In this document: positions 1 to 64,000 of the stretch, in pieces
Layout of the letters: each line of letters starts with the position of its first letter
Position numbering within the stretch: the first letter of the stretch is position 1
Program-made: the position numbers and the translations under genes
The notes under the pieces: generated by a model
Database searches by the model: none
What the model saw: only the letters and a program-made list of their open reading frames with translations
What the model was told of the DNA's origin: nothing
Origin: Chryseolinea sp. H1M3-3
GTDB taxonomy: Bacteria > Bacteroidota > Bacteroidia > Cytophagales > Cyclobacteriaceae
Reading direction: 5' to 3'
DNA: 64,000 nt
NCBI RefSeq assembly: GCF_029360725.1
Contig: NZ_JARKMY010000019.1
Span: 248,001 to 312,000 of the forward strand

Positions 1-1802
1 GTGATGCACCCGTTAAGATCTGGGGATGGGCGGATAGACAAGCGAATATTTCGGTAATGTTTCAAGGTCAGACGGCGGAAACGAAATCTAATAGCAAAGG
101 ATTTTGGATGGTGACCCTCAAGCCTATGTCGCATGGCGGGCCATTTGAAATGAGAATTACGGAACGTAATAAGGAGCCGATAGTGTTAGCTAACATTCTC
201 ATTGGAGACGTCTGGCTTGGAAGCGGCCAATCCAATATGGAGTGGGTTGTTAAAAATTCCAATAATGCCAGTGAGGAGCTTGCAGAAGGCAATTATGATA
301 AAATCCGACTCTTTACGGTCAACAAAGCGATGAGTTATTCACCCATGGAAGATATATCGGGTGGTCCCTGGCAAGTATGTTCTAGCCAAACCGTTGGTGA
401 CTTTTCCGCTGTCGCGTATTATTTCGGAAGAAAATTATTAAAAGAGTTGGATGTTCCTATTGGACTGATCAACAGTTCATGGGGAGGAACAAATATTGAA
501 ACATGGATAAGCTGGGATATCATGTCGCTGGAGGAGGATTATAAAACAATAGATCCAAAAGCATACGCGTCTATGGCAAAGGAAAATGCAAGCCGTGTTG
601 AAAAATATGACGCTGCTTTAAAACAGGATAAAGGCCTTTTCGAAAAATGGTATGACGTTTCCTATCCAGCGAACGACTGGAAAAAAATGGAACAACCCCA
701 GGAATGGAGAAATACAGAACTTGGAGGCAGCGATGGTATTGTCTGGTTTAGAAAGGAAGTTGAACTGCCAGCTGATGTTCAGGGTCAGCCAGCGTTGCTT
801 GGCTTGGGTCCGGTGGATGATGGAGATGATACGTATGTGAATGGAAAACTGGTTGGTTCGTCTCGCGAATACACGAAGGATCGTCAATATTCTTTGGAGC
901 CCGGTCTGTTAAAAGCAGGAAGAAATGTGATTGTCGTAAAAGTGACAGACACCGGTGGGGGTGGTGGTTTATACGGTAAAAAGGATCAGGTCTTTTTGGA
1001 GATTAATGGAAAGCGTTTTTCATTGGCAGGCTCGTGGGATTATAAGTCATCGGTACTGACAAGTGATTTTGGAATTAAAGAAACAGGTCCCAACACATTT
1101 CCATCACAGTTGTACAACGCTATGATTGCACCGTTGACGTCTTTTACCATGAAAGGTGTGATTTGGTATCAAGGTGAGTCGAATGCTTCAAAAGCAAAAC
1201 ATTATCAGGTTTTGTTTCCCTCGCTAATTAAGAACTGGAGGAACAAGTGGGGATATGATTTTCCTTTTCTCTGGGTGCAGCTCGCTAACTTCATGGCGCC
1301 TGCCGAGTTCCCTAACGAAAGTCAATGGGCGGAACTCCGTGAAGCACAAAGTCTGACGCTGAAACTGCCTGCTACCGGACAAGCAATAGCGATCGACATT
1401 GGTGAAGCAAAAGACATTCATCCGCGCAACAAACAAGATGTAGGCCTACGGTTGGCGCTCAGTGCACTGAAGGTTGCATATAATAAGGATGTAGTGCATT
1501 CCGGGCCCGTTTACAAATCCATGACCGCTGAAGGACAAAAAATCAAATTGAGTTTCACGAACGCAGGAGGAGGTCTTTACGCAAAGGATAAATATGGATA
1601 CGTTAAAGGTTTTGCAATCGCTGGTAGCGACAAGAAATATGTGTGGGCAAAAGCCTATGTGGAAGGTGATCAGGTTGTGGTTTACAGCGATCAGATAAAA
1701 GACCCCGTATCCGTAAGATATGCCTGGGGCGATAATCCCGATGATGCAAATTTATACAACAAAGAAGGATTGCCGGCATGTCCATTCAGAACCGACCAAT
1801 AG
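1..1802 (+). CDS. Sialate O-acetylesterase (SASA/SGNH family), 5' end cut by window edge
   Basis: This enzyme family removes O-acetyl groups from sialic acids or from acetylated glycans, usually in the periplasm. The reading frame is open back to base 3, and its first codons read APVKIWGWA, typical of the N-terminal beta domain. The gene therefore starts before the window, and the ATG at 57 is internal. Seen in the sequence: the nucleophile-serine block GQSNMEW (about 225-243), the second conserved block GVIWYQGES (about 1157-1183) and a late DIHPRNK block (about 1413-1433) carrying the Asp-x-His part of the catalytic set. A jelly-roll-like insert sits between the first two blocks (about 700-1000), as in other Bacteroidota members. 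The missing part probably holds the signal peptide and a short N-terminal stretch. The next gene is 200 bases away and unrelated. Family assignment is firm; the actual substrate is unknown. Confidence 0.88.
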   Translation, partial: DAPVKIWGWADRQANISVMFQGQTAETKSNSKGFWMVTLKPMSHGGPFEMRITERNKEPIVLANILIGDVWLGSGQSNMEWVVKNSNNASEELAEGNYDKIRLFTVNKAMSYSPMEDISGGPWQVCSSQTVGDFSAVAYYFGRKLLKELDVPIGLINSSWGGTNIETWISWDIMSLEEDYKTIDPKAYASMAKENASRVEKYDAALKQDKGLFEKWYDVSYPANDWKKMEQPQEWRNTELGGSDGIVWFRKEVELPADVQGQPALLGLGPVDDGDDTYVNGKLVGSSREYTKDRQYSLEPGLLKAGRNVIVVKVTDTGGGGGLYGKKDQVFLEINGKRFSLAGSWDYKSSVLTSDFGIKETGPNTFPSQLYNAMIAPLTSFTMKGVIWYQGESNASKAKHYQVLFPSLIKNWRNKWGYDFPFLWVQLANFMAPAEFPNESQWAELREAQSLTLKLPATGQAIAIDIGEAKDIHPRNKQDVGLRLALSALKVAYNKDVVHSGPVYKSMTAEGQKIKLSFTNAGGGLYAKDKYGYVKGFAIAGSDKKYVWAKAYVEGDQVVVYSDQIKDPVSVRYAWGDNPDDANLYNKEGLPACPFRTDQ

Positions 1803-1829
1803 CCATTAATCATAGAGTATTGTATTGTA

Positions 1830-1846
1830 ACGTACCATATGTACGT
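1830..1846. repeat. Short inverted repeat in spacer
   Basis: Perfect 6-base arms ACGTAC/GTACGT around a CATAT loop, 28 bases after the esterase stop. No T-run follows, so it is not a convincing terminator. It could be a protein-binding site or chance. Confidence 0.25.
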
Positions 1847-2002
1847 GCTACCTCGCTGACGAACTTCGTGGGAGTTTACTCACCAGGGCTTGTGGATTGA
1901 TGCGACAATTAAGTAGTCACCTCATTCGCGGCTTACGATTTAGGATGCGAATTGGGGTGAGCTTGGAATTTATTCCGTAACTTAATACATCCAAAATCAA
2001 AC

Positions 2003-2464
2003 ATGAAAATTCTCTGGGTCGCCATCATTTTTTTTAGCCTGTTACAGGACCAGGTGCCTTTCAAGCCAACGGATGAATTTCAACTTAAGCTTGACCTCCA
2101 ATTCAAAAAGCGCCCTTATACAGAAAATCATACTATTGAAATGGAAAAACGTACGTTGCCTACATCAGGTATGGACGCCCCATATCTCTATATTGATTTA
2201 CTGGTGATAAAACCGCTTCCCGAAGAAGTGCGTATCAAAGTAAATAATAATAAGGGCGAGAATTTGCTTACGCGAAAATTTGATTCTAAAGTTAAGGTGC
2301 GCCTTGATCTTGGTTTTACAGATGATATTAAAGATCGCGCAACTGCCCATCAATACATCATAACCTTCTTCACCAAAGACAAAACGCCATCGAGCAGGAT
2401 TGAGATCTTTTTTGAAGAAGACGGAACATATCTCGTCAACGGAGAAAAGCGTGGCAAGATCTAG
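2003..2464 (+). CDS. Small exported protein of unknown function
   Basis: A protein of 153 residues that I do not recognise. Residues 1 to about 17 form a short hydrophobic stretch with one early Lys, which looks like a signal peptide or membrane anchor. The rest is rich in alternating charged and hydrophobic residues (for example KVKVRLDLGF and YIITFF), suggesting a beta-sandwich. There is no Cys lipobox. It lies alone between the esterase and the molybdenum hydroxylase genes, with about 200 bases before it and 135 after it, so it is probably its own transcription unit. It is kept as a gene because it is full length, has a plausible start and is not overlapped by a better candidate. No function is proposed. 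Confidence 0.55.
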   Translation: MKILWVAIIFFSLLQDQVPFKPTDEFQLKLDLQFKKRPYTENHTIEMEKRTLPTSGMDAPYLYIDLLVIKPLPEEVRIKVNNNKGENLLTRKFDSKVKVRLDLGFTDDIKDRATAHQYIITFFTKDKTPSSRIEIFFEEDGTYLVNGEKRGKI

Positions 2465-2536
2465 TTGTGGGAATTTTTAAGAAGCCACCCATGTAACCCC
2501 AGAACAGTTTATCCTAAAATTTCACGAGAAAGCGCG

Positions 2537-2567
2537 TTTGTTCTTAAGCATGCCAAAATATTTTTCC
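2537..2567 (+). promoter_or_regulatory. Candidate Bacteroidota-type promoter for iorAB
   Basis: TTTG at 2537-2540 and TATTTTTC at 2559-2566 are separated by 18 bases. The second element matches the Bacteroidota -7 consensus TAnnTTTG at all but the final base. It lies about 32 bases before the start codon of the 2Fe-2S subunit. Pattern match only. Confidence 0.35.
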
Positions 2568-2598
2568 TAACTTGACATGATAAAAACTCACCAAAAAA

Positions 2599-3060
2599 AT
2601 GGCTAATTACAAATTGCAAATTAACGGCCGGAGCTACGAGGCCGACGTTGATGCAGATACCCCTCTTCTCTGGGTTTTGCGTGATAATTTCGGTCTGGTC
2701 GGCACCAAGTACGGATGTGGAATCGCTCAATGTGGTGCATGCACTGTACACTTGAATGGTAACGCAGTTCGCGCATGTGCGCTACCTGTTTCAGCGGTAG
2801 GGTCGGGTAAAATTACAACCATAGAAGGACTCTCCGCCGATGGCGACCATCCTGTGCAACTAGCCTGGGACGAAGTTGACGTCGCGCAATGTGGTTATTG
2901 CCAGGCCGGGCAGATCATGTCAGCCACGGCTTTATTAAACAAAAAGACCAAGCCAACGGTCGAAGAAATTGAAACCGCTATGAACGGAAATATTTGCCGT
3001 TGTGGAACCTATCACAGAATCAAAGAAGCTATTGTACTTGCATCCTCTAAAATGAAATAG
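2599..3060 (+). CDS. Molybdenum hydroxylase 2Fe-2S small subunit (IorA-like)
   Basis: The electron-transfer subunit of a xanthine dehydrogenase-family enzyme, 153 residues, the usual length. The N-terminal half has the plant-ferredoxin-type cluster motif (CGIAQCGAC, with a fourth Cys in the nearby RACALP segment). The C-terminal helical half has the second cluster motif, CGYCQAGQ followed by NICRCGTY. It passes electrons from the molybdenum centre of the partner encoded two bases downstream to an acceptor. As in isoquinoline 1-oxidoreductase (IorAB), no separate FAD subunit gene is present, so the acceptor is probably a cytochrome or another membrane carrier rather than NAD. The substrate is unknown; IorAB-type pairs in Bacteroidota are often annotated as aldehyde or N-heterocycle oxidoreductases. 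No signal peptide is visible, so export would be by association with the large subunit, which carries a Tat signal. Confidence 0.92.
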
Positions 3061-3062
3061 CC

Positions 3063-5213
3063 ATGACAACCTTTCCTAAAACGAGCAGACGAAACTTTCT
3101 AAAGATTGCTGCCACAGCAGGTGGTGGCCTTCTCATTGGCTTTCATTGGAACAGCGCCGATGCTTCGGCCATGAAAGTTGTTGGCAGCATGGCCGACGAC
3201 GTGAATTTCAATAGTTATCTATCGATCTCCCCTGAAGGTGTTATCACAATTTTTTCGCCCAACCCTGAATTAGGACAGAATATCAAGACTTCGTTTCCGA
3301 TGGTGGTTGCAGAAGAATTGGATGCGGACTGGTCGAAAGTAAAAGTACTTCAAGCTCCCTTAGATACGAAGAAATTTGAACGTCAGGTTACTGGCGGTAG
3401 TGGTGCTATCCCGCATTCTTGGGAAAGGCTTCGCAAAGCTGGCGCAACTGCCCGTCACCTGATGATTGAAGCAGCAGCAAAACGCTGGAGTGTACCCGCG
3501 AGTTCACTTACGGCAGAGAACAGCTTTGTTATTGACAAGGCAGGAAACCGAAAACTTAGTTACGGTGAACTTGCAACTGAAGCTTCAAAAATTGCTCTCC
3601 CTAAGGATGTTAAACTAAAGGACCGCAAGGATTTTAAGCTTATCGGTAAGTCTGTAAGAAATGTGGACAACAAAGATATGTTTACAGGCAAACCTCTGTA
3701 TGGAATGGACTTCCATCGCGAAGGAATGCTGACCGCCATGATTCAGCGCCCTGCCTTTGGGATGAAATTGAAATCTGTAGATACGGCTGCTGCTAAAGCA
3801 ATGCCAGGCATTGTCGATGTGGTCTCTTTCAAAAATAACGTAGCGGTAGTCGGCAAGTCTACGTGGCAAATTATTAAAGCACGCAAAGCGCTCAAGATTG
3901 AATACGAAAAGGAAGGTGCGGTAGAAAGTACTTCCGACCACGATAAGCTCTTTAAAGAGTTAATGACAAATGGAGAGGCGACAGTAAGACGTAAGGATGG
4001 AGATGTTGATGCTGCCTTCAAGTCGGCCGCAAAGGTTATCTCACGGGAATATCAATGCCCGTTCCTTTCCCATAGTCCGATGGAGCCTATGAACTTTTTT
4101 GCGCATGTTCGTGCCGATGGTGTTGAGTTGGTAGGACCTACGCAAACGCCAGACAGAGCGCGCATGGAGGTAGCTAAGTTGCTGAACATGTTTCCGGATA
4201 ATGTTACCGTTCAGTTAACCCGGTTAGGCGGTGGTTTTGGAAGAAGACTGCAAGCTGATTATGCCCTGGAAGCTGCGGAGTTATCGAGTATCATCAAAGC
4301 TCCTGTTAAAGTTATCTGGACGCGCGAAGATGATCTCACCGGCGGAAGCTATCGCCCTGCAGTACGATATCGTTTCGATGCAGCACTGGATGCTAATGGA
4401 AATCTGATCGGCTACAAACTGCGCGGGGTTGGTATTAATGCCGGTAATTGTACGCGTGAAGATAATTTTCCTTCCGGTGCCGTTGATAATCTGTTGATTG
4501 ATTCCGTGGAGCATAAATCACCAATTACGACCGGACCATGGCGTGCACCCATTACTAACTTCCTCGCTTTCGCGGAACAGTCCTTCCTGGATGAGGTCGC
4601 TATGGCTTCGAAGAAGGATCCGGTTAAGTTTAGATTAGATTTATTGGATCGCGCAAAATCTTCTCCGGTAGGAGAGATCAAATACGATATTGACCGAATG
4701 AAAGCGGTCATCCAACTTGCCGCGGAAAAATCAGGGTGGGGAACGAAGAAAAACCTGGCGCAAGGTTTCAGTGTTTACTTCTCTCATCGCTCTTACGTTG
4801 CACAGGTTGCTGAAGTAGAAATGAAGAAAGGTAAACCAGCTTTAAAGAAGATCTATGCTGCAGCTGACTGTGGTATCGTAGTCAATATGGGTGGCGCAAA
4901 GCAACAAGTGATGGGTGGCGTAGTTGATGGGTTGGGTCATGCGATGTTTAGCAACCTAACCTTCAAGGACGGTCTGCCCGAGCAAAAGAACTTCAACACA
5001 TACAGGTTAATCAAGATGAAAGAAATACCTGAAGTTGAATGTCACTTTGTTGATAATGGTATCGATCCAACCGGTTTAGGTGAACCCGCACTTCCTCCCA
5101 CTGGCGGTGCAGTGGCGAATGCTTATTTTAAAGCTACCGGTAAACGCTTGTATAACCAGCCATTCTCTTTACAAGAAGAATTAAAAGGTGTTAGCCTCGG
5201 AGAAAAATTATAA
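3063..5213 (+). CDS. Molybdenum hydroxylase large subunit, Tat-exported (IorB-like)
   Basis: The molybdopterin-binding catalytic subunit, 716 residues. The N-terminus has a twin-arginine signal, SRRNFLK at residues 8-14, followed by a hydrophobic Ala/Gly stretch, so the folded enzyme should be exported to the periplasm. The aldehyde-oxidase a/b hammerhead domain lies at about residues 190-300. Molybdenum cofactor-binding segments follow, including GGGFGRR near residue 385. The conserved catalytic glutamate is E674 in GLGEPALPP. The start is two bases after the small subunit stop, so the two genes are co-transcribed and probably translationally coupled. A hairpin terminator stands 28 bases after the stop. 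The lack of a FAD-subunit gene points to the two-subunit IorAB branch. The substrate cannot be read from the sequence. Confidence 0.92.
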   Translation: MTTFPKTSRRNFLKIAATAGGGLLIGFHWNSADASAMKVVGSMADDVNFNSYLSISPEGVITIFSPNPELGQNIKTSFPMVVAEELDADWSKVKVLQAPLDTKKFERQVTGGSGAIPHSWERLRKAGATARHLMIEAAAKRWSVPASSLTAENSFVIDKAGNRKLSYGELATEASKIALPKDVKLKDRKDFKLIGKSVRNVDNKDMFTGKPLYGMDFHREGMLTAMIQRPAFGMKLKSVDTAAAKAMPGIVDVVSFKNNVAVVGKSTWQIIKARKALKIEYEKEGAVESTSDHDKLFKELMTNGEATVRRKDGDVDAAFKSAAKVISREYQCPFLSHSPMEPMNFFAHVRADGVELVGPTQTPDRARMEVAKLLNMFPDNVTVQLTRLGGGFGRRLQADYALEAAELSSIIKAPVKVIWTREDDLTGGSYRPAVRYRFDAALDANGNLIGYKLRGVGINAGNCTREDNFPSGAVDNLLIDSVEHKSPITTGPWRAPITNFLAFAEQSFLDEVAMASKKDPVKFRLDLLDRAKSSPVGEIKYDIDRMKAVIQLAAEKSGWGTKKNLAQGFSVYFSHRSYVAQVAEVEMKKGKPALKKIYAAADCGIVVNMGGAKQQVMGGVVDGLGHAMFSNLTFKDGLPEQKNFNTYRLIKMKEIPEVECHFVDNGIDPTGLGEPALPPTGGAVANAYFKATGKRLYNQPFSLQEELKGVSLGEKL

Positions 5214-5240
5214 GAGCCTTTTTGTGATAAACAACGAATC

Positions 5241-5271
5241 AGGGTCCCGTTAAACCGGGACTCTTTTTTTT
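5241..5271 (+). terminator. Rho-independent terminator after iorAB
   Basis: Arms AGGGTCCCG and CGGGACTCT pair over nine positions (one G-T) around the loop TTAAAC. A run of eight T follows. It lies between convergent genes and ends the iorAB transcript; no A-run stands on the other side, so it probably acts one way. Confidence 0.85.
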
Positions 5272-5280
5272 GCCAAATAG

Positions 5281-6147
5281 TTACGCCAAAAAAGAAATCC
5301 TTTGATAAGCTGAACGGTATTGATGGGGTGAATTTCCTTTGTACTTCTTAAACTGCCGGTAAAAAAATGGAAGGCTTTCAAATCCGCAGGCATAACATAT
5401 TTCGGTTACCTGGAGATCAGATTCAATAAGAAGTTTGCAGGCAGCATTGATCCGATATTCGTTCAAGAAAGCGAAAAAAGGTTTGTTCATGATTTTGCTG
5501 AAATACCTGGAGAACGATTCCGTGCCCATATTCACCTCGTTGGCTATCTGAGCTAGGCTGATTTTCTCTGTGTAGTTTGAACGGACATAATGGTAGATGA
5601 CGTTGATTCGTTCGTGGTCGTCTAACTTAAGCTGTTCATGAAAACTGCGATCACATAATATTTTCACTTTGTCGGTAGTAGCAAGCTCTTGCAGTATCTC
5701 CAGCAAGTGAAGAAGTTTTTCGAAAGGAGCCGAGATTAACAGTCGCTCAAGTTTGCTTTTCAGCTGCAACGAAAAATCTGAATCGAATTTGATTCCCTTC
5801 TCCGACAACTGGAATAACTTGTTGATATTTTTAAACTCACGATTTTGCAGCCAATCGTGCCCCAATAGACTATTATCCCAGTGTACAACTATAGCGCTCG
5901 CTTTTTGTATTTGTGGCCCCGTATTTTTCCAACAATGGGGGAGGTTGGGACCTAACAGCACAAAATCGTTCTCTTTAAAATTCTCAAAACTATTTCCCGT
6001 ATAACGGACGCCCTGGCTGGATACAATATAAGTGAGTTCATATTCCGGATGGTAATGCCAGGGGTTATCAAATTCCTCCATTTCATAGGAAAAAGCTTTA
6101 AATGAATTTGATTCTAACGGTATTATCTTCTCATAATGCGCTTTCAT
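5281..6147 (-). CDS. AraC-family transcriptional regulator with cupin sensor domain
   Basis: A transcription regulator with an N-terminal cupin-like ligand domain (about residues 10-100; HYHPEYELTY is a typical start of the first beta strands) and a C-terminal double helix-turn-helix DNA-binding domain (about residues 185-285, including SLAQIANEVNM and the signature CGFESLPFFYRQFKKYKG). The open frame could begin at 6228, but the extra 27 residues are hydrophobic and unlike the family. The ATG at 6147, giving MKAHYEK and 288 residues, fits the usual start. Regulators of this shape normally sense a sugar or glycan breakdown product. It points away from the GH20 remnant and PhyH gene to its right, which may once have been its target. 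The effector is unknown. Confidence 0.85.
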   Translation of the reverse strand: MKAHYEKIIPLESNSFKAFSYEMEEFDNPWHYHPEYELTYIVSSQGVRYTGNSFENFKENDFVLLGPNLPHCWKNTGPQIQKASAIVVHWDNSLLGHDWLQNREFKNINKLFQLSEKGIKFDSDFSLQLKSKLERLLISAPFEKLLHLLEILQELATTDKVKILCDRSFHEQLKLDDHERINVIYHYVRSNYTEKISLAQIANEVNMGTESFSRYFSKIMNKPFFAFLNEYRINAACKLLIESDLQVTEICYACGFESLPFFYRQFKKYKGNSPHQYRSAYQRISFLA

Positions 6148-6278
6148 ATACCTTATTTTGACTGTGAATACCGATAATAAGGTATAAAATAAACTGCCCA
6201 TAGGCAAAATAAGGTACTTATTGGACAAAATTGGAAACTTTAATTATTGCGCGGAACCGTAATTTGAGCACGCATAGC

Positions 6279-6908
6279 ATGGTTATGATCCGGATAAAAT
6301 CTTTAGCTGCAACCCTCTTATTTTGCTGTTTCCTGATACTTTCAAATAGTATTCAAGCCGATTCACAGAAGCAAAATACTTTTGTGGCCGAGGATTTAGT
6401 AGTAGGAAATAGCGAGGAGCCAAATCATTATTTATTAAAAGATTCGAAAGAAACTTCAACGTATTCAAGTATCTCTATCTCACTATTGAACGTCACGGGC
6501 GTTACAACGTCCGCCGGTTTACACATTCATCAGAAAGTTATCGATGAATTCCAAAGACTATACCAAGAAGCTGGAGCCCAGTTCGAAGCAATTCACATGG
6601 CAGGGGATGAATACCACCGTTGTGGGAAAGATCTCCTGTCAGAATTGCATTCGGAAATGGAACAGGCAAGGAATTCAAATGCATCGTAGCAATAGTTCGA
6701 TGAAATAAAAGGAATGCTGAACGAAAAGGATTCCTCTCTTACGAAGCAGGACCTTAATTACCAAATGGGCTTTTACAACGGTGGGTTTGGACACAAAATT
6801 TTTAAACCAGGCGAGATTCTGGGAGCAAGGCCAGCTGCTAGCGAACATTCAAATATCAAAAATTCGCTATCTACCGTTGAAAGTAAAAGTACAACTGACC
6901 ATTGTTAA
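6279..6908 (+). pseudogene. Decayed GH20 beta-hexosaminidase remnant with a signal peptide
   Basis: An open frame of 137 codons starts here and ends at 6689. It begins with a clear signal peptide (hydrophobic core AATLLFCCFLIL) and then has no recognisable domain until about residue 70. There YLLKDSKETS, YSS, KVIDEFQRLYQEAG and FEAIHMAGDE resemble, in order, the strip of a GH20 catalytic domain leading into the catalytic Asp-Glu pair (usual form HIGGDEV). Intact GH20 enzymes have 500 or more residues. Here the frame stops about 20 codons after the DE pair, and the next 220 bases hold only short overlapping frames broken by stops. I read this as a GH20 gene with internal deletions and a lost C-terminus. 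It could still make a small secreted peptide. The GH20 link rests on motif similarity read by eye. Confidence 0.5.
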
Positions 6909-6982
6909 AAACATGGTTAAGATTAGGGTGTTTAATACAAAGCGTCAAGGGAAAAAGTGTATGAATATATCTTCTGTAGACT

Positions 6983-7879
6983 ATGAATGTAAAGCAAGAT
7001 TTATCTGAGCATCATCAGCTTGTAGGCGATCTATTTCCTGAAATATCCCCAAAGGAAGCATGGGAAAGGTATAAACTAACGGATGAACAGGTATCGTTCT
7101 TTAACACTTACGGCTTTCTGGCCGGCGTTAAGTTATTAGACGATCACCAGGTTGATGAACTACTAAAGGAGCTGGATGAGATTAAAGAACCGTCGCATCC
7201 TAAACATCACCTGTTTTATGAATTCCACACGAACGAATCGAAAGATCCCAGCGCAGTGCTTTTTCATTCGTTGGGTCATTGGCGAATTACACCAGGTTTC
7301 CATGATATCTTGTGGAACCCTGCTTTTGTTGTGGCCGCAAGTCAGTTATTGGGTAATAAACCAGTGCGCTTTTGGCACGATCAGCTTTTTTGTAAACCAG
7401 CGCATCACGGTGGCGTGGTAGCGTGGCATCAGGACTATAGTTATTGGCAACGCACATTACCTATGCAACATCTCACCTGTTGGGTTGGACTTGATGATGT
7501 GACCAAGGAAAACGGATGTTTGTATTATGTCCCGAAAAGTCATACGTGGGGGCTACTGGACAAGCCTGAGTTGGCCGGAGATATGGATGGCCTCCAGCGC
7601 TTTTTAACCGACGAACAAAAGAAGCAATTTGCCGAGAAAGTCCCGATAGAAATGAAACGCGGATACGCAACATTTCATCATCCACTCATGGTGCATGGCT
7701 CATACGAAAATAAGTCGTCAAGGCCGCGGCGGGCTTTTGTGTTGAATGTATTTGCGGACGGCACCTATTCCGATTCAGATGGAGAAATTCTGGCGGGTGT
7801 ACCCATAATTCAGAAAGGCAAACAACTGAAAGGGCAGTTTTTTCCACTGTTGTTTGATCCGGCAGAGATGCATAGATAA
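6983..7879 (+). CDS. Phytanoyl-CoA dioxygenase (PhyH) family Fe(II)/2-oxoglutarate oxygenase
   Basis: A non-heme iron oxygenase of 298 residues, the usual length. The iron-binding facial triad is visible: H149 and D151 in WHQDYSYW and H238 in MVHGSY. An arginine in the following SRPRRAF segment is suited to holding 2-oxoglutarate. Members hydroxylate very diverse small molecules, so the substrate cannot be named. There is no signal peptide, so the protein is cytoplasmic. The start codon lies in the tail of the decayed GH20 region, and no other gene shares the transcript closely (132 bases to the deacetylase gene). Bacteroidota genomes carry many such paralogues near sugar genes. Family assignment is firm. 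Confidence 0.9.
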   Translation: MNVKQDLSEHHQLVGDLFPEISPKEAWERYKLTDEQVSFFNTYGFLAGVKLLDDHQVDELLKELDEIKEPSHPKHHLFYEFHTNESKDPSAVLFHSLGHWRITPGFHDILWNPAFVVAASQLLGNKPVRFWHDQLFCKPAHHGGVVAWHQDYSYWQRTLPMQHLTCWVGLDDVTKENGCLYYVPKSHTWGLLDKPELAGDMDGLQRFLTDEQKKQFAEKVPIEMKRGYATFHHPLMVHGSYENKSSRPRRAFVLNVFADGTYSDSDGEILAGVPIIQKGKQLKGQFFPLLFDPAEMHR

Positions 7880-8011
7880 GTGTGATAAGCGTTGCTGCCT
7901 ACGTTATTGAAGTATGGCGTACAATAGCTTGAGACTGAAAATACCTTCAGAAACTGAAGTCCGTGCTTATAGAAAATTTACTTACAGTTTCAATTGCGTT
8001 AAACACAACGT

Positions 8012-8935
8012 ATGGAATACCGTCTTCTTTTAATTCTTATTATGGTTGGCTTCGCTGCGAAGGGTCAACAAAAAACCATTCAAGAGCGGCTGGGTTATTC
8101 GAAGGATACCAAGTTATTGATTATTCATGCCGATGATTTAGGTGTATCACATTCCGAAAATATGGCATCGATAGCGGTAATGACCAACGGCATTGTCAAC
8201 TCCGCCAGCATCATGGTGCCATGCCCTTGGTTTCCAGAAATCGCCGCCTATGCCAAAGCAAACCCGAAGGCTGATCTTGGATTGCATCTGACACTTACCA
8301 GTGAGTGGAAGCTTTATAAGTGGCGTCCGGTTACACCGTATGATCAGGTACCGAGTTTGTTGGATGACCAGGGATATTTAAACGAGACCACCGAAGCGTT
8401 TCTAAAAAATGCACAAGCAGCAGATGTTGAGAAGGAATTGAGAAGCCAGATTGAGCGGGCAAAACAATTCGGGATCGACCCGACTCATTTTGATTCACAC
8501 ATGGCTGCTGCTATCAGTGCTCCAGAATATCTGAAGATACTTTTAAAATTAGGGCGTGAGTATAAAGTTCCCGTGCATGTGGGCAAGGAATTTTCAATGA
8601 TATTCAACTATGATTTCACGCCCCATCTAACCGATCAAGATGTCGTCGTTGACAAAACAATTATGGCAAGTGGCGCTGACTTTAAAAAAGGAATGGACAA
8701 CTTCTACACGGAGCAATTGAAATCACTTCAACCAGGATTGACTGTATTGTTGTTGCATGCCGCGTTCGACAATCATGAAATGCAAGGTGTTACGGTAGAA
8801 CATATCGACTTCGGGTCAGCGTGGAGACAACAAGACGTCAATTTCTTTACAAGCGCAAAATGTAAGAAGCTCATCAAAGATGAGAAGATAGCGCTGATCA
8901 CATGGCGGGAAGTAAGGGATAAGCTTGTTCGATAA
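8012..8935 (+). CDS. YdjC/ChbG-family carbohydrate deacetylase, exported
   Basis: A metal-dependent deacetylase of the YdjC/ChbG/HpnK family, 307 residues. ChbG removes an acetyl group from chitooligosaccharides. An N-terminal signal peptide (residues 1 to about 18, ending AAKGQQ) predicts export, unlike cytoplasmic ChbG. The metal and catalytic motif is clear: HADDLG with D41 and D42, then GLHLTLT, then HFDSH with H159, D161 and H163. The central segment resembles the family's beta/alpha barrel. Together with the esterase at the window start and the decayed GH20 gene it hints at a former or scattered function on acetylated amino sugars, but the genes are not one operon. The exact substrate is unknown. 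Confidence 0.87.
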   Translation: MEYRLLLILIMVGFAAKGQQKTIQERLGYSKDTKLLIIHADDLGVSHSENMASIAVMTNGIVNSASIMVPCPWFPEIAAYAKANPKADLGLHLTLTSEWKLYKWRPVTPYDQVPSLLDDQGYLNETTEAFLKNAQAADVEKELRSQIERAKQFGIDPTHFDSHMAAAISAPEYLKILLKLGREYKVPVHVGKEFSMIFNYDFTPHLTDQDVVVDKTIMASGADFKKGMDNFYTEQLKSLQPGLTVLLLHAAFDNHEMQGVTVEHIDFGSAWRQQDVNFFTSAKCKKLIKDEKIALITWREVRDKLVR

Positions 8936-9025
8936 GTTGATCCACGCCAGGCACTGATCAAGGCCTAAAATTTTAAGTATCTTAAATACTGTTCAACTAC
9001 TCGCAACTTTAGTTACTTTAGTTGT

Positions 9026-10603
9026 ATGAGAAATCCGTTGAAGAGAATTACAGCCATCTTTATTGTGGTTGCTATTTTACCGATAGGTTTCATTTTACAT
9101 GAACTCAATACTTTATCAGAAAATGAAAAAATTGTAAAAGAGATTTATCAGAATCAATTGGATGCCATTTTGTATTCCATTAACCAATATTCGGATGATG
9201 TTATCAACAGTTGGGCAAACCGATTCAATATTGCCTTGATTGAGGAAAAGTATTCCGGAGACAGTACTCGGCAAATCACTTCCGTTCTAAATCAAATAGT
9301 GGCAGTTCAACACATCTACTTTAATGATCTGAATGGGGCATCGATAGTTTACAACGCTGAGGGAATAAAGGCGCCAGACGCGCAAATAAGGCTTGACAAT
9401 GTTGTCAAACAAAACCGCGATAGAATCGATAGGTTAATCACGTACAAACGGGCCGGGTTCAGAAAAATGGAATTGATGGATACCATTAATACCGATCGGC
9501 CTGTACCTGTATTTTTTGTGCTTGATTCAGGAAGTACCACATACCGGCTAGGCGCTATGGTCATTGACCTTCCTGTTTTTATCGAAAGCACACTTGGCCC
9601 AAAGATGCAGGCTATTGCCCAGGACAAATTCATTATCACCGCCTTCCGAACGGATACCGATTCGCTTATTTTTTCCACGGTGTCGGCAGATGAAACGGCA
9701 GCTTTACCAGCCAATGATCAATCACAAAAAAAATCATTCTGGTTGTTGCCTGGATATTATGTAAGTATTGCCTTGCCTGGGGCAACAATCAACGACCTGG
9801 TAAGGGAACGAATGATAACAAGCCTGGTCATTTTAGGATTGTTGATTGCGATTTTAGGATTAGGCATTTGGTTTCTTTATAAAAATATTCGCAGGGAAAT
9901 GTATCTCGCACAAGCAAAATCTGAATTCGTTTCAAATGTTTCACATGAGATTCGAACACCGCTGTCATTAATCAGTATGTATGCTGAAACATTGGAGATG
10001 AACCGTGTGAGTGAAGAAAAAAAGAAAGAGTATCATACTGTTATCGCGAAAGAAGCTGCCAGGCTTTCGGGTATTGTTAATCGTATCTTGAATTTTTCAC
10101 AGATCCAGGCAAACAAAAAACAGTATGAATCAAAACCTATTCAGCTTAATGATCTGGTGGATGAGGTTTTGAAATCGTACTTCTTTCATTTAAAAGATAA
10201 AGGATTTACTTGCAAACTCGACAAAGACGAAACACTCGAAATGATAAGGGGTGATCGGGAATCTATTGCAGAAGCTTTCATTAACCTGATTGATAATGCG
10301 ATGAAATACAGCCGTGATAAAAAAAATATTTTAATCGCTACAGGAAGGGATGGCAAATTCAATTTTATTGAAGTTAAAGACGAGGGAATAGGAATCTTAA
10401 AGAAGCATCAGGAAGAAATATTTGACCAGTTTTATCGCGCCCCAACGGGTGATGTACACGACACAAAGGGATCGGGACTAGGATTAACGTTAGTCAGGAA
10501 AACGATGGATGCGCATCGTGGCAAAGTAAAAGTTGACAGTATCCCTGGAAGGGGCAGTACTTTTCGGTTATATTTCCCTATTAAAAAAGATATTGCGCCA
10601 TGA
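9026..10603 (+). CDS. Membrane sensor histidine kinase
   Basis: A sensor kinase of 525 residues. Transmembrane segments lie at about residues 9-26 and 262-285. Between them is a periplasmic domain of about 230 residues that I cannot assign to a named sensor family. The cytoplasmic part has the dimerisation/phosphoacceptor helix with SNVSHEIRTPL (phospho-histidine H307), the N box INLIDNAMKYS, the G1 box DEGIGI, the F box and the G2 box GSGLGL. ATP hydrolysis would phosphorylate H307, and the phosphate passes to the response regulator encoded next, whose start overlaps the kinase stop by four bases (ATGA). The two form one operon. The signal is unknown; neighbours give no clue. Confidence 0.93.
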   Translation: MRNPLKRITAIFIVVAILPIGFILHELNTLSENEKIVKEIYQNQLDAILYSINQYSDDVINSWANRFNIALIEEKYSGDSTRQITSVLNQIVAVQHIYFNDLNGASIVYNAEGIKAPDAQIRLDNVVKQNRDRIDRLITYKRAGFRKMELMDTINTDRPVPVFFVLDSGSTTYRLGAMVIDLPVFIESTLGPKMQAIAQDKFIITAFRTDTDSLIFSTVSADETAALPANDQSQKKSFWLLPGYYVSIALPGATINDLVRERMITSLVILGLLIAILGLGIWFLYKNIRREMYLAQAKSEFVSNVSHEIRTPLSLISMYAETLEMNRVSEEKKKEYHTVIAKEAARLSGIVNRILNFSQIQANKKQYESKPIQLNDLVDEVLKSYFFHLKDKGFTCKLDKDETLEMIRGDRESIAEAFINLIDNAMKYSRDKKNILIATGRDGKFNFIEVKDEGIGILKKHQEEIFDQFYRAPTGDVHDTKGSGLGLTLVRKTMDAHRGKVKVDSIPGRGSTFRLYFPIKKDIAP

Positions 10604-11286
10604 AAAGAAAAATTCTCATTGTTGAGGATGAGCCAAGCATGAGCCGTGGCCTTAAAGATAACCTTGAATTCGAAGGTTACGAGGTTGATGTGGCTGACAA
10701 TGGCGCGTCAGGACTCAATATGATTCTTACGCATCCTTATGCTTTGATCGTAATGGATGTAATGATGCCCGAAATGTCGGGCTTGGATGTTTGTAAAAAC
10801 GTGCGTGAAGCAGGCATCGCCGTACCGATCATTCTGCTAACAGCTAAAAGTGAGGAGATCGATAAAGTGGTGGGATTGGAACTTGGCGCAGACGATTATA
10901 TCACCAAGCCATTCAGTCTCCGTGAATTCCTAGCCAGGATAAAAGCGGTACTAAGAAGAAACCCTGATGTGAACATCAAAGAAGGAGAAGGATTCAGAAT
11001 AGGAAAGCTTGCATTGGACTTTAACCGATATACCGCCCAAGATTCTAATGGTGTTGTTAAAATGTCTCACAAAGAATATGCAATCCTGAAGTATTTATTC
11101 CAGCATAAAAATGAGATCATCTCGCGGACTGACTTATTAGAAAACGTCTGGGGATACGAGGAAACACCGACTACCCGTACCGTTGATAATTTTATTGTGA
11201 AGCTTCGGCATAAAATTGAAGACGACCCCAATAACCCGAAAATTATATTGACGGTTCACGGAACAGGTTATACGTTGATACAGTAA
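10600..11286 (+). CDS. OmpR/PhoB-family response regulator
   Basis: A two-component response regulator of 228 residues. The receiver domain covers residues 1 to about 120, with the acidic pair E9/D10, the phospho-acceptor D53 in VMDVMMP, the conserved Thr in LLTAK and Lys in ITKPF. The C-terminal winged-helix DNA-binding domain (about 130-226) ends with the typical RTVDNFIVKLRHKIE recognition region and HGTGYTL wing. It overlaps the histidine kinase gene by four bases and is certainly its partner. Its regulon cannot be read from the window. No terminator is visible before the convergent lipoprotein gene 47 bases away. Confidence 0.94.
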   Translation: MKRKILIVEDEPSMSRGLKDNLEFEGYEVDVADNGASGLNMILTHPYALIVMDVMMPEMSGLDVCKNVREAGIAVPIILLTAKSEEIDKVVGLELGADDYITKPFSLREFLARIKAVLRRNPDVNIKEGEGFRIGKLALDFNRYTAQDSNGVVKMSHKEYAILKYLFQHKNEIISRTDLLENVWGYEETPTTRTVDNFIVKLRHKIEDDPNNPKIILTVHGTGYTLIQ

Positions 11287-11333
11287 ACGCCTCCCGTTGT
11301 GTTCCTTTTCAAAGCTTTACTCCTCCAATGGTG

Positions 11334-12473
11334 TTAGTAATTCTGATAAAACCCTTTTACTGCAGGGATTAATTGGTTGTAAATTGGCTTGGTGAATTCA
11401 AGGAACATATCCTGGGGATGTGGAGGTTGTTGTTCCCGCAACTGGCAAATCTTTATTTGTTGATCTGTCAACGCTCTTTCATCTCCATTGAATCTTGCCC
11501 ACTGGCTGACCCAGACAAATTCCCCGTTGAACTTTCTGGTTGTAAGTATGCCATTGGTTTTTGCATCGACCACGATCATGCTAAGCAAGCCGTTTGAAAT
11601 AATTTCTTTCCGATAGGTCGTTAATTTAGCTTTCACTGTGTTGTAAACGGGAACCGTTTTACCTTCAATTTTTGCTTCACCTACTTTAACACTGTCTTTA
11701 GTTAGTGTCTCTTCTTTCTCTTTCAAAACAGAATTACCTACCGAAAAGTCATCGAATTGAATTCGCATAATTTGATCAGCATCCGGAAGGTTTACCAAAC
11801 GTGCTTCTTCGGGTGTAAAGAATTTAATAAATGATTCTTCATTATAATTGTTATGTAAAAATTCTTCAACCTTGTCCTGGAAAAATCCACCGCTTAGGTT
11901 ATACCTGGCCGGTACTGGTATCTGCTCGAGAATAACTTTCAATGTCGCTTCATCTTTTGCTTTGCCGAGGTACTCAACAACATCCTTATAGCCGGGAACG
12001 AACCGTTGTGCGTCAGTGAAATTAAAATAAGCCTGTTTGGCGTCGTTACGATTACCTTTCATCAACAGTGTAATCCCCGCGTTATAACTTTCTTCAGCGG
12101 CTTTTTCTTTTAAGGGACCAATTTCAGAATAATAATTCTTTGGATCAGGAACTGCTTTTTTACAACCAGGGCATTGACGAATGGCCTCGTACAAAGCGTT
12201 AATATTATTATAAGCCTGAATAGCGTTTTTCCATTTATAATTTGAATTAGAAGCAATCTCATTCTTCGCTTCATTTTCATAAAACTCAACGGCCAATGGA
12301 TAGGCGCTTTGCAGTGCTTCAATGGATTTGGAATGGTCCGGATTCTGGCGAAGTCTGTTGACGGATTTCATTACCGCACCATAATAGTCGCCGCGTTCAT
12401 AGGCTTTCTTTCCAGAGCTGCATCCGAAGACAACTAACGCAAGAACGATGCTTGCAAAAAATGCTGATTTCAT
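11334..12473 (-). CDS. Large lipoprotein with TPR-like repeats, unknown function
   Basis: A lipoprotein of 379 residues. The signal peptide ends in a lipobox with Cys18 (VVFGCSSGK). Residues about 20-175 are helical, with stretches such as AYERGDYYGAVMKSVNRL and YNAGITLLMKGNRNDA that look like tetratricopeptide repeats; a CPGC pair occurs near residue 98. The C-terminal half (about 200-379) is beta-rich, with a VWVSQWARFNGDERAL segment that I do not recognise. It is its own transcription unit, convergent with the response regulator gene. TPR lipoproteins often act as scaffolds at the outer membrane. No specific role is proposed. Confidence 0.75.
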   Translation of the reverse strand: MKSAFFASIVLALVVFGCSSGKKAYERGDYYGAVMKSVNRLRQNPDHSKSIEALQSAYPLAVEFYENEAKNEIASNSNYKWKNAIQAYNNINALYEAIRQCPGCKKAVPDPKNYYSEIGPLKEKAAEESYNAGITLLMKGNRNDAKQAYFNFTDAQRFVPGYKDVVEYLGKAKDEATLKVILEQIPVPARYNLSGGFFQDKVEEFLHNNYNEESFIKFFTPEEARLVNLPDADQIMRIQFDDFSVGNSVLKEKEETLTKDSVKVGEAKIEGKTVPVYNTVKAKLTTYRKEIISNGLLSMIVVDAKTNGILTTRKFNGEFVWVSQWARFNGDERALTDQQIKICQLREQQPPHPQDMFLEFTKPIYNQLIPAVKGFYQNY

Positions 12474-12530
12474 AGGTTAATAAAATATAGCTTACGAGAA
12501 TCAATAAGCAAGCCGAAAGTTACTTATAGG

Positions 12531-12671
12531 ATGAGAAAAAAGGAATTAGGCAACGGCACGACCCCTTCAAAATCATTGTTTTTAGAAGACGTAATGATCA
12601 GGAAAGGTACATGTGTTTTTAGCGTGAAAATATTGCAGGTTTTTGACTGCTTCAATAAATGTCTTCAATAG
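12531..12671 (+). CDS. Possible small protein of 46 residues ending at a terminator
   Basis: A short ATG-started frame (MRKKELGNG... ending CFNKCLQ) in the 355-base gap between two leftward genes. It is basic at the N-terminus, has four Cys and no hydrophobic segment. Its stop codon sits inside the left arm of a good rightward hairpin terminator, which no annotated gene explains. That placement is the only support: the frame is short enough to occur by chance, and the same stretch could equally be a small RNA. The rest of the gap (12694-12828) shows nothing else. Confidence 0.28.
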   Translation: MRKKELGNGTTPSKSLFLEDVMIRKGTCVFSVKILQVFDCFNKCLQ

Positions 12672-12693
12672 CGGAGATTGGCTATTGTTTTTT
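12666..12693 (+). terminator. Orphan rightward hairpin terminator
   Basis: Arms CAATAGC and GCTATTG pair perfectly over seven bases around an eight-base loop, followed by six T. The orientation is plus, but the genes on both sides are on the minus strand. It must therefore end either the small frame at 12531, a small RNA, or antisense transcription. Confidence 0.6.
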
Positions 12694-12828
12694 CTTTGTA
12701 GTAGGGGGGAGGAAGCTTAGAAACAGGTAATCGCGTAAATTTAATTTAAGCTCAAATACTTGAATACTCGGTCGAGCTTCACGATTAACTTGTTCCTCGT
12801 TTACTCTGTTCCGCACAGTTTGATCGCT

Positions 12829-14166
12829 CTAAACCTTTGCCACATCATCTTTGTCTTCAACAAACCGAACGCAAAATGCAGCAATAAATAAAAATACGCC
12901 TGCCATGATCAAGCTGTAGATAGGCTGTGAGTTATAAAAATATTTTACGATTGACCCGCCAATAATTCCATTGACGATTTGTGGAAAGGTGATGAAAAAG
13001 TTAAAGATTCCCATGTACACACCCATTTTGTATGGAGGAATTGAGCCCGCCAGGATTGCGTAAGGCATCGCCAGGATGCTGGCCCACGCCATTCCAACAC
13101 CAATCATTGAAACGATCAGATAATCTGGGTCTTGAACAAAGTATATCGAAATGAGGCCGATGCCACCAGCAGCCAATGATAATGCATGGGTTGTTTTTCT
13201 TCCCACTTTCAACGCAATTGCGGGAAGCACAAAAGCATATAGTGCAGACACACCGTTGTAAACGCCGAAGATTATCCCCACCCAATTCGCAGCATCCTGA
13301 TACGTTACCGATTTGCTGTCTGATAAAGGCACGTTATAAATATGCGTAGCGATGGCCGGCGTCGTGAACACCCACATGGAAAATAAAGCAAACCAGGAAA
13401 AGAATTGAACAAGTCCAAGTTGTTTCATAGCCTTAGGCATGGCGGCAAAATCCGTGAAGATTTGTGCAACACTTGACTTAGGAGATTTATCGGCAATGTA
13501 TTTATCGGGTGGATACTCTTTTGTAGTGATAACGGTCCATACTATGGTTAGGATAAAAATAACAGCACCAACGTAAAACGAAAGGGTAACGTTAAATGGC
13601 ACTTCTCCATCGGCAGCTGTTTTTGCTACGTCGAAAAACTCTGCAAAAATGTAGGGAAGCCATGAGCCAATCACGGCGCCCAGGCCAATCAAAATTGTCT
13701 GAATGGAAAATCCTAAAGTTCGCTGGTCGGAAGGAAGCAAGTCTGCCACCAACGCTCTGAACGGTTCCATCGCGACGTTAAACGACGCGTCCATAATCAT
13801 TAGAATTCCGGCGCCAACATATAATGGAGGAAGTATGCTAACCAAGATGTCGGCATTGGGCATAAACATTAAAGCAATGGAAGCGAGCAACGCGCCCGAT
13901 AAAAAATAGGGCCTACGCCTGCCTAAGGCAGTCCAGGTATGATCGCTATAATGTCCGATGAGCGGTTGTACGATCATGCCTGTCAACGGTGCGGCTAGCC
14001 AAAATAATGACAGGTGTTCAACTTCCGCTCCGAACGTACTCAGGATGCGTGAAGCGTTTCCATTTTGAAGCGCGAACCCGAATTGGATTCCAAAGAATCC
14101 AAGGCTCATATTCCAGATTTGCCAGTATTTTAATCTGGGCCTGGCGGGAGGAACGGATGAAGTCAT
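12829..14166 (-). CDS. MFS sugar transporter (maltose/maltodextrin-type, SLC45/GPH-like)
   Basis: An inner-membrane carrier of about 445 residues with around twelve hydrophobic segments. The frame is open to 14211, but the ATG at 14166 (MTSSVPPARPRL) gives the family's normal cytoplasmic N-terminus with KYWQIWNMSLGFFGIQFG in helix 1. The loop between helices 2 and 3 contains the GHYSDHTWTALGRRRPY signature, shared with SLC45-type and oligosaccharide:cation symporters. It lies 127 bases downstream of the GH31 alpha-glucosidase on the same strand and next to the susCDE-amylase operon. In Bacteroidota this carrier type accompanies starch loci and moves maltose or maltodextrins from periplasm to cytoplasm. 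That substrate is inferred from the neighbourhood. Confidence 0.85.
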   Translation of the reverse strand: MTSSVPPARPRLKYWQIWNMSLGFFGIQFGFALQNGNASRILSTFGAEVEHLSLFWLAAPLTGMIVQPLIGHYSDHTWTALGRRRPYFLSGALLASIALMFMPNADILVSILPPLYVGAGILMIMDASFNVAMEPFRALVADLLPSDQRTLGFSIQTILIGLGAVIGSWLPYIFAEFFDVAKTAADGEVPFNVTLSFYVGAVIFILTIVWTVITTKEYPPDKYIADKSPKSSVAQIFTDFAAMPKAMKQLGLVQFFSWFALFSMWVFTTPAIATHIYNVPLSDSKSVTYQDAANWVGIIFGVYNGVSALYAFVLPAIALKVGRKTTHALSLAAGGIGLISIYFVQDPDYLIVSMIGVGMAWASILAMPYAILAGSIPPYKMGVYMGIFNFFITFPQIVNGIIGGSIVKYFYNSQPIYSLIMAGVFLFIAAFCVRFVEDKDDVAKV

Positions 14167-14236
14167 AGTTAGGAAATCGGTGGTAAGTATTACTAATGTG
14201 CATAAAACCACTGAGATTCCCTAATGGAGTGTTGAC

Positions 14237-14262
14237 GTGTTGGAGTTCGATGTGTTGGAGTT
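14237..14262 (-). repeat. Two 11-base direct repeats in the leader of the MFS gene
   Basis: GTGTTGGAGTT occurs at 14237-14247 and again at 14252-14262 with a period of 15. Read in the sense of the transporter gene it is a CA-rich leader with AACTCCAACAC units. Similar CA-rich leaders precede the GH13 gene at 27377 and glpK. It could be a slippage product or an unstructured leader. Confidence 0.35.
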
Positions 14263-14293
14263 GACCAGGGAAATCAGACGGTCAAACGTCAAG

Positions 14294-16699
14294 CTAAAAC
14301 TGTATTACAATCTCTTCTTTTACATAGTCAAAATCAACTGTATGGACACTTTGTTGTGGTGCGGGGTCAGGATCGTGGATCGGGTCAAATTTTTCAAGGG
14401 CCACAAAAGAAGTATTGATATCACGGATTAATCCAAGCTCGTTGCCATTCACAATGATGCGATGTGTATCAGCAGCGAGGCCATGAAATACCAATTTGAA
14501 TCGCTTGGCGTTAGAGATAAATTTTCCTTCAACCTCAGAGATTATAATTCTTTTGGAATGATGGTCGTGGGAAAGTTTTCGAAGTGCATAATTCCCCTTT
14601 TGGTAGTCATAACTGACGCCATCATCTTCATAAAAATTGAACGTTGACGAGTCGCCGGCGTATATGTGTAGAATGATGGTATGCGTTGCTTCGCCGGTGT
14701 GCGACGTGATAGGTTGCATGGGAAATATCGCGCCGGCTTTTACGAATACAGGTAATTTATGTAAGGGGCAATCCAATATAATCTCCGATTGGCCCGTGTA
14801 CTTGTGTCCATCGTATAGATAATACCACAAGCCTTCGGGCAGGTAAACTTTCACCAGGTCTTTCGTGCTTTCAACGGGCGCAATCAGAAAGTACGGTCCG
14901 AACAAATATTGATTTTGATAAAGGCCATTGTAAACTTTATAGTCATGGGTATATTGAACAGCGAGTGACCGTTGTACAGGCATACCCGTTTCCGACGCTT
15001 CATGAAATAGCGAATAGATGTATGGAAGAAGTTGGTACCTGAATTTGATATAGTTACGGGAAATCTGTTCCACTTCTTCTCCATAGGCCCAAGGTTCTGA
15101 GTCACGACTATTGATCATGGAATGCCCACGAAAAAAAGGGGAGAAGGCGCCAATGGAAATCCATCGCGCGAAAAGTTTTGTGCTTGCATCACCCACAAAT
15201 CCGCCGACATCATATCCTGCAAAAGCAACACCTGCCAATCCAAGACTTGATACAAGTCTTACACCTAACAGCATGTGTTCATCGTAGGCTACATTGTCTC
15301 CCGTCCAAACGGCTGAATATCGCTGAACGCCCGAAAAAGCCGAGCGTGTTAAATTGAACGGTCTTTTGTTTTTCATCAACGACTTCGCTGCTTCATAGCT
15401 ACTGCGTGCCATTTGAAAACCATAGATGTTTCTTCCACGGCGTATGGAGCTCTTGTTTCCTTCAAAATCCATCTCCATATTTTCAGGTAGCATGTTACCC
15501 CATGTCGCTATCTCATTCATGTCATTCCACAGTCCAGTAACCCCTACGTTGAAATAATCTTCCAGGTGATCTTTCCACCATTTACGGGCTTTAGGATTTG
15601 TAAAATCGGGAAAGTGACACCATCCTGGCCAAACTTGTCCGGCATAGTACGAGCCATCCGGATATTTAATAAAGACATCGTCACGAATTCCCTCTTCGTA
15701 AGCTTTATATCCTTCTTCAATTTTAATTCCCGGATCGCAGATCACCACTACGTTGAAGCCTAATGCTTTCAGCTCACTGAGCAATTTTTTGGGATCAGGA
15801 AAATCCCGCTTGCTCCAGGTGAAAATTTTATAGGATTCCATATAATGGATATCAAGTACGATGACATCTGCCGGAATATCTTTTTCGCGAAAAGTTTTTG
15901 CAACACTCAGCACTTCTTTGTCGGGGTAATAGCTGTATCGACATTGCTGATAACCGAGGCTCCATAGCGGCGGCATTTCCATCCTGCCGGTTAAGTGCGT
16001 GTAATGCTTGATGATATCGGCGACGGAGTGATCGTAGATGAAATAATAATTCATCTCGCCGGCATCGGCCGAGAAGCTGGTAAATCGATTATTGGACGCT
16101 CCGAAATTGAAAAAAGATTTATACGTGTTGTCAAGGAAAATCCCATAGCATAAATGATGATGAGCACCGATATAAAATGGAAAACTGCAGTACAGTGGAT
16201 CTCCATTGGGTGAGTATGCAAAATTATCCGTGTTATAATTTTCGTAGCCGTGGCCCCGGCGATCCAGGGGCCCTGTTTTTTCACCCAAACCTATAAATCG
16301 TTCTCCTTCCTGTATTCTTTTGTAAGTCGTTACTTGTTCACCGTTCCAACTTGTTCCAAAAGTATCATCCTCATTAATGAGTTGATCGTGGATAGTATAA
16401 AAGCTAAATCGTACGGGAGCTTTTGTAATCGTAAGAACAAAATTGGGTGTCTTTACAACAAGGTTTTCCGACTGGTCCAGTATGGTGAGTATTTCAATAC
16501 TAGGAGTGGCTTCAACGGCATACGAGAAGTCCTCAAAACCCGCTTCACGTGTAATCTGTATTCGAACGACGTTGTCGTTATAGAGTTGAATTCTGAACTT
16601 ACCATAGGTGGTATCTCCCGTAAGCCCGTACTTTTCTTGCTTCCATGTGGTGAGATCTCCTAAACTATGACTTAACGCAGAGTTAAAATGTTTTGTCAT
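14294..16699 (-). CDS. GH31 alpha-glucosidase
   Basis: Hydrolyses terminal alpha-glucose residues from maltodextrins with retention. It has 801 residues, normal for the family. Order of parts: N-terminal beta-sandwich (about 1-240), (beta/alpha)8 barrel (about 240-600), and C-terminal beta domains ending near residue 800. The nucleophile is D393 in GLWNDMNE, and the acid/base is D468 in WTGDN. HYMESYKIFTW and RGHSMINSRDSEPW are further family blocks. There is no signal peptide, so it is probably cytoplasmic. An operator-like palindrome lies 72-88 bases before the start, matching those at the lacI-susC divergent promoter, so the LacI regulator probably controls this gene as well. The MFS gene follows in the same direction. 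Family assignment is certain; specificity for alpha-1,4 links is inferred from context. Confidence 0.94.
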   Translation of the reverse strand: MTKHFNSALSHSLGDLTTWKQEKYGLTGDTTYGKFRIQLYNDNVVRIQITREAGFEDFSYAVEATPSIEILTILDQSENLVVKTPNFVLTITKAPVRFSFYTIHDQLINEDDTFGTSWNGEQVTTYKRIQEGERFIGLGEKTGPLDRRGHGYENYNTDNFAYSPNGDPLYCSFPFYIGAHHHLCYGIFLDNTYKSFFNFGASNNRFTSFSADAGEMNYYFIYDHSVADIIKHYTHLTGRMEMPPLWSLGYQQCRYSYYPDKEVLSVAKTFREKDIPADVIVLDIHYMESYKIFTWSKRDFPDPKKLLSELKALGFNVVVICDPGIKIEEGYKAYEEGIRDDVFIKYPDGSYYAGQVWPGWCHFPDFTNPKARKWWKDHLEDYFNVGVTGLWNDMNEIATWGNMLPENMEMDFEGNKSSIRRGRNIYGFQMARSSYEAAKSLMKNKRPFNLTRSAFSGVQRYSAVWTGDNVAYDEHMLLGVRLVSSLGLAGVAFAGYDVGGFVGDASTKLFARWISIGAFSPFFRGHSMINSRDSEPWAYGEEVEQISRNYIKFRYQLLPYIYSLFHEASETGMPVQRSLAVQYTHDYKVYNGLYQNQYLFGPYFLIAPVESTKDLVKVYLPEGLWYYLYDGHKYTGQSEIILDCPLHKLPVFVKAGAIFPMQPITSHTGEATHTIILHIYAGDSSTFNFYEDDGVSYDYQKGNYALRKLSHDHHSKRIIISEVEGKFISNAKRFKLVFHGLAADTHRIIVNGNELGLIRDINTSFVALEKFDPIHDPDPAPQQSVHTVDFDYVKEEIVIQF

Positions 16700-16770
16700 T
16701 TAAAAATTATAAACTTTTCCTCAAGTAAACCTAATTGTCTAGCGTAAACCAACGATCAATAAAATAAAAA

Positions 16771-16787
16771 TGCAATAATCGATTGCG
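16771..16787. promoter_or_regulatory. Operator-like site in front of the GH31 gene
   Basis: TGCAATAATCGATTGCG is an imperfect palindrome. Its right half CGATTGCG is identical to the right half of the perfect site at 17945-17960, and the left half GCAAT matches with two extra bases. It is placed in the promoter region of GH31 and just beyond the lacI terminator. Probable binding site for the adjacent LacI-family regulator. Confidence 0.55.
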
Positions 16788-16797
16788 GGAACATGAC

Positions 16798-16827
16798 AAA
16801 AAAAATGCGCGGTTGTTCGCCGCGCAT
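16798..16827 (-). terminator. Rho-independent terminator of lacI
   Basis: On the minus strand, arms ATGCGCGG and CCGCGCAT pair perfectly around a seven-base loop and are followed by eight T. It begins six bases after the lacI stop codon, so lacI is a single-gene transcript separate from GH31. Confidence 0.9.
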
Positions 16828-16832
16828 GAGTG

Positions 16833-17882
16833 TTATTTTTTTGGTTTACCTTTTTTGAGAGATGAGTCCCGGACAATCAGGCGTGTTTTGAGAATTTTTC
16901 GTTCGGGAACAGGGTCAAGATTATCTTTGGATTTGAATTCGATCTGGCGTATCAAAAGCTTAGCCGCTTCCTGACCCATTTCGAATCCGGGTTGGTCTAC
17001 AGAAGTCAGCGGTGGTTCAAGAAGCGCACTAAAGAACCAGTTGCTAAATCCTACAACGGCAATGTCCTGAGGTATTTTCAATCCTGCTTCTTTAATTGCC
17101 TGCATGGCGCCCATGGCGGCAGGGTCGTTCGTAGCAAATATTGCATCGGGCGGGTTTGACATTTTCAATAGCTGTTCCGTTGCAGATTTTCCTTCTTCGA
17201 TGGTTCCGAGCGGACAAGAAACAATCAACTCTTCATTTACAGGAATATTAGCTTCCTTCAGAGCCTCGATATAGCCTTCCAGTCGCTGTTTGGTGATACC
17301 CAAATTTGGAGGGCCTTCAAGGTGGGCGATTCGTTTACAGCCCTGGTCAATCAAATGTTGAGTCGCTTCTTTTGCGCCACTCAAGTCATCTACGATTACC
17401 ATGCTTGAGTTAGCATTTTCATAAACGCGGTCAAAGAAAACCATTGGAACACCTTTGGCAAGAATACCTTCAATGTGATCGAACGTGTTAGTCTCTCTTG
17501 AAACCGAAATCAGCATACCATCTACACGGCTATTGAAGAGTGCTTTGATGTCAGTTTTTTCACGTTGTAAGGACTCGTTTGACTGTGTGATGATAACATT
17601 GTAACCTGCACTGTAGGCAACATCTTCAATCCCGCTGATTACGGTAGAAAAGAAAAAGTGAACCAGCTCCGGAATTATAACGCCCAGGGTATTGGTCTTA
17701 CTTTGACGCAAGCTGAGTGCTACGATGTTGGGTTGATAGTTCAGTTTTTCCGCCAGCTCGTTCACAGCCTTCTTCGTTTGAGGGCTGATATCGGGGTGAT
17801 CCTTCAGTGCCCGTGATACAGTGGATGGAGAGATGCCCAGTTCACGGGCGATGTCTTTAATAGTTACTTGATTGTACTTCAT
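16833..17882 (-). CDS. LacI-family regulator of the starch/maltodextrin locus
   Basis: A regulator of 349 residues. The N-terminal helix-turn-helix and hinge cover residues 1 to about 60 (TIKDIARELGISPSTVSRAL), and the periplasmic-binding-protein-like effector domain covers about 60-340. The gene is divergent from susC with a 211-base gap. This gap contains a perfect 16-base palindrome with a central CG, the usual shape of LacI-family operators, and a second, weaker copy nearer susC. A third copy precedes the GH31 gene. The simplest model is that the protein represses (or activates) susCDE-amylase, GH31-MFS and itself, with a maltose-type sugar or sugar phosphate as effector. The regulon is inferred from site placement. 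A strong terminator follows the gene. Confidence 0.92.
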   Translation of the reverse strand: MKYNQVTIKDIARELGISPSTVSRALKDHPDISPQTKKAVNELAEKLNYQPNIVALSLRQSKTNTLGVIIPELVHFFFSTVISGIEDVAYSAGYNVIITQSNESLQREKTDIKALFNSRVDGMLISVSRETNTFDHIEGILAKGVPMVFFDRVYENANSSMVIVDDLSGAKEATQHLIDQGCKRIAHLEGPPNLGITKQRLEGYIEALKEANIPVNEELIVSCPLGTIEEGKSATEQLLKMSNPPDAIFATNDPAAMGAMQAIKEAGLKIPQDIAVVGFSNWFFSALLEPPLTSVDQPGFEMGQEAAKLLIRQIEFKSKDNLDPVPERKILKTRLIVRDSSLKKGKPKK

Positions 17883-17944
17883 ACTGCAAGTTTAACCAAC
17901 TTAATCTGAATCACCGCAACGTAAGCGCAATTTATTTCGCAACT

Positions 17945-17960
17945 TCGCAATCGATTGCGA
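17945..17960. promoter_or_regulatory. Perfect palindromic LacI-type operator
   Basis: TCGCAATCGATTGCGA is a perfect 16-base inverted repeat with a central CG, located 62 bases upstream of the lacI start and 134 bases upstream of susC. LacI/PurR-family proteins bind sites of exactly this kind. It could serve both divergent promoters. Confidence 0.75.
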
Positions 17961-18040
17961 CCTCGTTTACGACCTCGATTTCGTAACTTTATTTGATATA
18001 TTTTGAATTTTACATACATCCGTTTATGTACTTTTCTCGC

Positions 18041-18052
18041 GCAAGCGATTGA
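18041..18052. promoter_or_regulatory. Second, weaker operator copy near susC
   Basis: GCAAGCGATTGA matches the central twelve bases of the perfect site at ten positions. It lies 42 bases before the susC start, where a bound repressor would overlap the promoter. Two sites about 96 bases apart (centre to centre) would allow looping. Confidence 0.45.
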
Positions 18053-18093
18053 ATTCACGTTTTCTCCATACACCCTAACCTTTCTAATGTTAT

Positions 18094-21000
18094 ATGATAA
18101 AACTCTATCTACCTAAAACATGGTTTGTCGTCTTTTTGCTGCTAGGATCCTTCCAGGCCTGGTCACAAACTCGAGTCACCGGTAAAGTGACCTCCGAAGA
18201 CGATGGAACAGCGCTACCTGGCGTTAGTATCCTTGAAAAAGGGACCACTAACGGAACCGTTACTGATGTAAATGGTGAATATGCAATCACCGCCGGCGAC
18301 AACGCAACACTCATTTTTTCGTTTGTCGGATTTACAACGCAGGAGATACCTGTTGGAAGCAAATCTTCGATCAATGTTGTTTTAACCACGGATGTTATCG
18401 CACTGAATGAAGTTGTTGTTGTTGGATATGGCCAGCAGGAGCAAAAAGATGTTACTGGTGTAGTAGCCGCAGTCAACGCCGAAAACTTCAATAAAGGCGC
18501 TATTGTTTCCCCCGATCAATTGATCACAGGTAAGATCGCCGGTGTACAGATCCTCCAAAATAGCGGAGAACCTGGCGGCCAATCTTCCATCCGGATCCGA
18601 GGCGGAACTTCCCTCAATGCCAGTAACGAGCCGTTGTATGTAATCGATGGCTTTCCAATTGACAATTCGGCTTTCAATCCCGGTGGACTTGCCAGCGGCC
18701 GCAATCCGCTTAACTTTATTAATCCTAACGATATCGAAAGTTTCACAGTTTTAAAAGATGCATCGGCAGCAGCGATTTATGGATCGCGCGCCGCTAATGG
18801 CGTAATTATTATTACTACCAAAAAAGGAAAAAGCGGAGCCCCTGAAGTAACTTATGACGGTTGGTTTTCTGTTGGTAGTATAGCCGAAAAGTTGGAGGTA
18901 TTCAGCGCGGATCAATTCCGTGAAATTATTGCGGCAAAGGCACCCAAGCATTTAGGGCGCTTAGGTACTGCCAACACAGACTGGCAAGATGAAATCTACC
19001 GTACTGCCTACGGGCAAAATCATTCCGTCACGATTTCAGGAGGAACGGAGAAATTTGGATACCGGGCGTCAGTCGGGCATCAGGATCAGGAGGGAATTAT
19101 CAGAACATCTGACACAAAGAGAACAAGCTTCTCGATGAGCCTAAATCAAAGATTACTTGATGACGATCTGAGCATAACCGTTAACCTGAAGGGTTCCAGA
19201 ACCCATGACCGGTTTTCCCCTTTGGTTGTTGGACCTGCGATGGAGATGGATCCAACACAACCTATTCTTGATCCAACAAGTCCCTGGGGCGGATATTTCG
19301 TCTGGAGAAATGATGCAGGTGAATATGAAAGGCAAGCCACTATCAATCCTGTTTCGTCGCTGGCCATGGTTCAGGAATTAGGTTCTACCAACCGAAGCAT
19401 CGGGAATATACAACTTGATTACAACCTGCCAATTAATGGTCTGTCGGCAAACGTAAATCTTGGTTATGACATAGCGAATGGCGATCGTGAAAGATTTCAG
19501 CCATCGAATTACTTCGCGGTTGCCGCAGATACAGGTGAGATAAAAATTGAAAACTATTCTCGCCTTAGCCAATTAGTAGAAACTTACCTTAACTACAAGA
19601 AAAATTTTGAAGGGATCAAAAGCAAGCTGGATGTCATTGCAGGTTATTCCTGGCAAAATTTCAATTCAAAATATCCAAGTCTTCGTGCCACCCGACTGAC
19701 CGACAACAGCTATGGTGTAAACAATCCTTCCATAGCGAACAAAGTCGAAGCGTTTAACAGTGTCCTCGAAAACCGGCTAATCTCCTTTTTCGGACGTGTC
19801 AATTTCACGTACAACGACCGGTATATTCTTACCGCATCCTTGCGCAGGGATGGATCGACCCGGTTCAGTCAACAAAATCGGTGGGGAGTTTTTCCTTCTG
19901 CGGCCCTTGCTTGGCGCGTGATCGACGAGGGGTTCATGAGCGGACTTCAGAATACTTTTTCCGATCTAAAGTTCAGGATCGGATATGGTGTTAACGGTAA
20001 CCAGGAAATTGGTGACTATCTCTACATCCCTTCTTATTCTCCGAGTACATCAACGGCACAATACCAGTTCGGAAACAGATTTGTTACTACGTTAAGGCCC
20101 AACGGATACGACAGTAATTTGAAATGGGAAGAGACTTCTTCTTTCAACGTTGGTTTAGACTATGGAATTCTAAAAGGAAGAGTTTATGGATCTCTTGAGT
20201 TTTATAAAAAGAACACAAAGGACCTGTTATTTGAACGCACCGTTCCTTCAGGTTCTAACTTAACCAATATCATTCTATCAAACATTGGTGAAGTTGAGAA
20301 TACAGGCATTGAATTAACGCTGAATACCGTGGCCATCAGCAATGCAAACCTGACATGGAATGTTTCGGTAAATGCTGCTTACAACAAAAATGAAATAGTT
20401 GCGCTGGATGGCAGTGATGATCCAAACTTCAAAGGATATGAAGTTGGTGGAATTTCTGGAGGTGTTGGTAACAACGTGCAAATACTGAAAGTTGGTCAGC
20501 CTGCATATTCATTCTATGTATACAAGCAAAAATATGGTGCAGATGGTGCTCCGTTGGTTGATGGCGAAGATCATAATGAAGATGGCCAAACAAACTTGGC
20601 AGATATGTACGAGGATGTAAACAACGATGGGGCCGTCAACGATCAGGACAGACGACCTTTTCATCAACGTGCTCCGAAGGTACTTCTAGGACTTTCATCG
20701 AGCGTTAATTATAAAAACTTTGATTTGAGTTTCACCTTGAGGAGCAATCTAGGCGGATACATCTATAACAATGTTGCTTCTAACACAGCCAATCTCAGCA
20801 GGGCAAACGATAACTTCGTGCCAAGAAACATGGTGACGTCTGTTTTAAAGTCTAACTTTAAGAACCCACAATATTTTACAGACTACTACATCGAAAGTGC
20901 AGATTTCCTGCGGATGGATAATATTACGCTGGGCTACACAGCTAATGAAATATTGTCAAATAAGGTAAAGCTCAGACTTTACGTTACGGCTCAAAATCTT

Positions 21001-21135
21001 TTCTTATTAACAGATTATTCCGGTCTGGATCCTGAAGTATCGTCCGGTTCCGGTGCCACTTTGGCTCCCGGCATAGACAATAATGTCTACCCACGATCAC
21101 GCACTTTCATATTTGGTCTTAACGTCGGATTCTGA
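18094..21135 (+). CDS. susC: SusC-family TonB-dependent transporter (maltodextrin locus)
   Basis: An outer-membrane channel that, with its SusD lid, imports oligosaccharides using TonB energy. It has 1013 residues. Signal peptide 1 to about 24 (ends AWSQ); carboxypeptidase-regulatory-like beta domain about 28-105 (TGKVTSEDDG, GVSILEKGT, LIFSFVGF); plug domain about 115-235 with the SusC signature DASAAAIYGSRAANGVI; the rest is the 22-strand barrel ending in an aromatic residue (NVGF), as expected for outer-membrane assembly. It is the first gene of the susC-susD-susE-GH13-GH13 operon, divergent from lacI. Maltodextrin as substrate is inferred from the two amylases, GH31 and maltose-type genes around it; the symbol denotes family and context, not proven orthology. 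Confidence 0.93.
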   Translation: MIKLYLPKTWFVVFLLLGSFQAWSQTRVTGKVTSEDDGTALPGVSILEKGTTNGTVTDVNGEYAITAGDNATLIFSFVGFTTQEIPVGSKSSINVVLTTDVIALNEVVVVGYGQQEQKDVTGVVAAVNAENFNKGAIVSPDQLITGKIAGVQILQNSGEPGGQSSIRIRGGTSLNASNEPLYVIDGFPIDNSAFNPGGLASGRNPLNFINPNDIESFTVLKDASAAAIYGSRAANGVIIITTKKGKSGAPEVTYDGWFSVGSIAEKLEVFSADQFREIIAAKAPKHLGRLGTANTDWQDEIYRTAYGQNHSVTISGGTEKFGYRASVGHQDQEGIIRTSDTKRTSFSMSLNQRLLDDDLSITVNLKGSRTHDRFSPLVVGPAMEMDPTQPILDPTSPWGGYFVWRNDAGEYERQATINPVSSLAMVQELGSTNRSIGNIQLDYNLPINGLSANVNLGYDIANGDRERFQPSNYFAVAADTGEIKIENYSRLSQLVETYLNYKKNFEGIKSKLDVIAGYSWQNFNSKYPSLRATRLTDNSYGVNNPSIANKVEAFNSVLENRLISFFGRVNFTYNDRYILTASLRRDGSTRFSQQNRWGVFPSAALAWRVIDEGFMSGLQNTFSDLKFRIGYGVNGNQEIGDYLYIPSYSPSTSTAQYQFGNRFVTTLRPNGYDSNLKWEETSSFNVGLDYGILKGRVYGSLEFYKKNTKDLLFERTVPSGSNLTNIILSNIGEVENTGIELTLNTVAISNANLTWNVSVNAAYNKNEIVALDGSDDPNFKGYEVGGISGGVGNNVQILKVGQPAYSFYVYKQKYGADGAPLVDGEDHNEDGQTNLADMYEDVNNDGAVNDQDRRPFHQRAPKVLLGLSSSVNYKNFDLSFTLRSNLGGYIYNNVASNTANLSRANDNFVPRNMVTSVLKSNFKNPQYFTDYYIESADFLRMDNITLGYTANEILSNKVKLRLYVTAQNLFLLTDYSGLDPEVSSGSGATLAPGIDNNVYPRSRTFIFGLNVGF

Positions 21136-21149
21136 TAATAGAAATTCTT

Positions 21150-22745
21150 ATGAAGCGAAATAATATATTTACACTACTGGTGCTAATCATCACTGTCATG
21201 TCATGTACAGATTTGGATGTTAGTCCAAAAAGTTCGGCAACTGCGAATGTCATCTTCAATAACCCAAGAGCATATGAACAATTCCTCGCAAGAATTTATG
21301 CGGGTCTTGCCATTAGTGGTCAGCAAGGCCCTGCTGGTAATCCTGATATCAAAGGCATTGACGAAGGTTTTTCCAACTACTTAAGACAATATTGGAAAGC
21401 GCAGCAGCTCACCACAGATGAGACTGTGATCGGCTGGAACGACGGTACTTTGCCAACCTATCACTTGCACACCTGGACCGCGCAAAACGAGTTTATCAAT
21501 GCCATGTTCAACCGGATATATTTCCAGATCTCGATGGCGAATGAATTTCTTCGTGAAACAACAGATGAAAAACTCGATAGCCGTAACACCACGGACCAAC
21601 TACGCGCTGCGGTACAGCAGTATCGGGCAGAGGCGCGCGCCTTGCGAGCGCTAAGCTACTGGCATGGACTGGACATGTTTGGTGCCATTCCTATTGTAAC
21701 AGAAGCAAATGAGGTTGGTATAAGTGTTCCAGACCAATCTACAAAACAAGAGGTTTTCGATTTTATTGAGTCGGAGTTAAAATCAATAGAAAATGAATTG
21801 GCAGCGGCCGGACAAATAGAATATGGAAGAGTAGATCAGGGCATGGCATGGATGGTGCTCGCCAAACTGTACATCAACGCCGAAGTTTATACCGGACAGC
21901 CAAAATATACAGAATGTATTTCTTATTGCTCTAAAATCATTGATGCCGGATATCAGCTTGATGCGAACTATAATTCACTTTTCATGCTTGAAAACGTAAG
22001 CTCGCCGGAAATTATTTTCGCTGTTAATTTTGACGGAAACAGAACCCAGACCTATGGCGGTATGACGTTTTTAATTCATGCCTCTATAGGCGGATCGATG
22101 AATCCCGGGGACTACGGCGTAAACACGGGATGGGCAGGATTGCGTGCGACTAAAAACCTTGTAAACCTTTTCCCCGATGAAACTGGTGATACGGATGGCC
22201 GTGCAATCTTCTATACCAATGGTCAATCAAAAGAAATTCCAAATACACCTATCTCGGCTTTCAGCGAGGGCTATGCTGTTCCAAAATTCAGGAACTTGAA
22301 TGTAGACGGCGATCCGGGCTCAAGTCTGGAATTTGTAGATACTGATTTTCCAATGTTCAGATTGGCAGATGTATACCTGATGTATGCAGAGGCTGTTGAA
22401 CGTGGGGGAACAGGCGGTGACGAAGCAAATGCTGTTAGTTATATTAACCTCCTTCGCAATCGCGCTTACGGCGACGATAGTGGAAACATCACCGCTGCAC
22501 AGCTTACATTGGATTTCCTTATTGACGAACGGGCCCGCGAATTGTATTGGGAAGCACATCGCCGCACTGACTTGATTCGATTCGGACTTTTTAGTGATAG
22601 TGAAGAATCTAACCCAAGGGCTGTATGGCCGTGGAAGGGTGGCGTTGCGGAAGGTAAAGAGACAGAAGGATTCCGGGATGTTTTTCCGCTTCCATCGTCG
22701 CAGATTATTGCAAATCCAAAACTCGTTCAGAACGAAGGTTATTAA
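21150..22745 (+). CDS. susD: SusD-family surface glycan-binding lipoprotein
   Basis: The partner lid of the preceding SusC, 531 residues. The lipobox cysteine is C19 (VMSCTDLD), with acidic residues right after it, consistent with surface export in this phylum. The helical TPR-like scaffold and the C-terminal RagB/SusD domain are evident from AEARALRALSYWHGLDMFG (about residues 160-180), FPMFRLADVYLMYAEA and the terminal block ERARELYWEAHRRTDLIRFG plus FPLPSSQI. It starts 14 bases after the susC stop. It binds the polysaccharide at the cell surface and closes over SusC. Confidence 0.93.
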   Translation: MKRNNIFTLLVLIITVMSCTDLDVSPKSSATANVIFNNPRAYEQFLARIYAGLAISGQQGPAGNPDIKGIDEGFSNYLRQYWKAQQLTTDETVIGWNDGTLPTYHLHTWTAQNEFINAMFNRIYFQISMANEFLRETTDEKLDSRNTTDQLRAAVQQYRAEARALRALSYWHGLDMFGAIPIVTEANEVGISVPDQSTKQEVFDFIESELKSIENELAAAGQIEYGRVDQGMAWMVLAKLYINAEVYTGQPKYTECISYCSKIIDAGYQLDANYNSLFMLENVSSPEIIFAVNFDGNRTQTYGGMTFLIHASIGGSMNPGDYGVNTGWAGLRATKNLVNLFPDETGDTDGRAIFYTNGQSKEIPNTPISAFSEGYAVPKFRNLNVDGDPGSSLEFVDTDFPMFRLADVYLMYAEAVERGGTGGDEANAVSYINLLRNRAYGDDSGNITAAQLTLDFLIDERARELYWEAHRRTDLIRFGLFSDSEESNPRAVWPWKGGVAEGKETEGFRDVFPLPSSQIIANPKLVQNEGY

Positions 22746-22770
22746 GTTGTAAGAACACAAACAGAATCCA

Positions 22771-24366
22771 ATGAAAAATATATTTATATTCTCGATCTTA
22801 TCATTCATCGTCTTGTCATCCTGCGATGATGAGATCAATGCCGATGAGCTATTAAACTATCCACCAACCGTCATGAGCGTGACGCCCAAAACAAGTGTGA
22901 AGATTGGCGACTTTTCCATTAAGGTAACACTTGCTGACGGGCCAAAATCACCTTTGTCGAGCGCGACGATTATTTTGAAGGATGCCTCGGGTACGCAGCT
23001 TTATACAGTGACAGAATCACTAACCGGGATGATGGATTCTGTAGTGATTCAAGGTTCAGCTTTCAACGCATCAGCGCTGCCCTTGGGCGATTATTCCATT
23101 GCAATCAATGCAGTTGATAGCAAAGGAAACTCAACAGAGACGGTTAACAACTTCAAGATCGCAAATCAGCTTTATGCTGCCAACCACAATGAAATGTTTA
23201 TTGCAGGTGCTTTCAACGGTTGGGGTGCAGACCAACTTGAATTAATTTCTGACAATACATGGGAGATTAAAGAAATTGATTTACAAGGAGGTCCCTGGAA
23301 ATTCAAAAATACGGCGGATTGGACCGGCGCGGATTGGGGCGACTCAAATTGCGATAAGGTAATGGAGATTACAACAGGCGGCGGGGCTAACACCGAATGC
23401 GGGTATACTGGTCTTGTCAATGTTCGCTTTAATGACGAGACGCTGAAATATTCCGTTGTTCCATCAGTCAATTATGCTACAAATCTTTCGGCGCTTTATT
23501 TACTAGGAACCTTTAATACGTTTCAAGGACCGGTACCAAAATTAAATCTCATCGCCAATAACACCTGGGAGCTTCCAGAGATCAGGCTAAAGGCTGGCGA
23601 TGCTTTTAAGTTTGCCGAGAGCCCTTTCTTCGAGGGCAAAAATTATGGCGATGCGGCGTTCGATGGTAAAGCCGATGAGTTCGGGCCTAATATCGTTTTA
23701 CCAGTATCATTCGTAGATGCTTTCTACAAAATAACTTTTAACGACGCTACCCGCGCTTATAGCTTTACGTTACTTAGGTATCCCTACCCAGCTGAGCTGT
23801 ATTTGGTTGGAGGCTCAACAGTAGCAGGCTGGACTCCGGCCGACGCGGTTAAGCTTGTTAAAGTAGCAGATGGAAAATTTGAGATATACACTTACCTGAC
23901 ATCATCTGGCGGAGGATTTAAATTTCTTCAGGCAAAAAATTATGATGGCGATTGGGGGAAAGCTTCAGAAGGGGTTATTGAACAGGAGGGAGAAGACAAC
24001 GTTGAAGTGACTGCAGATGGTTTCTACAGGATACTCGTAGATTTTACAATTCTCAGCTATAATGTAACGGAAGTGGAGTGGGGAATTGTCGGCGATGCTA
24101 CACCCGGTGGATGGAATACAGATACGGATATGTCCTTTGTCGGCGGACTGGGAAGTTATACCTGGGAGATCGATGTCACCCTTACTACAGGAGAATTTAA
24201 GTTCCGTGCAAATGACGGATGGGACATTAATTTTGGCAAAGGCGATTCCGATGGCACTTTAAAATTCAATAGTGGAAACATTCCTTCTCCTGGCGCAGGT
24301 GATTACCACATTGAAATTACACTCGATCCTGAAAACGGCTATACCTATACTGTGGCTCCGAACTAA
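22771..24366 (+). CDS. SusE/SusF-like starch-binding lipoprotein with four tandem modules
   Basis: A surface lipoprotein of 531 residues with lipobox C18 (LSSCDDEIN) followed by an acidic run, as in surface-exported lipoproteins. Residues about 30-130 form an Ig-like SusE N-terminal domain (PPTVMSVTP ...). Then come four beta-sandwich modules with a period near 100 residues, starting at about 141 (EMFIAGAFNGW), 241 (ALYLLGTFNTF), 341 (ELYLVGGSTVAGW) and 436 (WGIVGDATPGGW). Each has the short aromatic-rich pattern of SusE/SusF-type starch-binding modules. In Bacteroides, SusE and SusF have two and three such modules, so four is towards the long end. The gene sits between susD and the GH13 genes and should hold starch near the SusCD complex. 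A strong hairpin follows. Confidence 0.85.
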   Translation: MKNIFIFSILSFIVLSSCDDEINADELLNYPPTVMSVTPKTSVKIGDFSIKVTLADGPKSPLSSATIILKDASGTQLYTVTESLTGMMDSVVIQGSAFNASALPLGDYSIAINAVDSKGNSTETVNNFKIANQLYAANHNEMFIAGAFNGWGADQLELISDNTWEIKEIDLQGGPWKFKNTADWTGADWGDSNCDKVMEITTGGGANTECGYTGLVNVRFNDETLKYSVVPSVNYATNLSALYLLGTFNTFQGPVPKLNLIANNTWELPEIRLKAGDAFKFAESPFFEGKNYGDAAFDGKADEFGPNIVLPVSFVDAFYKITFNDATRAYSFTLLRYPYPAELYLVGGSTVAGWTPADAVKLVKVADGKFEIYTYLTSSGGGFKFLQAKNYDGDWGKASEGVIEQEGEDNVEVTADGFYRILVDFTILSYNVTEVEWGIVGDATPGGWNTDTDMSFVGGLGSYTWEIDVTLTTGEFKFRANDGWDINFGKGDSDGTLKFNSGNIPSPGAGDYHIEITLDPENGYTYTVAPN

Positions 24367-24383
24367 TTTATAGTTCGGTTATA

Positions 24384-24415
24384 AAACAGCGTGAAGAATT
24401 TTCTTTGCGCTGTTT
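24384..24415 (+). terminator. Strong hairpin between susE-like gene and first GH13 gene
   Basis: Fifteen-base arms (AAACAGCGTGAAGAA and TTCTTTGCGCTGTTT, two G-T pairs) around a two-base apex, 17 bases after the susE-like stop. It is followed by CTCTTTACC, a poor T-run, so it may act as a partial terminator, a processing site or a 3' stabiliser rather than a full stop. It shows that the GH13 gene cannot sensibly start at the GTG at 24391, which lies inside the stem. Confidence 0.55.
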
Positions 24416-24432
24416 CTCTTTACCCCATTAGC

Positions 24433-27282
24433 ATGAAAAAGATACTTCTTCTGTTGTCAATTATTACCACCGGTGCATTTGCACAAGTTACTGTTACGCC
24501 ATCATTTCCCACAGCTGATGAAGAGATCACGATCGTTTACGATGCCACCCGGGGTACATCGGGACTCGTTGGGGCTGCCAAGGTATTTATCCATGCGGGT
24601 GTTATTCTAAGCGGACCAACAGGAACAGGCTGGGAAAATGTGCAAGGCGATTGGGGGAACCCGGGGGCTGTCGGTGAAATGACCTCCCTTGGAAACAATA
24701 AATGGCAAATTAAATTGACGCCGCGTACATATTTTAATGTAGATGACGGTATCCCGATTTACAGAATTGGAATGGTTTTCCGAAGTGCTGGACCTTGTGG
24801 TGGTTTTGCAGGGAACTCTACGATCTGTAAAGAAGGAAAAAGTAGTACCAATACTGATATATTCATCGACCTGTATGAAGGAAATCAGTTGCAGATCAAT
24901 TTAACAGCTCCAGATCTGTTTCCTATATTCAAGAATGCAGGAGAAACAATCGAGATCAATGCGATAATTTCAAAAGCATCTGATATCGTATTAAAAATCA
25001 ATGGCATTGAAGTTCTCAATGAGCAATCAGTCACGTCGGTTAGCTATTCCCATACTGTTGCCGAATCTCCCGGAACCATTCAAGTAGTACTCATCGCGAA
25101 TGATGGTACCGCGGTAAAGGAAAAATCTTTCAGCTATGTGATCCGAAGTATGGTGAATTCTGAACAGCGACCAGCCGGGATCATCGATGGAATAAATTAC
25201 AGTGAAGACCCGACGTCTGTAACCTTGAGTCTGTGGGCTCCTCTGAAATCCTCTGTTTATGTTATCGGAGATTTCACCGGGTGGGAGATCTTGCCAGAAT
25301 ACCTCATGAAAAAAGATGGCGAACATTTCTGGTTAGAAATAAATGGATTGACTGAAGGTGAGGAATATGCTTACCAATTTCTGGTAGACGAAGCGTTGTA
25401 TATAGCAGATCCCTATGCGGATAAAATTCTGGACCCGGATGATCAGTATATTCCCGTTAAGACGTATCCGAATTTGAAACCATTTCCGCCAGCTGCAAAA
25501 AAGGAACAATGGTACTTTAACCGAACTTCTGTATTACAGACCGGGCAGCAGACCTTTGAATGGGAGACAGTCGATTATGAAAAACCAAAAAAAGAAAACC
25601 TGGTGATCTATGAATTGCTGGTACGTGATTTTTTTGAAGCAGGTGAGCGAAGTTATCAAAATCTCATCGACACCATCGGCTACTTTAAAAAGCTCGGTGT
25701 AAATGCGATTGAACTCATGCCAGTCACAGAGTTCAATGGTAATGAAAGCTGGGGATATAATCCTGCCTTCATGTTTGCACCTGATAAATACTACGGCACG
25801 AAAAATAAATTGAAAGAATTCATCGATCGGTGTCATGCAGAAGACATTGCGGTCATCCTTGATGTCGTGATGAATCAACAGGATTTACCTAATCCCTATG
25901 TGTTGATGTACTATGATTTTAATGCGGGAAAACCTTCTGCCGACAATCCTTGGTTTAATCAGGACGCCACACATCCCTTCAATGTTTTCTTCGACCTGAA
26001 TCATGAGAGTGCTTATACACAGCAATACCTTGACACTGTGAACTATTATTGGATTCATGAATACAAATTCGATGGATACAGGTTTGATTTATCGAAAGGT
26101 TTCACTCAAAAAAATTCCGGAAGCAATGTTTCCGGATGGGGTCAGTATGATGCCTCACGCATTGCCATCCTAAAACGAATGGCTGATAAAATCTGGAGTC
26201 ACTCGCCGGATGCGTATGTGATCTTAGAACATTTTGCTGACAACACAGAAGAAAAAGAATTGGCTGAATATCGTGCGGACGAAGGAAAAGGCATGCTGTT
26301 ATGGGGCAATTATAACAATGCCTACAGCCAGAATGTGACTGGCAACTCAGGGACAGAGTTTAGCAGTATCTATCATGCGAACAGGTCATGGTCGGTTCCG
26401 CATTTGATTGGATACATGGAGAGCCATGACGAAGAAAGGTTAATGTATCGTAACCTGCAAAATGGAAAATCTGCCGGCTCGTACAGTGTGAAAGATATAG
26501 CCACTGCGTTGGATCGAATTAAAGCTGCAAGTCTTTTGTTTTTTACCATTCCGGGGCCAAAAATGATCTGGCAGTTTGGAGAACTTGGATACGATCAAAG
26601 CATAAACCGATGTGGAGACGGAAGCATCAGCGATGGATGTCGGGTGTCTCCTAAACCGATTCGCTGGGATTACCGGGAAGACGAAGAACGCTATGAATTG
26701 TACACTCACGTCGCCGAGTTGATCCGGATGCGAAATGCATACGATGTTTTTACTTCTGGTACAGTCACAATCCAGCCGGGCACGTCGCTGGTGAAGCAAA
26801 TCGGAATTAAAAACTCTCCCTACACCAGTAGCCCAGCCGATGCAACAGAAATGAATGTTCAACTGGCCGTAAATTTTGATGTTACGGAAAAAGCTACTCC
26901 GGTTCAATTTGCACATCCGGGAACTTGGTATGAGTACTACACTGCGGAAACGATTTACGTCACAGGAGCATCCTATAATTTAACCTTAGCACCGGGAGAA
27001 TATAAACTCTACACGGATTACCCCCTAAAGGATCCGGTCACCAGTGTTGAGGACGAAATGACTTTTGATTTCATGCCTTACCCAAATCCTGTAAGAGATG
27101 AAATGTTTGTTGACGATAACAGAATAACTTCCATTAAACTCTATACACCTGAAGGCAAGGAACTACCGATAACGAAAAACTCCAGCCGGTCATGGAACCT
27201 GGCGGAATATCCAACGGGACTTTACATCATTAAAATCACGACACACGCAGGCGTGATGCAAACCAAAATCATCAAGCGCTGA
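24433..27282 (+). CDS. GH13 alpha-amylase with CBM48-like domain and type IX secretion signal
   Basis: A secreted starch-degrading enzyme of 949 residues from the ATG at 24433 (signal peptide LLLLSIITTGAFAQ). Order: two N-terminal beta domains (about 20-240, the first with PTADEEITIVYDA); a CBM48/E-set domain about 245-345 (LSLWAPLKSSVYVIGDFTGW); a GH13 barrel about 385-760; a C-terminal beta domain; and a type IX sorting domain in the last 75 residues (PYPNPVRDEMFV ... GLYIIKI). Catalytic residues seen: nucleophile D552 (GYRFDLSKG), acid/base E599 (VILEH) and third acid D666 (ESHDEE). The sorting domain predicts surface anchoring or release through the type IX system, unlike lipid-anchored SusG. 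Fourth gene of the operon. Confidence 0.93.
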   Translation: MKKILLLLSIITTGAFAQVTVTPSFPTADEEITIVYDATRGTSGLVGAAKVFIHAGVILSGPTGTGWENVQGDWGNPGAVGEMTSLGNNKWQIKLTPRTYFNVDDGIPIYRIGMVFRSAGPCGGFAGNSTICKEGKSSTNTDIFIDLYEGNQLQINLTAPDLFPIFKNAGETIEINAIISKASDIVLKINGIEVLNEQSVTSVSYSHTVAESPGTIQVVLIANDGTAVKEKSFSYVIRSMVNSEQRPAGIIDGINYSEDPTSVTLSLWAPLKSSVYVIGDFTGWEILPEYLMKKDGEHFWLEINGLTEGEEYAYQFLVDEALYIADPYADKILDPDDQYIPVKTYPNLKPFPPAAKKEQWYFNRTSVLQTGQQTFEWETVDYEKPKKENLVIYELLVRDFFEAGERSYQNLIDTIGYFKKLGVNAIELMPVTEFNGNESWGYNPAFMFAPDKYYGTKNKLKEFIDRCHAEDIAVILDVVMNQQDLPNPYVLMYYDFNAGKPSADNPWFNQDATHPFNVFFDLNHESAYTQQYLDTVNYYWIHEYKFDGYRFDLSKGFTQKNSGSNVSGWGQYDASRIAILKRMADKIWSHSPDAYVILEHFADNTEEKELAEYRADEGKGMLLWGNYNNAYSQNVTGNSGTEFSSIYHANRSWSVPHLIGYMESHDEERLMYRNLQNGKSAGSYSVKDIATALDRIKAASLLFFTIPGPKMIWQFGELGYDQSINRCGDGSISDGCRVSPKPIRWDYREDEERYELYTHVAELIRMRNAYDVFTSGTVTIQPGTSLVKQIGIKNSPYTSSPADATEMNVQLAVNFDVTEKATPVQFAHPGTWYEYYTAETIYVTGASYNLTLAPGEYKLYTDYPLKDPVTSVEDEMTFDFMPYPNPVRDEMFVDDNRITSIKLYTPEGKELPITKNSSRSWNLAEYPTGLYIIKITTHAGVMQTKIIKR

Positions 27283-27376
27283 GCTTCCAAAAAAATATTC
27301 TATGGTATCGAAACAATACAACGCAACACAAACCCTTCAGCACTTACCACAACAACGCTCCAATACTTTTTCCGAC

Positions 27377-29233
27377 ATGAAAATGGTTCGACATTTACTT
27401 TTATTTGTTTTGCTGTCCACTTCAGCCCTGGCGCAAAAAACACAAGATTCATTTCATAAGGTTGAGCCGCCGTTTTGGTGGATAGGAATGAAAAACACCA
27501 CCCTTCAAATTCTTTTTTATAACAAGGACGTAAATGTTTCTCAATACACTGCATCGATCGCTTACGACGGCGTTCAGCTGAAAGATGTTAAAAAGGTTTC
27601 TAATTCGCATTACTTGTTTCTTACATTGGAAATAGCACCAAGTGCAAAGGCCGGAAACGTACCGATTCAATTCTCGAACGGAAAGAAAAAGATTACGTAC
27701 CAGTATACGCTGAAAAACAAATCGACCGCTGATAACCGGATTAAAGGATTCGATGCTTCTGACGTAATTTATTTGATCATGCCCGACCGGTTTGCCAACG
27801 GCGATGTAAAAAATGATTCGCTGCCTGGAATGTTGGAAGGCGCACAAAGATCAAAACCAGAAGGCAGGCATGGGGGTGACCTCAAAGGGATTTCTGATCA
27901 CTTAGAATACATCAAAGACCTTGGTGTAACTGCGATATGGCTGAACCCTGTACTTGAAAACAATCAACCCTATTCCAGTTATCACGGATATGCCATCACC
28001 GACCTTTATCAGGTTGACAGGCGCTTTGGTTCGAACGAAGATTATATATCCTTTATCAACAAAAGTCACCAGCTTGGATTGAAAGTGATTCAGGATATGG
28101 TCATGAATCATATCGGCAGTTATCATTGGCTGGCAAAGGACCTTCCCGAAAAAAATTGGATCCATCAGTTCCCGGAATTTACACGATCCAATTATCAGGG
28201 TACCGTTGTTTCCGACCCATATCAATCAGCGTACGATGCAAATCTTATCAGCAATGGATGGTTTGATACCACTATGCCTGACGTAAATCAAACTGATCCA
28301 CTTTTTGCGACCTACCTGATTCAAAACACGCTGTGGTGGATTGAGCATTCTGGCATCGACGGAATCCGGATGGATACTTATCCTTATCCAGACAAAAACT
28401 TTATGGCAAGTTGGGTGAAGGATGTGATGTACGAGTATCCTTCATTTAATATTGTTGGCGAAGTGTGGATCGATAACATCGCGACGACCGCCTATTGGCA
28501 GAAGGGTTCGAAGAATTCGGATGGATATGAATCTACTTTACCTGCTGTCACCGACTTTCCACTTTGCTTTTCAATCCCCAAAGCATTGAATGAACCCGGC
28601 AGTTGGGACACCGGCATGCGGCGGCTGTACAATGTGCTAAGCCAGGATTTTGCGTACCCGAATGCAAATGGTAATCTGATTTTTTTAGACAATCATGACA
28701 TGACGCGGATATATCTTTCGCTGCAGCGTGATATGCGGAAAATGAAAATGGCATTAGCTTTTTTATTAACGACAAGAGGAATTCCTCAATTGTATTACGG
28801 CACGGAGTTACTAATGGATGGCGATGGTGGTTATCATCCCAATGTTCGAAAGGATTTTCCAGGGGGATGGAATGGTGATCCCGCTAATGCTTTTTCAGCA
28901 TCAGGACGGACGCCCGAGCAAAATGAAATTTATGATTACCTGAAAAATCTTTTGCATTGGCGTAAATCTGAGCCGACCGTTTATGCTGGTAAGCTAACAC
29001 ACTACATTCCGGAGGATAACATTTATGTGTACTTCCGCCATTACGAAGACAAAGCCATCATGGTAGTTCTTAATGCCAACGATATGAAGAAGGAACTTGT
29101 GACCGAACGATTTCATGAGCACATGAAACCGTTTGTTTCAGCCGTCGATATTCTAACACAGAAAAGACTCGAATCCCTTAATTCTATTACTTGTCCATCC
29201 TGGGGGATCCTGATTTTAGAACTTCAAAAGTAA
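27377..29233 (+). CDS. GH13 neopullulanase/cyclomaltodextrinase-like amylase (SusA-type)
   Basis: An exported amylase of about 618 residues. The start at 27377 (MKMVRHLLLFVLLSTSALAQ) gives a proper signal peptide; the frame upstream to 27302 is a CA-rich leader. N-terminal Ig-like cyclomaltodextrinase domain (about 22-115, PFWWIGMKNTTLQ), then the GH13 barrel starting DVIYLIMPDRFANGD, then a small C-terminal beta domain. Catalytic residues: nucleophile D333 (GIRMDTYPY), acid/base E362 (VGEVW) and D441 (DNHD). The MPDRFANGD block and N-terminal domain are typical of the SusA/neopullulanase group that cuts imported maltodextrins in the periplasm. It has no lipobox and no sorting domain, so it is probably periplasmic. 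It follows the secreted GH13 gene by 94 bases and ends the operon. Confidence 0.92.
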   Translation: MKMVRHLLLFVLLSTSALAQKTQDSFHKVEPPFWWIGMKNTTLQILFYNKDVNVSQYTASIAYDGVQLKDVKKVSNSHYLFLTLEIAPSAKAGNVPIQFSNGKKKITYQYTLKNKSTADNRIKGFDASDVIYLIMPDRFANGDVKNDSLPGMLEGAQRSKPEGRHGGDLKGISDHLEYIKDLGVTAIWLNPVLENNQPYSSYHGYAITDLYQVDRRFGSNEDYISFINKSHQLGLKVIQDMVMNHIGSYHWLAKDLPEKNWIHQFPEFTRSNYQGTVVSDPYQSAYDANLISNGWFDTTMPDVNQTDPLFATYLIQNTLWWIEHSGIDGIRMDTYPYPDKNFMASWVKDVMYEYPSFNIVGEVWIDNIATTAYWQKGSKNSDGYESTLPAVTDFPLCFSIPKALNEPGSWDTGMRRLYNVLSQDFAYPNANGNLIFLDNHDMTRIYLSLQRDMRKMKMALAFLLTTRGIPQLYYGTELLMDGDGGYHPNVRKDFPGGWNGDPANAFSASGRTPEQNEIYDYLKNLLHWRKSEPTVYAGKLTHYIPEDNIYVYFRHYEDKAIMVVLNANDMKKELVTERFHEHMKPFVSAVDILTQKRLESLNSITCPSWGILILELQK

Positions 29234-29362
29234 AATGGATGCAACCGATTTAAATTAAAATAAATGAACTTTTTCACTTATTATTCCCTGAATTTTATTT
29301 ACTTGACGAAAGGGAGAAACCCAAGCTCCCAGTTAGTCATTAACCTAAACCCAAACAGCCGT

Positions 29363-32300
29363 ATGAGAACATTTTATCTGTCTTTTTGCAGGTATGCATC
29401 GGTTCTAGTGCTTCTACTTATTGCTACGACAGCATGGTCGCAGAGTAAGACCGTTACCGGAAAGGTAACTGCAGAAGAAGATGGAACCGGTATCCCTGGT
29501 GTAAACGTATTAGAAAAGGGTACCAGCAATGGTACGGTCACTGATGCAAGCGGAAATTATAGTATGACGATCCAAAGTGGCGCCACACTGATTTTTTCAT
29601 TCGTCGGTTATGTATCGCAGGAAGTACCAATAGGGAATCAAACGACTCTCGATGTTAGCCTCAAGTTGGACGTGACGTCCCTAAGTGAAGTGGTTGTGAT
29701 CGGATATGGTACGCAAGAGAAAAAGGAATTGACAAGTGCCGTTACCAGTGTTAAATCAGAAGATTTTAACCGGGGGACTGTAAATGATCCCGCCCAATTA
29801 TTGCAAGGGAAAGTGGCCGGATTAAACATCGCCAGAGCTGGAAATGACCCCAATGGTGGTTTCAATATCAGACTCAGAGGTATTGCGAGTTTTGGTGCCA
29901 ATACGGAGCCTCTCGTAGTAATCGACGGGGTAATCGGTGGATCATTAAGCACGGTCGATCCCAACGACATCGCGTCTATCGATATTTTGAAAGACGGTTC
30001 TGCTGCAGCAATTTATGGTTCACGTGGTGGAAGTGGTGTTATTCTTATTACTACTAAAACCGGAAAAGCAGGAAAATTTACCGTCGAATATAATGGCTCG
30101 GTTGCCGTGGAAGATATCGGTCGGACAATCAAAGTGATGACGGCAGATGAATATAGAGGTGTTGCTGGCGCAAAGGATTTTGGATCTAGTACGGATTGGC
30201 TGGATGAAGTCACGCAGACCGGTAGCTATCATGTTCATAATCTGTCTTTAGCAGGTGGCGCTGGCGGGACTGCTTTCAGAGGATCATTTAATATACGAGA
30301 TGCTACGGGTATTGCTATCAATTCGGGGTTCAATCAAATCAATGGCCGATTTAACCTGACGCAGAAAGCGTTGAATGATAAGGCTACCTTTACAGTGAAC
30401 TTGTCTACCACGAGAAAAGAAGCTGAGTTCGGCTTTTTAGAATCACTTCGATACGCTATTATTTCAAATCCCACCATGCCAGTTCATGATAATAGATTGG
30501 CCGCCGATAGTGAAACAGGTGGTGGAGAATACGGGGGTTATGCTGAACGCGGTATCTTTGATTACTTCAATCCTGTTTCCATTGCAGAACAAAACAAGAA
30601 TGATGGGGTTGATACGCGACTAATTGCCAGTTTAAGAGCAGAATACGATTTTAGCGATATCATTCCTGGAATACGTGCATCCGTCTTCTATTCTCAACAA
30701 AATGAATCAGAAATCAGAGGTCAGTACTATGCGAAAACTTCTAAATGGATTGGGGCAAATAGAAATGGTTTGGGGAACCGATTAACCAAGCAGATGTTCA
30801 CGCAACTTTTTGAGACTACACTTAATTATGACAAAGATTTTGGCGGCGCTAACCTGGCCATCTTAGGAGGTTATTCCTATCAGGATTTTAAGAATGAGGG
30901 TTTTGGAATGCAGGGCGGAAATTTCTTAACCGATGCGCTTGCCAATTTTAACATGGAAACTGCGTTGGACTTTGACCGAGGTCTAGGGCAAATTGTAAGC
31001 TACACAAATACAAATAAGCTAGTAGCATTCTTTGGACGAGCTAATCTGAACGTCAACGGTAATTACTTTCTCTCTGTAAGTGGTAGATATGAAGGCTCTT
31101 CTAGATTTGGCGCAAATAACAAATGGGGTATTTTTCCCGCAGCAAGTGCTGGTGTGACACTGAGTAACCTCTTTGATATTCCAGCTGTAAATACCTTAAA
31201 ATTGCGTGCCAGCTATGGTGTTACCGGTAATCAGCCACGCGATTCATATCTTTCTCTTCCGAGGCTAAGACAGACAGGATATTTCTATTACAACGGTGGA
31301 TATATACCAAGTTATGGCCCCGCAAGTAATGCGAATCCAGATTTACAATGGGAAACGAAGGCAGAGTTCGACTTCGGACTGGACTTTGCTATGTTAGATA
31401 GCCGGTTGACTGGAACTGCCGATTACTACATTAGAAGTACAAAGGATTTGTTAATTTCCGTGGATGTACCAGTTCCGCCAAATCTTTTTCCGCAAACCTT
31501 AGTGAATATTGGCGAGCTTGAGAACCAGGGGTTCGAACTGGCGCTTAATTATTTAGCCATAAACAAATCTAATCTAACGTGGTCTACTGGCGTGAATTTA
31601 GCCACGATGAAAACAAAGGTTGTTAGCTTAAGCTCAGCTGAATTTTCCGTTGGAGAAGGTGGCGTCCAGTACCGGGCGAATATGGGGTCACCTGGCCAGA
31701 ATGATACAAGGTTGGTTCGTGTGAAAGAAGGCGATGAGCTTGGACAACTTTGGGGACCGATTCAGGAAAGTGTAAGCGCTGACGGAAATTTAGTCTTTAA
31801 AGACTTAAATGGCGATGGCACATTCTGTAATTGCGACGACGATAAGACCGTTATTGGTAATGGTTTGCCAAAACTGACGATGGGCTGGAATAACTCTTTT
31901 ACATTCGGCAACTGGGATGCGACGATCTTTTTACGCGGTTCTTTCGGTCATGATCTGCTCAATAGCTATAGAGGATTTTATGAGAATACTGAGCCGACAA
32001 CTGTAGTTAACTACAATATCGTTAACACGAAAAATTTTGATCCAAACATTAAAAAAGCAACTGTAAATAATACCCACGTCGAAAAAGCTGATTTTGTAAA
32101 GCTGGACAATATGTCCATTGGATACAGTCTGCCATTAGAAGGGAAAGCCTTGAACAGGTTCCGAGTTTATGTGGCCGCACAAAATCTCTTTGTGATTACT
32201 AACTACACGGGTGTTGATCCTGAGGTGCGTTATGTTGATACAAATGATGTAGACCCGAACGGATTTTTCCCTGACTTGCCTGACCCTCTTTCTCCTGGTG

Positions 32301-32365
32301 TAGAAAGAAGGGGAACGTACTTCACGACAAGAACTTTTACACTGGGCGTGAATCTTGGCTTTTAA
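29363..32365 (+). CDS. Second SusC-family TonB-dependent transporter, substrate unknown
   Basis: An outer-membrane transporter of 1000 residues from the ATG at 29363 (MRTFYLSFCRYASVLVLLLI, signal peptide ending AWSQ). The upstream part of the open frame has no signal features. The carboxypeptidase-like domain is very close to that of the first SusC (VTGKVTAEEDGTGIPGVN, then VLEKGTSNGTVTDA), as is the plug, with DGSAAAIYGSRGGSGVI. The barrel is much more diverged. It ends with the aromatic barrel signal (NLGF). It pairs with the SusD 18 bases downstream. No hydrolase gene belongs to this pair; the next genes, after a terminator, are the double-propeller lipoproteins. The substrate cannot be inferred; a leader sequence of 129 bases separates it from the amylase gene. 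Confidence 0.92.
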   Translation: MRTFYLSFCRYASVLVLLLIATTAWSQSKTVTGKVTAEEDGTGIPGVNVLEKGTSNGTVTDASGNYSMTIQSGATLIFSFVGYVSQEVPIGNQTTLDVSLKLDVTSLSEVVVIGYGTQEKKELTSAVTSVKSEDFNRGTVNDPAQLLQGKVAGLNIARAGNDPNGGFNIRLRGIASFGANTEPLVVIDGVIGGSLSTVDPNDIASIDILKDGSAAAIYGSRGGSGVILITTKTGKAGKFTVEYNGSVAVEDIGRTIKVMTADEYRGVAGAKDFGSSTDWLDEVTQTGSYHVHNLSLAGGAGGTAFRGSFNIRDATGIAINSGFNQINGRFNLTQKALNDKATFTVNLSTTRKEAEFGFLESLRYAIISNPTMPVHDNRLAADSETGGGEYGGYAERGIFDYFNPVSIAEQNKNDGVDTRLIASLRAEYDFSDIIPGIRASVFYSQQNESEIRGQYYAKTSKWIGANRNGLGNRLTKQMFTQLFETTLNYDKDFGGANLAILGGYSYQDFKNEGFGMQGGNFLTDALANFNMETALDFDRGLGQIVSYTNTNKLVAFFGRANLNVNGNYFLSVSGRYEGSSRFGANNKWGIFPAASAGVTLSNLFDIPAVNTLKLRASYGVTGNQPRDSYLSLPRLRQTGYFYYNGGYIPSYGPASNANPDLQWETKAEFDFGLDFAMLDSRLTGTADYYIRSTKDLLISVDVPVPPNLFPQTLVNIGELENQGFELALNYLAINKSNLTWSTGVNLATMKTKVVSLSSAEFSVGEGGVQYRANMGSPGQNDTRLVRVKEGDELGQLWGPIQESVSADGNLVFKDLNGDGTFCNCDDDKTVIGNGLPKLTMGWNNSFTFGNWDATIFLRGSFGHDLLNSYRGFYENTEPTTVVNYNIVNTKNFDPNIKKATVNNTHVEKADFVKLDNMSIGYSLPLEGKALNRFRVYVAAQNLFVITNYTGVDPEVRYVDTNDVDPNGFFPDLPDPLSPGVERRGTYFTTRTFTLGVNLGF

Positions 32366-32383
32366 AAATAAATGATTACGAAC

Positions 32384-33997
32384 ATGAAAAAATCAATAAA
32401 GCGAATTATAACGGTAGGGCTAGGGATCACATGCTTCACGATGTCCTGTACGAATCTTGATGAAGAAGTGTACGATACTGTCATTGCAGATAAATTCTTT
32501 AAAACGGAGGATGAATTTATTGCATCCCTGGGTCAGGCCTACTCCTCATTTGGCGGCATTGGAAATCACTCAAACTTATGGTCAATCAATGAGATCTCAA
32601 GTGATGAAATAGTTGTGTCCACAAAAGGAGGGGATTGGTATGATGGTGGCGTGTTACTCCAATTGCATGAGCATAAGTTTGCCCCTGATAACGGTTTCTT
32701 CAATAATGCATGGACGTTTATTTACGGTGGTATTAATGCTTGTAATCGTCTCATATTCCAGTTCAAAGCCCTGGGCACGCCTGAAGCTGAAGCTTTTATA
32801 ATAGAACTTCGTGCCGTTCGTGCACTTTGGTATTATTGGGCAGTTGATGCGTTTGGGAATGTTCCGTTGGTGGTAGATTTTGAAGATGCTGAGCCACCGG
32901 CAACAGCGTCGCGTCAGGAAGTATTCAATTTTATTGAAAGTGAGTTAAATGAAGTGATACCATTATTACCCACGGCAAAAGATGCATCGACCTATGGTCG
33001 AATGACTAAATGGTCTGCGCTCGCAGTAAGATGCAAGCTCTATCTGAACGCCGGCGTATATACAGGCACTCCACAGTGGCAAAAAGCAGCGGATGACGCG
33101 AATGAAATCATCACCAACGGTGGCTATATGTTGGAAGATGATTATAAGTCGAACTTTGCTGCCAACAATGCCCGCTCAACAGAAAACATCTTTGTTTATC
33201 CTTACGATAAGGTGTTCGCACCTGGCTTCAATTGGATCGCAATGACACTTTCTGTCGCCAGCACCCCGACCCTGAATTTAACGTTTCAACCCTGGAATGG
33301 ATATCAGACCGTGGAAGAGTTTTATAACTCGTACATAGATCCCGCTCAGAATCCAGGACCTCAGGGCCCCGTTTGGAAAGGCCTTACCAAAGACCTTAAT
33401 CAGGACGGCATCTCAGATGATGTAGGTACACAAGATCTCCGGTTGTCCAACTTTATTGTCGGGCCACAGTACAATCAAGACGGAACACGTACTCTCGATG
33501 GAGGTTTTGAAGCAAATGATTTCGATGGAGCCCCCGTCACGTTCACGCCGCAGTTGAACGAGATATATCCACAAGGTTTGAGACAAGCAGGTGCTCGAAT
33601 CGGCAAGTATGAGTTTGAAGTTGGTAGCACTGAAAATATGAGCAACGACTTCGTTATCTTCAGATTGTCAGATATCATATTATCTCTTGCTGAAGCAAAA
33701 CATCGCTTAGGGCAAACCGCTGAAGCTTTAATATTGGTAAATACCATTCGGGAAAGAGCAGGGGTAGATCCATATCTTACCCTGACAGACGACCTTCTTT
33801 ATGCTGAAAGAGGACGTGAAATGTATGCTGAAATGACGCGCAGGCAAGATCAGATCCGCTTTGGTAAATGGGATGATGCGTGGTGGGAAAAAGACGTGAG
33901 TGCACCTCACTACCAATTGTTCCCAATTCCAAAAGCACAGCTTGATGCTAATGATAAGCTTGTGCAAAACCCTGGCTACCCGGGTGCCGGAGGATAA
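32384..33997 (+). CDS. Second SusD-family lipoprotein
   Basis: Partner of the preceding SusC, 537 residues from the ATG at 32384 (MKKSIKRIITVG). Lipobox cysteine C22 (TMSCTNLDEE) is followed by acidic residues, suggesting surface export. RagB/SusD features: ELRAVRALWYYWAVDAFGNVPLV, FRLSDIILSLAEA, and the C-terminal block ERGREMYAEMTRRQDQIRFG with LFPIPKAQL. It differs from the first SusD in loops, so a different glycan is likely. A strong terminator starts 17 bases after the stop, so the pair forms a closed unit or is only weakly read through into the next array. Confidence 0.93.
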   Translation: MKKSIKRIITVGLGITCFTMSCTNLDEEVYDTVIADKFFKTEDEFIASLGQAYSSFGGIGNHSNLWSINEISSDEIVVSTKGGDWYDGGVLLQLHEHKFAPDNGFFNNAWTFIYGGINACNRLIFQFKALGTPEAEAFIIELRAVRALWYYWAVDAFGNVPLVVDFEDAEPPATASRQEVFNFIESELNEVIPLLPTAKDASTYGRMTKWSALAVRCKLYLNAGVYTGTPQWQKAADDANEIITNGGYMLEDDYKSNFAANNARSTENIFVYPYDKVFAPGFNWIAMTLSVASTPTLNLTFQPWNGYQTVEEFYNSYIDPAQNPGPQGPVWKGLTKDLNQDGISDDVGTQDLRLSNFIVGPQYNQDGTRTLDGGFEANDFDGAPVTFTPQLNEIYPQGLRQAGARIGKYEFEVGSTENMSNDFVIFRLSDIILSLAEAKHRLGQTAEALILVNTIRERAGVDPYLTLTDDLLYAERGREMYAEMTRRQDQIRFGKWDDAWWEKDVSAPHYQLFPIPKAQLDANDKLVQNPGYPGAGG

Positions 33998-34013
33998 AAA
34001 ATTTAACATACGC

Positions 34014-34048
34014 AAAAAAGCAAGTAGCTTCATGCTATTTGCTTTTTT
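34014..34048 (+). terminator. Rho-independent terminator after second susCD
   Basis: Arms AAAAAAGCAAGTAGC and GCTATTTGCTTTTTT pair over fifteen positions with one G-T, around the loop TTCAT, with the T-run built into the 3' arm. The A-run on the left would let it work in both directions. Confidence 0.88.
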
Positions 34049-34096
34049 GTTTTTTGGACCTGTATCCCACCCGTTAATTTGTGAAATGTTTTGACA

Positions 34097-34127
34097 TTGT
34101 AATGATTTTGACTAGCGTAGATTTTTG
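34097..34127 (+). promoter_or_regulatory. Candidate promoter of the double-propeller array
   Basis: TTG at 34097-34099, an 18-base gap, then TAGATTTT at 34118-34125, which matches TAnnTTTG at all but the last base. It lies between the susCD terminator and the first array gene, about 50 bases before the chosen start. Pattern match only. Confidence 0.35.
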
Positions 34128-34176
34128 TGAAATTGATTCTTAATTTTGAATTGGTTTGAATGCTGTGACTGTGGGA

Positions 34177-37100
34177 ATGCGATTGTATTTTAAGCTTATC
34201 TGTTCGATCATCCTTGTATTCTTAGGCTCCTGCTCTGTTCCGGAAAATAAAACTTCATCCGATACCTTATTTAAACTTCGCTCGCCTGAGGAAACCGGAA
34301 TTAACTTTATAAACCAGCTCGACTATACGGAGCAATTAAACACTTATACTTACAAGAACTTTTACAGCGGTGGAGGCGTTGGCCTCGGAGATTTTAATAA
34401 TGATGGCCTGATTGATATATTTTTTTCTGGAAACCTGGTTCCAAACAAATTGTATCTTAATAAAGGCAACTGGAAATTTGAAGACATTTCAACCACCTCC
34501 GGTGTCAGCATCAACGGAGTTTGGACAACCGGGATCAGTGTAGTAGATATTAATGGCGACGGGCTCTTGGATGTTTATCTATGCAAATCGGGACCACCCG
34601 GAGGCGCAAGAAGGCATAATGAATTATTTATTAATAATGGCGATCTTACGTTTACGGAAAGAGCCAAGGCGTATGGCCTTGCCTTTGAAGGTCTTTCTAC
34701 GCACGCGGCGTTTTTTGATTTCGATAAAGATGGCGACTTAGACTGCTATTTATTAAACAATTCTTTTCGATCTGTGGGTGGATATGACCTCCGCGTCGGG
34801 CAGCGAAATCTTCCCGATCCATCAGGGGGGAATAAACTTTTGAGAAATGATAACGGAAAATATGTTGACGTAAGCGAAAAAGCAGGCATCTACACGAGCG
34901 CAATCGGTTTTGGTTTAGGCATTACGATTGGCGACTTGAATAAAGATGGTTGGCAGGATATGTATGTGTCCAACGATTTTTTTGAAAAAGATTATTTATA
35001 CATCAACAATGCTGACGGAACATTTAAGGAATCGCTGGAAGAATACATGCAAGAGATAAGCCTTGGCTCGATGGGTGCAGACATGGCAGACATCAACAAT
35101 GATGCGTTTCCGGAAGTTTTTGTAACGGAGATGCTACCCGAACATGATGATCGACTAAAGACGACCACACAGTTTGAAAGTTGGGACAAATATAATTTGA
35201 ATTTGAAAAACGGATATTTCCGACAATTCAGCCGTAATGTTTTACAGTTCAACAATGGGAACAATACCTTCAGTGAAATTGCTCGGCTTTCAGGCGTCCA
35301 TGCGACTGACTGGAGTTGGGGCGCTTTAATTTTTGATATGGACAATGATGGGCAAAAAGATATTTTTGTTGCCAATGGAATTTATAAAGAGCTTTTGAAC
35401 CAAGACTATGTTAATTATGCTTCGAACCCAAAGTTTATACAGGAAATATCAAGCAAAAAAGAAGGCGTCATCACAAAATTGATCGATTCTATTCCGTCTA
35501 CGCCAATAAGCAACTATGTCTTTCATAACCAGGGTAACCTATCCTTTAAAAACAAGACAAGGGAATGGGGGCTGGATGTTCCCACGCATTCCAATGGATC
35601 GGCTTACGGCGATCTGGACAATGACGGCGACCTGGATTTGATTTTGAACAACGTCAATATGCCCTCGATGGTCTTTGAAAATCAGGCAAAACAAATATTG
35701 CCGCGCAATAACACGCTTTCATTTGTTATGCATGGGGACCAGGCTAATTCATTTGCGCTGGGCACAAAAATAACCATAAGAACAGGTAATCAATCAATTT
35801 ATCAGGAACTGTCACCGATGCGTGGGTTCATGTCAACTGTGGATAACCGGATTCATGTAGGCGTGGGTAATGTTGCCTTCGTCGATACAATTGTAGTAGC
35901 CTGGCCTAACGATAAGGTAACAATGTTATCGAATGTGAAATCCAATCAAGTTATTCACCTGTATCAAAAAGATGCATCGGTGATTACAAGACCAGATAGC
36001 GCAAAAAAAATTAACCAAACGATCTTCGACCCTATCCCTAAAAAGAAAGGCATCGCTTTTTGTCATGTTGAAAATGAATATGTCGATTTTGATCGAGATC
36101 GGCTATTATTTAATATGGTCTCAAACGAAGGCCCCTGTTTATGCACAGGCGACGTGAATGGTGATGGTCGCGAAGACTTTTATGTGGGAGGAGCCAAAGA
36201 TCAGTCGGGAAGGTTATTCATTCAAAAGCCCTCTGGGGCGTTTGCCGCCTCGGATACAACCGTTTTTGAAAAGGATAAGGAGTCCGAAGATACAGACTGT
36301 ATTTTTTTTGATGCTGACAGTAACGGTTCGCTCGACCTTTATGTGACCAGCGGTGGCGTGGAATTTTCCAGGAGTTCACCTGCGTTGCTCGATCGGCTTT
36401 ACCTTAATGATGGTAGCGGGAAACTCAAAAAAATTAATCAACCGTTGCCCGTGTCAACAAATTTTGAGAGTACGGGTACCGTTGTTTCAAATGATTATGA
36501 CAAAGATGGAGATCAGGATTTATTCGTCGGTGCAAGATTAATCCCATTTGCATATGGAACTCCAGCTAATGGCTACATCCTCAACAATGATGGAAAAGGG
36601 AATTTCACGAATGTAACAAAGACCATTGCTGTTCAAATCACTAAGTTGGGCATGATCACGGGCGCGCAATGGATTGATGTAAATAATGACGGTTTTCAGG
36701 ACTTGGTGATCGTAGGCGAATGGATGCCTATTAAAATATTCGTTCAGGAAAATGGCAAGTTTGTGGATCGGAGTTCCGAATATGGGTTCGACAAAACGGA
36801 AGGTTGGTACAATGCGATTGAAGCCGGTGATTTTAATAAGGATGGCTACGTTGACTTGGTAGTCGGAAATCACGGCATAAATTCTCGGTTCAAAGCGTCA
36901 AGAACCGAACCTGTGTCGATGTACATCAATGACTTTGATCAAAATGGAACTGTGGAGCATATCATAACACAATATGATAAGGGTAAGTCTTATCCAATGG
37001 TTCTTCGGCAGGATATGGTGACGCAAATCCCGTCGCTGAAAAAAAAATACCTGCGTTATAAGGATTATAAAGAAAAGACGATGGAAGAAATTTTCTCTGC

Positions 37101-37509
37101 CGATCAACGCCAGGGAACTACCGTATTGAATGCCTATTCATTTCAAACAGCGGTTTGGCTGAATACTGGAAAGTCGTCATTTCTTAAGATAGACTTGCCC
37201 ATTCAGGCACAATTTTTTCCTGTATATGCCCTTCATCTCGATGATTATGATTACAATGGCACCTTGGATATTTTAATGGGAGGAAACCTTCATAGGGCGA
37301 AACCAGAGACGGGTATTTATGCCGGTGGTTATGGCCTTCTTTTATCTGGCGACGGACACGGTGGATTTAAGGCTGTTGCTGCAGAAAAATCCGGGCTTAA
37401 AATAAAAGGTGAGATCCGGGGCTTCAGGAAGATAAATAATGGTGAAGGAGCAATATTACTGGTGGCTAAAAATAATGATACGATTGAAGTATTAAATTTA
37501 TCAAAATGA
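34177..37509 (+). CDS. Double seven-blade FG-GAP/VCBS lipoprotein with ASPIC/UnbV segment, copy 1
   Basis: A large surface-type lipoprotein of 1110 residues (start chosen at 34177, seven codons inside the frame, to give a clean signal peptide with lipobox C19 in LGSCSVP). It contains fourteen Asp-rich calcium-loop motifs of the DxNxDGxxD type. The first set of seven runs from DFNNDGLID to DLDNDGDLD, then comes an ASPIC/UnbV-like segment (MRGFMSTVDN, HVGVGNV, VVAWPND), then a second set of seven from DVNGDGRED to DYDYNGTLD. Such repeats fold as integrin-like beta-propellers, so two seven-blade propellers are expected. A conserved insert with TQIPSLKKKYL lies between loops 13 and 14. Bacteroidota homologues are annotated as VCBS or CRTAC1-family proteins, without known function. 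First gene of a closely packed operon. Confidence 0.88.
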   Translation: MRLYFKLICSIILVFLGSCSVPENKTSSDTLFKLRSPEETGINFINQLDYTEQLNTYTYKNFYSGGGVGLGDFNNDGLIDIFFSGNLVPNKLYLNKGNWKFEDISTTSGVSINGVWTTGISVVDINGDGLLDVYLCKSGPPGGARRHNELFINNGDLTFTERAKAYGLAFEGLSTHAAFFDFDKDGDLDCYLLNNSFRSVGGYDLRVGQRNLPDPSGGNKLLRNDNGKYVDVSEKAGIYTSAIGFGLGITIGDLNKDGWQDMYVSNDFFEKDYLYINNADGTFKESLEEYMQEISLGSMGADMADINNDAFPEVFVTEMLPEHDDRLKTTTQFESWDKYNLNLKNGYFRQFSRNVLQFNNGNNTFSEIARLSGVHATDWSWGALIFDMDNDGQKDIFVANGIYKELLNQDYVNYASNPKFIQEISSKKEGVITKLIDSIPSTPISNYVFHNQGNLSFKNKTREWGLDVPTHSNGSAYGDLDNDGDLDLILNNVNMPSMVFENQAKQILPRNNTLSFVMHGDQANSFALGTKITIRTGNQSIYQELSPMRGFMSTVDNRIHVGVGNVAFVDTIVVAWPNDKVTMLSNVKSNQVIHLYQKDASVITRPDSAKKINQTIFDPIPKKKGIAFCHVENEYVDFDRDRLLFNMVSNEGPCLCTGDVNGDGREDFYVGGAKDQSGRLFIQKPSGAFAASDTTVFEKDKESEDTDCIFFDADSNGSLDLYVTSGGVEFSRSSPALLDRLYLNDGSGKLKKINQPLPVSTNFESTGTVVSNDYDKDGDQDLFVGARLIPFAYGTPANGYILNNDGKGNFTNVTKTIAVQITKLGMITGAQWIDVNNDGFQDLVIVGEWMPIKIFVQENGKFVDRSSEYGFDKTEGWYNAIEAGDFNKDGYVDLVVGNHGINSRFKASRTEPVSMYINDFDQNGTVEHIITQYDKGKSYPMVLRQDMVTQIPSLKKKYLRYKDYKEKTMEEIFSADQRQGTTVLNAYSFQTAVWLNTGKSSFLKIDLPIQAQFFPVYALHLDDYDYNGTLDILMGGNLHRAKPETGIYAGGYGLLLSGDGHGGFKAVAAEKSGLKIKGEIRGFRKINNGEGAILLVAKNNDTIEVLNLSK

Positions 37510-38075
37510 AAATTAACGGTTTATTGTTCTTTGGCTTGGTAGGTTGTTGTATGTCAATGATGTCATGTGGTCGAGGCAAAGAATTGCTATCAGAAAAAAA
37601 TTACGATAGTCTGTTCTTGGGCATTCACCTCGGAATGACAAGATCCGAGTTCTACGATCACTGCGCCGAGCTAAATCGCTTAAAAGTATTTACGCACGGT
37701 CCTACCAATACCAGTGTTGAGTATATGCTGACAAGCGAGCTCGAGAAACCCGTTGTAATGCGGTTTTATCCTTCTTTTTATAAAGATAGAATTGTCGACA
37801 TGCCGGTCACTTTTTCCTATGAAGCCTGGGCACCCTGGAATAAGCAGTTCAGTTCAGATTCTCTGTTGACTAAAATGCTTCCTGTCTTTAAAAAATGGTA
37901 TGGCGAAGATTTTAAGGTGATACAGCATCCATCTCAGGGAAAAGTATACGTTAAGATGGATGGGAAGCGAAGGATAAATTTATTCCTTCGAGATGATCAG
38001 TTCGTGCAAGCGGTTTTTACAGATCTTGCATTAGAAAAAGAAAGGAAAAGGGAAGAGGCTGAGAAAAGCAACTGA
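37506..38075 (+). CDS. Small lipoprotein of unknown function inside the array
   Basis: A protein of 189 residues, starting within the last four bases of copy 1 (ATGA overlap), so translation is coupled. Signal peptide with lipobox C21 (MMSCGRGK). Residues about 38-60 (LFLGIHLGMTRSEFYDHC) resemble a GMT/S-x-x-EF-x-x-x-C motif seen in small uncharacterised Bacteroidota proteins. The middle is beta-rich with many aromatics (FYPSFYKDRIVD), and the C-terminus is a charged helix (EKERKREEAEKSN). Its place between two paralogous propeller lipoproteins suggests a shared function or a partner role, for example in periplasmic handling. I do not recognise the family. Confidence 0.75.
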   Translation: MKINGLLFFGLVGCCMSMMSCGRGKELLSEKNYDSLFLGIHLGMTRSEFYDHCAELNRLKVFTHGPTNTSVEYMLTSELEKPVVMRFYPSFYKDRIVDMPVTFSYEAWAPWNKQFSSDSLLTKMLPVFKKWYGEDFKVIQHPSQGKVYVKMDGKRRINLFLRDDQFVQAVFTDLALEKERKREEAEKSN

Positions 38076-38085
38076 ACGGTCATCA

Positions 38086-41000
38086 ATGTTCTATAAATCT
38101 GACTTTGTTTCGTGGTGTATCGTGGTCTTAGTAGCTACCGGTTGCTCGACACGGGAAAAAAAACACGATCCGCTTTTTACCGAACTGGATGCTGACCGCA
38201 CTGGAATCGCCTTTGCTAATACGCTATCGTTCGACAAGGACTTTAACATTTATACATATCGCAATTATTACAACGGGGGGGGTGTTGCACTGGGCGATAT
38301 CAATAACGATGGTCTTCTCGATGTGTACCTCACCGGAAATATTGTACCCAACAAACTATTTTTGAACAAGGGCGACTTCAGGTTTGAAGATATCACGGAA
38401 AAGGCGGGCGTGGCAGGGAAGAGAGCTTGGTCAACTGGTGTGAGCATGGCGGATGTCAATGGCGACGGCCTGGTTGATATTTATGTCTGTAACTCCGGCG
38501 ACGTAAAAGGCGACAATAAACAAAATGAACTGTTCATTAATAATGGGGACCTGACGTTTACGGAGCGCGCCCAGGAGTACGGAATTGCGGATCGCGGTTA
38601 TACCACACACGCGGCTTTTTTCGATTATGACAAAGACGGTGACCTTGATTTATACATACTCAACAACTCGTATCAGGCGATAGGCAGTTTTAATCTTCGG
38701 AAAAATGAACGCCCACAACGGGATTCGCTGGGCGGTGACAAACTTTTGCGTAATGATGGAAACAAGTTTATTGACGTCAGTGCGGAAGCCGGCATTTATG
38801 GAAGTGTAATTGGTTTTGGATTGGGCGTAACGGTCGGCGATGTAGATAAAGATGGTTGGTTGGACATTTATGTCTCCAATGATTTTTTTGAACGCGATTA
38901 TTTATACATCAACAATCATGACGGTTCATTTAAGGAAAGCCTTACAGAACAAATGAAGTCTATTAGCGGGGCATCAATGGGAGCAGACCTGGCGGATATC
39001 AACAATGATGCTTACGCTGATATTTTCGTAACGGAAATGTTGCCTAAAGAAAATTCACGGCTAAAAACCGTTACTACATTCGAAAACTGGGATCGGTATA
39101 ATTATAGTGTGCAAAACGATTACTATCACCAGTTTACAAGAAATATGCTTCAATACAACAATGGTGATGGAAGTTTTAGTGAGATCGGACGGTTAGCCGG
39201 CGTTGAGGCCACGGACTGGAGCTGGGGCGCATTAATATTCGACATGGACAATGATGGTCTAAAAGATATTTTTGTATCGAATGGTATTTTCCAGGATTTG
39301 ACAAATCAGGATTATCTTCAATACGCCTCAAACCCGGAGATTGTGAAAAATGTTGTGTCCGGAAATGGCGTAGATTATAAAAAGCTCATAGAACCAATTC
39401 CATCGGTACCAATTCCAAATTTTGCTTTTCATAATCAAGGTAACTTACGTTTTGTTGATAAAGCCAGTGAATGGGGATTGGGTGAACCGAATTTTTCGAA
39501 TGGTTCTGCCTATGGAGATTTAGATAATGATGGAGATTTAGACTTAGTCATCAACAACGTTAATAGCGAAGCGTCAGTTTTTCGAAATGAAACTAATCAG
39601 CGTTTAATTAATCGCTATTTGAAGTTTGAATTGAAGGGGATGGGTAAAAATACATCGGCATTTGGCACAAAGATCACTATACTACACAAGGATAAAACTT
39701 TTTACCTGGAACAGATGCCCATCCGAGGTTTTGAATCCTCCATGGATCCTCGCCCAAACATAGGACTGGGGAAGATTGATACCGTCGAAAGAATTGTGGT
39801 TGAATGGCCCGATGGAAATGGCGAACTCCTTTTTGATGTGCCCACTAATCAAACTTTGATTCTTGAGCAAAAGAATGGTGTTCCTCTTCAGAGCATTAAA
39901 TTGTACCAGCCCGAAGTAATTAACGTTGATCCTACATTTACACCCGCTAAAGATGTTGCCGAATTCCTGCACAAAGAAAATGATTTTGTAGACTTTGATA
40001 GAGACCCGTTGATCTATCATATGCTAAGCATGGAGGGTCCGCGTATGACAATGGGAGATGTTAATGGAGATGGGCGCCAAGATTTTTACATCGGTGGAGC
40101 CAAAGATCAACCCGGCGCATTGTTTATTCAAACCGACAACGGGGGATTTAAGCGCACAAATGAAAAGGTCTTTGTAAAAGACCAGGCCGCTGAGGATATG
40201 GCAAGCACATTTTTTGATGCCGATAATGATGGTGATGTCGATTTGTATGTGTGCAGTGGAGGGAACGAATTTTCAAATGTGTCTACTGCTTTAATTGACA
40301 GGTTATACATCAATGACGGCAAGGGTAATTTTAGTAAATCAAACCAGGTACTTCCCACGTCAAAGTTTGAGAGTACATCTACCGTCAGTGCGGCAGATTA
40401 CGATAGCGATGGTGATCAGGATCTATTCGTAGGCGTCCGGCTTCTTCCATTTTCGTATGGCGCACCAATGAGTGGATACATTTTAAATAATGACGGAAAC
40501 GGAAATTTTAAAAATGTAACTGCTGAAATCGCGCCGGAGCTGACCAACGTAGGGATGATCACGGATGGGGTATGGGCTGACATTGACGGTGACAACGATT
40601 ATGACTTGCTTATTATTGGGGAATACATGCCAGTGAAAATTTTTTTAAATAATGAGGGGAAGCTGAAGGATCGGACATCGGAATCAGGCCTTAGTAAAAG
40701 CAATGGCTGGTGGAACCGCCTGGAAGGTTCTGATTTAGATCATGACGGCGATATTGATTTTGTTATAGGTAATCATGGCTTGAATTCAAGATTTAGGGCC
40801 TCCGTTGATCAACCTGTATGTATGTACATCAACGATTTTGATCAAAATGGCACAGTCGAACAAATCATATGCACATACAATGGAGTTACAAGCTATCCTA
40901 TGGCCCTCCGGCATGATTTGGTAAAACAAATACCTTCTTTGAAGAAGAAATACTTGAAATATGAGAATTATAAAGATCAGACAATAACTGACATATTCTC

Positions 41001-41415
41001 GCCTGAGCAGATCAAGCAGTCGTCCAAACTTGATGCATATGAGTTTTCAACGAGCATTTTGATCAACCAGGGACATGGAAAATTTTCATTGCGACCGCTT
41101 CCGATTGAAGCGCAGCTATCTCCCGTATACGGAATTGAAATAGCGGATATTGACAGTGATAATCATCCGGATATACTATTGGGCGGTAATTTGTATAAAG
41201 CAAAGCCAGAGGTGGGGCGCTACGATGCGAGTTATGGAGTCTTTTTAAAAGGGGATGGAAAAGGAAATTTTAAGCCAGTTTCTTCAAAAGATTCAGGTAT
41301 TAAAATGGATGGTGAGGTAAGAGATATCATTTACGTTAAAACAGAACAGGGTGACCTGATTTTAGCTGCCCGCAATAACGATTCAATCTTAGCATTTAAG
41401 AAGAAGAAAAAGTGA
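38086..41415 (+). CDS. Double seven-blade FG-GAP/VCBS lipoprotein with ASPIC/UnbV segment, copy 2
   Basis: Paralogue of the first copy, 1109 residues, lipobox C20 (ATGCSTREKK). Seven Asp-rich loops run from DINNDGLLD to DLDNDGDLD, then the ASPIC/UnbV-like part (IRGFESSMDPRPNIGLG, VVEWPDG), then seven more loops from DVNGDGRQD to DIDSDNHPD. The blocks ATDWSWGALIFDMDNDG and KQIPSLKKKYLKYENYK are almost the same as in copy 1. It begins ten bases after the small lipoprotein gene, and its stop overlaps the GTG start of copy 3. The close similarity in sequence, length and module order shows tandem duplication. Location: outer membrane surface by analogy with SusD-type lipoproteins; role unknown. 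Confidence 0.88.
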   Translation: MFYKSDFVSWCIVVLVATGCSTREKKHDPLFTELDADRTGIAFANTLSFDKDFNIYTYRNYYNGGGVALGDINNDGLLDVYLTGNIVPNKLFLNKGDFRFEDITEKAGVAGKRAWSTGVSMADVNGDGLVDIYVCNSGDVKGDNKQNELFINNGDLTFTERAQEYGIADRGYTTHAAFFDYDKDGDLDLYILNNSYQAIGSFNLRKNERPQRDSLGGDKLLRNDGNKFIDVSAEAGIYGSVIGFGLGVTVGDVDKDGWLDIYVSNDFFERDYLYINNHDGSFKESLTEQMKSISGASMGADLADINNDAYADIFVTEMLPKENSRLKTVTTFENWDRYNYSVQNDYYHQFTRNMLQYNNGDGSFSEIGRLAGVEATDWSWGALIFDMDNDGLKDIFVSNGIFQDLTNQDYLQYASNPEIVKNVVSGNGVDYKKLIEPIPSVPIPNFAFHNQGNLRFVDKASEWGLGEPNFSNGSAYGDLDNDGDLDLVINNVNSEASVFRNETNQRLINRYLKFELKGMGKNTSAFGTKITILHKDKTFYLEQMPIRGFESSMDPRPNIGLGKIDTVERIVVEWPDGNGELLFDVPTNQTLILEQKNGVPLQSIKLYQPEVINVDPTFTPAKDVAEFLHKENDFVDFDRDPLIYHMLSMEGPRMTMGDVNGDGRQDFYIGGAKDQPGALFIQTDNGGFKRTNEKVFVKDQAAEDMASTFFDADNDGDVDLYVCSGGNEFSNVSTALIDRLYINDGKGNFSKSNQVLPTSKFESTSTVSAADYDSDGDQDLFVGVRLLPFSYGAPMSGYILNNDGNGNFKNVTAEIAPELTNVGMITDGVWADIDGDNDYDLLIIGEYMPVKIFLNNEGKLKDRTSESGLSKSNGWWNRLEGSDLDHDGDIDFVIGNHGLNSRFRASVDQPVCMYINDFDQNGTVEQIICTYNGVTSYPMALRHDLVKQIPSLKKKYLKYENYKDQTITDIFSPEQIKQSSKLDAYEFSTSILINQGHGKFSLRPLPIEAQLSPVYGIEIADIDSDNHPDILLGGNLYKAKPEVGRYDASYGVFLKGDGKGNFKPVSSKDSGIKMDGEVRDIIYVKTEQGDLILAARNNDSILAFKKKKK

Positions 41416-44400
41416 TCCGTAATTTCTATCTTATCACGAGCGTACTTTTTTGTGTATTGTTGGCTATCGGGTTACAAAGCTGTCAAAACAATCAAAAAAG
41501 GAATCAGCTTTTTTATAAGGTCCCAGTTTCACAAACAAACGTAAATTTTGAAAACACCCTTAAAGACTCCGACGATTTTAACATCATCGAGTATTTATAT
41601 TTTTACAACGGTGGGGGAGTAGCATTAGGGGATATTAATAATGATGGATTAGCAGATATTTACTTTTCATCAAATCAGCAATCAAACAAGCTCTACCTGA
41701 ATAAGGGAAAATTTGCCTTTGAAGATATTACATCGAAAGCGGGCGTCTCGGGCATTGGAAATTGGAAAACAGGAGTAACAATGGCCGATGTAAATGGCGA
41801 TGGGTTCCTCGATATATTCGTATGCGGTGTTGGGAACTATAAACAATTCAATGGCAGGAATCAACTTTTCATCAATAATGGTAACCTTACTTTTTCGGAA
41901 AAGACTGACGAGTATGGCTTAACTTTCCGGGGGTTCTCTACTCAGGGCTCTTTTTTTGATTATGATAATGATGGTGATCTCGACCTGTATCTTGTCAATC
42001 ATTCCGTCCATACGCGAAGATCCTATGGCAATGCAACGCTACGATTTCAAAGTGATTCGCTAGCCGGAGACAAGTTGTATCGAAACGAATTGATTCCCAC
42101 TGGCAAAACCTATTTCAATGATGTTACTTCGGAAGCTGGAATTTTAAACAGTCAAATCGGGTATGGCCTGGCCGTTGGAATTTCGGATCTTAATCTGGAT
42201 GGATATTTAGATATTTACGTGTCCAACGATTTTAATGAAAATGATTACCTCTATATAAATCAGCGCAATGGAACATTCACTCAAGAATTGGAAAAGGCGA
42301 TCCCACATTCAAGTCGATTCTCAATGGGAAACGATATTGCCGACATCAACAATGATGGCTTGATGGATATCGTGACTTTAGACATGCTGCCAAAAAATGA
42401 AAAGGTAATAAAAACGACCGCCGGCGAGGATCCTTATGAGATATACGAGTTTAAACTCCAGCATGGATATCACTATCAATTTGCAAGAAATACTCTTCAG
42501 CTAAACCGTGGATGTGATGATACAAATAATTTAATGTTTAGTGACGTTGCATCTCTTGCTGGAATAGAGGCTACGGATTGGAGTTGGGCTCCACTGTTGG
42601 CCGATTTTGACAATGATGGTTACAAAGATCTCTTTGTAGCTAATGGCATCGTTGGAAGACCAAATGACTTGGACTATATTAATTTTATCGTGCGCGATTC
42701 ATCGCAGCGCTATCTTTCCGATCAACAGCTTGTTGAACAAATGCCTTCCGGTAAAGTACCAAATGTTTTTTTTAGGAATCAAGGGAATTTGTCGTTTCAG
42801 GATGTTTCAGTCTCATGGATAGGAAGTGAACCCAGTTTGTCTAATGGAGCATCTTATGCAGATCTGGACAACGATGGCGATTTGGATTTGGTGGTCAACA
42901 ATATTAATGAAAAGGCTTTCCTATACCGCAATGATTTAGGACAAAAAGATTTCAATTTTCTGAAAATTAAATTTGAAGGCAACGGCGCCAATCGATTCGG
43001 CATCGGTGCGAAAGTCTTGGTCTTTACAGGGAATAAAAAAATTATACACGAGCAAATCCCTTCGCGAGGTTGGTTATCTTCTGTTGATTACACGATGCAT
43101 ATCGGACTTGGAAATGAAAAGGTGGATTCAATTTCTATTCGTTGGACAGACAACAAAACTCAGACATTGAAAACTATCCAGCCAAGAGAAACGATTACGG
43201 TAAAACAATCAGATGCATTTGTTCAGCATCAAAAAGTGCGGGAGGCTGGCCATCAGCTGCTCCACGAAGGTATTGAACATTTATTCACACACAAAGAAAA
43301 TAACTTTACGGCCTTTAATACCGAACGATTGATTCCTCACACATTAACCACGCAGGGCCCAAAAATTGCTGTCGGCGATGTTAATGGGGACAAGGTCGAC
43401 GATTTTTTCGTGTGTGGTGCAGCCCGACAACCAAGTGCGATTTTTATTCAAAATAAAAATGGTGACTTCGTTCAATCTGTTCAGCCGATCATTGAATCAG
43501 ATTCATTAGCAGAAGATGTTGATGCCACCTTTGCGGATGTAGACGGTAATGAAACACTGGATTTAATTGTAGTAGGAGGAGGACAAGAATTCAAAGGAAG
43601 GAGTAAGAATCTTTTGGCCCGCTTATACCTAAATGATGGGCACGGAAAATTTGTTAGAGCCGAAGAAAATCTTCCAGACATATTTGTTAATGCGTCGTGT
43701 GTAGAACCAGGAGACGTAGATAATGACGGCGATATCGATTTGTTCATCGGAGGCCGAGTAATTTCAGGAACATACGGAGTAGATCCACCAAGTGTCTTGC
43801 TGATAAATAATGGCAGAGGCATTTTTCAAGAGGAAACTTCGCGTTTGGTTCAACACGAAAATAATACCACAACACTGGGGATGGTGACCGACGCTGTGTG
43901 GCAAGACGTCAATAACGATGCAAGAACTGATTTAGTTGTCGTCGGTGAGTGGATGCCCATTACAGTAATGATTCAAGATGAATCAGGTTTTTTCAAAAAC
44001 AAAACAAAGGCATACGGCCTGGAGCAAACCAATGGATGGTGGAATACCATTTCAGCGCACGATTTTGACAAAGACGGAAACGTTGATTTTGTTGTCGGCA
44101 ACCTGGGTCATAATTCTCGTCTAAAGGCTACCATAAACGAGCCAGTAAGCATTTTTATCGGCGACATCGACAATAACAATAGCCTCGATCACATCTTAAC
44201 GTATTACAACCAGGGCGAGCGTTATCCTATAACATCACGCGACCAACTTGTAAAACAGATACCATCCCTGAGGCGTAAGTTTCTAAAATATGATGCTTAC
44301 AAGAATGTTAAACTTGAGGACATTCTTGATCAGAACAGTCAAAAGAAGTTTAGCCGGAAGGATGCATATACATTTAGCTCGGTGTACGTTCAGAACACAG

Positions 44401-44747
44401 GAAAAGATAAATTCTTAATACGTCAACTTCCCATTGAAGCACAGATGTTCCCAATCTTTTCGTTTAATGTCGATGATCTAAATGACGACGGCAATGCCGA
44501 TATTTTAATGGTAGGAAATTTAGATGCCGTCCAGCCAGATTTCGGTCGTTATGATGCTGGTTATGGCTTAGTTATAATGGGCGACGGCAAGCACGGTTTT
44601 AAATCCCTTGAGGCGCAACAATCTGGCTTTGTCGTCAAAGGACAAGGGAGGGATATTAAGGTGTTAAAAGATTATAAGAACAAAAAAAGATTTGCAGTTT
44701 CCAGAAACAACGCGAGTATTAAGGTATTCATAAAAGGGAAAAATTGA
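41412..44747 (+). CDS. Double seven-blade FG-GAP/VCBS lipoprotein with ASPIC/UnbV segment, copy 3 (GTG start)
   Basis: Third paralogue, 1111 residues. The start is GTG, overlapping the stop of copy 2 (GTGA), and gives a good signal peptide with lipobox C24 (GLQSCQNNQ). The same 7 + 7 Asp-loop pattern is present (DINNDGLAD to DLDNDGDLD, then DVNGDKVDD to DLNDDGNAD) around the ASPIC/UnbV-like part (SRGWLSSVDYTMHIGLGN). This copy is the most diverged of the four: several loops are degenerate (DVDGNETLD, DVNNDARTD, DIDNNNSLD), copy 3 has YITSRDQ where copies 1 and 2 have YPM-LR, and the insert motif reads KQIPSLRRKFL. A hairpin terminator seven bases after the stop closes this operon. Confidence 0.88.
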   Translation: MIRNFYLITSVLFCVLLAIGLQSCQNNQKRNQLFYKVPVSQTNVNFENTLKDSDDFNIIEYLYFYNGGGVALGDINNDGLADIYFSSNQQSNKLYLNKGKFAFEDITSKAGVSGIGNWKTGVTMADVNGDGFLDIFVCGVGNYKQFNGRNQLFINNGNLTFSEKTDEYGLTFRGFSTQGSFFDYDNDGDLDLYLVNHSVHTRRSYGNATLRFQSDSLAGDKLYRNELIPTGKTYFNDVTSEAGILNSQIGYGLAVGISDLNLDGYLDIYVSNDFNENDYLYINQRNGTFTQELEKAIPHSSRFSMGNDIADINNDGLMDIVTLDMLPKNEKVIKTTAGEDPYEIYEFKLQHGYHYQFARNTLQLNRGCDDTNNLMFSDVASLAGIEATDWSWAPLLADFDNDGYKDLFVANGIVGRPNDLDYINFIVRDSSQRYLSDQQLVEQMPSGKVPNVFFRNQGNLSFQDVSVSWIGSEPSLSNGASYADLDNDGDLDLVVNNINEKAFLYRNDLGQKDFNFLKIKFEGNGANRFGIGAKVLVFTGNKKIIHEQIPSRGWLSSVDYTMHIGLGNEKVDSISIRWTDNKTQTLKTIQPRETITVKQSDAFVQHQKVREAGHQLLHEGIEHLFTHKENNFTAFNTERLIPHTLTTQGPKIAVGDVNGDKVDDFFVCGAARQPSAIFIQNKNGDFVQSVQPIIESDSLAEDVDATFADVDGNETLDLIVVGGGQEFKGRSKNLLARLYLNDGHGKFVRAEENLPDIFVNASCVEPGDVDNDGDIDLFIGGRVISGTYGVDPPSVLLINNGRGIFQEETSRLVQHENNTTTLGMVTDAVWQDVNNDARTDLVVVGEWMPITVMIQDESGFFKNKTKAYGLEQTNGWWNTISAHDFDKDGNVDFVVGNLGHNSRLKATINEPVSIFIGDIDNNNSLDHILTYYNQGERYPITSRDQLVKQIPSLRRKFLKYDAYKNVKLEDILDQNSQKKFSRKDAYTFSSVYVQNTGKDKFLIRQLPIEAQMFPIFSFNVDDLNDDGNADILMVGNLDAVQPDFGRYDAGYGLVIMGDGKHGFKSLEAQQSGFVVKGQGRDIKVLKDYKNKKRFAVSRNNASIKVFIKGKN

Positions 44748-44753
44748 GATAAG

Positions 44754-44772
44754 AAAAAGCTTTGTGCTTTTT
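44754..44772 (+). terminator. Terminator after copy 3
   Basis: Arms AAAAAGC and GCTTTTT pair over seven bases around the loop TTTGT; the 3' arm supplies the T-run. It separates copies 1-3 from copy 4, which has its own 198-base upstream region (TATATTTT near 44919-44926 is a possible -7 element there). Confidence 0.65.
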
Positions 44773-44945
44773 AATTTTGCTGTTGAGATCGTGAAGAATG
44801 ATTATAGACAGGAAATAATGTAACGGTTTCAGAACTAATCGAGCCAGAATTGCTCCTGAATTTTTAAACAGCCACTAAGAAGAACCTGCTAAAGTTATTA
44901 ATACCTGCCGTCTTTTTTATATTTTTCTGATTCATAAAAAAAAGG

Positions 44946-47900
44946 ATGCGGTTATTGTTATTTTTTTTGATTATTGGTGTATTAGCCTGCCGCGAGAAAG
45001 ATGACTATACTGCTCGTCCAAATCCTAACGCCCTTTTTAAAAGGATGAGTTCAACAGAAACCGGAATTGCATTTGTTAATAAGGTAGAGACAACTGATGA
45101 ACTGAATGTATTCCGTTATCGCAATTTTTACAACGGAGGCGGTGTTGGCCTTGCTGACTTCAACAATGATGGATTATCAGATGTGTTTCTCACTTCAAAC
45201 ATGGGCCCCAATAGGCTTTTTATCAACAAAGGGGACTGGAAGTTTGAAGACATAACGGAACCTTCCGGAATCGCGGGCACAAAGGCCTGGTCAACAGGTG
45301 TAAGTGTTGTTGATATCAATGCCGATGGTTTTCTCGACATCTATGTTTGCAATGCAGGTGATGTAAAAAACGGCAATCGTGAAAACGAACTATTCATTAA
45401 CAATGGCAATCTCACATTCAAAGAAAGCGCAGCTCAGTATGGGTTAGCGGACAAAGGATTTGGCACCCACGCGGCTTTTTTTGATTACGATAAAGATGGG
45501 GATCTGGATTGTTATGTTTTGAACAATTCCTATAAACCTGTTTCATCGCTCGGATATCGAAACCTCAGAAATGTTCGTGATGAATTTGGAGGACACAAAC
45601 TGTACCGAAACGACAATAATAAGTTTGTGGATGTCAGCGAATCGGCTGGAATTTTTGGGAGCGTAATAGGGTTTGGGCTGGGCGTTACTGTGGGCGATGT
45701 CAACCAGGATTCCTGGCCTGACATTTATATCTCCAACGATTTTTATGAACGTGATTACCTCTATATCAACAACGGAGACGGTACATTCAATGAAAGCCTG
45801 GAAAAATACATGGGCCACATCAGCATGTTTTCGATGGGAGCTGATCTGGCTGATTTGAATAACGACGGGTATCCGGAAATATTTTCAACGGATATGCTAC
45901 CCGAAGACGACATTCGTTTAAAAACACTAACGGCATTTGAAACATATGATGTATATCAACTGCGCATACGAAACGGATATTACCATCAGTTCATGCGAAA
46001 CATGCTTCATCTCAATAACCGGGACGGAAGTTTTACAGAAATGGGAGAACTCGCCGGCGTATCTGCTACCGACTGGAGTTGGGGTGCATTGATCGCCGAT
46101 TTTAATAACGACCAGCATAAAGAAATATTTGTTTGTAATGGCATCTACAAAGATCTTATCAACCAGGACTTCGTAGAATATTTAGGAAGTAGCGACCAAA
46201 TGCGGACCGCAATCGAAGGAAAGGAAATCGACTTCGAAGAGTTTACAGAAAAAATGCCTTCTCAAAAACTTAGCAATTTTTTATTTGCGCAACAGGACGA
46301 TCTTCAATTTAAGAACAAGGCAAAAGAGTGGGGGCTGGATGAACCAAGTTTTTCGAACGGTGCCGCTTATGGCGACTTAGATAATGATGGTGATTTAGAT
46401 CTGGTTGTTAATAATGTAAACCAGGAAGTTTTTGTTTATCAAAACAGAAGTCGCGAGTTGAATCAAAACAACTACTTAGCGTTCAGTTTTAAAGGAAACA
46501 AAAAAAATGTTTTCGGTTTAGGTGCCACGGTGCAAGCTTATGTGGATTCAGGTGTTTTGGCCTTTGATCATATGCCCATTCGTGGATTTCAATCAAGCAT
46601 GGATTATAAAATCATTATTGGGTTAGGTAAACTTGAACAGGTAGATAGCCTGGTCGTTACATGGCCCGACCGGAGGGTTCAGATAATGAAGGATGTAAAG
46701 GCAAATCAATTGCTTACCGTCTCAAATGAAGCAGCGAAGGACCTTAAAGTCATGCCGGCTAGAATTGTGCCGCTGTTAAGCCCCGTAAAGAATGATTCAA
46801 TCGTTCATTACGAAAATACATTTAACGATTTCGATCGCGATCGTCTCAAATATCACATGTTGTCTACCCAAGGTCCTGCATTTGCAAAAGCTGATATTAA
46901 TAAGGATGGTCTTGATGATTTCTATTTAGGGGGATCAGCGGGTTATACCGGTGCAATTTATATTCAGCAAGCTGATAACAAGTTTAACGCGCTATCCGAA
47001 GTGTTCGCGGCAGATAGCGCTGCTGAAGATGTGGCTGCCGTTTTTTTTGACGCTGATAACGATGAAGACCTTGACCTGTATGTCGTAACAGGTGGAACGG
47101 AGAATACGACACAATCTATTCACCAAGTGGACCGGTTATATGTCAATGAGGGTATTAAAAACGGAACGCCGGTCTTTGAGAAATCTACGGACCGCATTCC
47201 ACTGATTTATCAAAGTGGAAGTTGTGTTAAGCCGGCCGATGTTGACAATGACGGCGATATAGATTTGTTCGTTGGTACACGCTTGTTGCCATCTTATTAC
47301 GGGTTGCCGTGCGATCAAGTGCTGTTGGTAAATGATGGCACTGGCACATTCAGAGATCAAACAGTAACCTTGGCTCCCCAACTCAAACAATTGGGAATGG
47401 TCACGGATGCACATTGGTTCGACTACGATAAGAATGGATTTTCCGATCTGCTTATCATTGGCGAGTGGATGCCTGTAACGCTGTTTATGAATGACGGAAA
47501 AAAATTAATGAAAGCAGAAAAAATTACGGGCGTTGATCATTCTGAAGGATGGTGGAACCGGCTTAAAGCCGTCGATATTGACAACGATGGTGATGAGGAT
47601 TTTGTCTTGGGAAATTTAGGTTTGAACTCCATATTTAAGCCCAATGCGTCGGCACCTGTTTCGCTATATGTTAGCGATTTTGACAAAAATGGATCCATAG
47701 AACCGATTTTCATTCACAACACGCAAGGCAGAGAATTTCCTTTTGCCCTTCGCCAGGACATCATCAAACAAATACCTTCCTTGAAAAAGGAGTTTGTCTT
47801 TTATAAAGATTATGCTGACAAAACAATTGAGGAAGTAGTTGACAAAGCCTCACTAAAAAAGGCGCACAAACTACAGTTTTATGAACCGCATACATCCTTA

Positions 47901-48251
47901 CTTGTTAACAACGGTACGAAAGGATTTAAATTAAAACATCTGCCTGTCGAGGCGCAGTATTCACCAGTTTATGGAATCGAGGTTTTTGATGTGGACGGGG
48001 ACCATATTGACGATCTTATTATTGGAGGTAATCTATTTGCGGTGAAACCAGAGGTTGGCCGGTATGATGGATTGCGGGGACTTGTTTTAAAGAACGATGG
48101 TCACGGCAACTTTAAACCATTAAGTTCAATAGAATCGGGATTGGCTATAGAAGGCGAGGTGAGACATATTAGCACCTTAAACAGCAAGGCCAATAAAACG
48201 CTCACTTTTATCCGTAATAATAATACCGTCGTATTCTACCGTATTAAATAA
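44946..48251 (+). CDS. Double seven-blade FG-GAP/VCBS lipoprotein with ASPIC/UnbV segment, copy 4
   Basis: Fourth paralogue, 1101 residues, with a very short signal peptide and lipobox C15 (GVLACREKDDY); the charged residues after the Cys fit a surface-export signal. Seven Asp loops run from DFNNDGLSD to DLDNDGDLD, then the ASPIC/UnbV-like segment (IRGFQSSMDYKIIIGLG, VVTWPDR), then seven loops from DINKDGLDD to DVDGDHIDD. The insert motif reads KQIPSLKKEFVFYKDY. Unlike copies 1-3 it is preceded by a terminator and a longer spacer, so it is expressed separately. Directly downstream lie the remains of a fifth copy and then a PAP2-type enzyme. Function unknown. Confidence 0.88.
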   Translation: MRLLLFFLIIGVLACREKDDYTARPNPNALFKRMSSTETGIAFVNKVETTDELNVFRYRNFYNGGGVGLADFNNDGLSDVFLTSNMGPNRLFINKGDWKFEDITEPSGIAGTKAWSTGVSVVDINADGFLDIYVCNAGDVKNGNRENELFINNGNLTFKESAAQYGLADKGFGTHAAFFDYDKDGDLDCYVLNNSYKPVSSLGYRNLRNVRDEFGGHKLYRNDNNKFVDVSESAGIFGSVIGFGLGVTVGDVNQDSWPDIYISNDFYERDYLYINNGDGTFNESLEKYMGHISMFSMGADLADLNNDGYPEIFSTDMLPEDDIRLKTLTAFETYDVYQLRIRNGYYHQFMRNMLHLNNRDGSFTEMGELAGVSATDWSWGALIADFNNDQHKEIFVCNGIYKDLINQDFVEYLGSSDQMRTAIEGKEIDFEEFTEKMPSQKLSNFLFAQQDDLQFKNKAKEWGLDEPSFSNGAAYGDLDNDGDLDLVVNNVNQEVFVYQNRSRELNQNNYLAFSFKGNKKNVFGLGATVQAYVDSGVLAFDHMPIRGFQSSMDYKIIIGLGKLEQVDSLVVTWPDRRVQIMKDVKANQLLTVSNEAAKDLKVMPARIVPLLSPVKNDSIVHYENTFNDFDRDRLKYHMLSTQGPAFAKADINKDGLDDFYLGGSAGYTGAIYIQQADNKFNALSEVFAADSAAEDVAAVFFDADNDEDLDLYVVTGGTENTTQSIHQVDRLYVNEGIKNGTPVFEKSTDRIPLIYQSGSCVKPADVDNDGDIDLFVGTRLLPSYYGLPCDQVLLVNDGTGTFRDQTVTLAPQLKQLGMVTDAHWFDYDKNGFSDLLIIGEWMPVTLFMNDGKKLMKAEKITGVDHSEGWWNRLKAVDIDNDGDEDFVLGNLGLNSIFKPNASAPVSLYVSDFDKNGSIEPIFIHNTQGREFPFALRQDIIKQIPSLKKEFVFYKDYADKTIEEVVDKASLKKAHKLQFYEPHTSLLVNNGTKGFKLKHLPVEAQYSPVYGIEVFDVDGDHIDDLIIGGNLFAVKPEVGRYDGLRGLVLKNDGHGNFKPLSSIESGLAIEGEVRHISTLNSKANKTLTFIRNNNTVVFYRIK

Positions 48252-48256
48252 ATCGT

Positions 48257-48606
48257 ATTACAAATCGTCTTTCAACTAGTTTTTTATTCCTGTTGTTAGG
48301 TTGTAGCAGCAAAGAAAAAGGCAGTGGGGAATTTCTGAATGTTTCAATTGATCTGGGAAGAGGGAAATTTAAGTTCATTCCTTCCCGAAGTGGCGCAATT
48401 TTCACGCATGAATATTCATTATCATGTTTGATAAAGAGGAGTTATTAGACGTTATGCCCTCATGTTATTTTTATCATCCAAATACCCAAAATGGGTCGTT
48501 ATGACGGGCGCTATGGATTAATTCTTAAAGGGAAAGGGAATTTCCAAGCGTTATCTTCTTTCTAGCAATCAGCAATAATGATTCGTTGGGAGCCCTTAGC
48601 ATGTAA
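48257..48606 (+). pseudogene. Remnant of a fifth double-propeller lipoprotein gene
   Basis: This 592-base gap is not empty. In one frame it reads FLFLLLGCSSKEKGSGEF, a lipoprotein signal end with lipobox, with no ATG in front. It runs on into LGRGKFKFIP, which resembles the QGHGKFSLRPLP block found after loop 13 in copy 2. After a stop the same frame gives PKMGRYDGRYGLILKGKG and NFQALSS, clearly matching the C-terminal PEVGRYDASYGVFLKGDG block of the intact copies. After a frame change LAISNNDSLGAL matches their last residues (LAARNNDSILAF). So a fifth gene has lost nearly all of both propellers, joining its N-terminal end to C-terminal scraps. The rest of the gap (48607-48843) shows no coding signal. 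Confidence 0.75.
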
Positions 48607-48755
48607 ACTCCAAAACAAAGATGCTGGTTGTTGCCTCCCAAGAATGCTGACTTTATAAATTCAGATTTCATTCAGCTTTTGACTTTAGTTTAGGGAATTT
48701 ACTGAAAGAATTAACTGTTGTTTTTTTAAAATTTCGAATCGTCGCAAAGAGGGCG

Positions 48756-48772
48756 GAGCTTTTCAAAAGCTC
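48756..48772. repeat. Short inverted repeat upstream of the PAP2 gene
   Basis: GAGCTTTTCAAAAGCTC is a perfect 17-base inverted repeat centred on one base, 72 bases before the PAP2 start. No T-run follows on either strand. Possible operator or leader hairpin; may be chance. Confidence 0.3.
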
Positions 48773-48843
48773 AGTTGCGTTCGATAAATTCTTTTATATT
48801 TCTGAAGATTGGGTAATTTTAGAGGTTAAATTATTGGTTTCTT

Positions 48844-50190
48844 ATGAAGAAGTCTCTACTGAGTTTGGTAATCCTATGTGTGGTATTGTTTTCATGTTCC
48901 AGCGATGAAAAAGAGTGGAGATCAAAGGTTGACCGGGCCGATTTTTTACATCGTTCTGTAAAACAAGTCACAGATGTCATTGTGCATGATATTTTTTCGC
49001 CCCCGGTTGCGTCGCGTATATATGCGTATATGAGTGTTGCAGGCTATGAAGCTGCTATTCACCGTGATCAACAATATGTGTCAATGGCGGGCCAGCTAAA
49101 TGGACTTGAGACTGTCCCCGCACCTCAAGATGGCGTAGAGTATTGCTATCAGCTTTCCGCAGTTCAGGCAATGTTAAAAGTTGGAAGAAATTTGGTCTTC
49201 TCGGAAGACAAAATGGATGCTTTTTATGAAAAGATCATGAAAGAATTTAGGGACACTGGCATACCCGATGAGGTTTATGAACGGTCTGTCGCCTACGGTA
49301 CCCAAGTGGCTGATCACATCATCGCATGGTCAAGTAAAGACAATTATAAACAAAGTCGTTCCTTTCCGAAATATTCTATTTTAGATGATCCGGCGACGTG
49401 GAAACCAACGCCGCCTGCCTATATGGATGCCATCGAACCGCACTGGAATAAGATTCGTACATTCGGAATAGACTCCGCCGGGCAATTTAAACCTAAGCCG
49501 CCAACCCCTTTCTCGATAGACAAAGAAAGCACTTTCTATAAGGAAGCCTTAGAAGTCTATGACATCGGAAAAAAAATGACACAAGAACAACGTGAAATCG
49601 CTTCCTTTTGGGATTGTAATCCATTTGTGATGAATGTAAAGGGCCATGTGATGTTTGCTACAAAGAAAATTTCACCAGGTGGGCATTGGATGAATATTAC
49701 ACACGTGGCGTGTGCGAAGACCAAAGCAGACTTTGTAAAGGCGGCGGAAGCTTACATGCGAGTATCCGTATCGTTATTCGACGGTTTTGTGTCATGCTGG
49801 GACGAGAAGTATAGAAGCAGATTAATACGCCCTGAAACCTACATAAATCAATACATAGACGAAAACTGGGTGCCACTTTTACAAACACCGCCCTTCCCTG
49901 AGTATACCAGTGGCCATAGCGTTATTTCTGCCGCCGCAGCGGTAACATTAACAGATCTTTTTGGTGATAACTTTTCTTTTGTTGATTCTACTGAAATTGA
50001 GTTTGGCCTAACATCCCGGTCGTTTAAATCCTTTCAAGAAGCATGCGAAGAGGCGGCAGTTAGTAGGATGTATGGCGGAATACACTACAGGCCTGCGTTT
50101 GAACTTGGACTCGTGGAAGGTAAGGCAGTGGGTACCTATATCCTCTCCAAAATAAAAACAAGGAGAGAAGACTTAACAATCAGCCAATAG
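48844..50190 (+). CDS. PAP2-fold lipoprotein, vanadium haloperoxidase/acid phosphatase type
   Basis: A helical enzyme of 448 residues. Signal peptide with lipobox near residue 18 (VLFSCSSDEK), so anchored to a membrane. The active-site signature of PAP2 phosphatases and vanadium haloperoxidases is complete and correctly spaced: KxxxxxxRP at K322-P330 (KYRSRLIRP), SGH at S356-H358 (YTSGHS) and SRxxxxxH at S407-H414 (SRMYGGIH). The N-terminal 300 residues are far longer than in small PAP2 phosphatases and fit the vanadium-haloperoxidase-related branch. Whether it binds vanadate and oxidises halide or hydrolyses phosphate esters cannot be told from these motifs. It directly follows the propeller array and may act with it. 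Confidence 0.87.
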   Translation: MKKSLLSLVILCVVLFSCSSDEKEWRSKVDRADFLHRSVKQVTDVIVHDIFSPPVASRIYAYMSVAGYEAAIHRDQQYVSMAGQLNGLETVPAPQDGVEYCYQLSAVQAMLKVGRNLVFSEDKMDAFYEKIMKEFRDTGIPDEVYERSVAYGTQVADHIIAWSSKDNYKQSRSFPKYSILDDPATWKPTPPAYMDAIEPHWNKIRTFGIDSAGQFKPKPPTPFSIDKESTFYKEALEVYDIGKKMTQEQREIASFWDCNPFVMNVKGHVMFATKKISPGGHWMNITHVACAKTKADFVKAAEAYMRVSVSLFDGFVSCWDEKYRSRLIRPETYINQYIDENWVPLLQTPPFPEYTSGHSVISAAAAVTLTDLFGDNFSFVDSTEIEFGLTSRSFKSFQEACEEAAVSRMYGGIHYRPAFELGLVEGKAVGTYILSKIKTRREDLTISQ

Positions 50191-50191
50191 G

Positions 50192-51262
50192 TTAAAACCA
50201 AATTGGTCGTTGATAAGTACTGTTGCGAAGTGAACTACAATCCAAGCAACGTGACGGATACTCTTGAAAATTCCGGTTGTTATAAGTACAAGTCGTAACT
50301 AGCAAAGGAAAACCCAAATCCCTTTGTAGTAAGTAAAAACGGTAAAAACTTTCATTTGTAGCCTGGAAGTAACCGTAAACTTTTTCGTCCGGATTTTTGA
50401 TGTTGTTGATATTACCTTTGATCTCCGCGGGAGGGGTGTCGAAAATGGAGCCTACCTGGTTAGCTACAATATTCACTTTTCTCCAATACTCATAAGCGTC
50501 TCTTGTAAGGGACGATTGATATGTGGTGAAATAATGTTTTTCAATAAAGGTCCAATCAACAATTCGTGATACTGCTAAAAGATTTTCGACAGTAGTTGCT
50601 TTGACATCTTCGCCATTGAAAAGCACGATACGCTGCGGGTCCGCATCTTGGATAATGAAGCAGGGAGGAGGTACGTAACCAAGCGGGTCGGGAAAATCGG
50701 TAGGCGTAAGCAGAAAACTTTCGATTGTATTCCATTTCACGTAGGGTGTCTGTGATCCCGCGGGCAACGTGGAATTTAAATATATTTTTATAAATGGCTC
50801 GGTTGACACAATCCCTTCCAGGTCAGTAAATTCTTCTCTCACAAATTCATACGTCGCGGTAACTTGTCCAGCCTGTTGAGGCATTTCCTCCCATGCCGAT
50901 TCATAGATCTCCCCAGAAGGCGTGGTCACCCGTATCTGGTAGGTTTTTAAAGGTTCACCTGAGATACCTTGCAAAAAATACATCCCTTGATTTGAAGGGT
51001 CTTCCGTGTATCCATAGGATTGTCCGCCTTCACTCAATAGAATGACGTCAGCCCCTGACAGCGGGACAGGAAGACGTTCTGTATTTGCTGTTATCCCTAG
51101 TTGGACGAAATTCCGCTCCGGGATAGAGCTGACTTGCCCACTGACTACTAATTTTCCTCCAATATTCTCCGTTTCAACCTCTATAGGCGTCAAACAACTA
51201 CTGAGCAAAAGCGTCGATATCGATCTTACGCATAATTTTATGACGTTGCTTCCTAGTATCAT
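50192..51262 (-). CDS. DUF4249 lipoprotein partner of a TonB receptor
   Basis: A lipoprotein of 356 residues, lipobox C23 (LLSSCLTPIEVE), followed by a beta-rich domain of the DUF4249 type: GGKLVVSGQVSS, then SGADVILLSEGG, then YQIRVTTPSGEIYES with a proline-rich continuation, and a C-terminal half with YGYFQATNESFYRFYLL. In Bacteroidota these proteins are encoded next to a TonB-dependent receptor and probably act as its surface lid or binding protein, like SusD for SusC. Here the start overlaps the receptor's stop by one base (TAATG), showing coupling. The ligand is unknown. Its stop nearly meets the convergent PAP2 gene (one base apart). Confidence 0.87.
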   Translation of the reverse strand: MILGSNVIKLCVRSISTLLLSSCLTPIEVETENIGGKLVVSGQVSSIPERNFVQLGITANTERLPVPLSGADVILLSEGGQSYGYTEDPSNQGMYFLQGISGEPLKTYQIRVTTPSGEIYESAWEEMPQQAGQVTATYEFVREEFTDLEGIVSTEPFIKIYLNSTLPAGSQTPYVKWNTIESFLLTPTDFPDPLGYVPPPCFIIQDADPQRIVLFNGEDVKATTVENLLAVSRIVDWTFIEKHYFTTYQSSLTRDAYEYWRKVNIVANQVGSIFDTPPAEIKGNINNIKNPDEKVYGYFQATNESFYRFYLLQRDLGFPLLVTTCTYNNRNFQEYPSRCLDCSSLRNSTYQRPIWF

Positions 51263-53682
51263 TAAAATTTGAAATTATAAGTTATCGATGGAAGTGCTGC
51301 GCCAAGCACTGAAAGTTTAAAAGGCTTTGGGATAAAATAGTTGTTGGCAGGCCGCCTATAGAAAACAGAATATGCGTTGTCGCGTCCCAATAAATTATAA
51401 ACTGAAAACACCAGGGAGTCGTCTATCTTTTTTACAATGTTTCCAATCGTGAAAGAAAAGTCAATGCGCAAATAATTTGGAATTTTGTATTCGTTTCGAT
51501 CAGAATAAATGGGAACTACGGTACTACCAACAATATAACTGGATTCAATGGCCGTTAATGGTCGGCCTGTTGTATAGGATACAATGACAGAGAAAGCGCC
51601 TTTGTTCCTGAGCTTACGATCAATCACTAAATTAAAAGTGTGTGGCTTATTATAGTTAGAGGAATACCGTTTCCCGTCATTTATAGACTCGGCCCCATTT
51701 TGCGATGGAACTCTTAATTCTGTTTGAGAATATGTGTAAGAAATCCAGCCGGTCCATTTTCCTTTTAATCTCCGGATGTATAATTCTCCTCCGTACGCTC
51801 GGCCAGATCCGGTAAGTAATTCCGTCTCCAAGTGAGGATTTAGAAATAATGCTGGAAAATCTTTATACTCAACGAGGTTTCTCATGTCTTTGTAAAATAA
51901 CTCCGCAGAAGTTTCCCACCGATTATCTTTTATATTTAAAAAGTAGCCTATGGAATAGTTATCTGTTACCTGTGGTGGCAAATACTCGTTGCTTACTTGC
52001 CAAAGATCAATTGGCGTCGGAGATGTGGTGTTTGAAATCAAATGAATGTACTGACGCATTCTATTATAACTAGCTTTCACGGACTGGCTGGGCGTAATGT
52101 TAAACCGGGCGGAGATCCGAGGCTCCAGGCCTCCAAATGTTTTTATACGCTCAAATTTTGAAAAGTATATGGTATCTTCAATCGTTGAAACGGTTTTTGG
52201 TACATTGGGCTGATAGGTGTATAACGTATCTTCGCCAAGATGTGTATAATGCGAATATCGAAGCCCCAATGAGATGCTGAAATTTTCGGAAATTTCGTAG
52301 TCATCATTGGCGAAAATTGCTAGTTCAACACCATTATTTTTGGCTATTGATTTTCTTTCAATTCGAGGGTTTCCCTTGTAACCTTGCCGTTCTTCTGCTT
52401 TGGGTAAATATCCTATGCCTGAAACGCCTGCTATTATGTTGTGTTTTTTACGGATGTAATTTACGGTTTCGCTAATTTGAAAATAATTTAGAGTATTGGT
52501 CACTTCTGACGCTTCAACACCAGAAGGGTCAATGAGTGTATTTTTAAAGTGACCATACGAAATGGAAAGGATAGGGGATGCGTTGCGATCTGTGAGGGCT
52601 TGCCATTTTCCGTTTACAACATGATTATTCCATGCATATCCAAATTGATCAGAATATTGAAACTCATCAGCACTTGAATAAAATGTTACATCGGTTGTGC
52701 TATTGGATGAAAATCTATGACTCCATCCCGCATAGGTATCATAAAAGGATAATTTACTTCTTTTTACGTTCGGGTCGGCGACTTTTTTCAGTAACCAATT
52801 CGCATGCGAAATTCTGCCTGCCAACAATATGGAACTCTTACCCGATTTGATTGGCCCTTCGGCAGAAATCCGACTTGTAATCGGGCCCACACCACCCTGA
52901 AATTTCCATTTATCAAAATCACCACGCCGTGTTGTAATTTCTAAAACGGACGAAGCTCTCCCTCCAAGATTGGCCGGTACATTTCCTTTGAATAGACTAA
53001 AATCTTTGACAATATCCTGATTGAAGGCTGACACAAAACCAAGGGCGTGGGACGTATTGAATAATGGGACGTCATTCAATAAAACAAGATTCTGATCCAT
53101 CCGCCCGCCTCTGACATTAAATCCGGCGGAGCCTTCGCCTACGCTGCTTACACCCGGTAATAGTTGTAAACTTTTAAGAATATCTACTTCACCCATTAGC
53201 GTCGGTAAGGTCTTGATTTCTTGTACATTCAGTTTGGTCAATCCGGGAAGTGATTGTTTAACGTTGCTGTCGATCGCCCGCGATGATATCACTACCTCAT
53301 CAAGGCCTGTAGTACCCTCCTCCATCTGTATATTGAATAATCCTGAAGACACTATTCGCAGCCTAAGGTAAACGGTTTTCATGCCCACGTGCCTTACCAT
53401 AATTCGATACCTCCCCGGAGGAAGTTCGAGGACATAACTTCCCGTCTGATCAGTGTAATCAAAATATTTGAATGTTTCGGCAGAAATGGATGCACCCGTC
53501 ACCGGTTCCCCCGAGTCTTTTTGCGTGACCCTACCCGTAAGAATTAAATTTTGTTTGGGAATTAGTTCAGCTGAGTCGCCGACAACTTGCCAGGCTACAT
53601 CCCAATCATCTTGAGCAATGGCATGACCGCTGAGCTGTGCGAATAAAATGACCAAGAATACCCTGCAAGTAAAAACAATCAT
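51262..53682 (-). CDS. TonB-dependent receptor with carboxypeptidase-like N-terminal domain
   Basis: An outer-membrane receptor of 806 residues. Signal peptide 1 to about 23 (ends GHAIAQ). A regulatory-like beta domain follows at about residues 45-125 (LTGRVTQKDSGEPVTGASISAE split by short loops), then the plug (about 135-245, with LPTLMGEVDILKSLQLLPGV and GFNVRGGRMDQNLVLLNDVP), then a barrel ending in an aromatic residue (ITYNFKF). It is shorter than SusC types and belongs to the receptors paired with DUF4249 lipoproteins. No anti-sigma or sigma gene is near. The ligand may be iron complex, peptide or glycan; the sequence does not say. A 262-base gap separates it from divergent glpF. Confidence 0.9.
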   Translation of the reverse strand: MIVFTCRVFLVILFAQLSGHAIAQDDWDVAWQVVGDSAELIPKQNLILTGRVTQKDSGEPVTGASISAETFKYFDYTDQTGSYVLELPPGRYRIMVRHVGMKTVYLRLRIVSSGLFNIQMEEGTTGLDEVVISSRAIDSNVKQSLPGLTKLNVQEIKTLPTLMGEVDILKSLQLLPGVSSVGEGSAGFNVRGGRMDQNLVLLNDVPLFNTSHALGFVSAFNQDIVKDFSLFKGNVPANLGGRASSVLEITTRRGDFDKWKFQGGVGPITSRISAEGPIKSGKSSILLAGRISHANWLLKKVADPNVKRSKLSFYDTYAGWSHRFSSNSTTDVTFYSSADEFQYSDQFGYAWNNHVVNGKWQALTDRNASPILSISYGHFKNTLIDPSGVEASEVTNTLNYFQISETVNYIRKKHNIIAGVSGIGYLPKAEERQGYKGNPRIERKSIAKNNGVELAIFANDDYEISENFSISLGLRYSHYTHLGEDTLYTYQPNVPKTVSTIEDTIYFSKFERIKTFGGLEPRISARFNITPSQSVKASYNRMRQYIHLISNTTSPTPIDLWQVSNEYLPPQVTDNYSIGYFLNIKDNRWETSAELFYKDMRNLVEYKDFPALFLNPHLETELLTGSGRAYGGELYIRRLKGKWTGWISYTYSQTELRVPSQNGAESINDGKRYSSNYNKPHTFNLVIDRKLRNKGAFSVIVSYTTGRPLTAIESSYIVGSTVVPIYSDRNEYKIPNYLRIDFSFTIGNIVKKIDDSLVFSVYNLLGRDNAYSVFYRRPANNYFIPKPFKLSVLGAALPSITYNFKF

Positions 53683-53886
53683 GCTTTAAATTTAAGATCT
53701 AACACCAAAGACACCGAACGCGTTGTGTTACATTGGAAAGACTCAGTAAATCTTTTCGAAACATCATCTCCTACTGATTTATACCCAATTACGATTTTGG
53801 GGCGCCATAAACCAAATCCAATTGAAACTTAAATGTGAGATTCAAAAAAAGGGAACCGGCGATAATGAAAATTTCCAAATGTTTAT

Positions 53887-53916
53887 TTTCATATCAATAC
53901 AATCGATATAAGTTTA
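53887..53916 (+). promoter_or_regulatory. Candidate promoter of glpFKD
   Basis: TTTC (53887-53890) and TAAGTTTA (53909-53916) with an 18-base gap, each one mismatch from the Bacteroidota TTTG/TAnnTTTG pattern, about 30 bases before glpF. Pattern match only. Confidence 0.3.
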
Positions 53917-53944
53917 ATATATTGGCACAAACCAAGAAACAAAT

Positions 53945-54655
53945 ATGTCGCCTTACGTTGCAGAATTTTTCGGCACCATGGTCCTTATTTTACTAGGAAA
54001 TGGTGTCGTTGCTGGTGTTCTATTAAAAAATTCCAAGGCAGAAAATGCCGGATGGCTAACCATTGTGATTGGCTGGGGACTAGCTGTCACCTTAGCCATT
54101 TATGCCGTCGGAAGAATCAGCAATGCTCACCTTAACCCTGCGATTACAATAGCGCTTTGGGCTACCGGTGACTTTCAATCTAATTTAGTGTTCGGTTATC
54201 TTGTAGCACAATTTTCCGGCGCATTTGTGGGCGCAGTATTGGTATGGATACATTACTTACCCCATTGGAAATTGACGGACAATGCCGGGTTAAAGCTCGC
54301 GATATTCAGTTGCGCGCCGGCCATTCGTTCAACGCTGCCAAATCTGATCAGTGAAATTATTGGTACCATGGTTCTTGTTACCGCCATACTTTTTATCGGA
54401 GCAAATAAATTTGCCGATGGGCTGAATCCCTTAATCGTTGGGGCATTGATAACTTCTATTGGCTTAAGTTTGGGTGGTACAACAGGTTTTGCAATTAATC
54501 CCGCGCGCGACCTAGGCCCGCGCATTGCACATTTTCTGCTGCCAATTCCGGGAAAAGGGTCATCTGACTGGTCATACAGTTGGATACCAGTAGTAGGTCC
54601 GTTGATCGGTGGCCTTCTTGGAGCGGGCTTGTATGAGATCCTATTTGAATTATGA
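53945..54655 (+). CDS. glpF: Glycerol facilitator (aquaglyceroporin)
   Basis: An inner-membrane channel of 236 residues with six hydrophobic helices and both half-helix NPA motifs: SNAHLNPAITIALW (about residues 60-73) and FAINPARDLGPR (about 182-193). The Asp after the second NPA (NPARD) is typical of glycerol facilitators rather than water-only channels. It is the first gene of a glycerol operon; glpK starts 76 bases downstream and glpD follows. Glycerol entering by this channel is trapped by phosphorylation. Some members also pass small polyols. Assignment supported by both motif and neighbours. Confidence 0.94.
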   Translation: MSPYVAEFFGTMVLILLGNGVVAGVLLKNSKAENAGWLTIVIGWGLAVTLAIYAVGRISNAHLNPAITIALWATGDFQSNLVFGYLVAQFSGAFVGAVLVWIHYLPHWKLTDNAGLKLAIFSCAPAIRSTLPNLISEIIGTMVLVTAILFIGANKFADGLNPLIVGALITSIGLSLGGTTGFAINPARDLGPRIAHFLLPIPGKGSSDWSYSWIPVVGPLIGGLLGAGLYEILFEL

Positions 54656-54662
54656 TTTTGAA

Positions 54663-54731
54663 TTGCCTCCCGTCCCCACGTAAACACCTAAACACATAAA
54701 CACCAGAATACCTCAACACTTCAGCACTCCT
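54663..54731 (+). repeat. CA-rich spacer with AACAC units before glpK
   Basis: The leader of glpK contains repeated AAACACCTA/AACACATA/AACACC units and then CAACACTTCAGCACTCC. The same CTTCAGCACT string occurs in the leader of the GH13 gene near 27340-27349, and AACTCCAACAC units occur in the MFS leader. Probably unstructured 5' leaders or decayed short repeats. Confidence 0.35.
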
Positions 54732-56216
54732 ATGAAATATATCATTGCACTAGATCAAGGTACCACCAGTTCACGCGCAGTACTGTTTAAAGAAGATGGG
54801 CAGATTCTTGGAATTGCCCAACAGGAATTTAGACAAATATTTCCTCAGTCGGGGTGGGTAGAACATGATGCCAATGAAATTCTGGCGACGCAATTAGGTG
54901 TCCTTGACAGGGTGGTTCGCGAACATAATATTGATGCGGCATCTATCGCCGCCGTTGGTATAACCAATCAACGTGAAACCGCAGTGCTCTGGGATCGAAA
55001 AACCGGCCAGCCGATTTATAACGCTATTGTGTGGCAAGACAAACGTACAGCACCACTATGCGAAGATTTAAAAAAAAGAGGACTAGACGACTATGTAAAG
55101 GAGCATACGGGTCTCGTCATTGACTCATATTTTTCTGCTACCAAAATAAAGTGGATGCTGGACAATGTACCAAATGCAAAAGAAAAGGCGAAGCGAGGCG
55201 AACTTGTTTTTGGTACGATTGATACGTGGCTTATCTGGAACATGACCCAGGGAAAAAGCCATGTAACAGATTATACCAATGCATCGCGCACGATGCTGTA
55301 TGATATCAAAGCTTTAGCCTGGGATAAGAAATTGTTAAATGAACTTGAAATACCGGAGTCGGTACTTCCCGAAGTAAAACCTTCCGCAGCGAACTTTGGC
55401 ACGTTTAAGTTCAACGGTAAGGATATACCCATTGCGGGCGTCGCCGGCGATCAGCAAGCTGCATTATTTGGACAAGCGTGTTTTGAACCGGGTATGGCGA
55501 AAAACACCTATGGCACAGGTTGCTTTATGCTCATGAATACCGGAACGAAAATCCAACATTCAAAAAATGGTTTGATAACCACAATTGCCTGGGGACTTGA
55601 GAACAAAGTGGAATATGCATTGGAAGGAAGTGTCTTCATTGCAGGTGCAGCTGTTCAGTGGCTGCGTGATAGTTTACATTTGATTGATCAATCAAAGGAT
55701 TCTGAATATTTTGCAATGAAAGCACTGGGTTCGAACGAAGTATATGTAGTTCCGGCATTTGCCGGACTGGGTGCTCCTTATTGGGATATGTATGCACGGG
55801 GTGCAATTTTTGGATTAACCCGGGACACCGGAAAAGACCACATCATCAAAGCTACGCTCGAATCATTGGCCTATCAGACCAAAGATATTTTAAATGCAAT
55901 GGAAGAAGACGCAGGAATTAAATTGGCAAGCTTGAAAGTTGACGGCGGTGCTTCGGCAAATAATATCCTGATGCAATTTCAAGCAGACATATTGAACACC
56001 AAAGTGGAACGGCCCGAAGTAATTGAATCAACAGCCATGGGCGCAGCTTATCTGGCTGGCATTCAGATAGGTCTTTGGAAAAAAGAAATCATTGTTCGTA
56101 ATAGGAGAATTCAAAAAACGTTCATATCGAAAATGGATGAAGATACCCGCGTCCGGTTGTACAACGGATGGAAGAAAGCGGTGAAGCGTTCGATGGATTG
56201 GGTAGATGATAAATAA
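54732..56216 (+). CDS. glpK: Glycerol kinase
   Basis: Phosphorylates glycerol to sn-glycerol-3-phosphate with ATP in the cytoplasm. It has 494 residues, the normal length. The FGGY-type fold is clear: the N-terminal phosphate motif [10 protein letters not shown] at residues 6-15, NQRET near 83 and IVWQDKR near 99 in the glycerol site, and in the C-terminal half the ATP-site blocks [34 protein letters not shown] and [12 protein letters not shown]. It lies between glpF and glpD. No frameshift or missing motif. Identification is certain. Confidence 0.96.
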
Positions 56217-56361
56217 ATGGCGAAGATTAAACTCATTAAGTCATTTGATACGTTCAAATTCTCTTTTCCTCTGGACATAAAATAGTGTAAAGCCCGTTGC
56301 AGGAACGTTGTTGACTTTCAAAACTACCTGTTTCTCACGGCATTAATCAAATCACAAACTC

Positions 56362-58008
56362 ATGATAAAATTTTCATTCTCCGATCGCCAGGCAATCATG
56401 AACAAGCTCTCCACAGAGCATTATGATCTGCTTGTGATCGGTGGTGGAATTACAGGTGCTGGTATTGCACTTGATGCGGCATCTCGCGGATTAAAAACAG
56501 CGCTCGTTGAAAAAAATGATTTTGCCTTTGGTACCAGTAGTCGGTCTACGAAACTCATCCACGGTGGACTTCGATATCTCAAGCAACTTGAATTCGGACT
56601 TGTTAAGGAGGTCGGCAGTGAACGTGCCATTGTTCATCGACTGGCACCGCATCTTGTTATTCCTGAAAAAATGCTTTTGCCGCTTTCTGAAAAAAAAGGC
56701 TTAGGGTATGGGTTGACTTCCATCGGGCTAAAGATCTATGATTGGCTTGCCGGAGTTAAAGCGGAGGACCAGCGAAAAATGTTGACCAAACCACAAACGC
56801 TGAAATATGAACCGCTTCTAAAAAAAGACGACGTAAAAGGGGGAGCTATCTATGCGGAATATAGAACGGACGATGCCCGGCTAACCATTGAGATTGTTAA
56901 AACGGCAGCTGCTGAAGGCGCGGATCTTTTGAGTTATGCCAGGGCAGAAGAATTTATTTATGAAAATGGTAATATAGTTGGGGCGAAAATTGCAGATCAG
57001 TTATCCAATAACTTTTTTGCGATCCGCGCCACGGTTACGGTAAATGCGGCTGGTCCTTGGGTTGACGAGTTGCGCGACATCAATAAATCAAAAGAAGGAA
57101 AATGGCTACACCTGACAAAAGGTGTGCATATTGTTCTACCACGTGCAAAGCTTCCGGTGAAACAAGCCATTTATTTCAATGTAGACGATGGTCGAATGAT
57201 ATTCGCTATACCGAGGGGCAGAACAACCTACGTGGGAACAACGGACACTTTTTATGATGGGGATAAGGACCGGGTGTTCACTACTAGACAAGATGCTGAA
57301 TACCTCATTGCCGCTGTCAATACAAATTTCCCTTCTGTTACGTTAGGCCTATCCGACGTCGAATCAAGTTGGGCAGGGTTAAGGCCGCTGATTCATGAGG
57401 AAGGTAAGTCTGCTTCTGAGCTTTCACGCAAAGATGAAATTTTTGAATCACCCAGCAGATTGATATCGATTGCCGGCGGCAAACTTACTGGCTATCGAAA
57501 AATGGCTGAACGTGTTGTTAACCTGGTCATAAAAAAATACTTCGAAAAAAAATCACTCAAAGAATGCAGAACTCATCTTATTAAGTTGGGAGGTAATGCC
57601 TTTAAAGACGGTAAGGAAGTAAAGAAGTTTGTCCTTTCCCTCACGGACAAACTCAAAGACAGTAACCTGCCTCCTCATACGGCCTCATATCTCGTGGAGA
57701 ATTATGGTCAACAGGTTGTCATCATACTGGACCATTGGGCTGATCGTGACACACAAGAAAATCCTGAGCTTTCATTGTTAAAAGCTGAACTTATTTTTTG
57801 CATTCAATACGAAATGGTATGCACGCTCGCGGACTTCTTCGTTCGAAGAACAGGCCTAATTAATTTTGATATTCAGAAAGTCATTCGGTGCAAAACAGAA
57901 ATTGCTGAGGTATGTAAAATTTACCTGGGCTGGAGCAACGAGCGGGTATCTAAAGAGTTGAATGAATTGGACCAACTCATTGCGTCTATTACTGCATTTT
58001 CAAAATGA
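56362..58008 (+). CDS. glpD: Aerobic glycerol-3-phosphate dehydrogenase (FAD)
   Basis: Oxidises glycerol-3-phosphate to dihydroxyacetone phosphate and passes electrons to quinone; membrane-associated flavoenzyme of 548 residues. The N-terminal FAD-binding Rossmann motif is GGGITGAGIALDAASRG (about residues 28-44), followed by the family signature GTSSRSTKLIHGGLRYL (about 58-74). Further family blocks are GVHIVLPR, TYVGTTDT and SIAGGKLTGYRKMAE; the C-terminal cap (about 400-540) is also present. A second Met at residue 13 could be the start and would give the same domain content. It completes the glpFKD operon, with a 145-base gap after glpK. Identification is certain. Confidence 0.95.
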   Translation: MIKFSFSDRQAIMNKLSTEHYDLLVIGGGITGAGIALDAASRGLKTALVEKNDFAFGTSSRSTKLIHGGLRYLKQLEFGLVKEVGSERAIVHRLAPHLVIPEKMLLPLSEKKGLGYGLTSIGLKIYDWLAGVKAEDQRKMLTKPQTLKYEPLLKKDDVKGGAIYAEYRTDDARLTIEIVKTAAAEGADLLSYARAEEFIYENGNIVGAKIADQLSNNFFAIRATVTVNAAGPWVDELRDINKSKEGKWLHLTKGVHIVLPRAKLPVKQAIYFNVDDGRMIFAIPRGRTTYVGTTDTFYDGDKDRVFTTRQDAEYLIAAVNTNFPSVTLGLSDVESSWAGLRPLIHEEGKSASELSRKDEIFESPSRLISIAGGKLTGYRKMAERVVNLVIKKYFEKKSLKECRTHLIKLGGNAFKDGKEVKKFVLSLTDKLKDSNLPPHTASYLVENYGQQVVIILDHWADRDTQENPELSLLKAELIFCIQYEMVCTLADFFVRRTGLINFDIQKVIRCKTEIAEVCKIYLGWSNERVSKELNELDQLIASITAFSK

Positions 58009-58266
58009 ATGCGTCGCGATCAACAACTTGAACCAGCATAACCGATGCAGTTAACTCGTAACCCTGGGCTATGCACCAACTAACTTCATTCCCACGCATA
58101 GCAGTCATTTAAAATGTTGCTAAGTCAGATACAAGGCAAAAAGTTAGCGACTATCCGCCACCCCCTAAAAGCCCCCAACCATCCATCAAATTAAAATCAA
58201 ACAGCTAATTGTTTTCAGCCCCAGACTATTAAATTACATCCCGTAAACGATGGCATAAAAGAAACT

Positions 58267-59202
58267 ATGACGACTAGACAAAGCATGGCACACAAAAACA
58301 TCTTGTGGGGAATTGACATGGGCGGAACAAAAATTGAGGGACTGATCTTAAAAAATCAGGATGAACCTGAGGTACTTTTCCGGGATCGCGTTCCTACCGA
58401 GGCAGCGCAGGGGTATCAGCACATCCTTGACCAGGTCAAAAAAATCGTGGACATGATGGAAAAGGAAGCTGGCTACAAACCCGATCGGATTGGATTTAGC
58501 ACACCCGGCGTTTTAGATCCTAAGTTAGGTACCATGAAAAACTGCAATACTACGGTCATGAATGGTCAACGCATGAAAGATGACCTGGAAAACATGCTGG
58601 GTATAAAAGTCGAGATGGCAAATGACGCCGATTGCTTTGCGTTAGCAGAAGCGAGATACGGCGTTGTCAAAGAACGGTTCCCCGATGCACGGGTAGTTTT
58701 TGGCGTGATTATGGGTACAGGTGTTGGTGGTGGAATCGTTGTTGACGGCCGTGCCATCATAGGATTGCAAGGCATTGCAGGCGAGTGGGGTCACAATTTT
58801 TTGGATGAGTCGGGCGGACCTTGTTATTGTGGTAAAACCGGTTGTGTTGAAAATGTTATTTCTGGTCCTGCACTTGAGAAATATTACTTTAAAGAAACCG
58901 GCAATCGAAAGCCACTGAAAGACATTGTCGCTTTAGCAGAATCAAAGGTTGACCCCACAGCACAACGCACCATGCTAAGATTGATCGAATTTTTTGGAAA
59001 AGGTTTAAGCGTCGTCATCAATATTCTGGATCCTGATGTAATCGTAATTGGAGGAGGGGTAGGGAATATTGATTTGCTGTACGACCGTGGATTGGATTCG
59101 GTGAAAAAGTATGTTTTTAATAACAGACTCGATACACCGATTGTTAGACCTTCATTGGGTGATAGTGCAGGTGTATTTGGTGCTGCTTTTTTGGTAAGTT
59201 GA
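58267..59202 (+). CDS. ROK-family sugar kinase (probable glucokinase)
   Basis: Phosphorylates a hexose, most likely glucose released by the downstream phosphorylase. It has 311 residues (305 if the Met at 58285 is used). ATP-binding motif IDMGGTKIEG near residues 16-25; sugar-binding and catalytic segment with NDADCFALAE; ATP loop GVIMGTGVGGGIV; the ROK zinc signature CYCGKTGCVE near residue 190; and the C-terminal IVIGGGVGN block. There is no DNA-binding domain, so it is a kinase and not a NagC-type repressor. It is the first gene of the cluster ending with GH65. Fructokinase or N-acetylhexosamine kinase activity is possible; glucose is inferred from the neighbours. Confidence 0.88.
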   Translation: MTTRQSMAHKNILWGIDMGGTKIEGLILKNQDEPEVLFRDRVPTEAAQGYQHILDQVKKIVDMMEKEAGYKPDRIGFSTPGVLDPKLGTMKNCNTTVMNGQRMKDDLENMLGIKVEMANDADCFALAEARYGVVKERFPDARVVFGVIMGTGVGGGIVVDGRAIIGLQGIAGEWGHNFLDESGGPCYCGKTGCVENVISGPALEKYYFKETGNRKPLKDIVALAESKVDPTAQRTMLRLIEFFGKGLSVVINILDPDVIVIGGGVGNIDLLYDRGLDSVKKYVFNNRLDTPIVRPSLGDSAGVFGAAFLVS

Positions 59203-59212
59203 TTTCGTCTGT

Positions 59213-59575
59213 ATGGGCCATAAGATAATTCCTGTTTTGCGGATTTTTGATTATGCGAAGGCTCATGAGTTCTATATGGATTGGCTTGAATTCACCATCG
59301 ACTGGGAGCATCGTTTTGAAAGCAACGCACCTTTGTATCTACAGATCTCACGGGAGCACATAACCCTGCATTTATCAGAGCATCATGGTGACGCAAGTCC
59401 AGGCGCAAAAGTTTTTATCGAATTCCAAAACATTGCAGCGTATCACCACCTTTTAACCAGCAAGAATTATAAATTTAATAAACCAGGATTGGAGAAAAGT
59501 CCATGGAATGCAATCTGCATGGAGGTAACTGATCCCTTTGGAAATAAACTGTTATTTAGCGAAAGCCAGGAATAG
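59213..59575 (+). CDS. VOC/glyoxalase-superfamily small protein
   Basis: A protein of 120 residues with one vicinal-oxygen-chelate module pair of the bleomycin-resistance/glyoxalase type: IPVLRIFDYAKAHEFYMDWLEFTIDWEHRF split over the first beta-alpha-beta unit, a central LYLQISREHITLHLSEHHGD, and the closing VTDPFGNKLLFSE typical of the fold. These proteins resemble antibiotic-binding or glyoxalase-like enzymes; many have no known function. It starts 10 bases after the ROK kinase gene, so it is co-transcribed, but a link to maltose metabolism is not evident. Cytoplasmic. Confidence 0.8.
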   Translation: MGHKIIPVLRIFDYAKAHEFYMDWLEFTIDWEHRFESNAPLYLQISREHITLHLSEHHGDASPGAKVFIEFQNIAAYHHLLTSKNYKFNKPGLEKSPWNAICMEVTDPFGNKLLFSESQE

Positions 59576-59646
59576 AATCAGCTAGGCTACTCGTATAAAT
59601 TTGCAAACATTTAACCTTAACTTTTAAAGCTTCGAACTCCAAACGA

Positions 59647-60618
59647 ATGAAACGAATCGCTATCCTGGGTCCAATACCACGTGACCATATTGTAACCCAT
59701 CAGGGAGATCTCATACAGAAATGGGGATGTGTAACCCACCCTGTAATTGCTTTATCAACGATGGTTGGCAACAAAATGGAAATCATTCCAGTATCGCATG
59801 TTCGTCAAGTGGATCTTGATAACGTTCGTGAAGTATTTCATGGATATCCTGGAATAAACTTGAAACATCTCTCCAGTAAGAAAGACCAGGGCGACATTAT
59901 CAGTCTGAAATTTGTAGATATGAATAACCGGTTAGAACGACAAACCGGATTTATGGATCCTATCTTACCCGACGATGTAAAAGGCTTAATGGATTGCGAT
60001 GTGTTTGTGTTTATTCCTATCAGTGATTATGAAATTTCCCTGGAAACACTTCAATACATTAAGGCAAACAGCAAGGGAATTATTGTTTTTGATGCACACG
60101 GCCCTACAACGGCGTGCCTATACACTGGTGAACGGCAACGCAAATTCTGGATTGACCGTGATCAATGGTTGCCTTACATCGATGTTTTAAAGATGAACCA
60201 GGAAGAAGCTAACGCTTCATGGTTTAAAAAAGAATATGAGAGCAGGGATTTTTCCGAATCGCCTGATATTAATAGGGAAGAAATGCGTGATTTTGCAAAT
60301 CATTGTTTAAGCATCGGTGTAAAATGTCTTTATATAACCGTCGATTCGCGCGGTTGTCTTGTGTATTACAAGGAGAAAGGGAAACTTAAAGAAGAGATGG
60401 TGCCTGCCGTTAAAGTTGCGCAAGTTATAGATACCACCGGCTGCGGTGATTCCTTTGCAGGAGGTATTGGTTTCGGATTAGCCCAGAATCCGAAGGATTA
60501 TATCAGGGCAGCGCAATATGGAAATACCTTAGGTGCTTTAAGAACCCAGGGTAAAACGTTTGCAGTATTTAAATCTTTGGAAGAAACGGATAAAATCATT
60601 CAGGAAACCTATTTTTGA
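59647..60618 (+). CDS. PfkB-family carbohydrate kinase
   Basis: A cytoplasmic ribokinase-fold sugar kinase of 323 residues. The C-terminal PfkB signature with catalytic base is DTTGCGDSFAGG (near residues 261-272), and a nucleotide-binding part ITVDSRGCLVYY precedes it. The N-terminal substrate domain starts RIAILGPIPRDHIV, close to the usual opening of the family (G-x-I-x-x-D). MNQEEANAS marks the central family block. The gene overlaps the TTG start of the beta-phosphoglucomutase gene. The substrate is unknown; fructose, ribose or a nucleoside-type sugar are possible. Its place between glucose-phosphate enzymes suggests a hexose. Confidence 0.85.
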   Translation: MKRIAILGPIPRDHIVTHQGDLIQKWGCVTHPVIALSTMVGNKMEIIPVSHVRQVDLDNVREVFHGYPGINLKHLSSKKDQGDIISLKFVDMNNRLERQTGFMDPILPDDVKGLMDCDVFVFIPISDYEISLETLQYIKANSKGIIVFDAHGPTTACLYTGERQRKFWIDRDQWLPYIDVLKMNQEEANASWFKKEYESRDFSESPDINREEMRDFANHCLSIGVKCLYITVDSRGCLVYYKEKGKLKEEMVPAVKVAQVIDTTGCGDSFAGGIGFGLAQNPKDYIRAAQYGNTLGALRTQGKTFAVFKSLEETDKIIQETYF

Positions 60619-61289
60619 GGCATATTGAAAACAAGAAATTGAATTTGATCAGAGCCTGTATTTTCGATCTTGATGGTGTATTAGTAGATACTGCCCATTA
60701 TCATTTTTTGGCGTGGAAGCGATTAGCAAACGAGTTGGGTTTTGAATTAACACCCGCTGATAATGAGCAGTTGAAAGGAGTGAGCCGTATGCAATCCCTT
60801 GACATTGTATTACAATTGGGTGGCATCACAGCAACGGAGCATGAAAAAGAAGTCCTGGCGAATAAAAAAAACGCCTGGTTCAACGACTTTGTGGATCGCA
60901 TGATGCCAGAAGAAATCTTTCCGGGCGTAAAACAGCTTATTCGGGAATTGAAAGCAAAAGGAGTGAAAGTTGGGCTTGCCTCTAGTAGTAAAAATGCAAA
61001 AACCGTTATTCAGCTCCTTGGTATTCAAAATGAATTCGATGCGATTGTTGATGGTACAATGATTGTGAACTCAAAACCACATCCTGAAATCTTTTTATTA
61101 ACAGCGGAAAAATTGGGTATTGTCCCGGAGGAATGTCTGGTCTTTGAAGATGCCGAAGCCGGCGTTGAAGCTGCATTGGCTGCAGGAATGAAATGTGTTG
61201 GTGTTGGAAGCCCGTTGCAACTGAATCGAGCGCATGAAGTAGTAGCTAAAACTGCCGATTTTAAAATTACAGAATTAGCAAAACTGTAA
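60615..61289 (+). CDS. pgmB: Beta-phosphoglucomutase (HAD family), TTG start
   Basis: Converts beta-glucose-1-phosphate, the product of the GH65 enzyme encoded next, to glucose-6-phosphate. HAD-fold protein of 224 residues. Nucleophile D18 and acid/base D20 are in IFDLDGVLVD; the cap domain has the substrate-loop HFLAWKRLA and GVSRMQSLD; then SSSKNA, a Lys in NSKPHPEIFL, and the metal-binding DAEAGVEAA. The frame has no ATG before the first motif. The only sensible start is the TTG at 60615, which overlaps the stop of the PfkB gene (TTGA). The mutase signature R/K and cap residues separate it from simple phosphatases. The GH65 neighbour confirms the role. Confidence 0.92.
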   Translation: MRHIENKKLNLIRACIFDLDGVLVDTAHYHFLAWKRLANELGFELTPADNEQLKGVSRMQSLDIVLQLGGITATEHEKEVLANKKNAWFNDFVDRMMPEEIFPGVKQLIRELKAKGVKVGLASSSKNAKTVIQLLGIQNEFDAIVDGTMIVNSKPHPEIFLLTAEKLGIVPEECLVFEDAEAGVEAALAAGMKCVGVGSPLQLNRAHEVVAKTADFKITELAKL

Positions 61290-61354
61290 CATTCATTCCA
61301 TGTTAAGTATATAACTTTGGAACTTAGGCGTAGCACGCAACATAAAAACAACGA

Positions 61355-61374
61355 ATCCCGATAACAGTCGGGAT
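61355..61374 (+). repeat. Hairpin in the spacer before the GH65 gene
   Basis: Arms ATCCCGA and TCGGGAT pair perfectly around the loop TAACAG. Only three T follow, so it is at best a weak terminator, or it tunes expression of the downstream gene. It lies 18 bases before the GH65 start. Confidence 0.4.
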
Positions 61375-61392
61375 GTTTAACTTAACCTTCCC

Positions 61393-63678
61393 ATGAAGCA
61401 GTATCTCAAGCATCACGAATGGCATATCATTGAAGAAGGACTTGATCCGCATACCAATAAAATTTCAGAAAGTGTTTTCAGCATCGGCAATGGCCGGATG
61501 GGTCAACGCGCAAACTTCGAAGAAGAATATACAGGCGAAACGTTGCGCGGTAGTTATGTCGCCGGAGTCTACTACCCTGATAAGACACGGGTAGGCTGGT
61601 GGAAGAATGGTTACCCGGAATATTTTGCGAAGGTTCTAAATGCGCCCGACTGGATCGGCATACATGTGAGAATCGATGATCAAAAACTGGATTTAGCCAA
61701 ATGCAAGGTTGAAGATTTTAAACGTGTGCTGGATATGAAGGCAGGACTTCTCATGAGAAGTTTTGCCGCTACACTTCCTGATGGAAAGAAAGTACGCGTG
61801 GAGTCGAAAAGGTTTTGCAGCATGGCCCGCGGCGAAGTGGGCGCTATCCGATATTCAATCACACCCTTAAATTTTTCTTCGAAGGGAACGTTGTCAATCT
61901 TTGTTAATGCAGATGTGGTAAACAAAGATTCAAACTATGATGAGAAATTTTGGGAGGAAATCTATAAAGAAGGCTCGGAAGGAATAGCAATCGTTACGGC
62001 ACAAACAAAAAAGACCTTTTTTCATGTAACGACAGGTATGCGTTACGTTATTCTCTCGGATGGTAAAAAAATAAAACCGGAGAGAATCAATATCGAACAA
62101 CGTGAGAAATTTTCCGGCAACATCGTCCAACTTAATCTTGAAGAAGGAAAAGAATTAGTGGTGTACAAATATGCTGCGATCTTATCTTCCGAAAATCATC
62201 CTAAAGAAAAACTTGTTGAAAATTGCAGGAAGGTTTTAGATGAAGCATTTGATGCGGGATTCGAGACACTGTTTGCAGAGCACGAAAAAGTATGGGCACA
62301 TAAATGGGAGGAATGTGACATTACAATTGACGGCGATGTTGCAGCACAACAGGGAATTCGATTTAACATATTTCAACTGAGCCAGACGTACACTGGCGAA
62401 GATGAGCGTTTGAATATAGGGCCGAAGGGATTTACAGGTGAAAAATATGGCGGAAGCACATACTGGGACACTGAGGCTTATTGTATTCCATTTTACCTGG
62501 GTACAGCCGAACAAAAAGTTGCAAGAAATTTATTGATCTATCGCTACAAACACCTGCCAAAGGCAATTGAAAATGCGCGGAAGCTAGGATTCAAAGATGG
62601 CGCGGCATTTTATCCTTTTGTCACGATGAATGGTGAAGAATGTCACAATGAGTGGGAAATCACGTTTGAGGAAATACATAGAACGAGCGCGATGGCATAT
62701 GCAATTCGTGATTACATAGATTATACCGGCGACAGTCATTACTTGGCGGAGTTCGGCCTTGAAGTACTGATCGGCATTTCAAGGTTCTGGGCACAACGGG
62801 TAAACTGGTCTTCGGATAAAAATAAGTATGTTATCCTGGGCGTTACCGGCCCGAATGAATATGAAAATAATGTGAACAATAACTGGTACACCAATTACCT
62901 GGGTGTTTGGACGTTAAAATATACCCAACAGGCGATTGATTATGTGAAGAAGGAAGACCCAAAAAGGTTTTCAGAGATTGTCGAAAAAACCAAACTAAAC
63001 GAAAAGGAAGAAACAGCAAACTGGAAAGAAATTGCTACCAAAATGTATTTCCCGGAAGATGAGAAGCGGGGTGTTTTCCTGCAACAAGATGGGTTTCTTG
63101 ATAAAGAACTTTTGAGGGTTACGGAACTAAAACCGGAAGATCGCCCCATCAATCAGAAGTGGTCGTGGGATAGAATTCTTCGTTCATGTTTCATCAAGCA
63201 AGCAGATGTGCTTCAGGGATTGTATCTGTTTGAGGATGATTTTGAACAGGAGAGTATTCGGAAGAATTTTGATTTCTATGAACCGATGACCGTCCACGAA
63301 TCATCGTTATCGCCGTGCGTTCACGCTATTCTCGCTTCTAAATTAGGATACAAAGAACGGGCATACGAATTCTACTTGCGCACCGCCCGCTTGGATCTTG
63401 ACGATTATAATAATGACACGGAAGAAGGTTGTCATATTACATCCATGGCAGGTACGTGGATGAGTGTTGTAAAAGGATTTGGAGGTATGCGTGTTAAGGA
63501 AGGTAAACTTCATTTCAACCCATTTATTCCCGACAAATGGAAATCATATTCCTTTCGCTTGGAATTCAGAAATAGGGTAATAAAACTCACGGTAACAAAG
63601 GATAGCTGTGAAACGATTCTGGAATCAGGGGAACCAATGGAGATTGTGCTCAAGGATGAAGTGAAAGAATTAAAGTAA
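61393..63678 (+). CDS. GH65 disaccharide phosphorylase, probably maltose phosphorylase
   Basis: Splits a glucose disaccharide with phosphate, giving glucose and beta-glucose-1-phosphate. It has 761 residues, typical of the family. Order: N-terminal beta-sandwich (about 1-270), helical linker, (alpha/alpha)6 catalytic barrel (about 320-680) and a C-terminal beta-sheet. The general acid is E489 in GVTGPNEYENNVNNNWYTN, and the phosphate-binding region includes the HESSLSPCVHA block. YGGSTYWDTEAYCIP is the substrate-side loop. No signal peptide: cytoplasmic. With pgmB and a ROK kinase just upstream and a maltodextrin locus in the same window, maltose is the best guess; kojibiose, trehalose and nigerose phosphorylases share the fold. 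A terminator follows. Confidence 0.9.
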   Translation: MKQYLKHHEWHIIEEGLDPHTNKISESVFSIGNGRMGQRANFEEEYTGETLRGSYVAGVYYPDKTRVGWWKNGYPEYFAKVLNAPDWIGIHVRIDDQKLDLAKCKVEDFKRVLDMKAGLLMRSFAATLPDGKKVRVESKRFCSMARGEVGAIRYSITPLNFSSKGTLSIFVNADVVNKDSNYDEKFWEEIYKEGSEGIAIVTAQTKKTFFHVTTGMRYVILSDGKKIKPERINIEQREKFSGNIVQLNLEEGKELVVYKYAAILSSENHPKEKLVENCRKVLDEAFDAGFETLFAEHEKVWAHKWEECDITIDGDVAAQQGIRFNIFQLSQTYTGEDERLNIGPKGFTGEKYGGSTYWDTEAYCIPFYLGTAEQKVARNLLIYRYKHLPKAIENARKLGFKDGAAFYPFVTMNGEECHNEWEITFEEIHRTSAMAYAIRDYIDYTGDSHYLAEFGLEVLIGISRFWAQRVNWSSDKNKYVILGVTGPNEYENNVNNNWYTNYLGVWTLKYTQQAIDYVKKEDPKRFSEIVEKTKLNEKEETANWKEIATKMYFPEDEKRGVFLQQDGFLDKELLRVTELKPEDRPINQKWSWDRILRSCFIKQADVLQGLYLFEDDFEQESIRKNFDFYEPMTVHESSLSPCVHAILASKLGYKERAYEFYLRTARLDLDDYNNDTEEGCHITSMAGTWMSVVKGFGGMRVKEGKLHFNPFIPDKWKSYSFRLEFRNRVIKLTVTKDSCETILESGEPMEIVLKDEVKELK

Positions 63679-63701
63679 TCGCCTTTTGCAGATAAAGAAT
63701 C

Positions 63702-63724
63702 AGGAGCTTTGGCTCTTTTTTTTT
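63702..63724 (+). terminator. Terminator after the GH65 gene
   Basis: Arms AGGAGC and GCTCTT (one G-T) around the loop TTTG, followed by a run of T to 63724, 24 bases after the GH65 stop. Ends the ROK-VOC-PfkB-pgmB-GH65 unit. Confidence 0.75.
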
Positions 63725-64000
63725 GTTAATCTCATTGATAATTGACTTAACAATTGCCTTGTGTTGCAATAAATCAATGGCGTGCGATCAAAGAAAACGA
63801 TCCTCGTCTAATCCGTTTCGCAGCGGTTATCTATCATGCCTACGGCACTCCTCAAATCTTTAATTAAGCGCTACCAATATTTGATGTCTAACGGTACCGG
63901 TTGCGCTGCCTCAAAAACTTTACACATAGATTCGGATATGTGAAGCAAAAACACAAAGTCAAAAAAGAATGGATTCCATTGTGCTGTAGGTCCTATAAGG
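63725..64000. other. Right-edge stretch with no recognisable gene
   Basis: AT-rich spacer after the GH65 terminator. I see no open frame, RNA gene, clear repeat or promoter with enough support on either strand. The next gene must start beyond the window. Confidence 0.6.

Follow-up and report, generated by a model that had tools for sequence, protein, structure and literature searches.

What a bacterium does with four lipoproteins of some 1100 residues each, all built on one plan and encoded side by side, is the question raised by a 64,000-nucleotide stretch of DNA from Chryseolinea sp. H1M3-3 (the window). The initial annotation read these proteins, which we call V, as a tandem array of calcium-loaded propellers and considered among other roles a variable set of surface receptors. 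We argue that the operon in which they lie, with its SusC/SusD pair, its haloperoxidase homologue and the alpha-glucoside genes around it, is a better guide to their function than the propellers alone.

Architecture of the V proteins

The array is present where the annotation placed it, with all four genes on the forward strand: V1 (34177..37509, 1110 aa from an ATG, or 1117 aa from an alternative TTG at 34156), V2 (38086..41415, 1109 aa), V3 (41412..44747, 1111 aa, with a GTG start) and V4 (44946..48251, 1101 aa). Behind V4, at about 48338..48637 and on the same strand, a further V gene has left a decayed C-terminal piece, interrupted by in-frame stops and recognised by tblastn with V C-termini (best E 3.5e-8). 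The genome as a whole carries 12 full-length copies, of which these four form one cluster.

All four proteins match FG-GAP/VCBS and UnbV_ASPIC families (PF13517, PF07593) above the gathering score, with 10, 10, 8 and 9 FG-GAP_3 stretches in V1 to V4 and a single UnbV_ASPIC domain in each, located within residues 524-595. The annotated plan of seven Asp-rich loops on either side of the ASPIC domain is borne out, a relaxed pattern finding exactly 14 loops in every copy, compared with a mean of 0.7-1.1 and a maximum of 6 in 500 shuffled versions of each sequence; the strict pattern Dx[DN]xDGxxD finds 10, 10, 10 and 7. The same plan extends to homologues. For the structure alignments 75 of 170 eligible V sequences were used, two with unknown residues being left out, and each of the 14 sites is kept in 64-75 of these 75; by the site test 49 have all 14 loops, of predicted calcium-binding type, and the other 26 have 11-13. 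Length likewise is held nearly constant, as had been claimed, since 176 of 217 V-type ORFs in 97 loci measure 1067-1149 aa, while 35 shorter ones include pieces cut at locus ends. The lipoprotein-like start also holds, with Cys20, which follows a helix predicted at residues 2-18, invariant in all 75 of the aligned proteins, and the V proteins are presumably located at the cell surface. As judged from these alignments, the whole architecture is conserved.

The expectation of two seven-blade propellers fared less uniformly. The AlphaFold2 model of V2, the one copy of the four that was modelled, contains two propellers flanking the ASPIC domain (pLDDT 92.9, pTM 0.92), and DSSP strand lists for this copy give the first propeller (P1) the seven S1-S2 units expected and the second (P2) eight, namely seven with a calcium loop and a last one without. 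The description as two seven-blade propellers is thus probably wrong for P2 by strand count; in the Foldseek comparison of the P2 half the rmsd was at least 8.4 throughout the 50 matches listed, and seven and eight blades were not separated.

An operon type of the Bacteroidota

The V genes of the window form one same-strand cluster with genes for a SusC-type TonB-linked outer-membrane barrel (29264..32365, forward strand; NCBIfam TIGR04056, 697 bits, over the cut-off) and a SusD lipoprotein (32372..33997, forward; Pfam SusD_RagB, 4.4e-24). Between V1 and V2 lies a gene, s (37506..38075, forward), whose first four bases are also the last four of V1 and which encodes a lipoprotein-like protein of 189 aa; it matched no Pfam or NCBIfam family and, in a profile search, no PDB entry significantly (best E 0.32). 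Homologues of s occur in 50 of the 79 fetched loci, which represent the best 80 of at least 422 confirmed relatives, and 48 of these 50 entered its alignment. Downstream of the array, H (48844..50190, forward) encodes a lipoprotein-like protein of 448 aa homologous to vanadium-dependent haloperoxidases, residues 1-438 of which align with the vanadium iodoperoxidase of Zobellia galactanivorans (phmmer E 6.3e-162 to PDB 4cit). The residues K322, R329, S356-G357-H358, R408 and H414, corresponding to what we take to be the PAP2-type vanadate site motif (Lys, Arg, Ser-Gly-His, Arg, His), are at least 95% conserved over 33 rows comprising 32 homologues and the window protein. The SusC/SusD pair, s, the V remnant and H were all absent from the annotated account of the array.

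Comparison of genomes places the V genes in an operon type, SusC-SusD-V1-s-V2-V3-H, that recurs across Bacteroidota. Among the 65 V runs with at least 4.5 kb of upstream sequence, SusC and/or SusD precede 50; the remaining 15 have no same-strand SusC/SusD upstream, the pair lying on the opposite strand in two loci (L055 and L062) and genes intervening in a third (L092). The commonest patterns in the 54 runs flanked by sufficient sequence at either end were VsVVH (12), VsVV (11) and VVH (8), and H follows 29 of 62 runs. These counts are biased to close relatives of the query by the choice of the 79 loci, and the neighbour maps behind them were drawn from ORFs with a minimum length of 100 aa and their BLAST matches to the window proteins, most neighbours being without family assignment.

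A broader survey of 148 sampled Bacteroidota genomes found V in 45, H in 34 and both in 32, such that 32 of the 34 H genomes also carry V (Fisher 1.1e-19, uncorrected for kinship). Physical linkage is also frequent: at least 33 of 45 H matches with E <1e-100, and at least 33 of 54 overall, have a listed V match no more than 12 kb away, both being lower bounds because at most five V candidates were scored per genome. In one genome (G151) the last gene of a V-V-V-H run matches the Zobellia iodoperoxidase 4cit with 98% identity, in another (G386) with 87%; between SusD and the first V there are five other ORFs in the former and one, on the opposite strand, in the latter.

Grouping of V copies by operon position

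The V tree (n=186) comprises 182 V ORFs measuring 1040 aa or more, out of the 217 V-type ORFs, and the four from the window, which are duplicated by four of the 12 rows labelled as the genome's own. A clade of 68 rows contains 26 of the 30 copies that precede H, and the remaining 118 rows contain 56 of the 58 copies that follow SusD and 40 of the 42 that follow s; of these 58 copies after SusD, 41 fall in the main V1 clade and 10 more in a separate clade of 16 rows. V1 of the window accordingly groups with genes after SusD in other genomes, V2 with genes after s, and V3 falls in the clade with most copies preceding H elsewhere, while the extra V4 is sister to a copy from Chryseolinea serpens (L045). 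Because the copies cluster mainly with counterparts at the same operon position in other families and not with those of their own genome, they would appear to be mostly old, different subunits, a pattern that does not support a diversifying or variable receptor set. Operon position does not fully predict clade. Recent tandem duplication was likewise rejected on the tree, and V2, V3 and V4 are only 56, 44 and 47% identical to V1.

Sugar genes around the operon

Upstream of the operon on the reverse strand, the window encodes a LacI-family regulator (16833..17882; Pfam LacI and Peripla_BP) and a GH31 alpha-glucosidase-like enzyme (14294..16699; NCBIfam MalA, 455 bits, below the cut-off of 800). 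In several relatives a LacI homologue immediately precedes the SusC gene of the operon, and BLAST found one in 16 of the 79 loci (from the best 80 of at least 422 confirmed relatives); in L020 and L045 the GH31-like gene keeps synteny with the operon, which an MFS-GH31-LacI group adjoins there. On the other side, a beta-phosphoglucomutase and a GH65 phosphorylase-like enzyme (60615..63678, forward; TIGR01990 and NF010380, over the cut-off) form a pair that, together with LacI, adjoins the operon in three of nine other genomes mapped (G049, G134 and G386). All six GH65 neighbours tested scored over the cut-off as kojibiose hydrolase, and across the 148 genomes 6 of 15 kojibiose hydrolase matches have a listed V match at 12 kb or less, against 0.18 expected at random placement; the window's own genome gave no such match at the threshold used. 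Elsewhere (L032 and L060) the neighbours are GH127 enzymes, and since neighbouring enzymes differ in this way between lineages, context does not fix the substrate. Together, the LacI, GH65, beta-phosphoglucomutase, GH31 and kojibiose hydrolase neighbours point to alpha-glucosides as the probable cargo in some lineages, including that of the window.

Genes for MIP, GlpK and GlpD lie downstream of the operon in the window and L045, and those for MIP and GlpK in G146. The kinases are 60-78% identical to the window GlpK in L033, L045 and L081 and 23-24% in L072 and L092, that of L072 scoring best, below the cut-off, as a xylulokinase. A glycerol link, with glucosylglycerol as the cargo, was set aside, only 2 of 80 glycerol-kinase matches in the 148 genomes (window and G146) lying near a listed V match as judged by eye, and serves at most as a hint for particular lineages.

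Proposed function and alternatives

Starting from the observed architecture, gene order and positional grouping of the V proteins and their linkage to SusC/SusD and H, we propose, with a probability of roughly 0.55, that they are accessory surface capture or docking subunits of the SusC/SusD importer encoded in the same operon, with an alpha-glucoside as the likely cargo here. Each V protein would consist of two rigid, calcium-filled propellers (P1 and P2) joined by ASPIC, and V1, V2 and V3, with the extra V4, would most likely hold fixed places in one complex as they do in the operon. In such a complex they could capture a small glycan or glucoside and present it above the SusD lid for import by SusC and consumption by the intracellular GH65, beta-phosphoglucomutase and GH31 enzymes, and H, which often accompanies the module and is putatively an active haloperoxidase in this organism, would act at the same surface. 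It may be observed that neither a haloperoxidase nor three or four proteins some 1100 residues long are obviously needed for the import of a small sugar.

Alternatively, the V proteins could themselves be enzymes, with a calcium- or metal-supported active site for sugars in P2 and paralogues that serve successive steps or different linkages. P2 does carry near-invariant polar residues outside the calcium loops (e.g. N896, N900, Q948, Q1010, N1035 and R1079), and among the 50 P2 matches listed the sugar-converting aldos-2-ulose dehydratases (query-normalised TM 0.49-0.50) are second to the animal protein CRTAC1 (0.59). Yet a TM of about 0.5 with an rmsd near 11 is a weak likeness among propellers, which resemble one another, and the KICSTOR and LGI1 propellers in the same 50 reach 0.47-0.49; no catalytic motif was recognised in V, and outside the loops mean conservation is higher in P1 (0.615) than in P2 (0.505), so that we consider catalysis by V unlikely. 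The initial suggestion of variable receptors or adhesins would agree with the genome's dozen full-length copies, the clustering of four of them and the decay of one further copy, but we hold it to be very improbable given the grouping by position across families, the nearly constant length and loop plan, and the frequent linkage with SusC/SusD and H.

A different view of the operon would make it primarily a halide or iodine system, in which the surface reaction is the oxidation of iodide by H, V holds or channels the product or serves as its calcium-dependent scaffold, and SusC/SusD import an iodinated or halide-bearing compound. The near-identical Zobellia iodoperoxidase gene that closes a V-V-V-H run is in keeping with this view, as is Arenibacter C-21, which requires glucose, oxygen and calcium for iodine uptake and carries at least five iodoperoxidase homologues (PMC5064120). 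With H missing after 33 of 62 V runs and from 13 of 45 V genomes, and with sugar genes as the recurrent recognisable neighbours, a primarily halide function seems to us distinctly improbable. An extension of the importer reading, to which we give tentative and rather low credence, is a phylum-wide machine that unites SusC/SusD with giant calcium-propeller lipoproteins, present in a fixed stoichiometry, and with a vanadium haloperoxidase at the surface; for example, an alpha-glucoside might be oxidatively modified or freed there, and peroxide derived from glucose might be supplied to H.

Relation to known systems

The closest relative of known structure is cartilage acidic protein 1 (CRTAC1), PDB 9etn being the sole PDB sequence with E <=1 in a single-sequence search from V (8.5e-16) and CRTAC1 the best fold match both of the whole protein and of P2. 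CRTAC1, an animal protein with a single propeller, ASPIC and an EGF-like domain, shares with V the FG-GAP propeller and the ASPIC/UnbV domain; its structure covers 551 residues, whereas V begins like a lipoprotein and continues beyond ASPIC into a second propeller. No EGF-like domain matched at E 0.001 in any of the four window proteins, which in this respect depart from the CRTAC1-family plan. The propeller of integrin alpha subunits, matched at profile E 2e-6 to 1.5e-5, likewise has FG-GAP-type repeats and calcium loops rich in Asp, but integrin alpha is a eukaryotic adhesion receptor with one seven-blade propeller, fewer calcium loops and no ASPIC. For H, the known counterpart is the Zobellia galactanivorans vanadium iodoperoxidase (PDB 4cit/4usz), of which it is a homologue of putative activity.

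As in the SusCD utilisomes for starch, levan and dextran, the SusC and SusD genes of the window stand directly upstream of accessory lipoproteins in the same operon, with sugar-catabolic genes as neighbours. Unlike those systems, the SusD2-to-H interval of the window contains no SusE/SusF-like or glycoside-hydrolase gene and holds instead four V genes, s and the haloperoxidase homologue. The genes listed for the dextran locus FjDexUL (PMC10316084) include a kojibiose hydrolase and no double-propeller, s or haloperoxidase-type protein. A literature search that left most subscription journals outside its reach, and so is not proof that the link is unpublished, found no paper connecting FG-GAP/VCBS/UnbV proteins with SusC/SusD or haloperoxidase. 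The evidence suggests that the SusCD-V-H operon is a cell-surface nutrient machine of which we found no description. If true, this would give a genomic role at once to two orphan groups, the large FG-GAP and ASPIC lipoproteins and the bacterial vanadium haloperoxidases, and if V, SusCD and H form one complex, halide chemistry would be physically linked with glycan uptake in Bacteroidota.

The lipoprotein genes and their loop plan

The initial annotation described a tandem array of four lipoprotein genes of nearly equal length (1101-1111 residues), and all four are present with these lengths (V1, 34177-37509; V2, 38086-41415; V3, 41412-44747; V4, 44946-48251), but the array is interrupted between copies 1 and 2 by an overlooked gene for a 189-residue lipoprotein-like protein, here termed s (37506-38075). 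The 4-base overlaps of V1 with s and of V2 with V3 point to an operon-like arrangement, and V4 is followed by what is left of another V gene, a degenerate C-terminal piece with in-frame stops (48338-48637). In each V protein of the window there are 8-10 stretches of FG-GAP_3 and, inside residues 524-595, a single UnbV_ASPIC domain. The proposed plan of seven loops on either side of ASPIC was borne out by a relaxed loop pattern, which yielded 14 matches, seven on each side, in 4/4 copies, the shuffled sequences giving ~1 match on average and a maximum of 6. In an alignment of 75 sequences (71 homologues and the four window copies) the four ligand-type positions of each of the 14 loop sites are kept in 64-75 sequences, loops 11 (66/75) and 14 (64/75) being the weakest; by a slightly looser test all 14 sites are kept in 49/75, and the remaining sequences keep 11-13.

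Predicted fold

The AlphaFold2 model, made for copy 2 alone of the four, has a pLDDT of 92.9 and a pTM of 0.92, and residues 604 to the C-terminus, modelled separately, reach 96.6 and 0.94. The earlier expectation of two seven-blade propellers appears to hold for P1, the propeller before ASPIC, for which the copy 2 strand lists give seven units, the last closed by N-terminal strand 31-34, but probably fails for P2, the propeller after it, where the same lists contain eight S1-S2 units, seven with a calcium loop and the last (1077-1106) without, the fifth being short. P2 is therefore probably eight-bladed, as judged from DSSP, its last unit probably being closed by strand 618-621. CRTAC1 (cartilage acidic protein 1) is the top Foldseek match for both the whole protein and P2, followed for P2 by aldos-2-ulose dehydratase, KICSTOR, LGI1 and integrin propellers at a query-normalised TM of <=0.50. 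P2 might also be catalytic.

Grouping by operon place

One scan gave 422 confirmed relatives, and 79 loci were kept; in a tree of 186 V proteins (FastTree, midpoint root) the rows cluster largely according to operon place. A clade of 68 rows comprises 26/30 copies preceding H, the vanadium-haloperoxidase homologue (48844-50190 in the window), and 22/26 copies following another V, while the remaining 118 rows comprise 56/58 copies after SusD and 40/42 after s. Inside these 118 rows lie the V1 clade (support 100), with 41/58 copies after SusD, and the V2 clade (support 82), with 34/42 copies after s; a separate 16-row clade includes 10 copies after SusD, mostly of two-V operons. Saprospiraceae, Cyclobacteriaceae and Flavobacteriaceae are intermixed in each of the V1, V2 and V3 clades, and window V1, V2 and V3 each sit in the matching clade, V4 being an extra copy with a Chryseolinea serpens copy as sister. 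This sorting, together with a length of 1067-1149 aa in 176/217 V-type ORFs (97 loci), argues against the variable surface receptor set once entertained for these proteins.

The genome holds 12 full-length V copies, eight of them outside the array in seven regions; by BLAST, SusC and SusD homologues occur in three of these regions, a SusC homologue in two more and H in two, one region having neither SusC/SusD nor H. V homologues of 1132-1162 aa also occur at three loci (L069, L080, L090) in MAGs labelled Neomarinimicrobiota and Calditrichota, with SusC/SusD in two of three; the module may thus extend outside Bacteroidota, unless the bins are mixed.

Operon order and the haloperoxidase homologue

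Neither the domains of V nor SusCD nor the haloperoxidase family is new; co-mention searches of the open-access literature did not find the operon, nor was it among the papers viewed from wider searches, which does not thereby prove it unpublished. SusC and/or SusD (29264-33997 in the window) lie upstream in 50/65 V runs and H within 2.5 kb after the run in 29/62. In the 54 runs whose flanking sequence was sufficient, VsVVH (12), VsVV (11) and VVH (8) are the most frequent orders. Of 148 genomes of the phylum, 45 have V and 34 have H, the two occurring together in 32 (Fisher p 1.1e-19, without correction for kinship). Of the 45 strong H matches, 33 lie <=12 kb from a listed V match, the other 12 not. 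Homologues of s, which has no match in Pfam or NCBIfam and no significant one in PDB, occur in 50/79 loci, and s is an unnamed conserved lipoprotein-like family. Downstream of H, on the minus strand (50192-53682), are a gene encoding a DUF4249 protein and one whose 806-aa product resembles a TonB receptor by eye, with homologues in 7/79 and 5/79 loci, respectively.

H matches PDB 4cit at 6.3e-162, and its catalytic-type residues are conserved. In a set of 299 genomes of the Maribacter (G148) family, the closest gene to 4cit (98% identity) closes a V-V-V-H run with SusC, SusD and a LacI homologue upstream, five other ORFs separating SusD from the first V; an 87% gene stands in the order LacI, SusC SusD, one opposite-strand ORF, V V V H, with beta-phosphoglucomutase (bPGM) and the phosphorylase-like GH65 beyond LacI. 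PDB entry 4usz, identical in sequence to 4cit, is the Zobellia galactanivorans iodoperoxidase, and an Arenibacter strain requires glucose, oxygen and calcium for iodine uptake (PMC5064120). The operon might also have a role in iodine uptake or chemistry.

Sugar genes, possible substrate and proposed role

An MFS-GH31-LacI group immediately precedes SusC in L020 and in L045 (Chryseolinea serpens). The window has the same group, but a starch Sus cluster (18094-29233; SusC, SusD, SusE/F-like and two alpha-amylase-family enzymes) separates LacI from the operon SusC; since L020 and L045 are without it at that place, it was gained in the window lineage or lost in theirs. The operon has LacI, bPGM and GH65 as neighbours in 3/9 other genomes mapped (G049, G134, G386). 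The window bPGM and GH65 (60615-63678) lie 10 kb beyond H, at the end of a stretch (53945-63678) encoding glycerol facilitator-like, GlpK and GlpD-like proteins, then ROK and PfkB-like kinases, several genes of which reappear beside the operon in relatives. Another type of GH65, encoded close to V or H, scored above the kojibiose-hydrolase cut-off in 6/6 tested, and 6/15 kojibiose-hydrolase matches in the 148 genomes lie <=12 kb from a listed V match, against 0.18 expected. A ~300-aa protein, with a GyrI-like domain in both members scanned, recurs in 11 loci (L077, L081, L083, L084, L086, L087, L089, L091, L092, L094, L096).

Beyond the genes, domains, single-copy model, positional grouping and linkage observed, we propose that V1-V4 would serve the SusCD importer at the cell surface as arms for capture or docking, H being a putative partner there; the complex, its cargo and its chemistry are conjectural. 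GH127 beta-L-arabinofuranosidase-like genes follow V genes in L032 and L060, so that the module may serve different substrates; these genes, the presence of the glycerol cluster near the operon in few relatives and the frequent absence of any recognised enzyme near it argue against a single substrate. For this genome, not for the whole family, alpha-glucosides are our best guess at the cargo, at somewhat below even odds.
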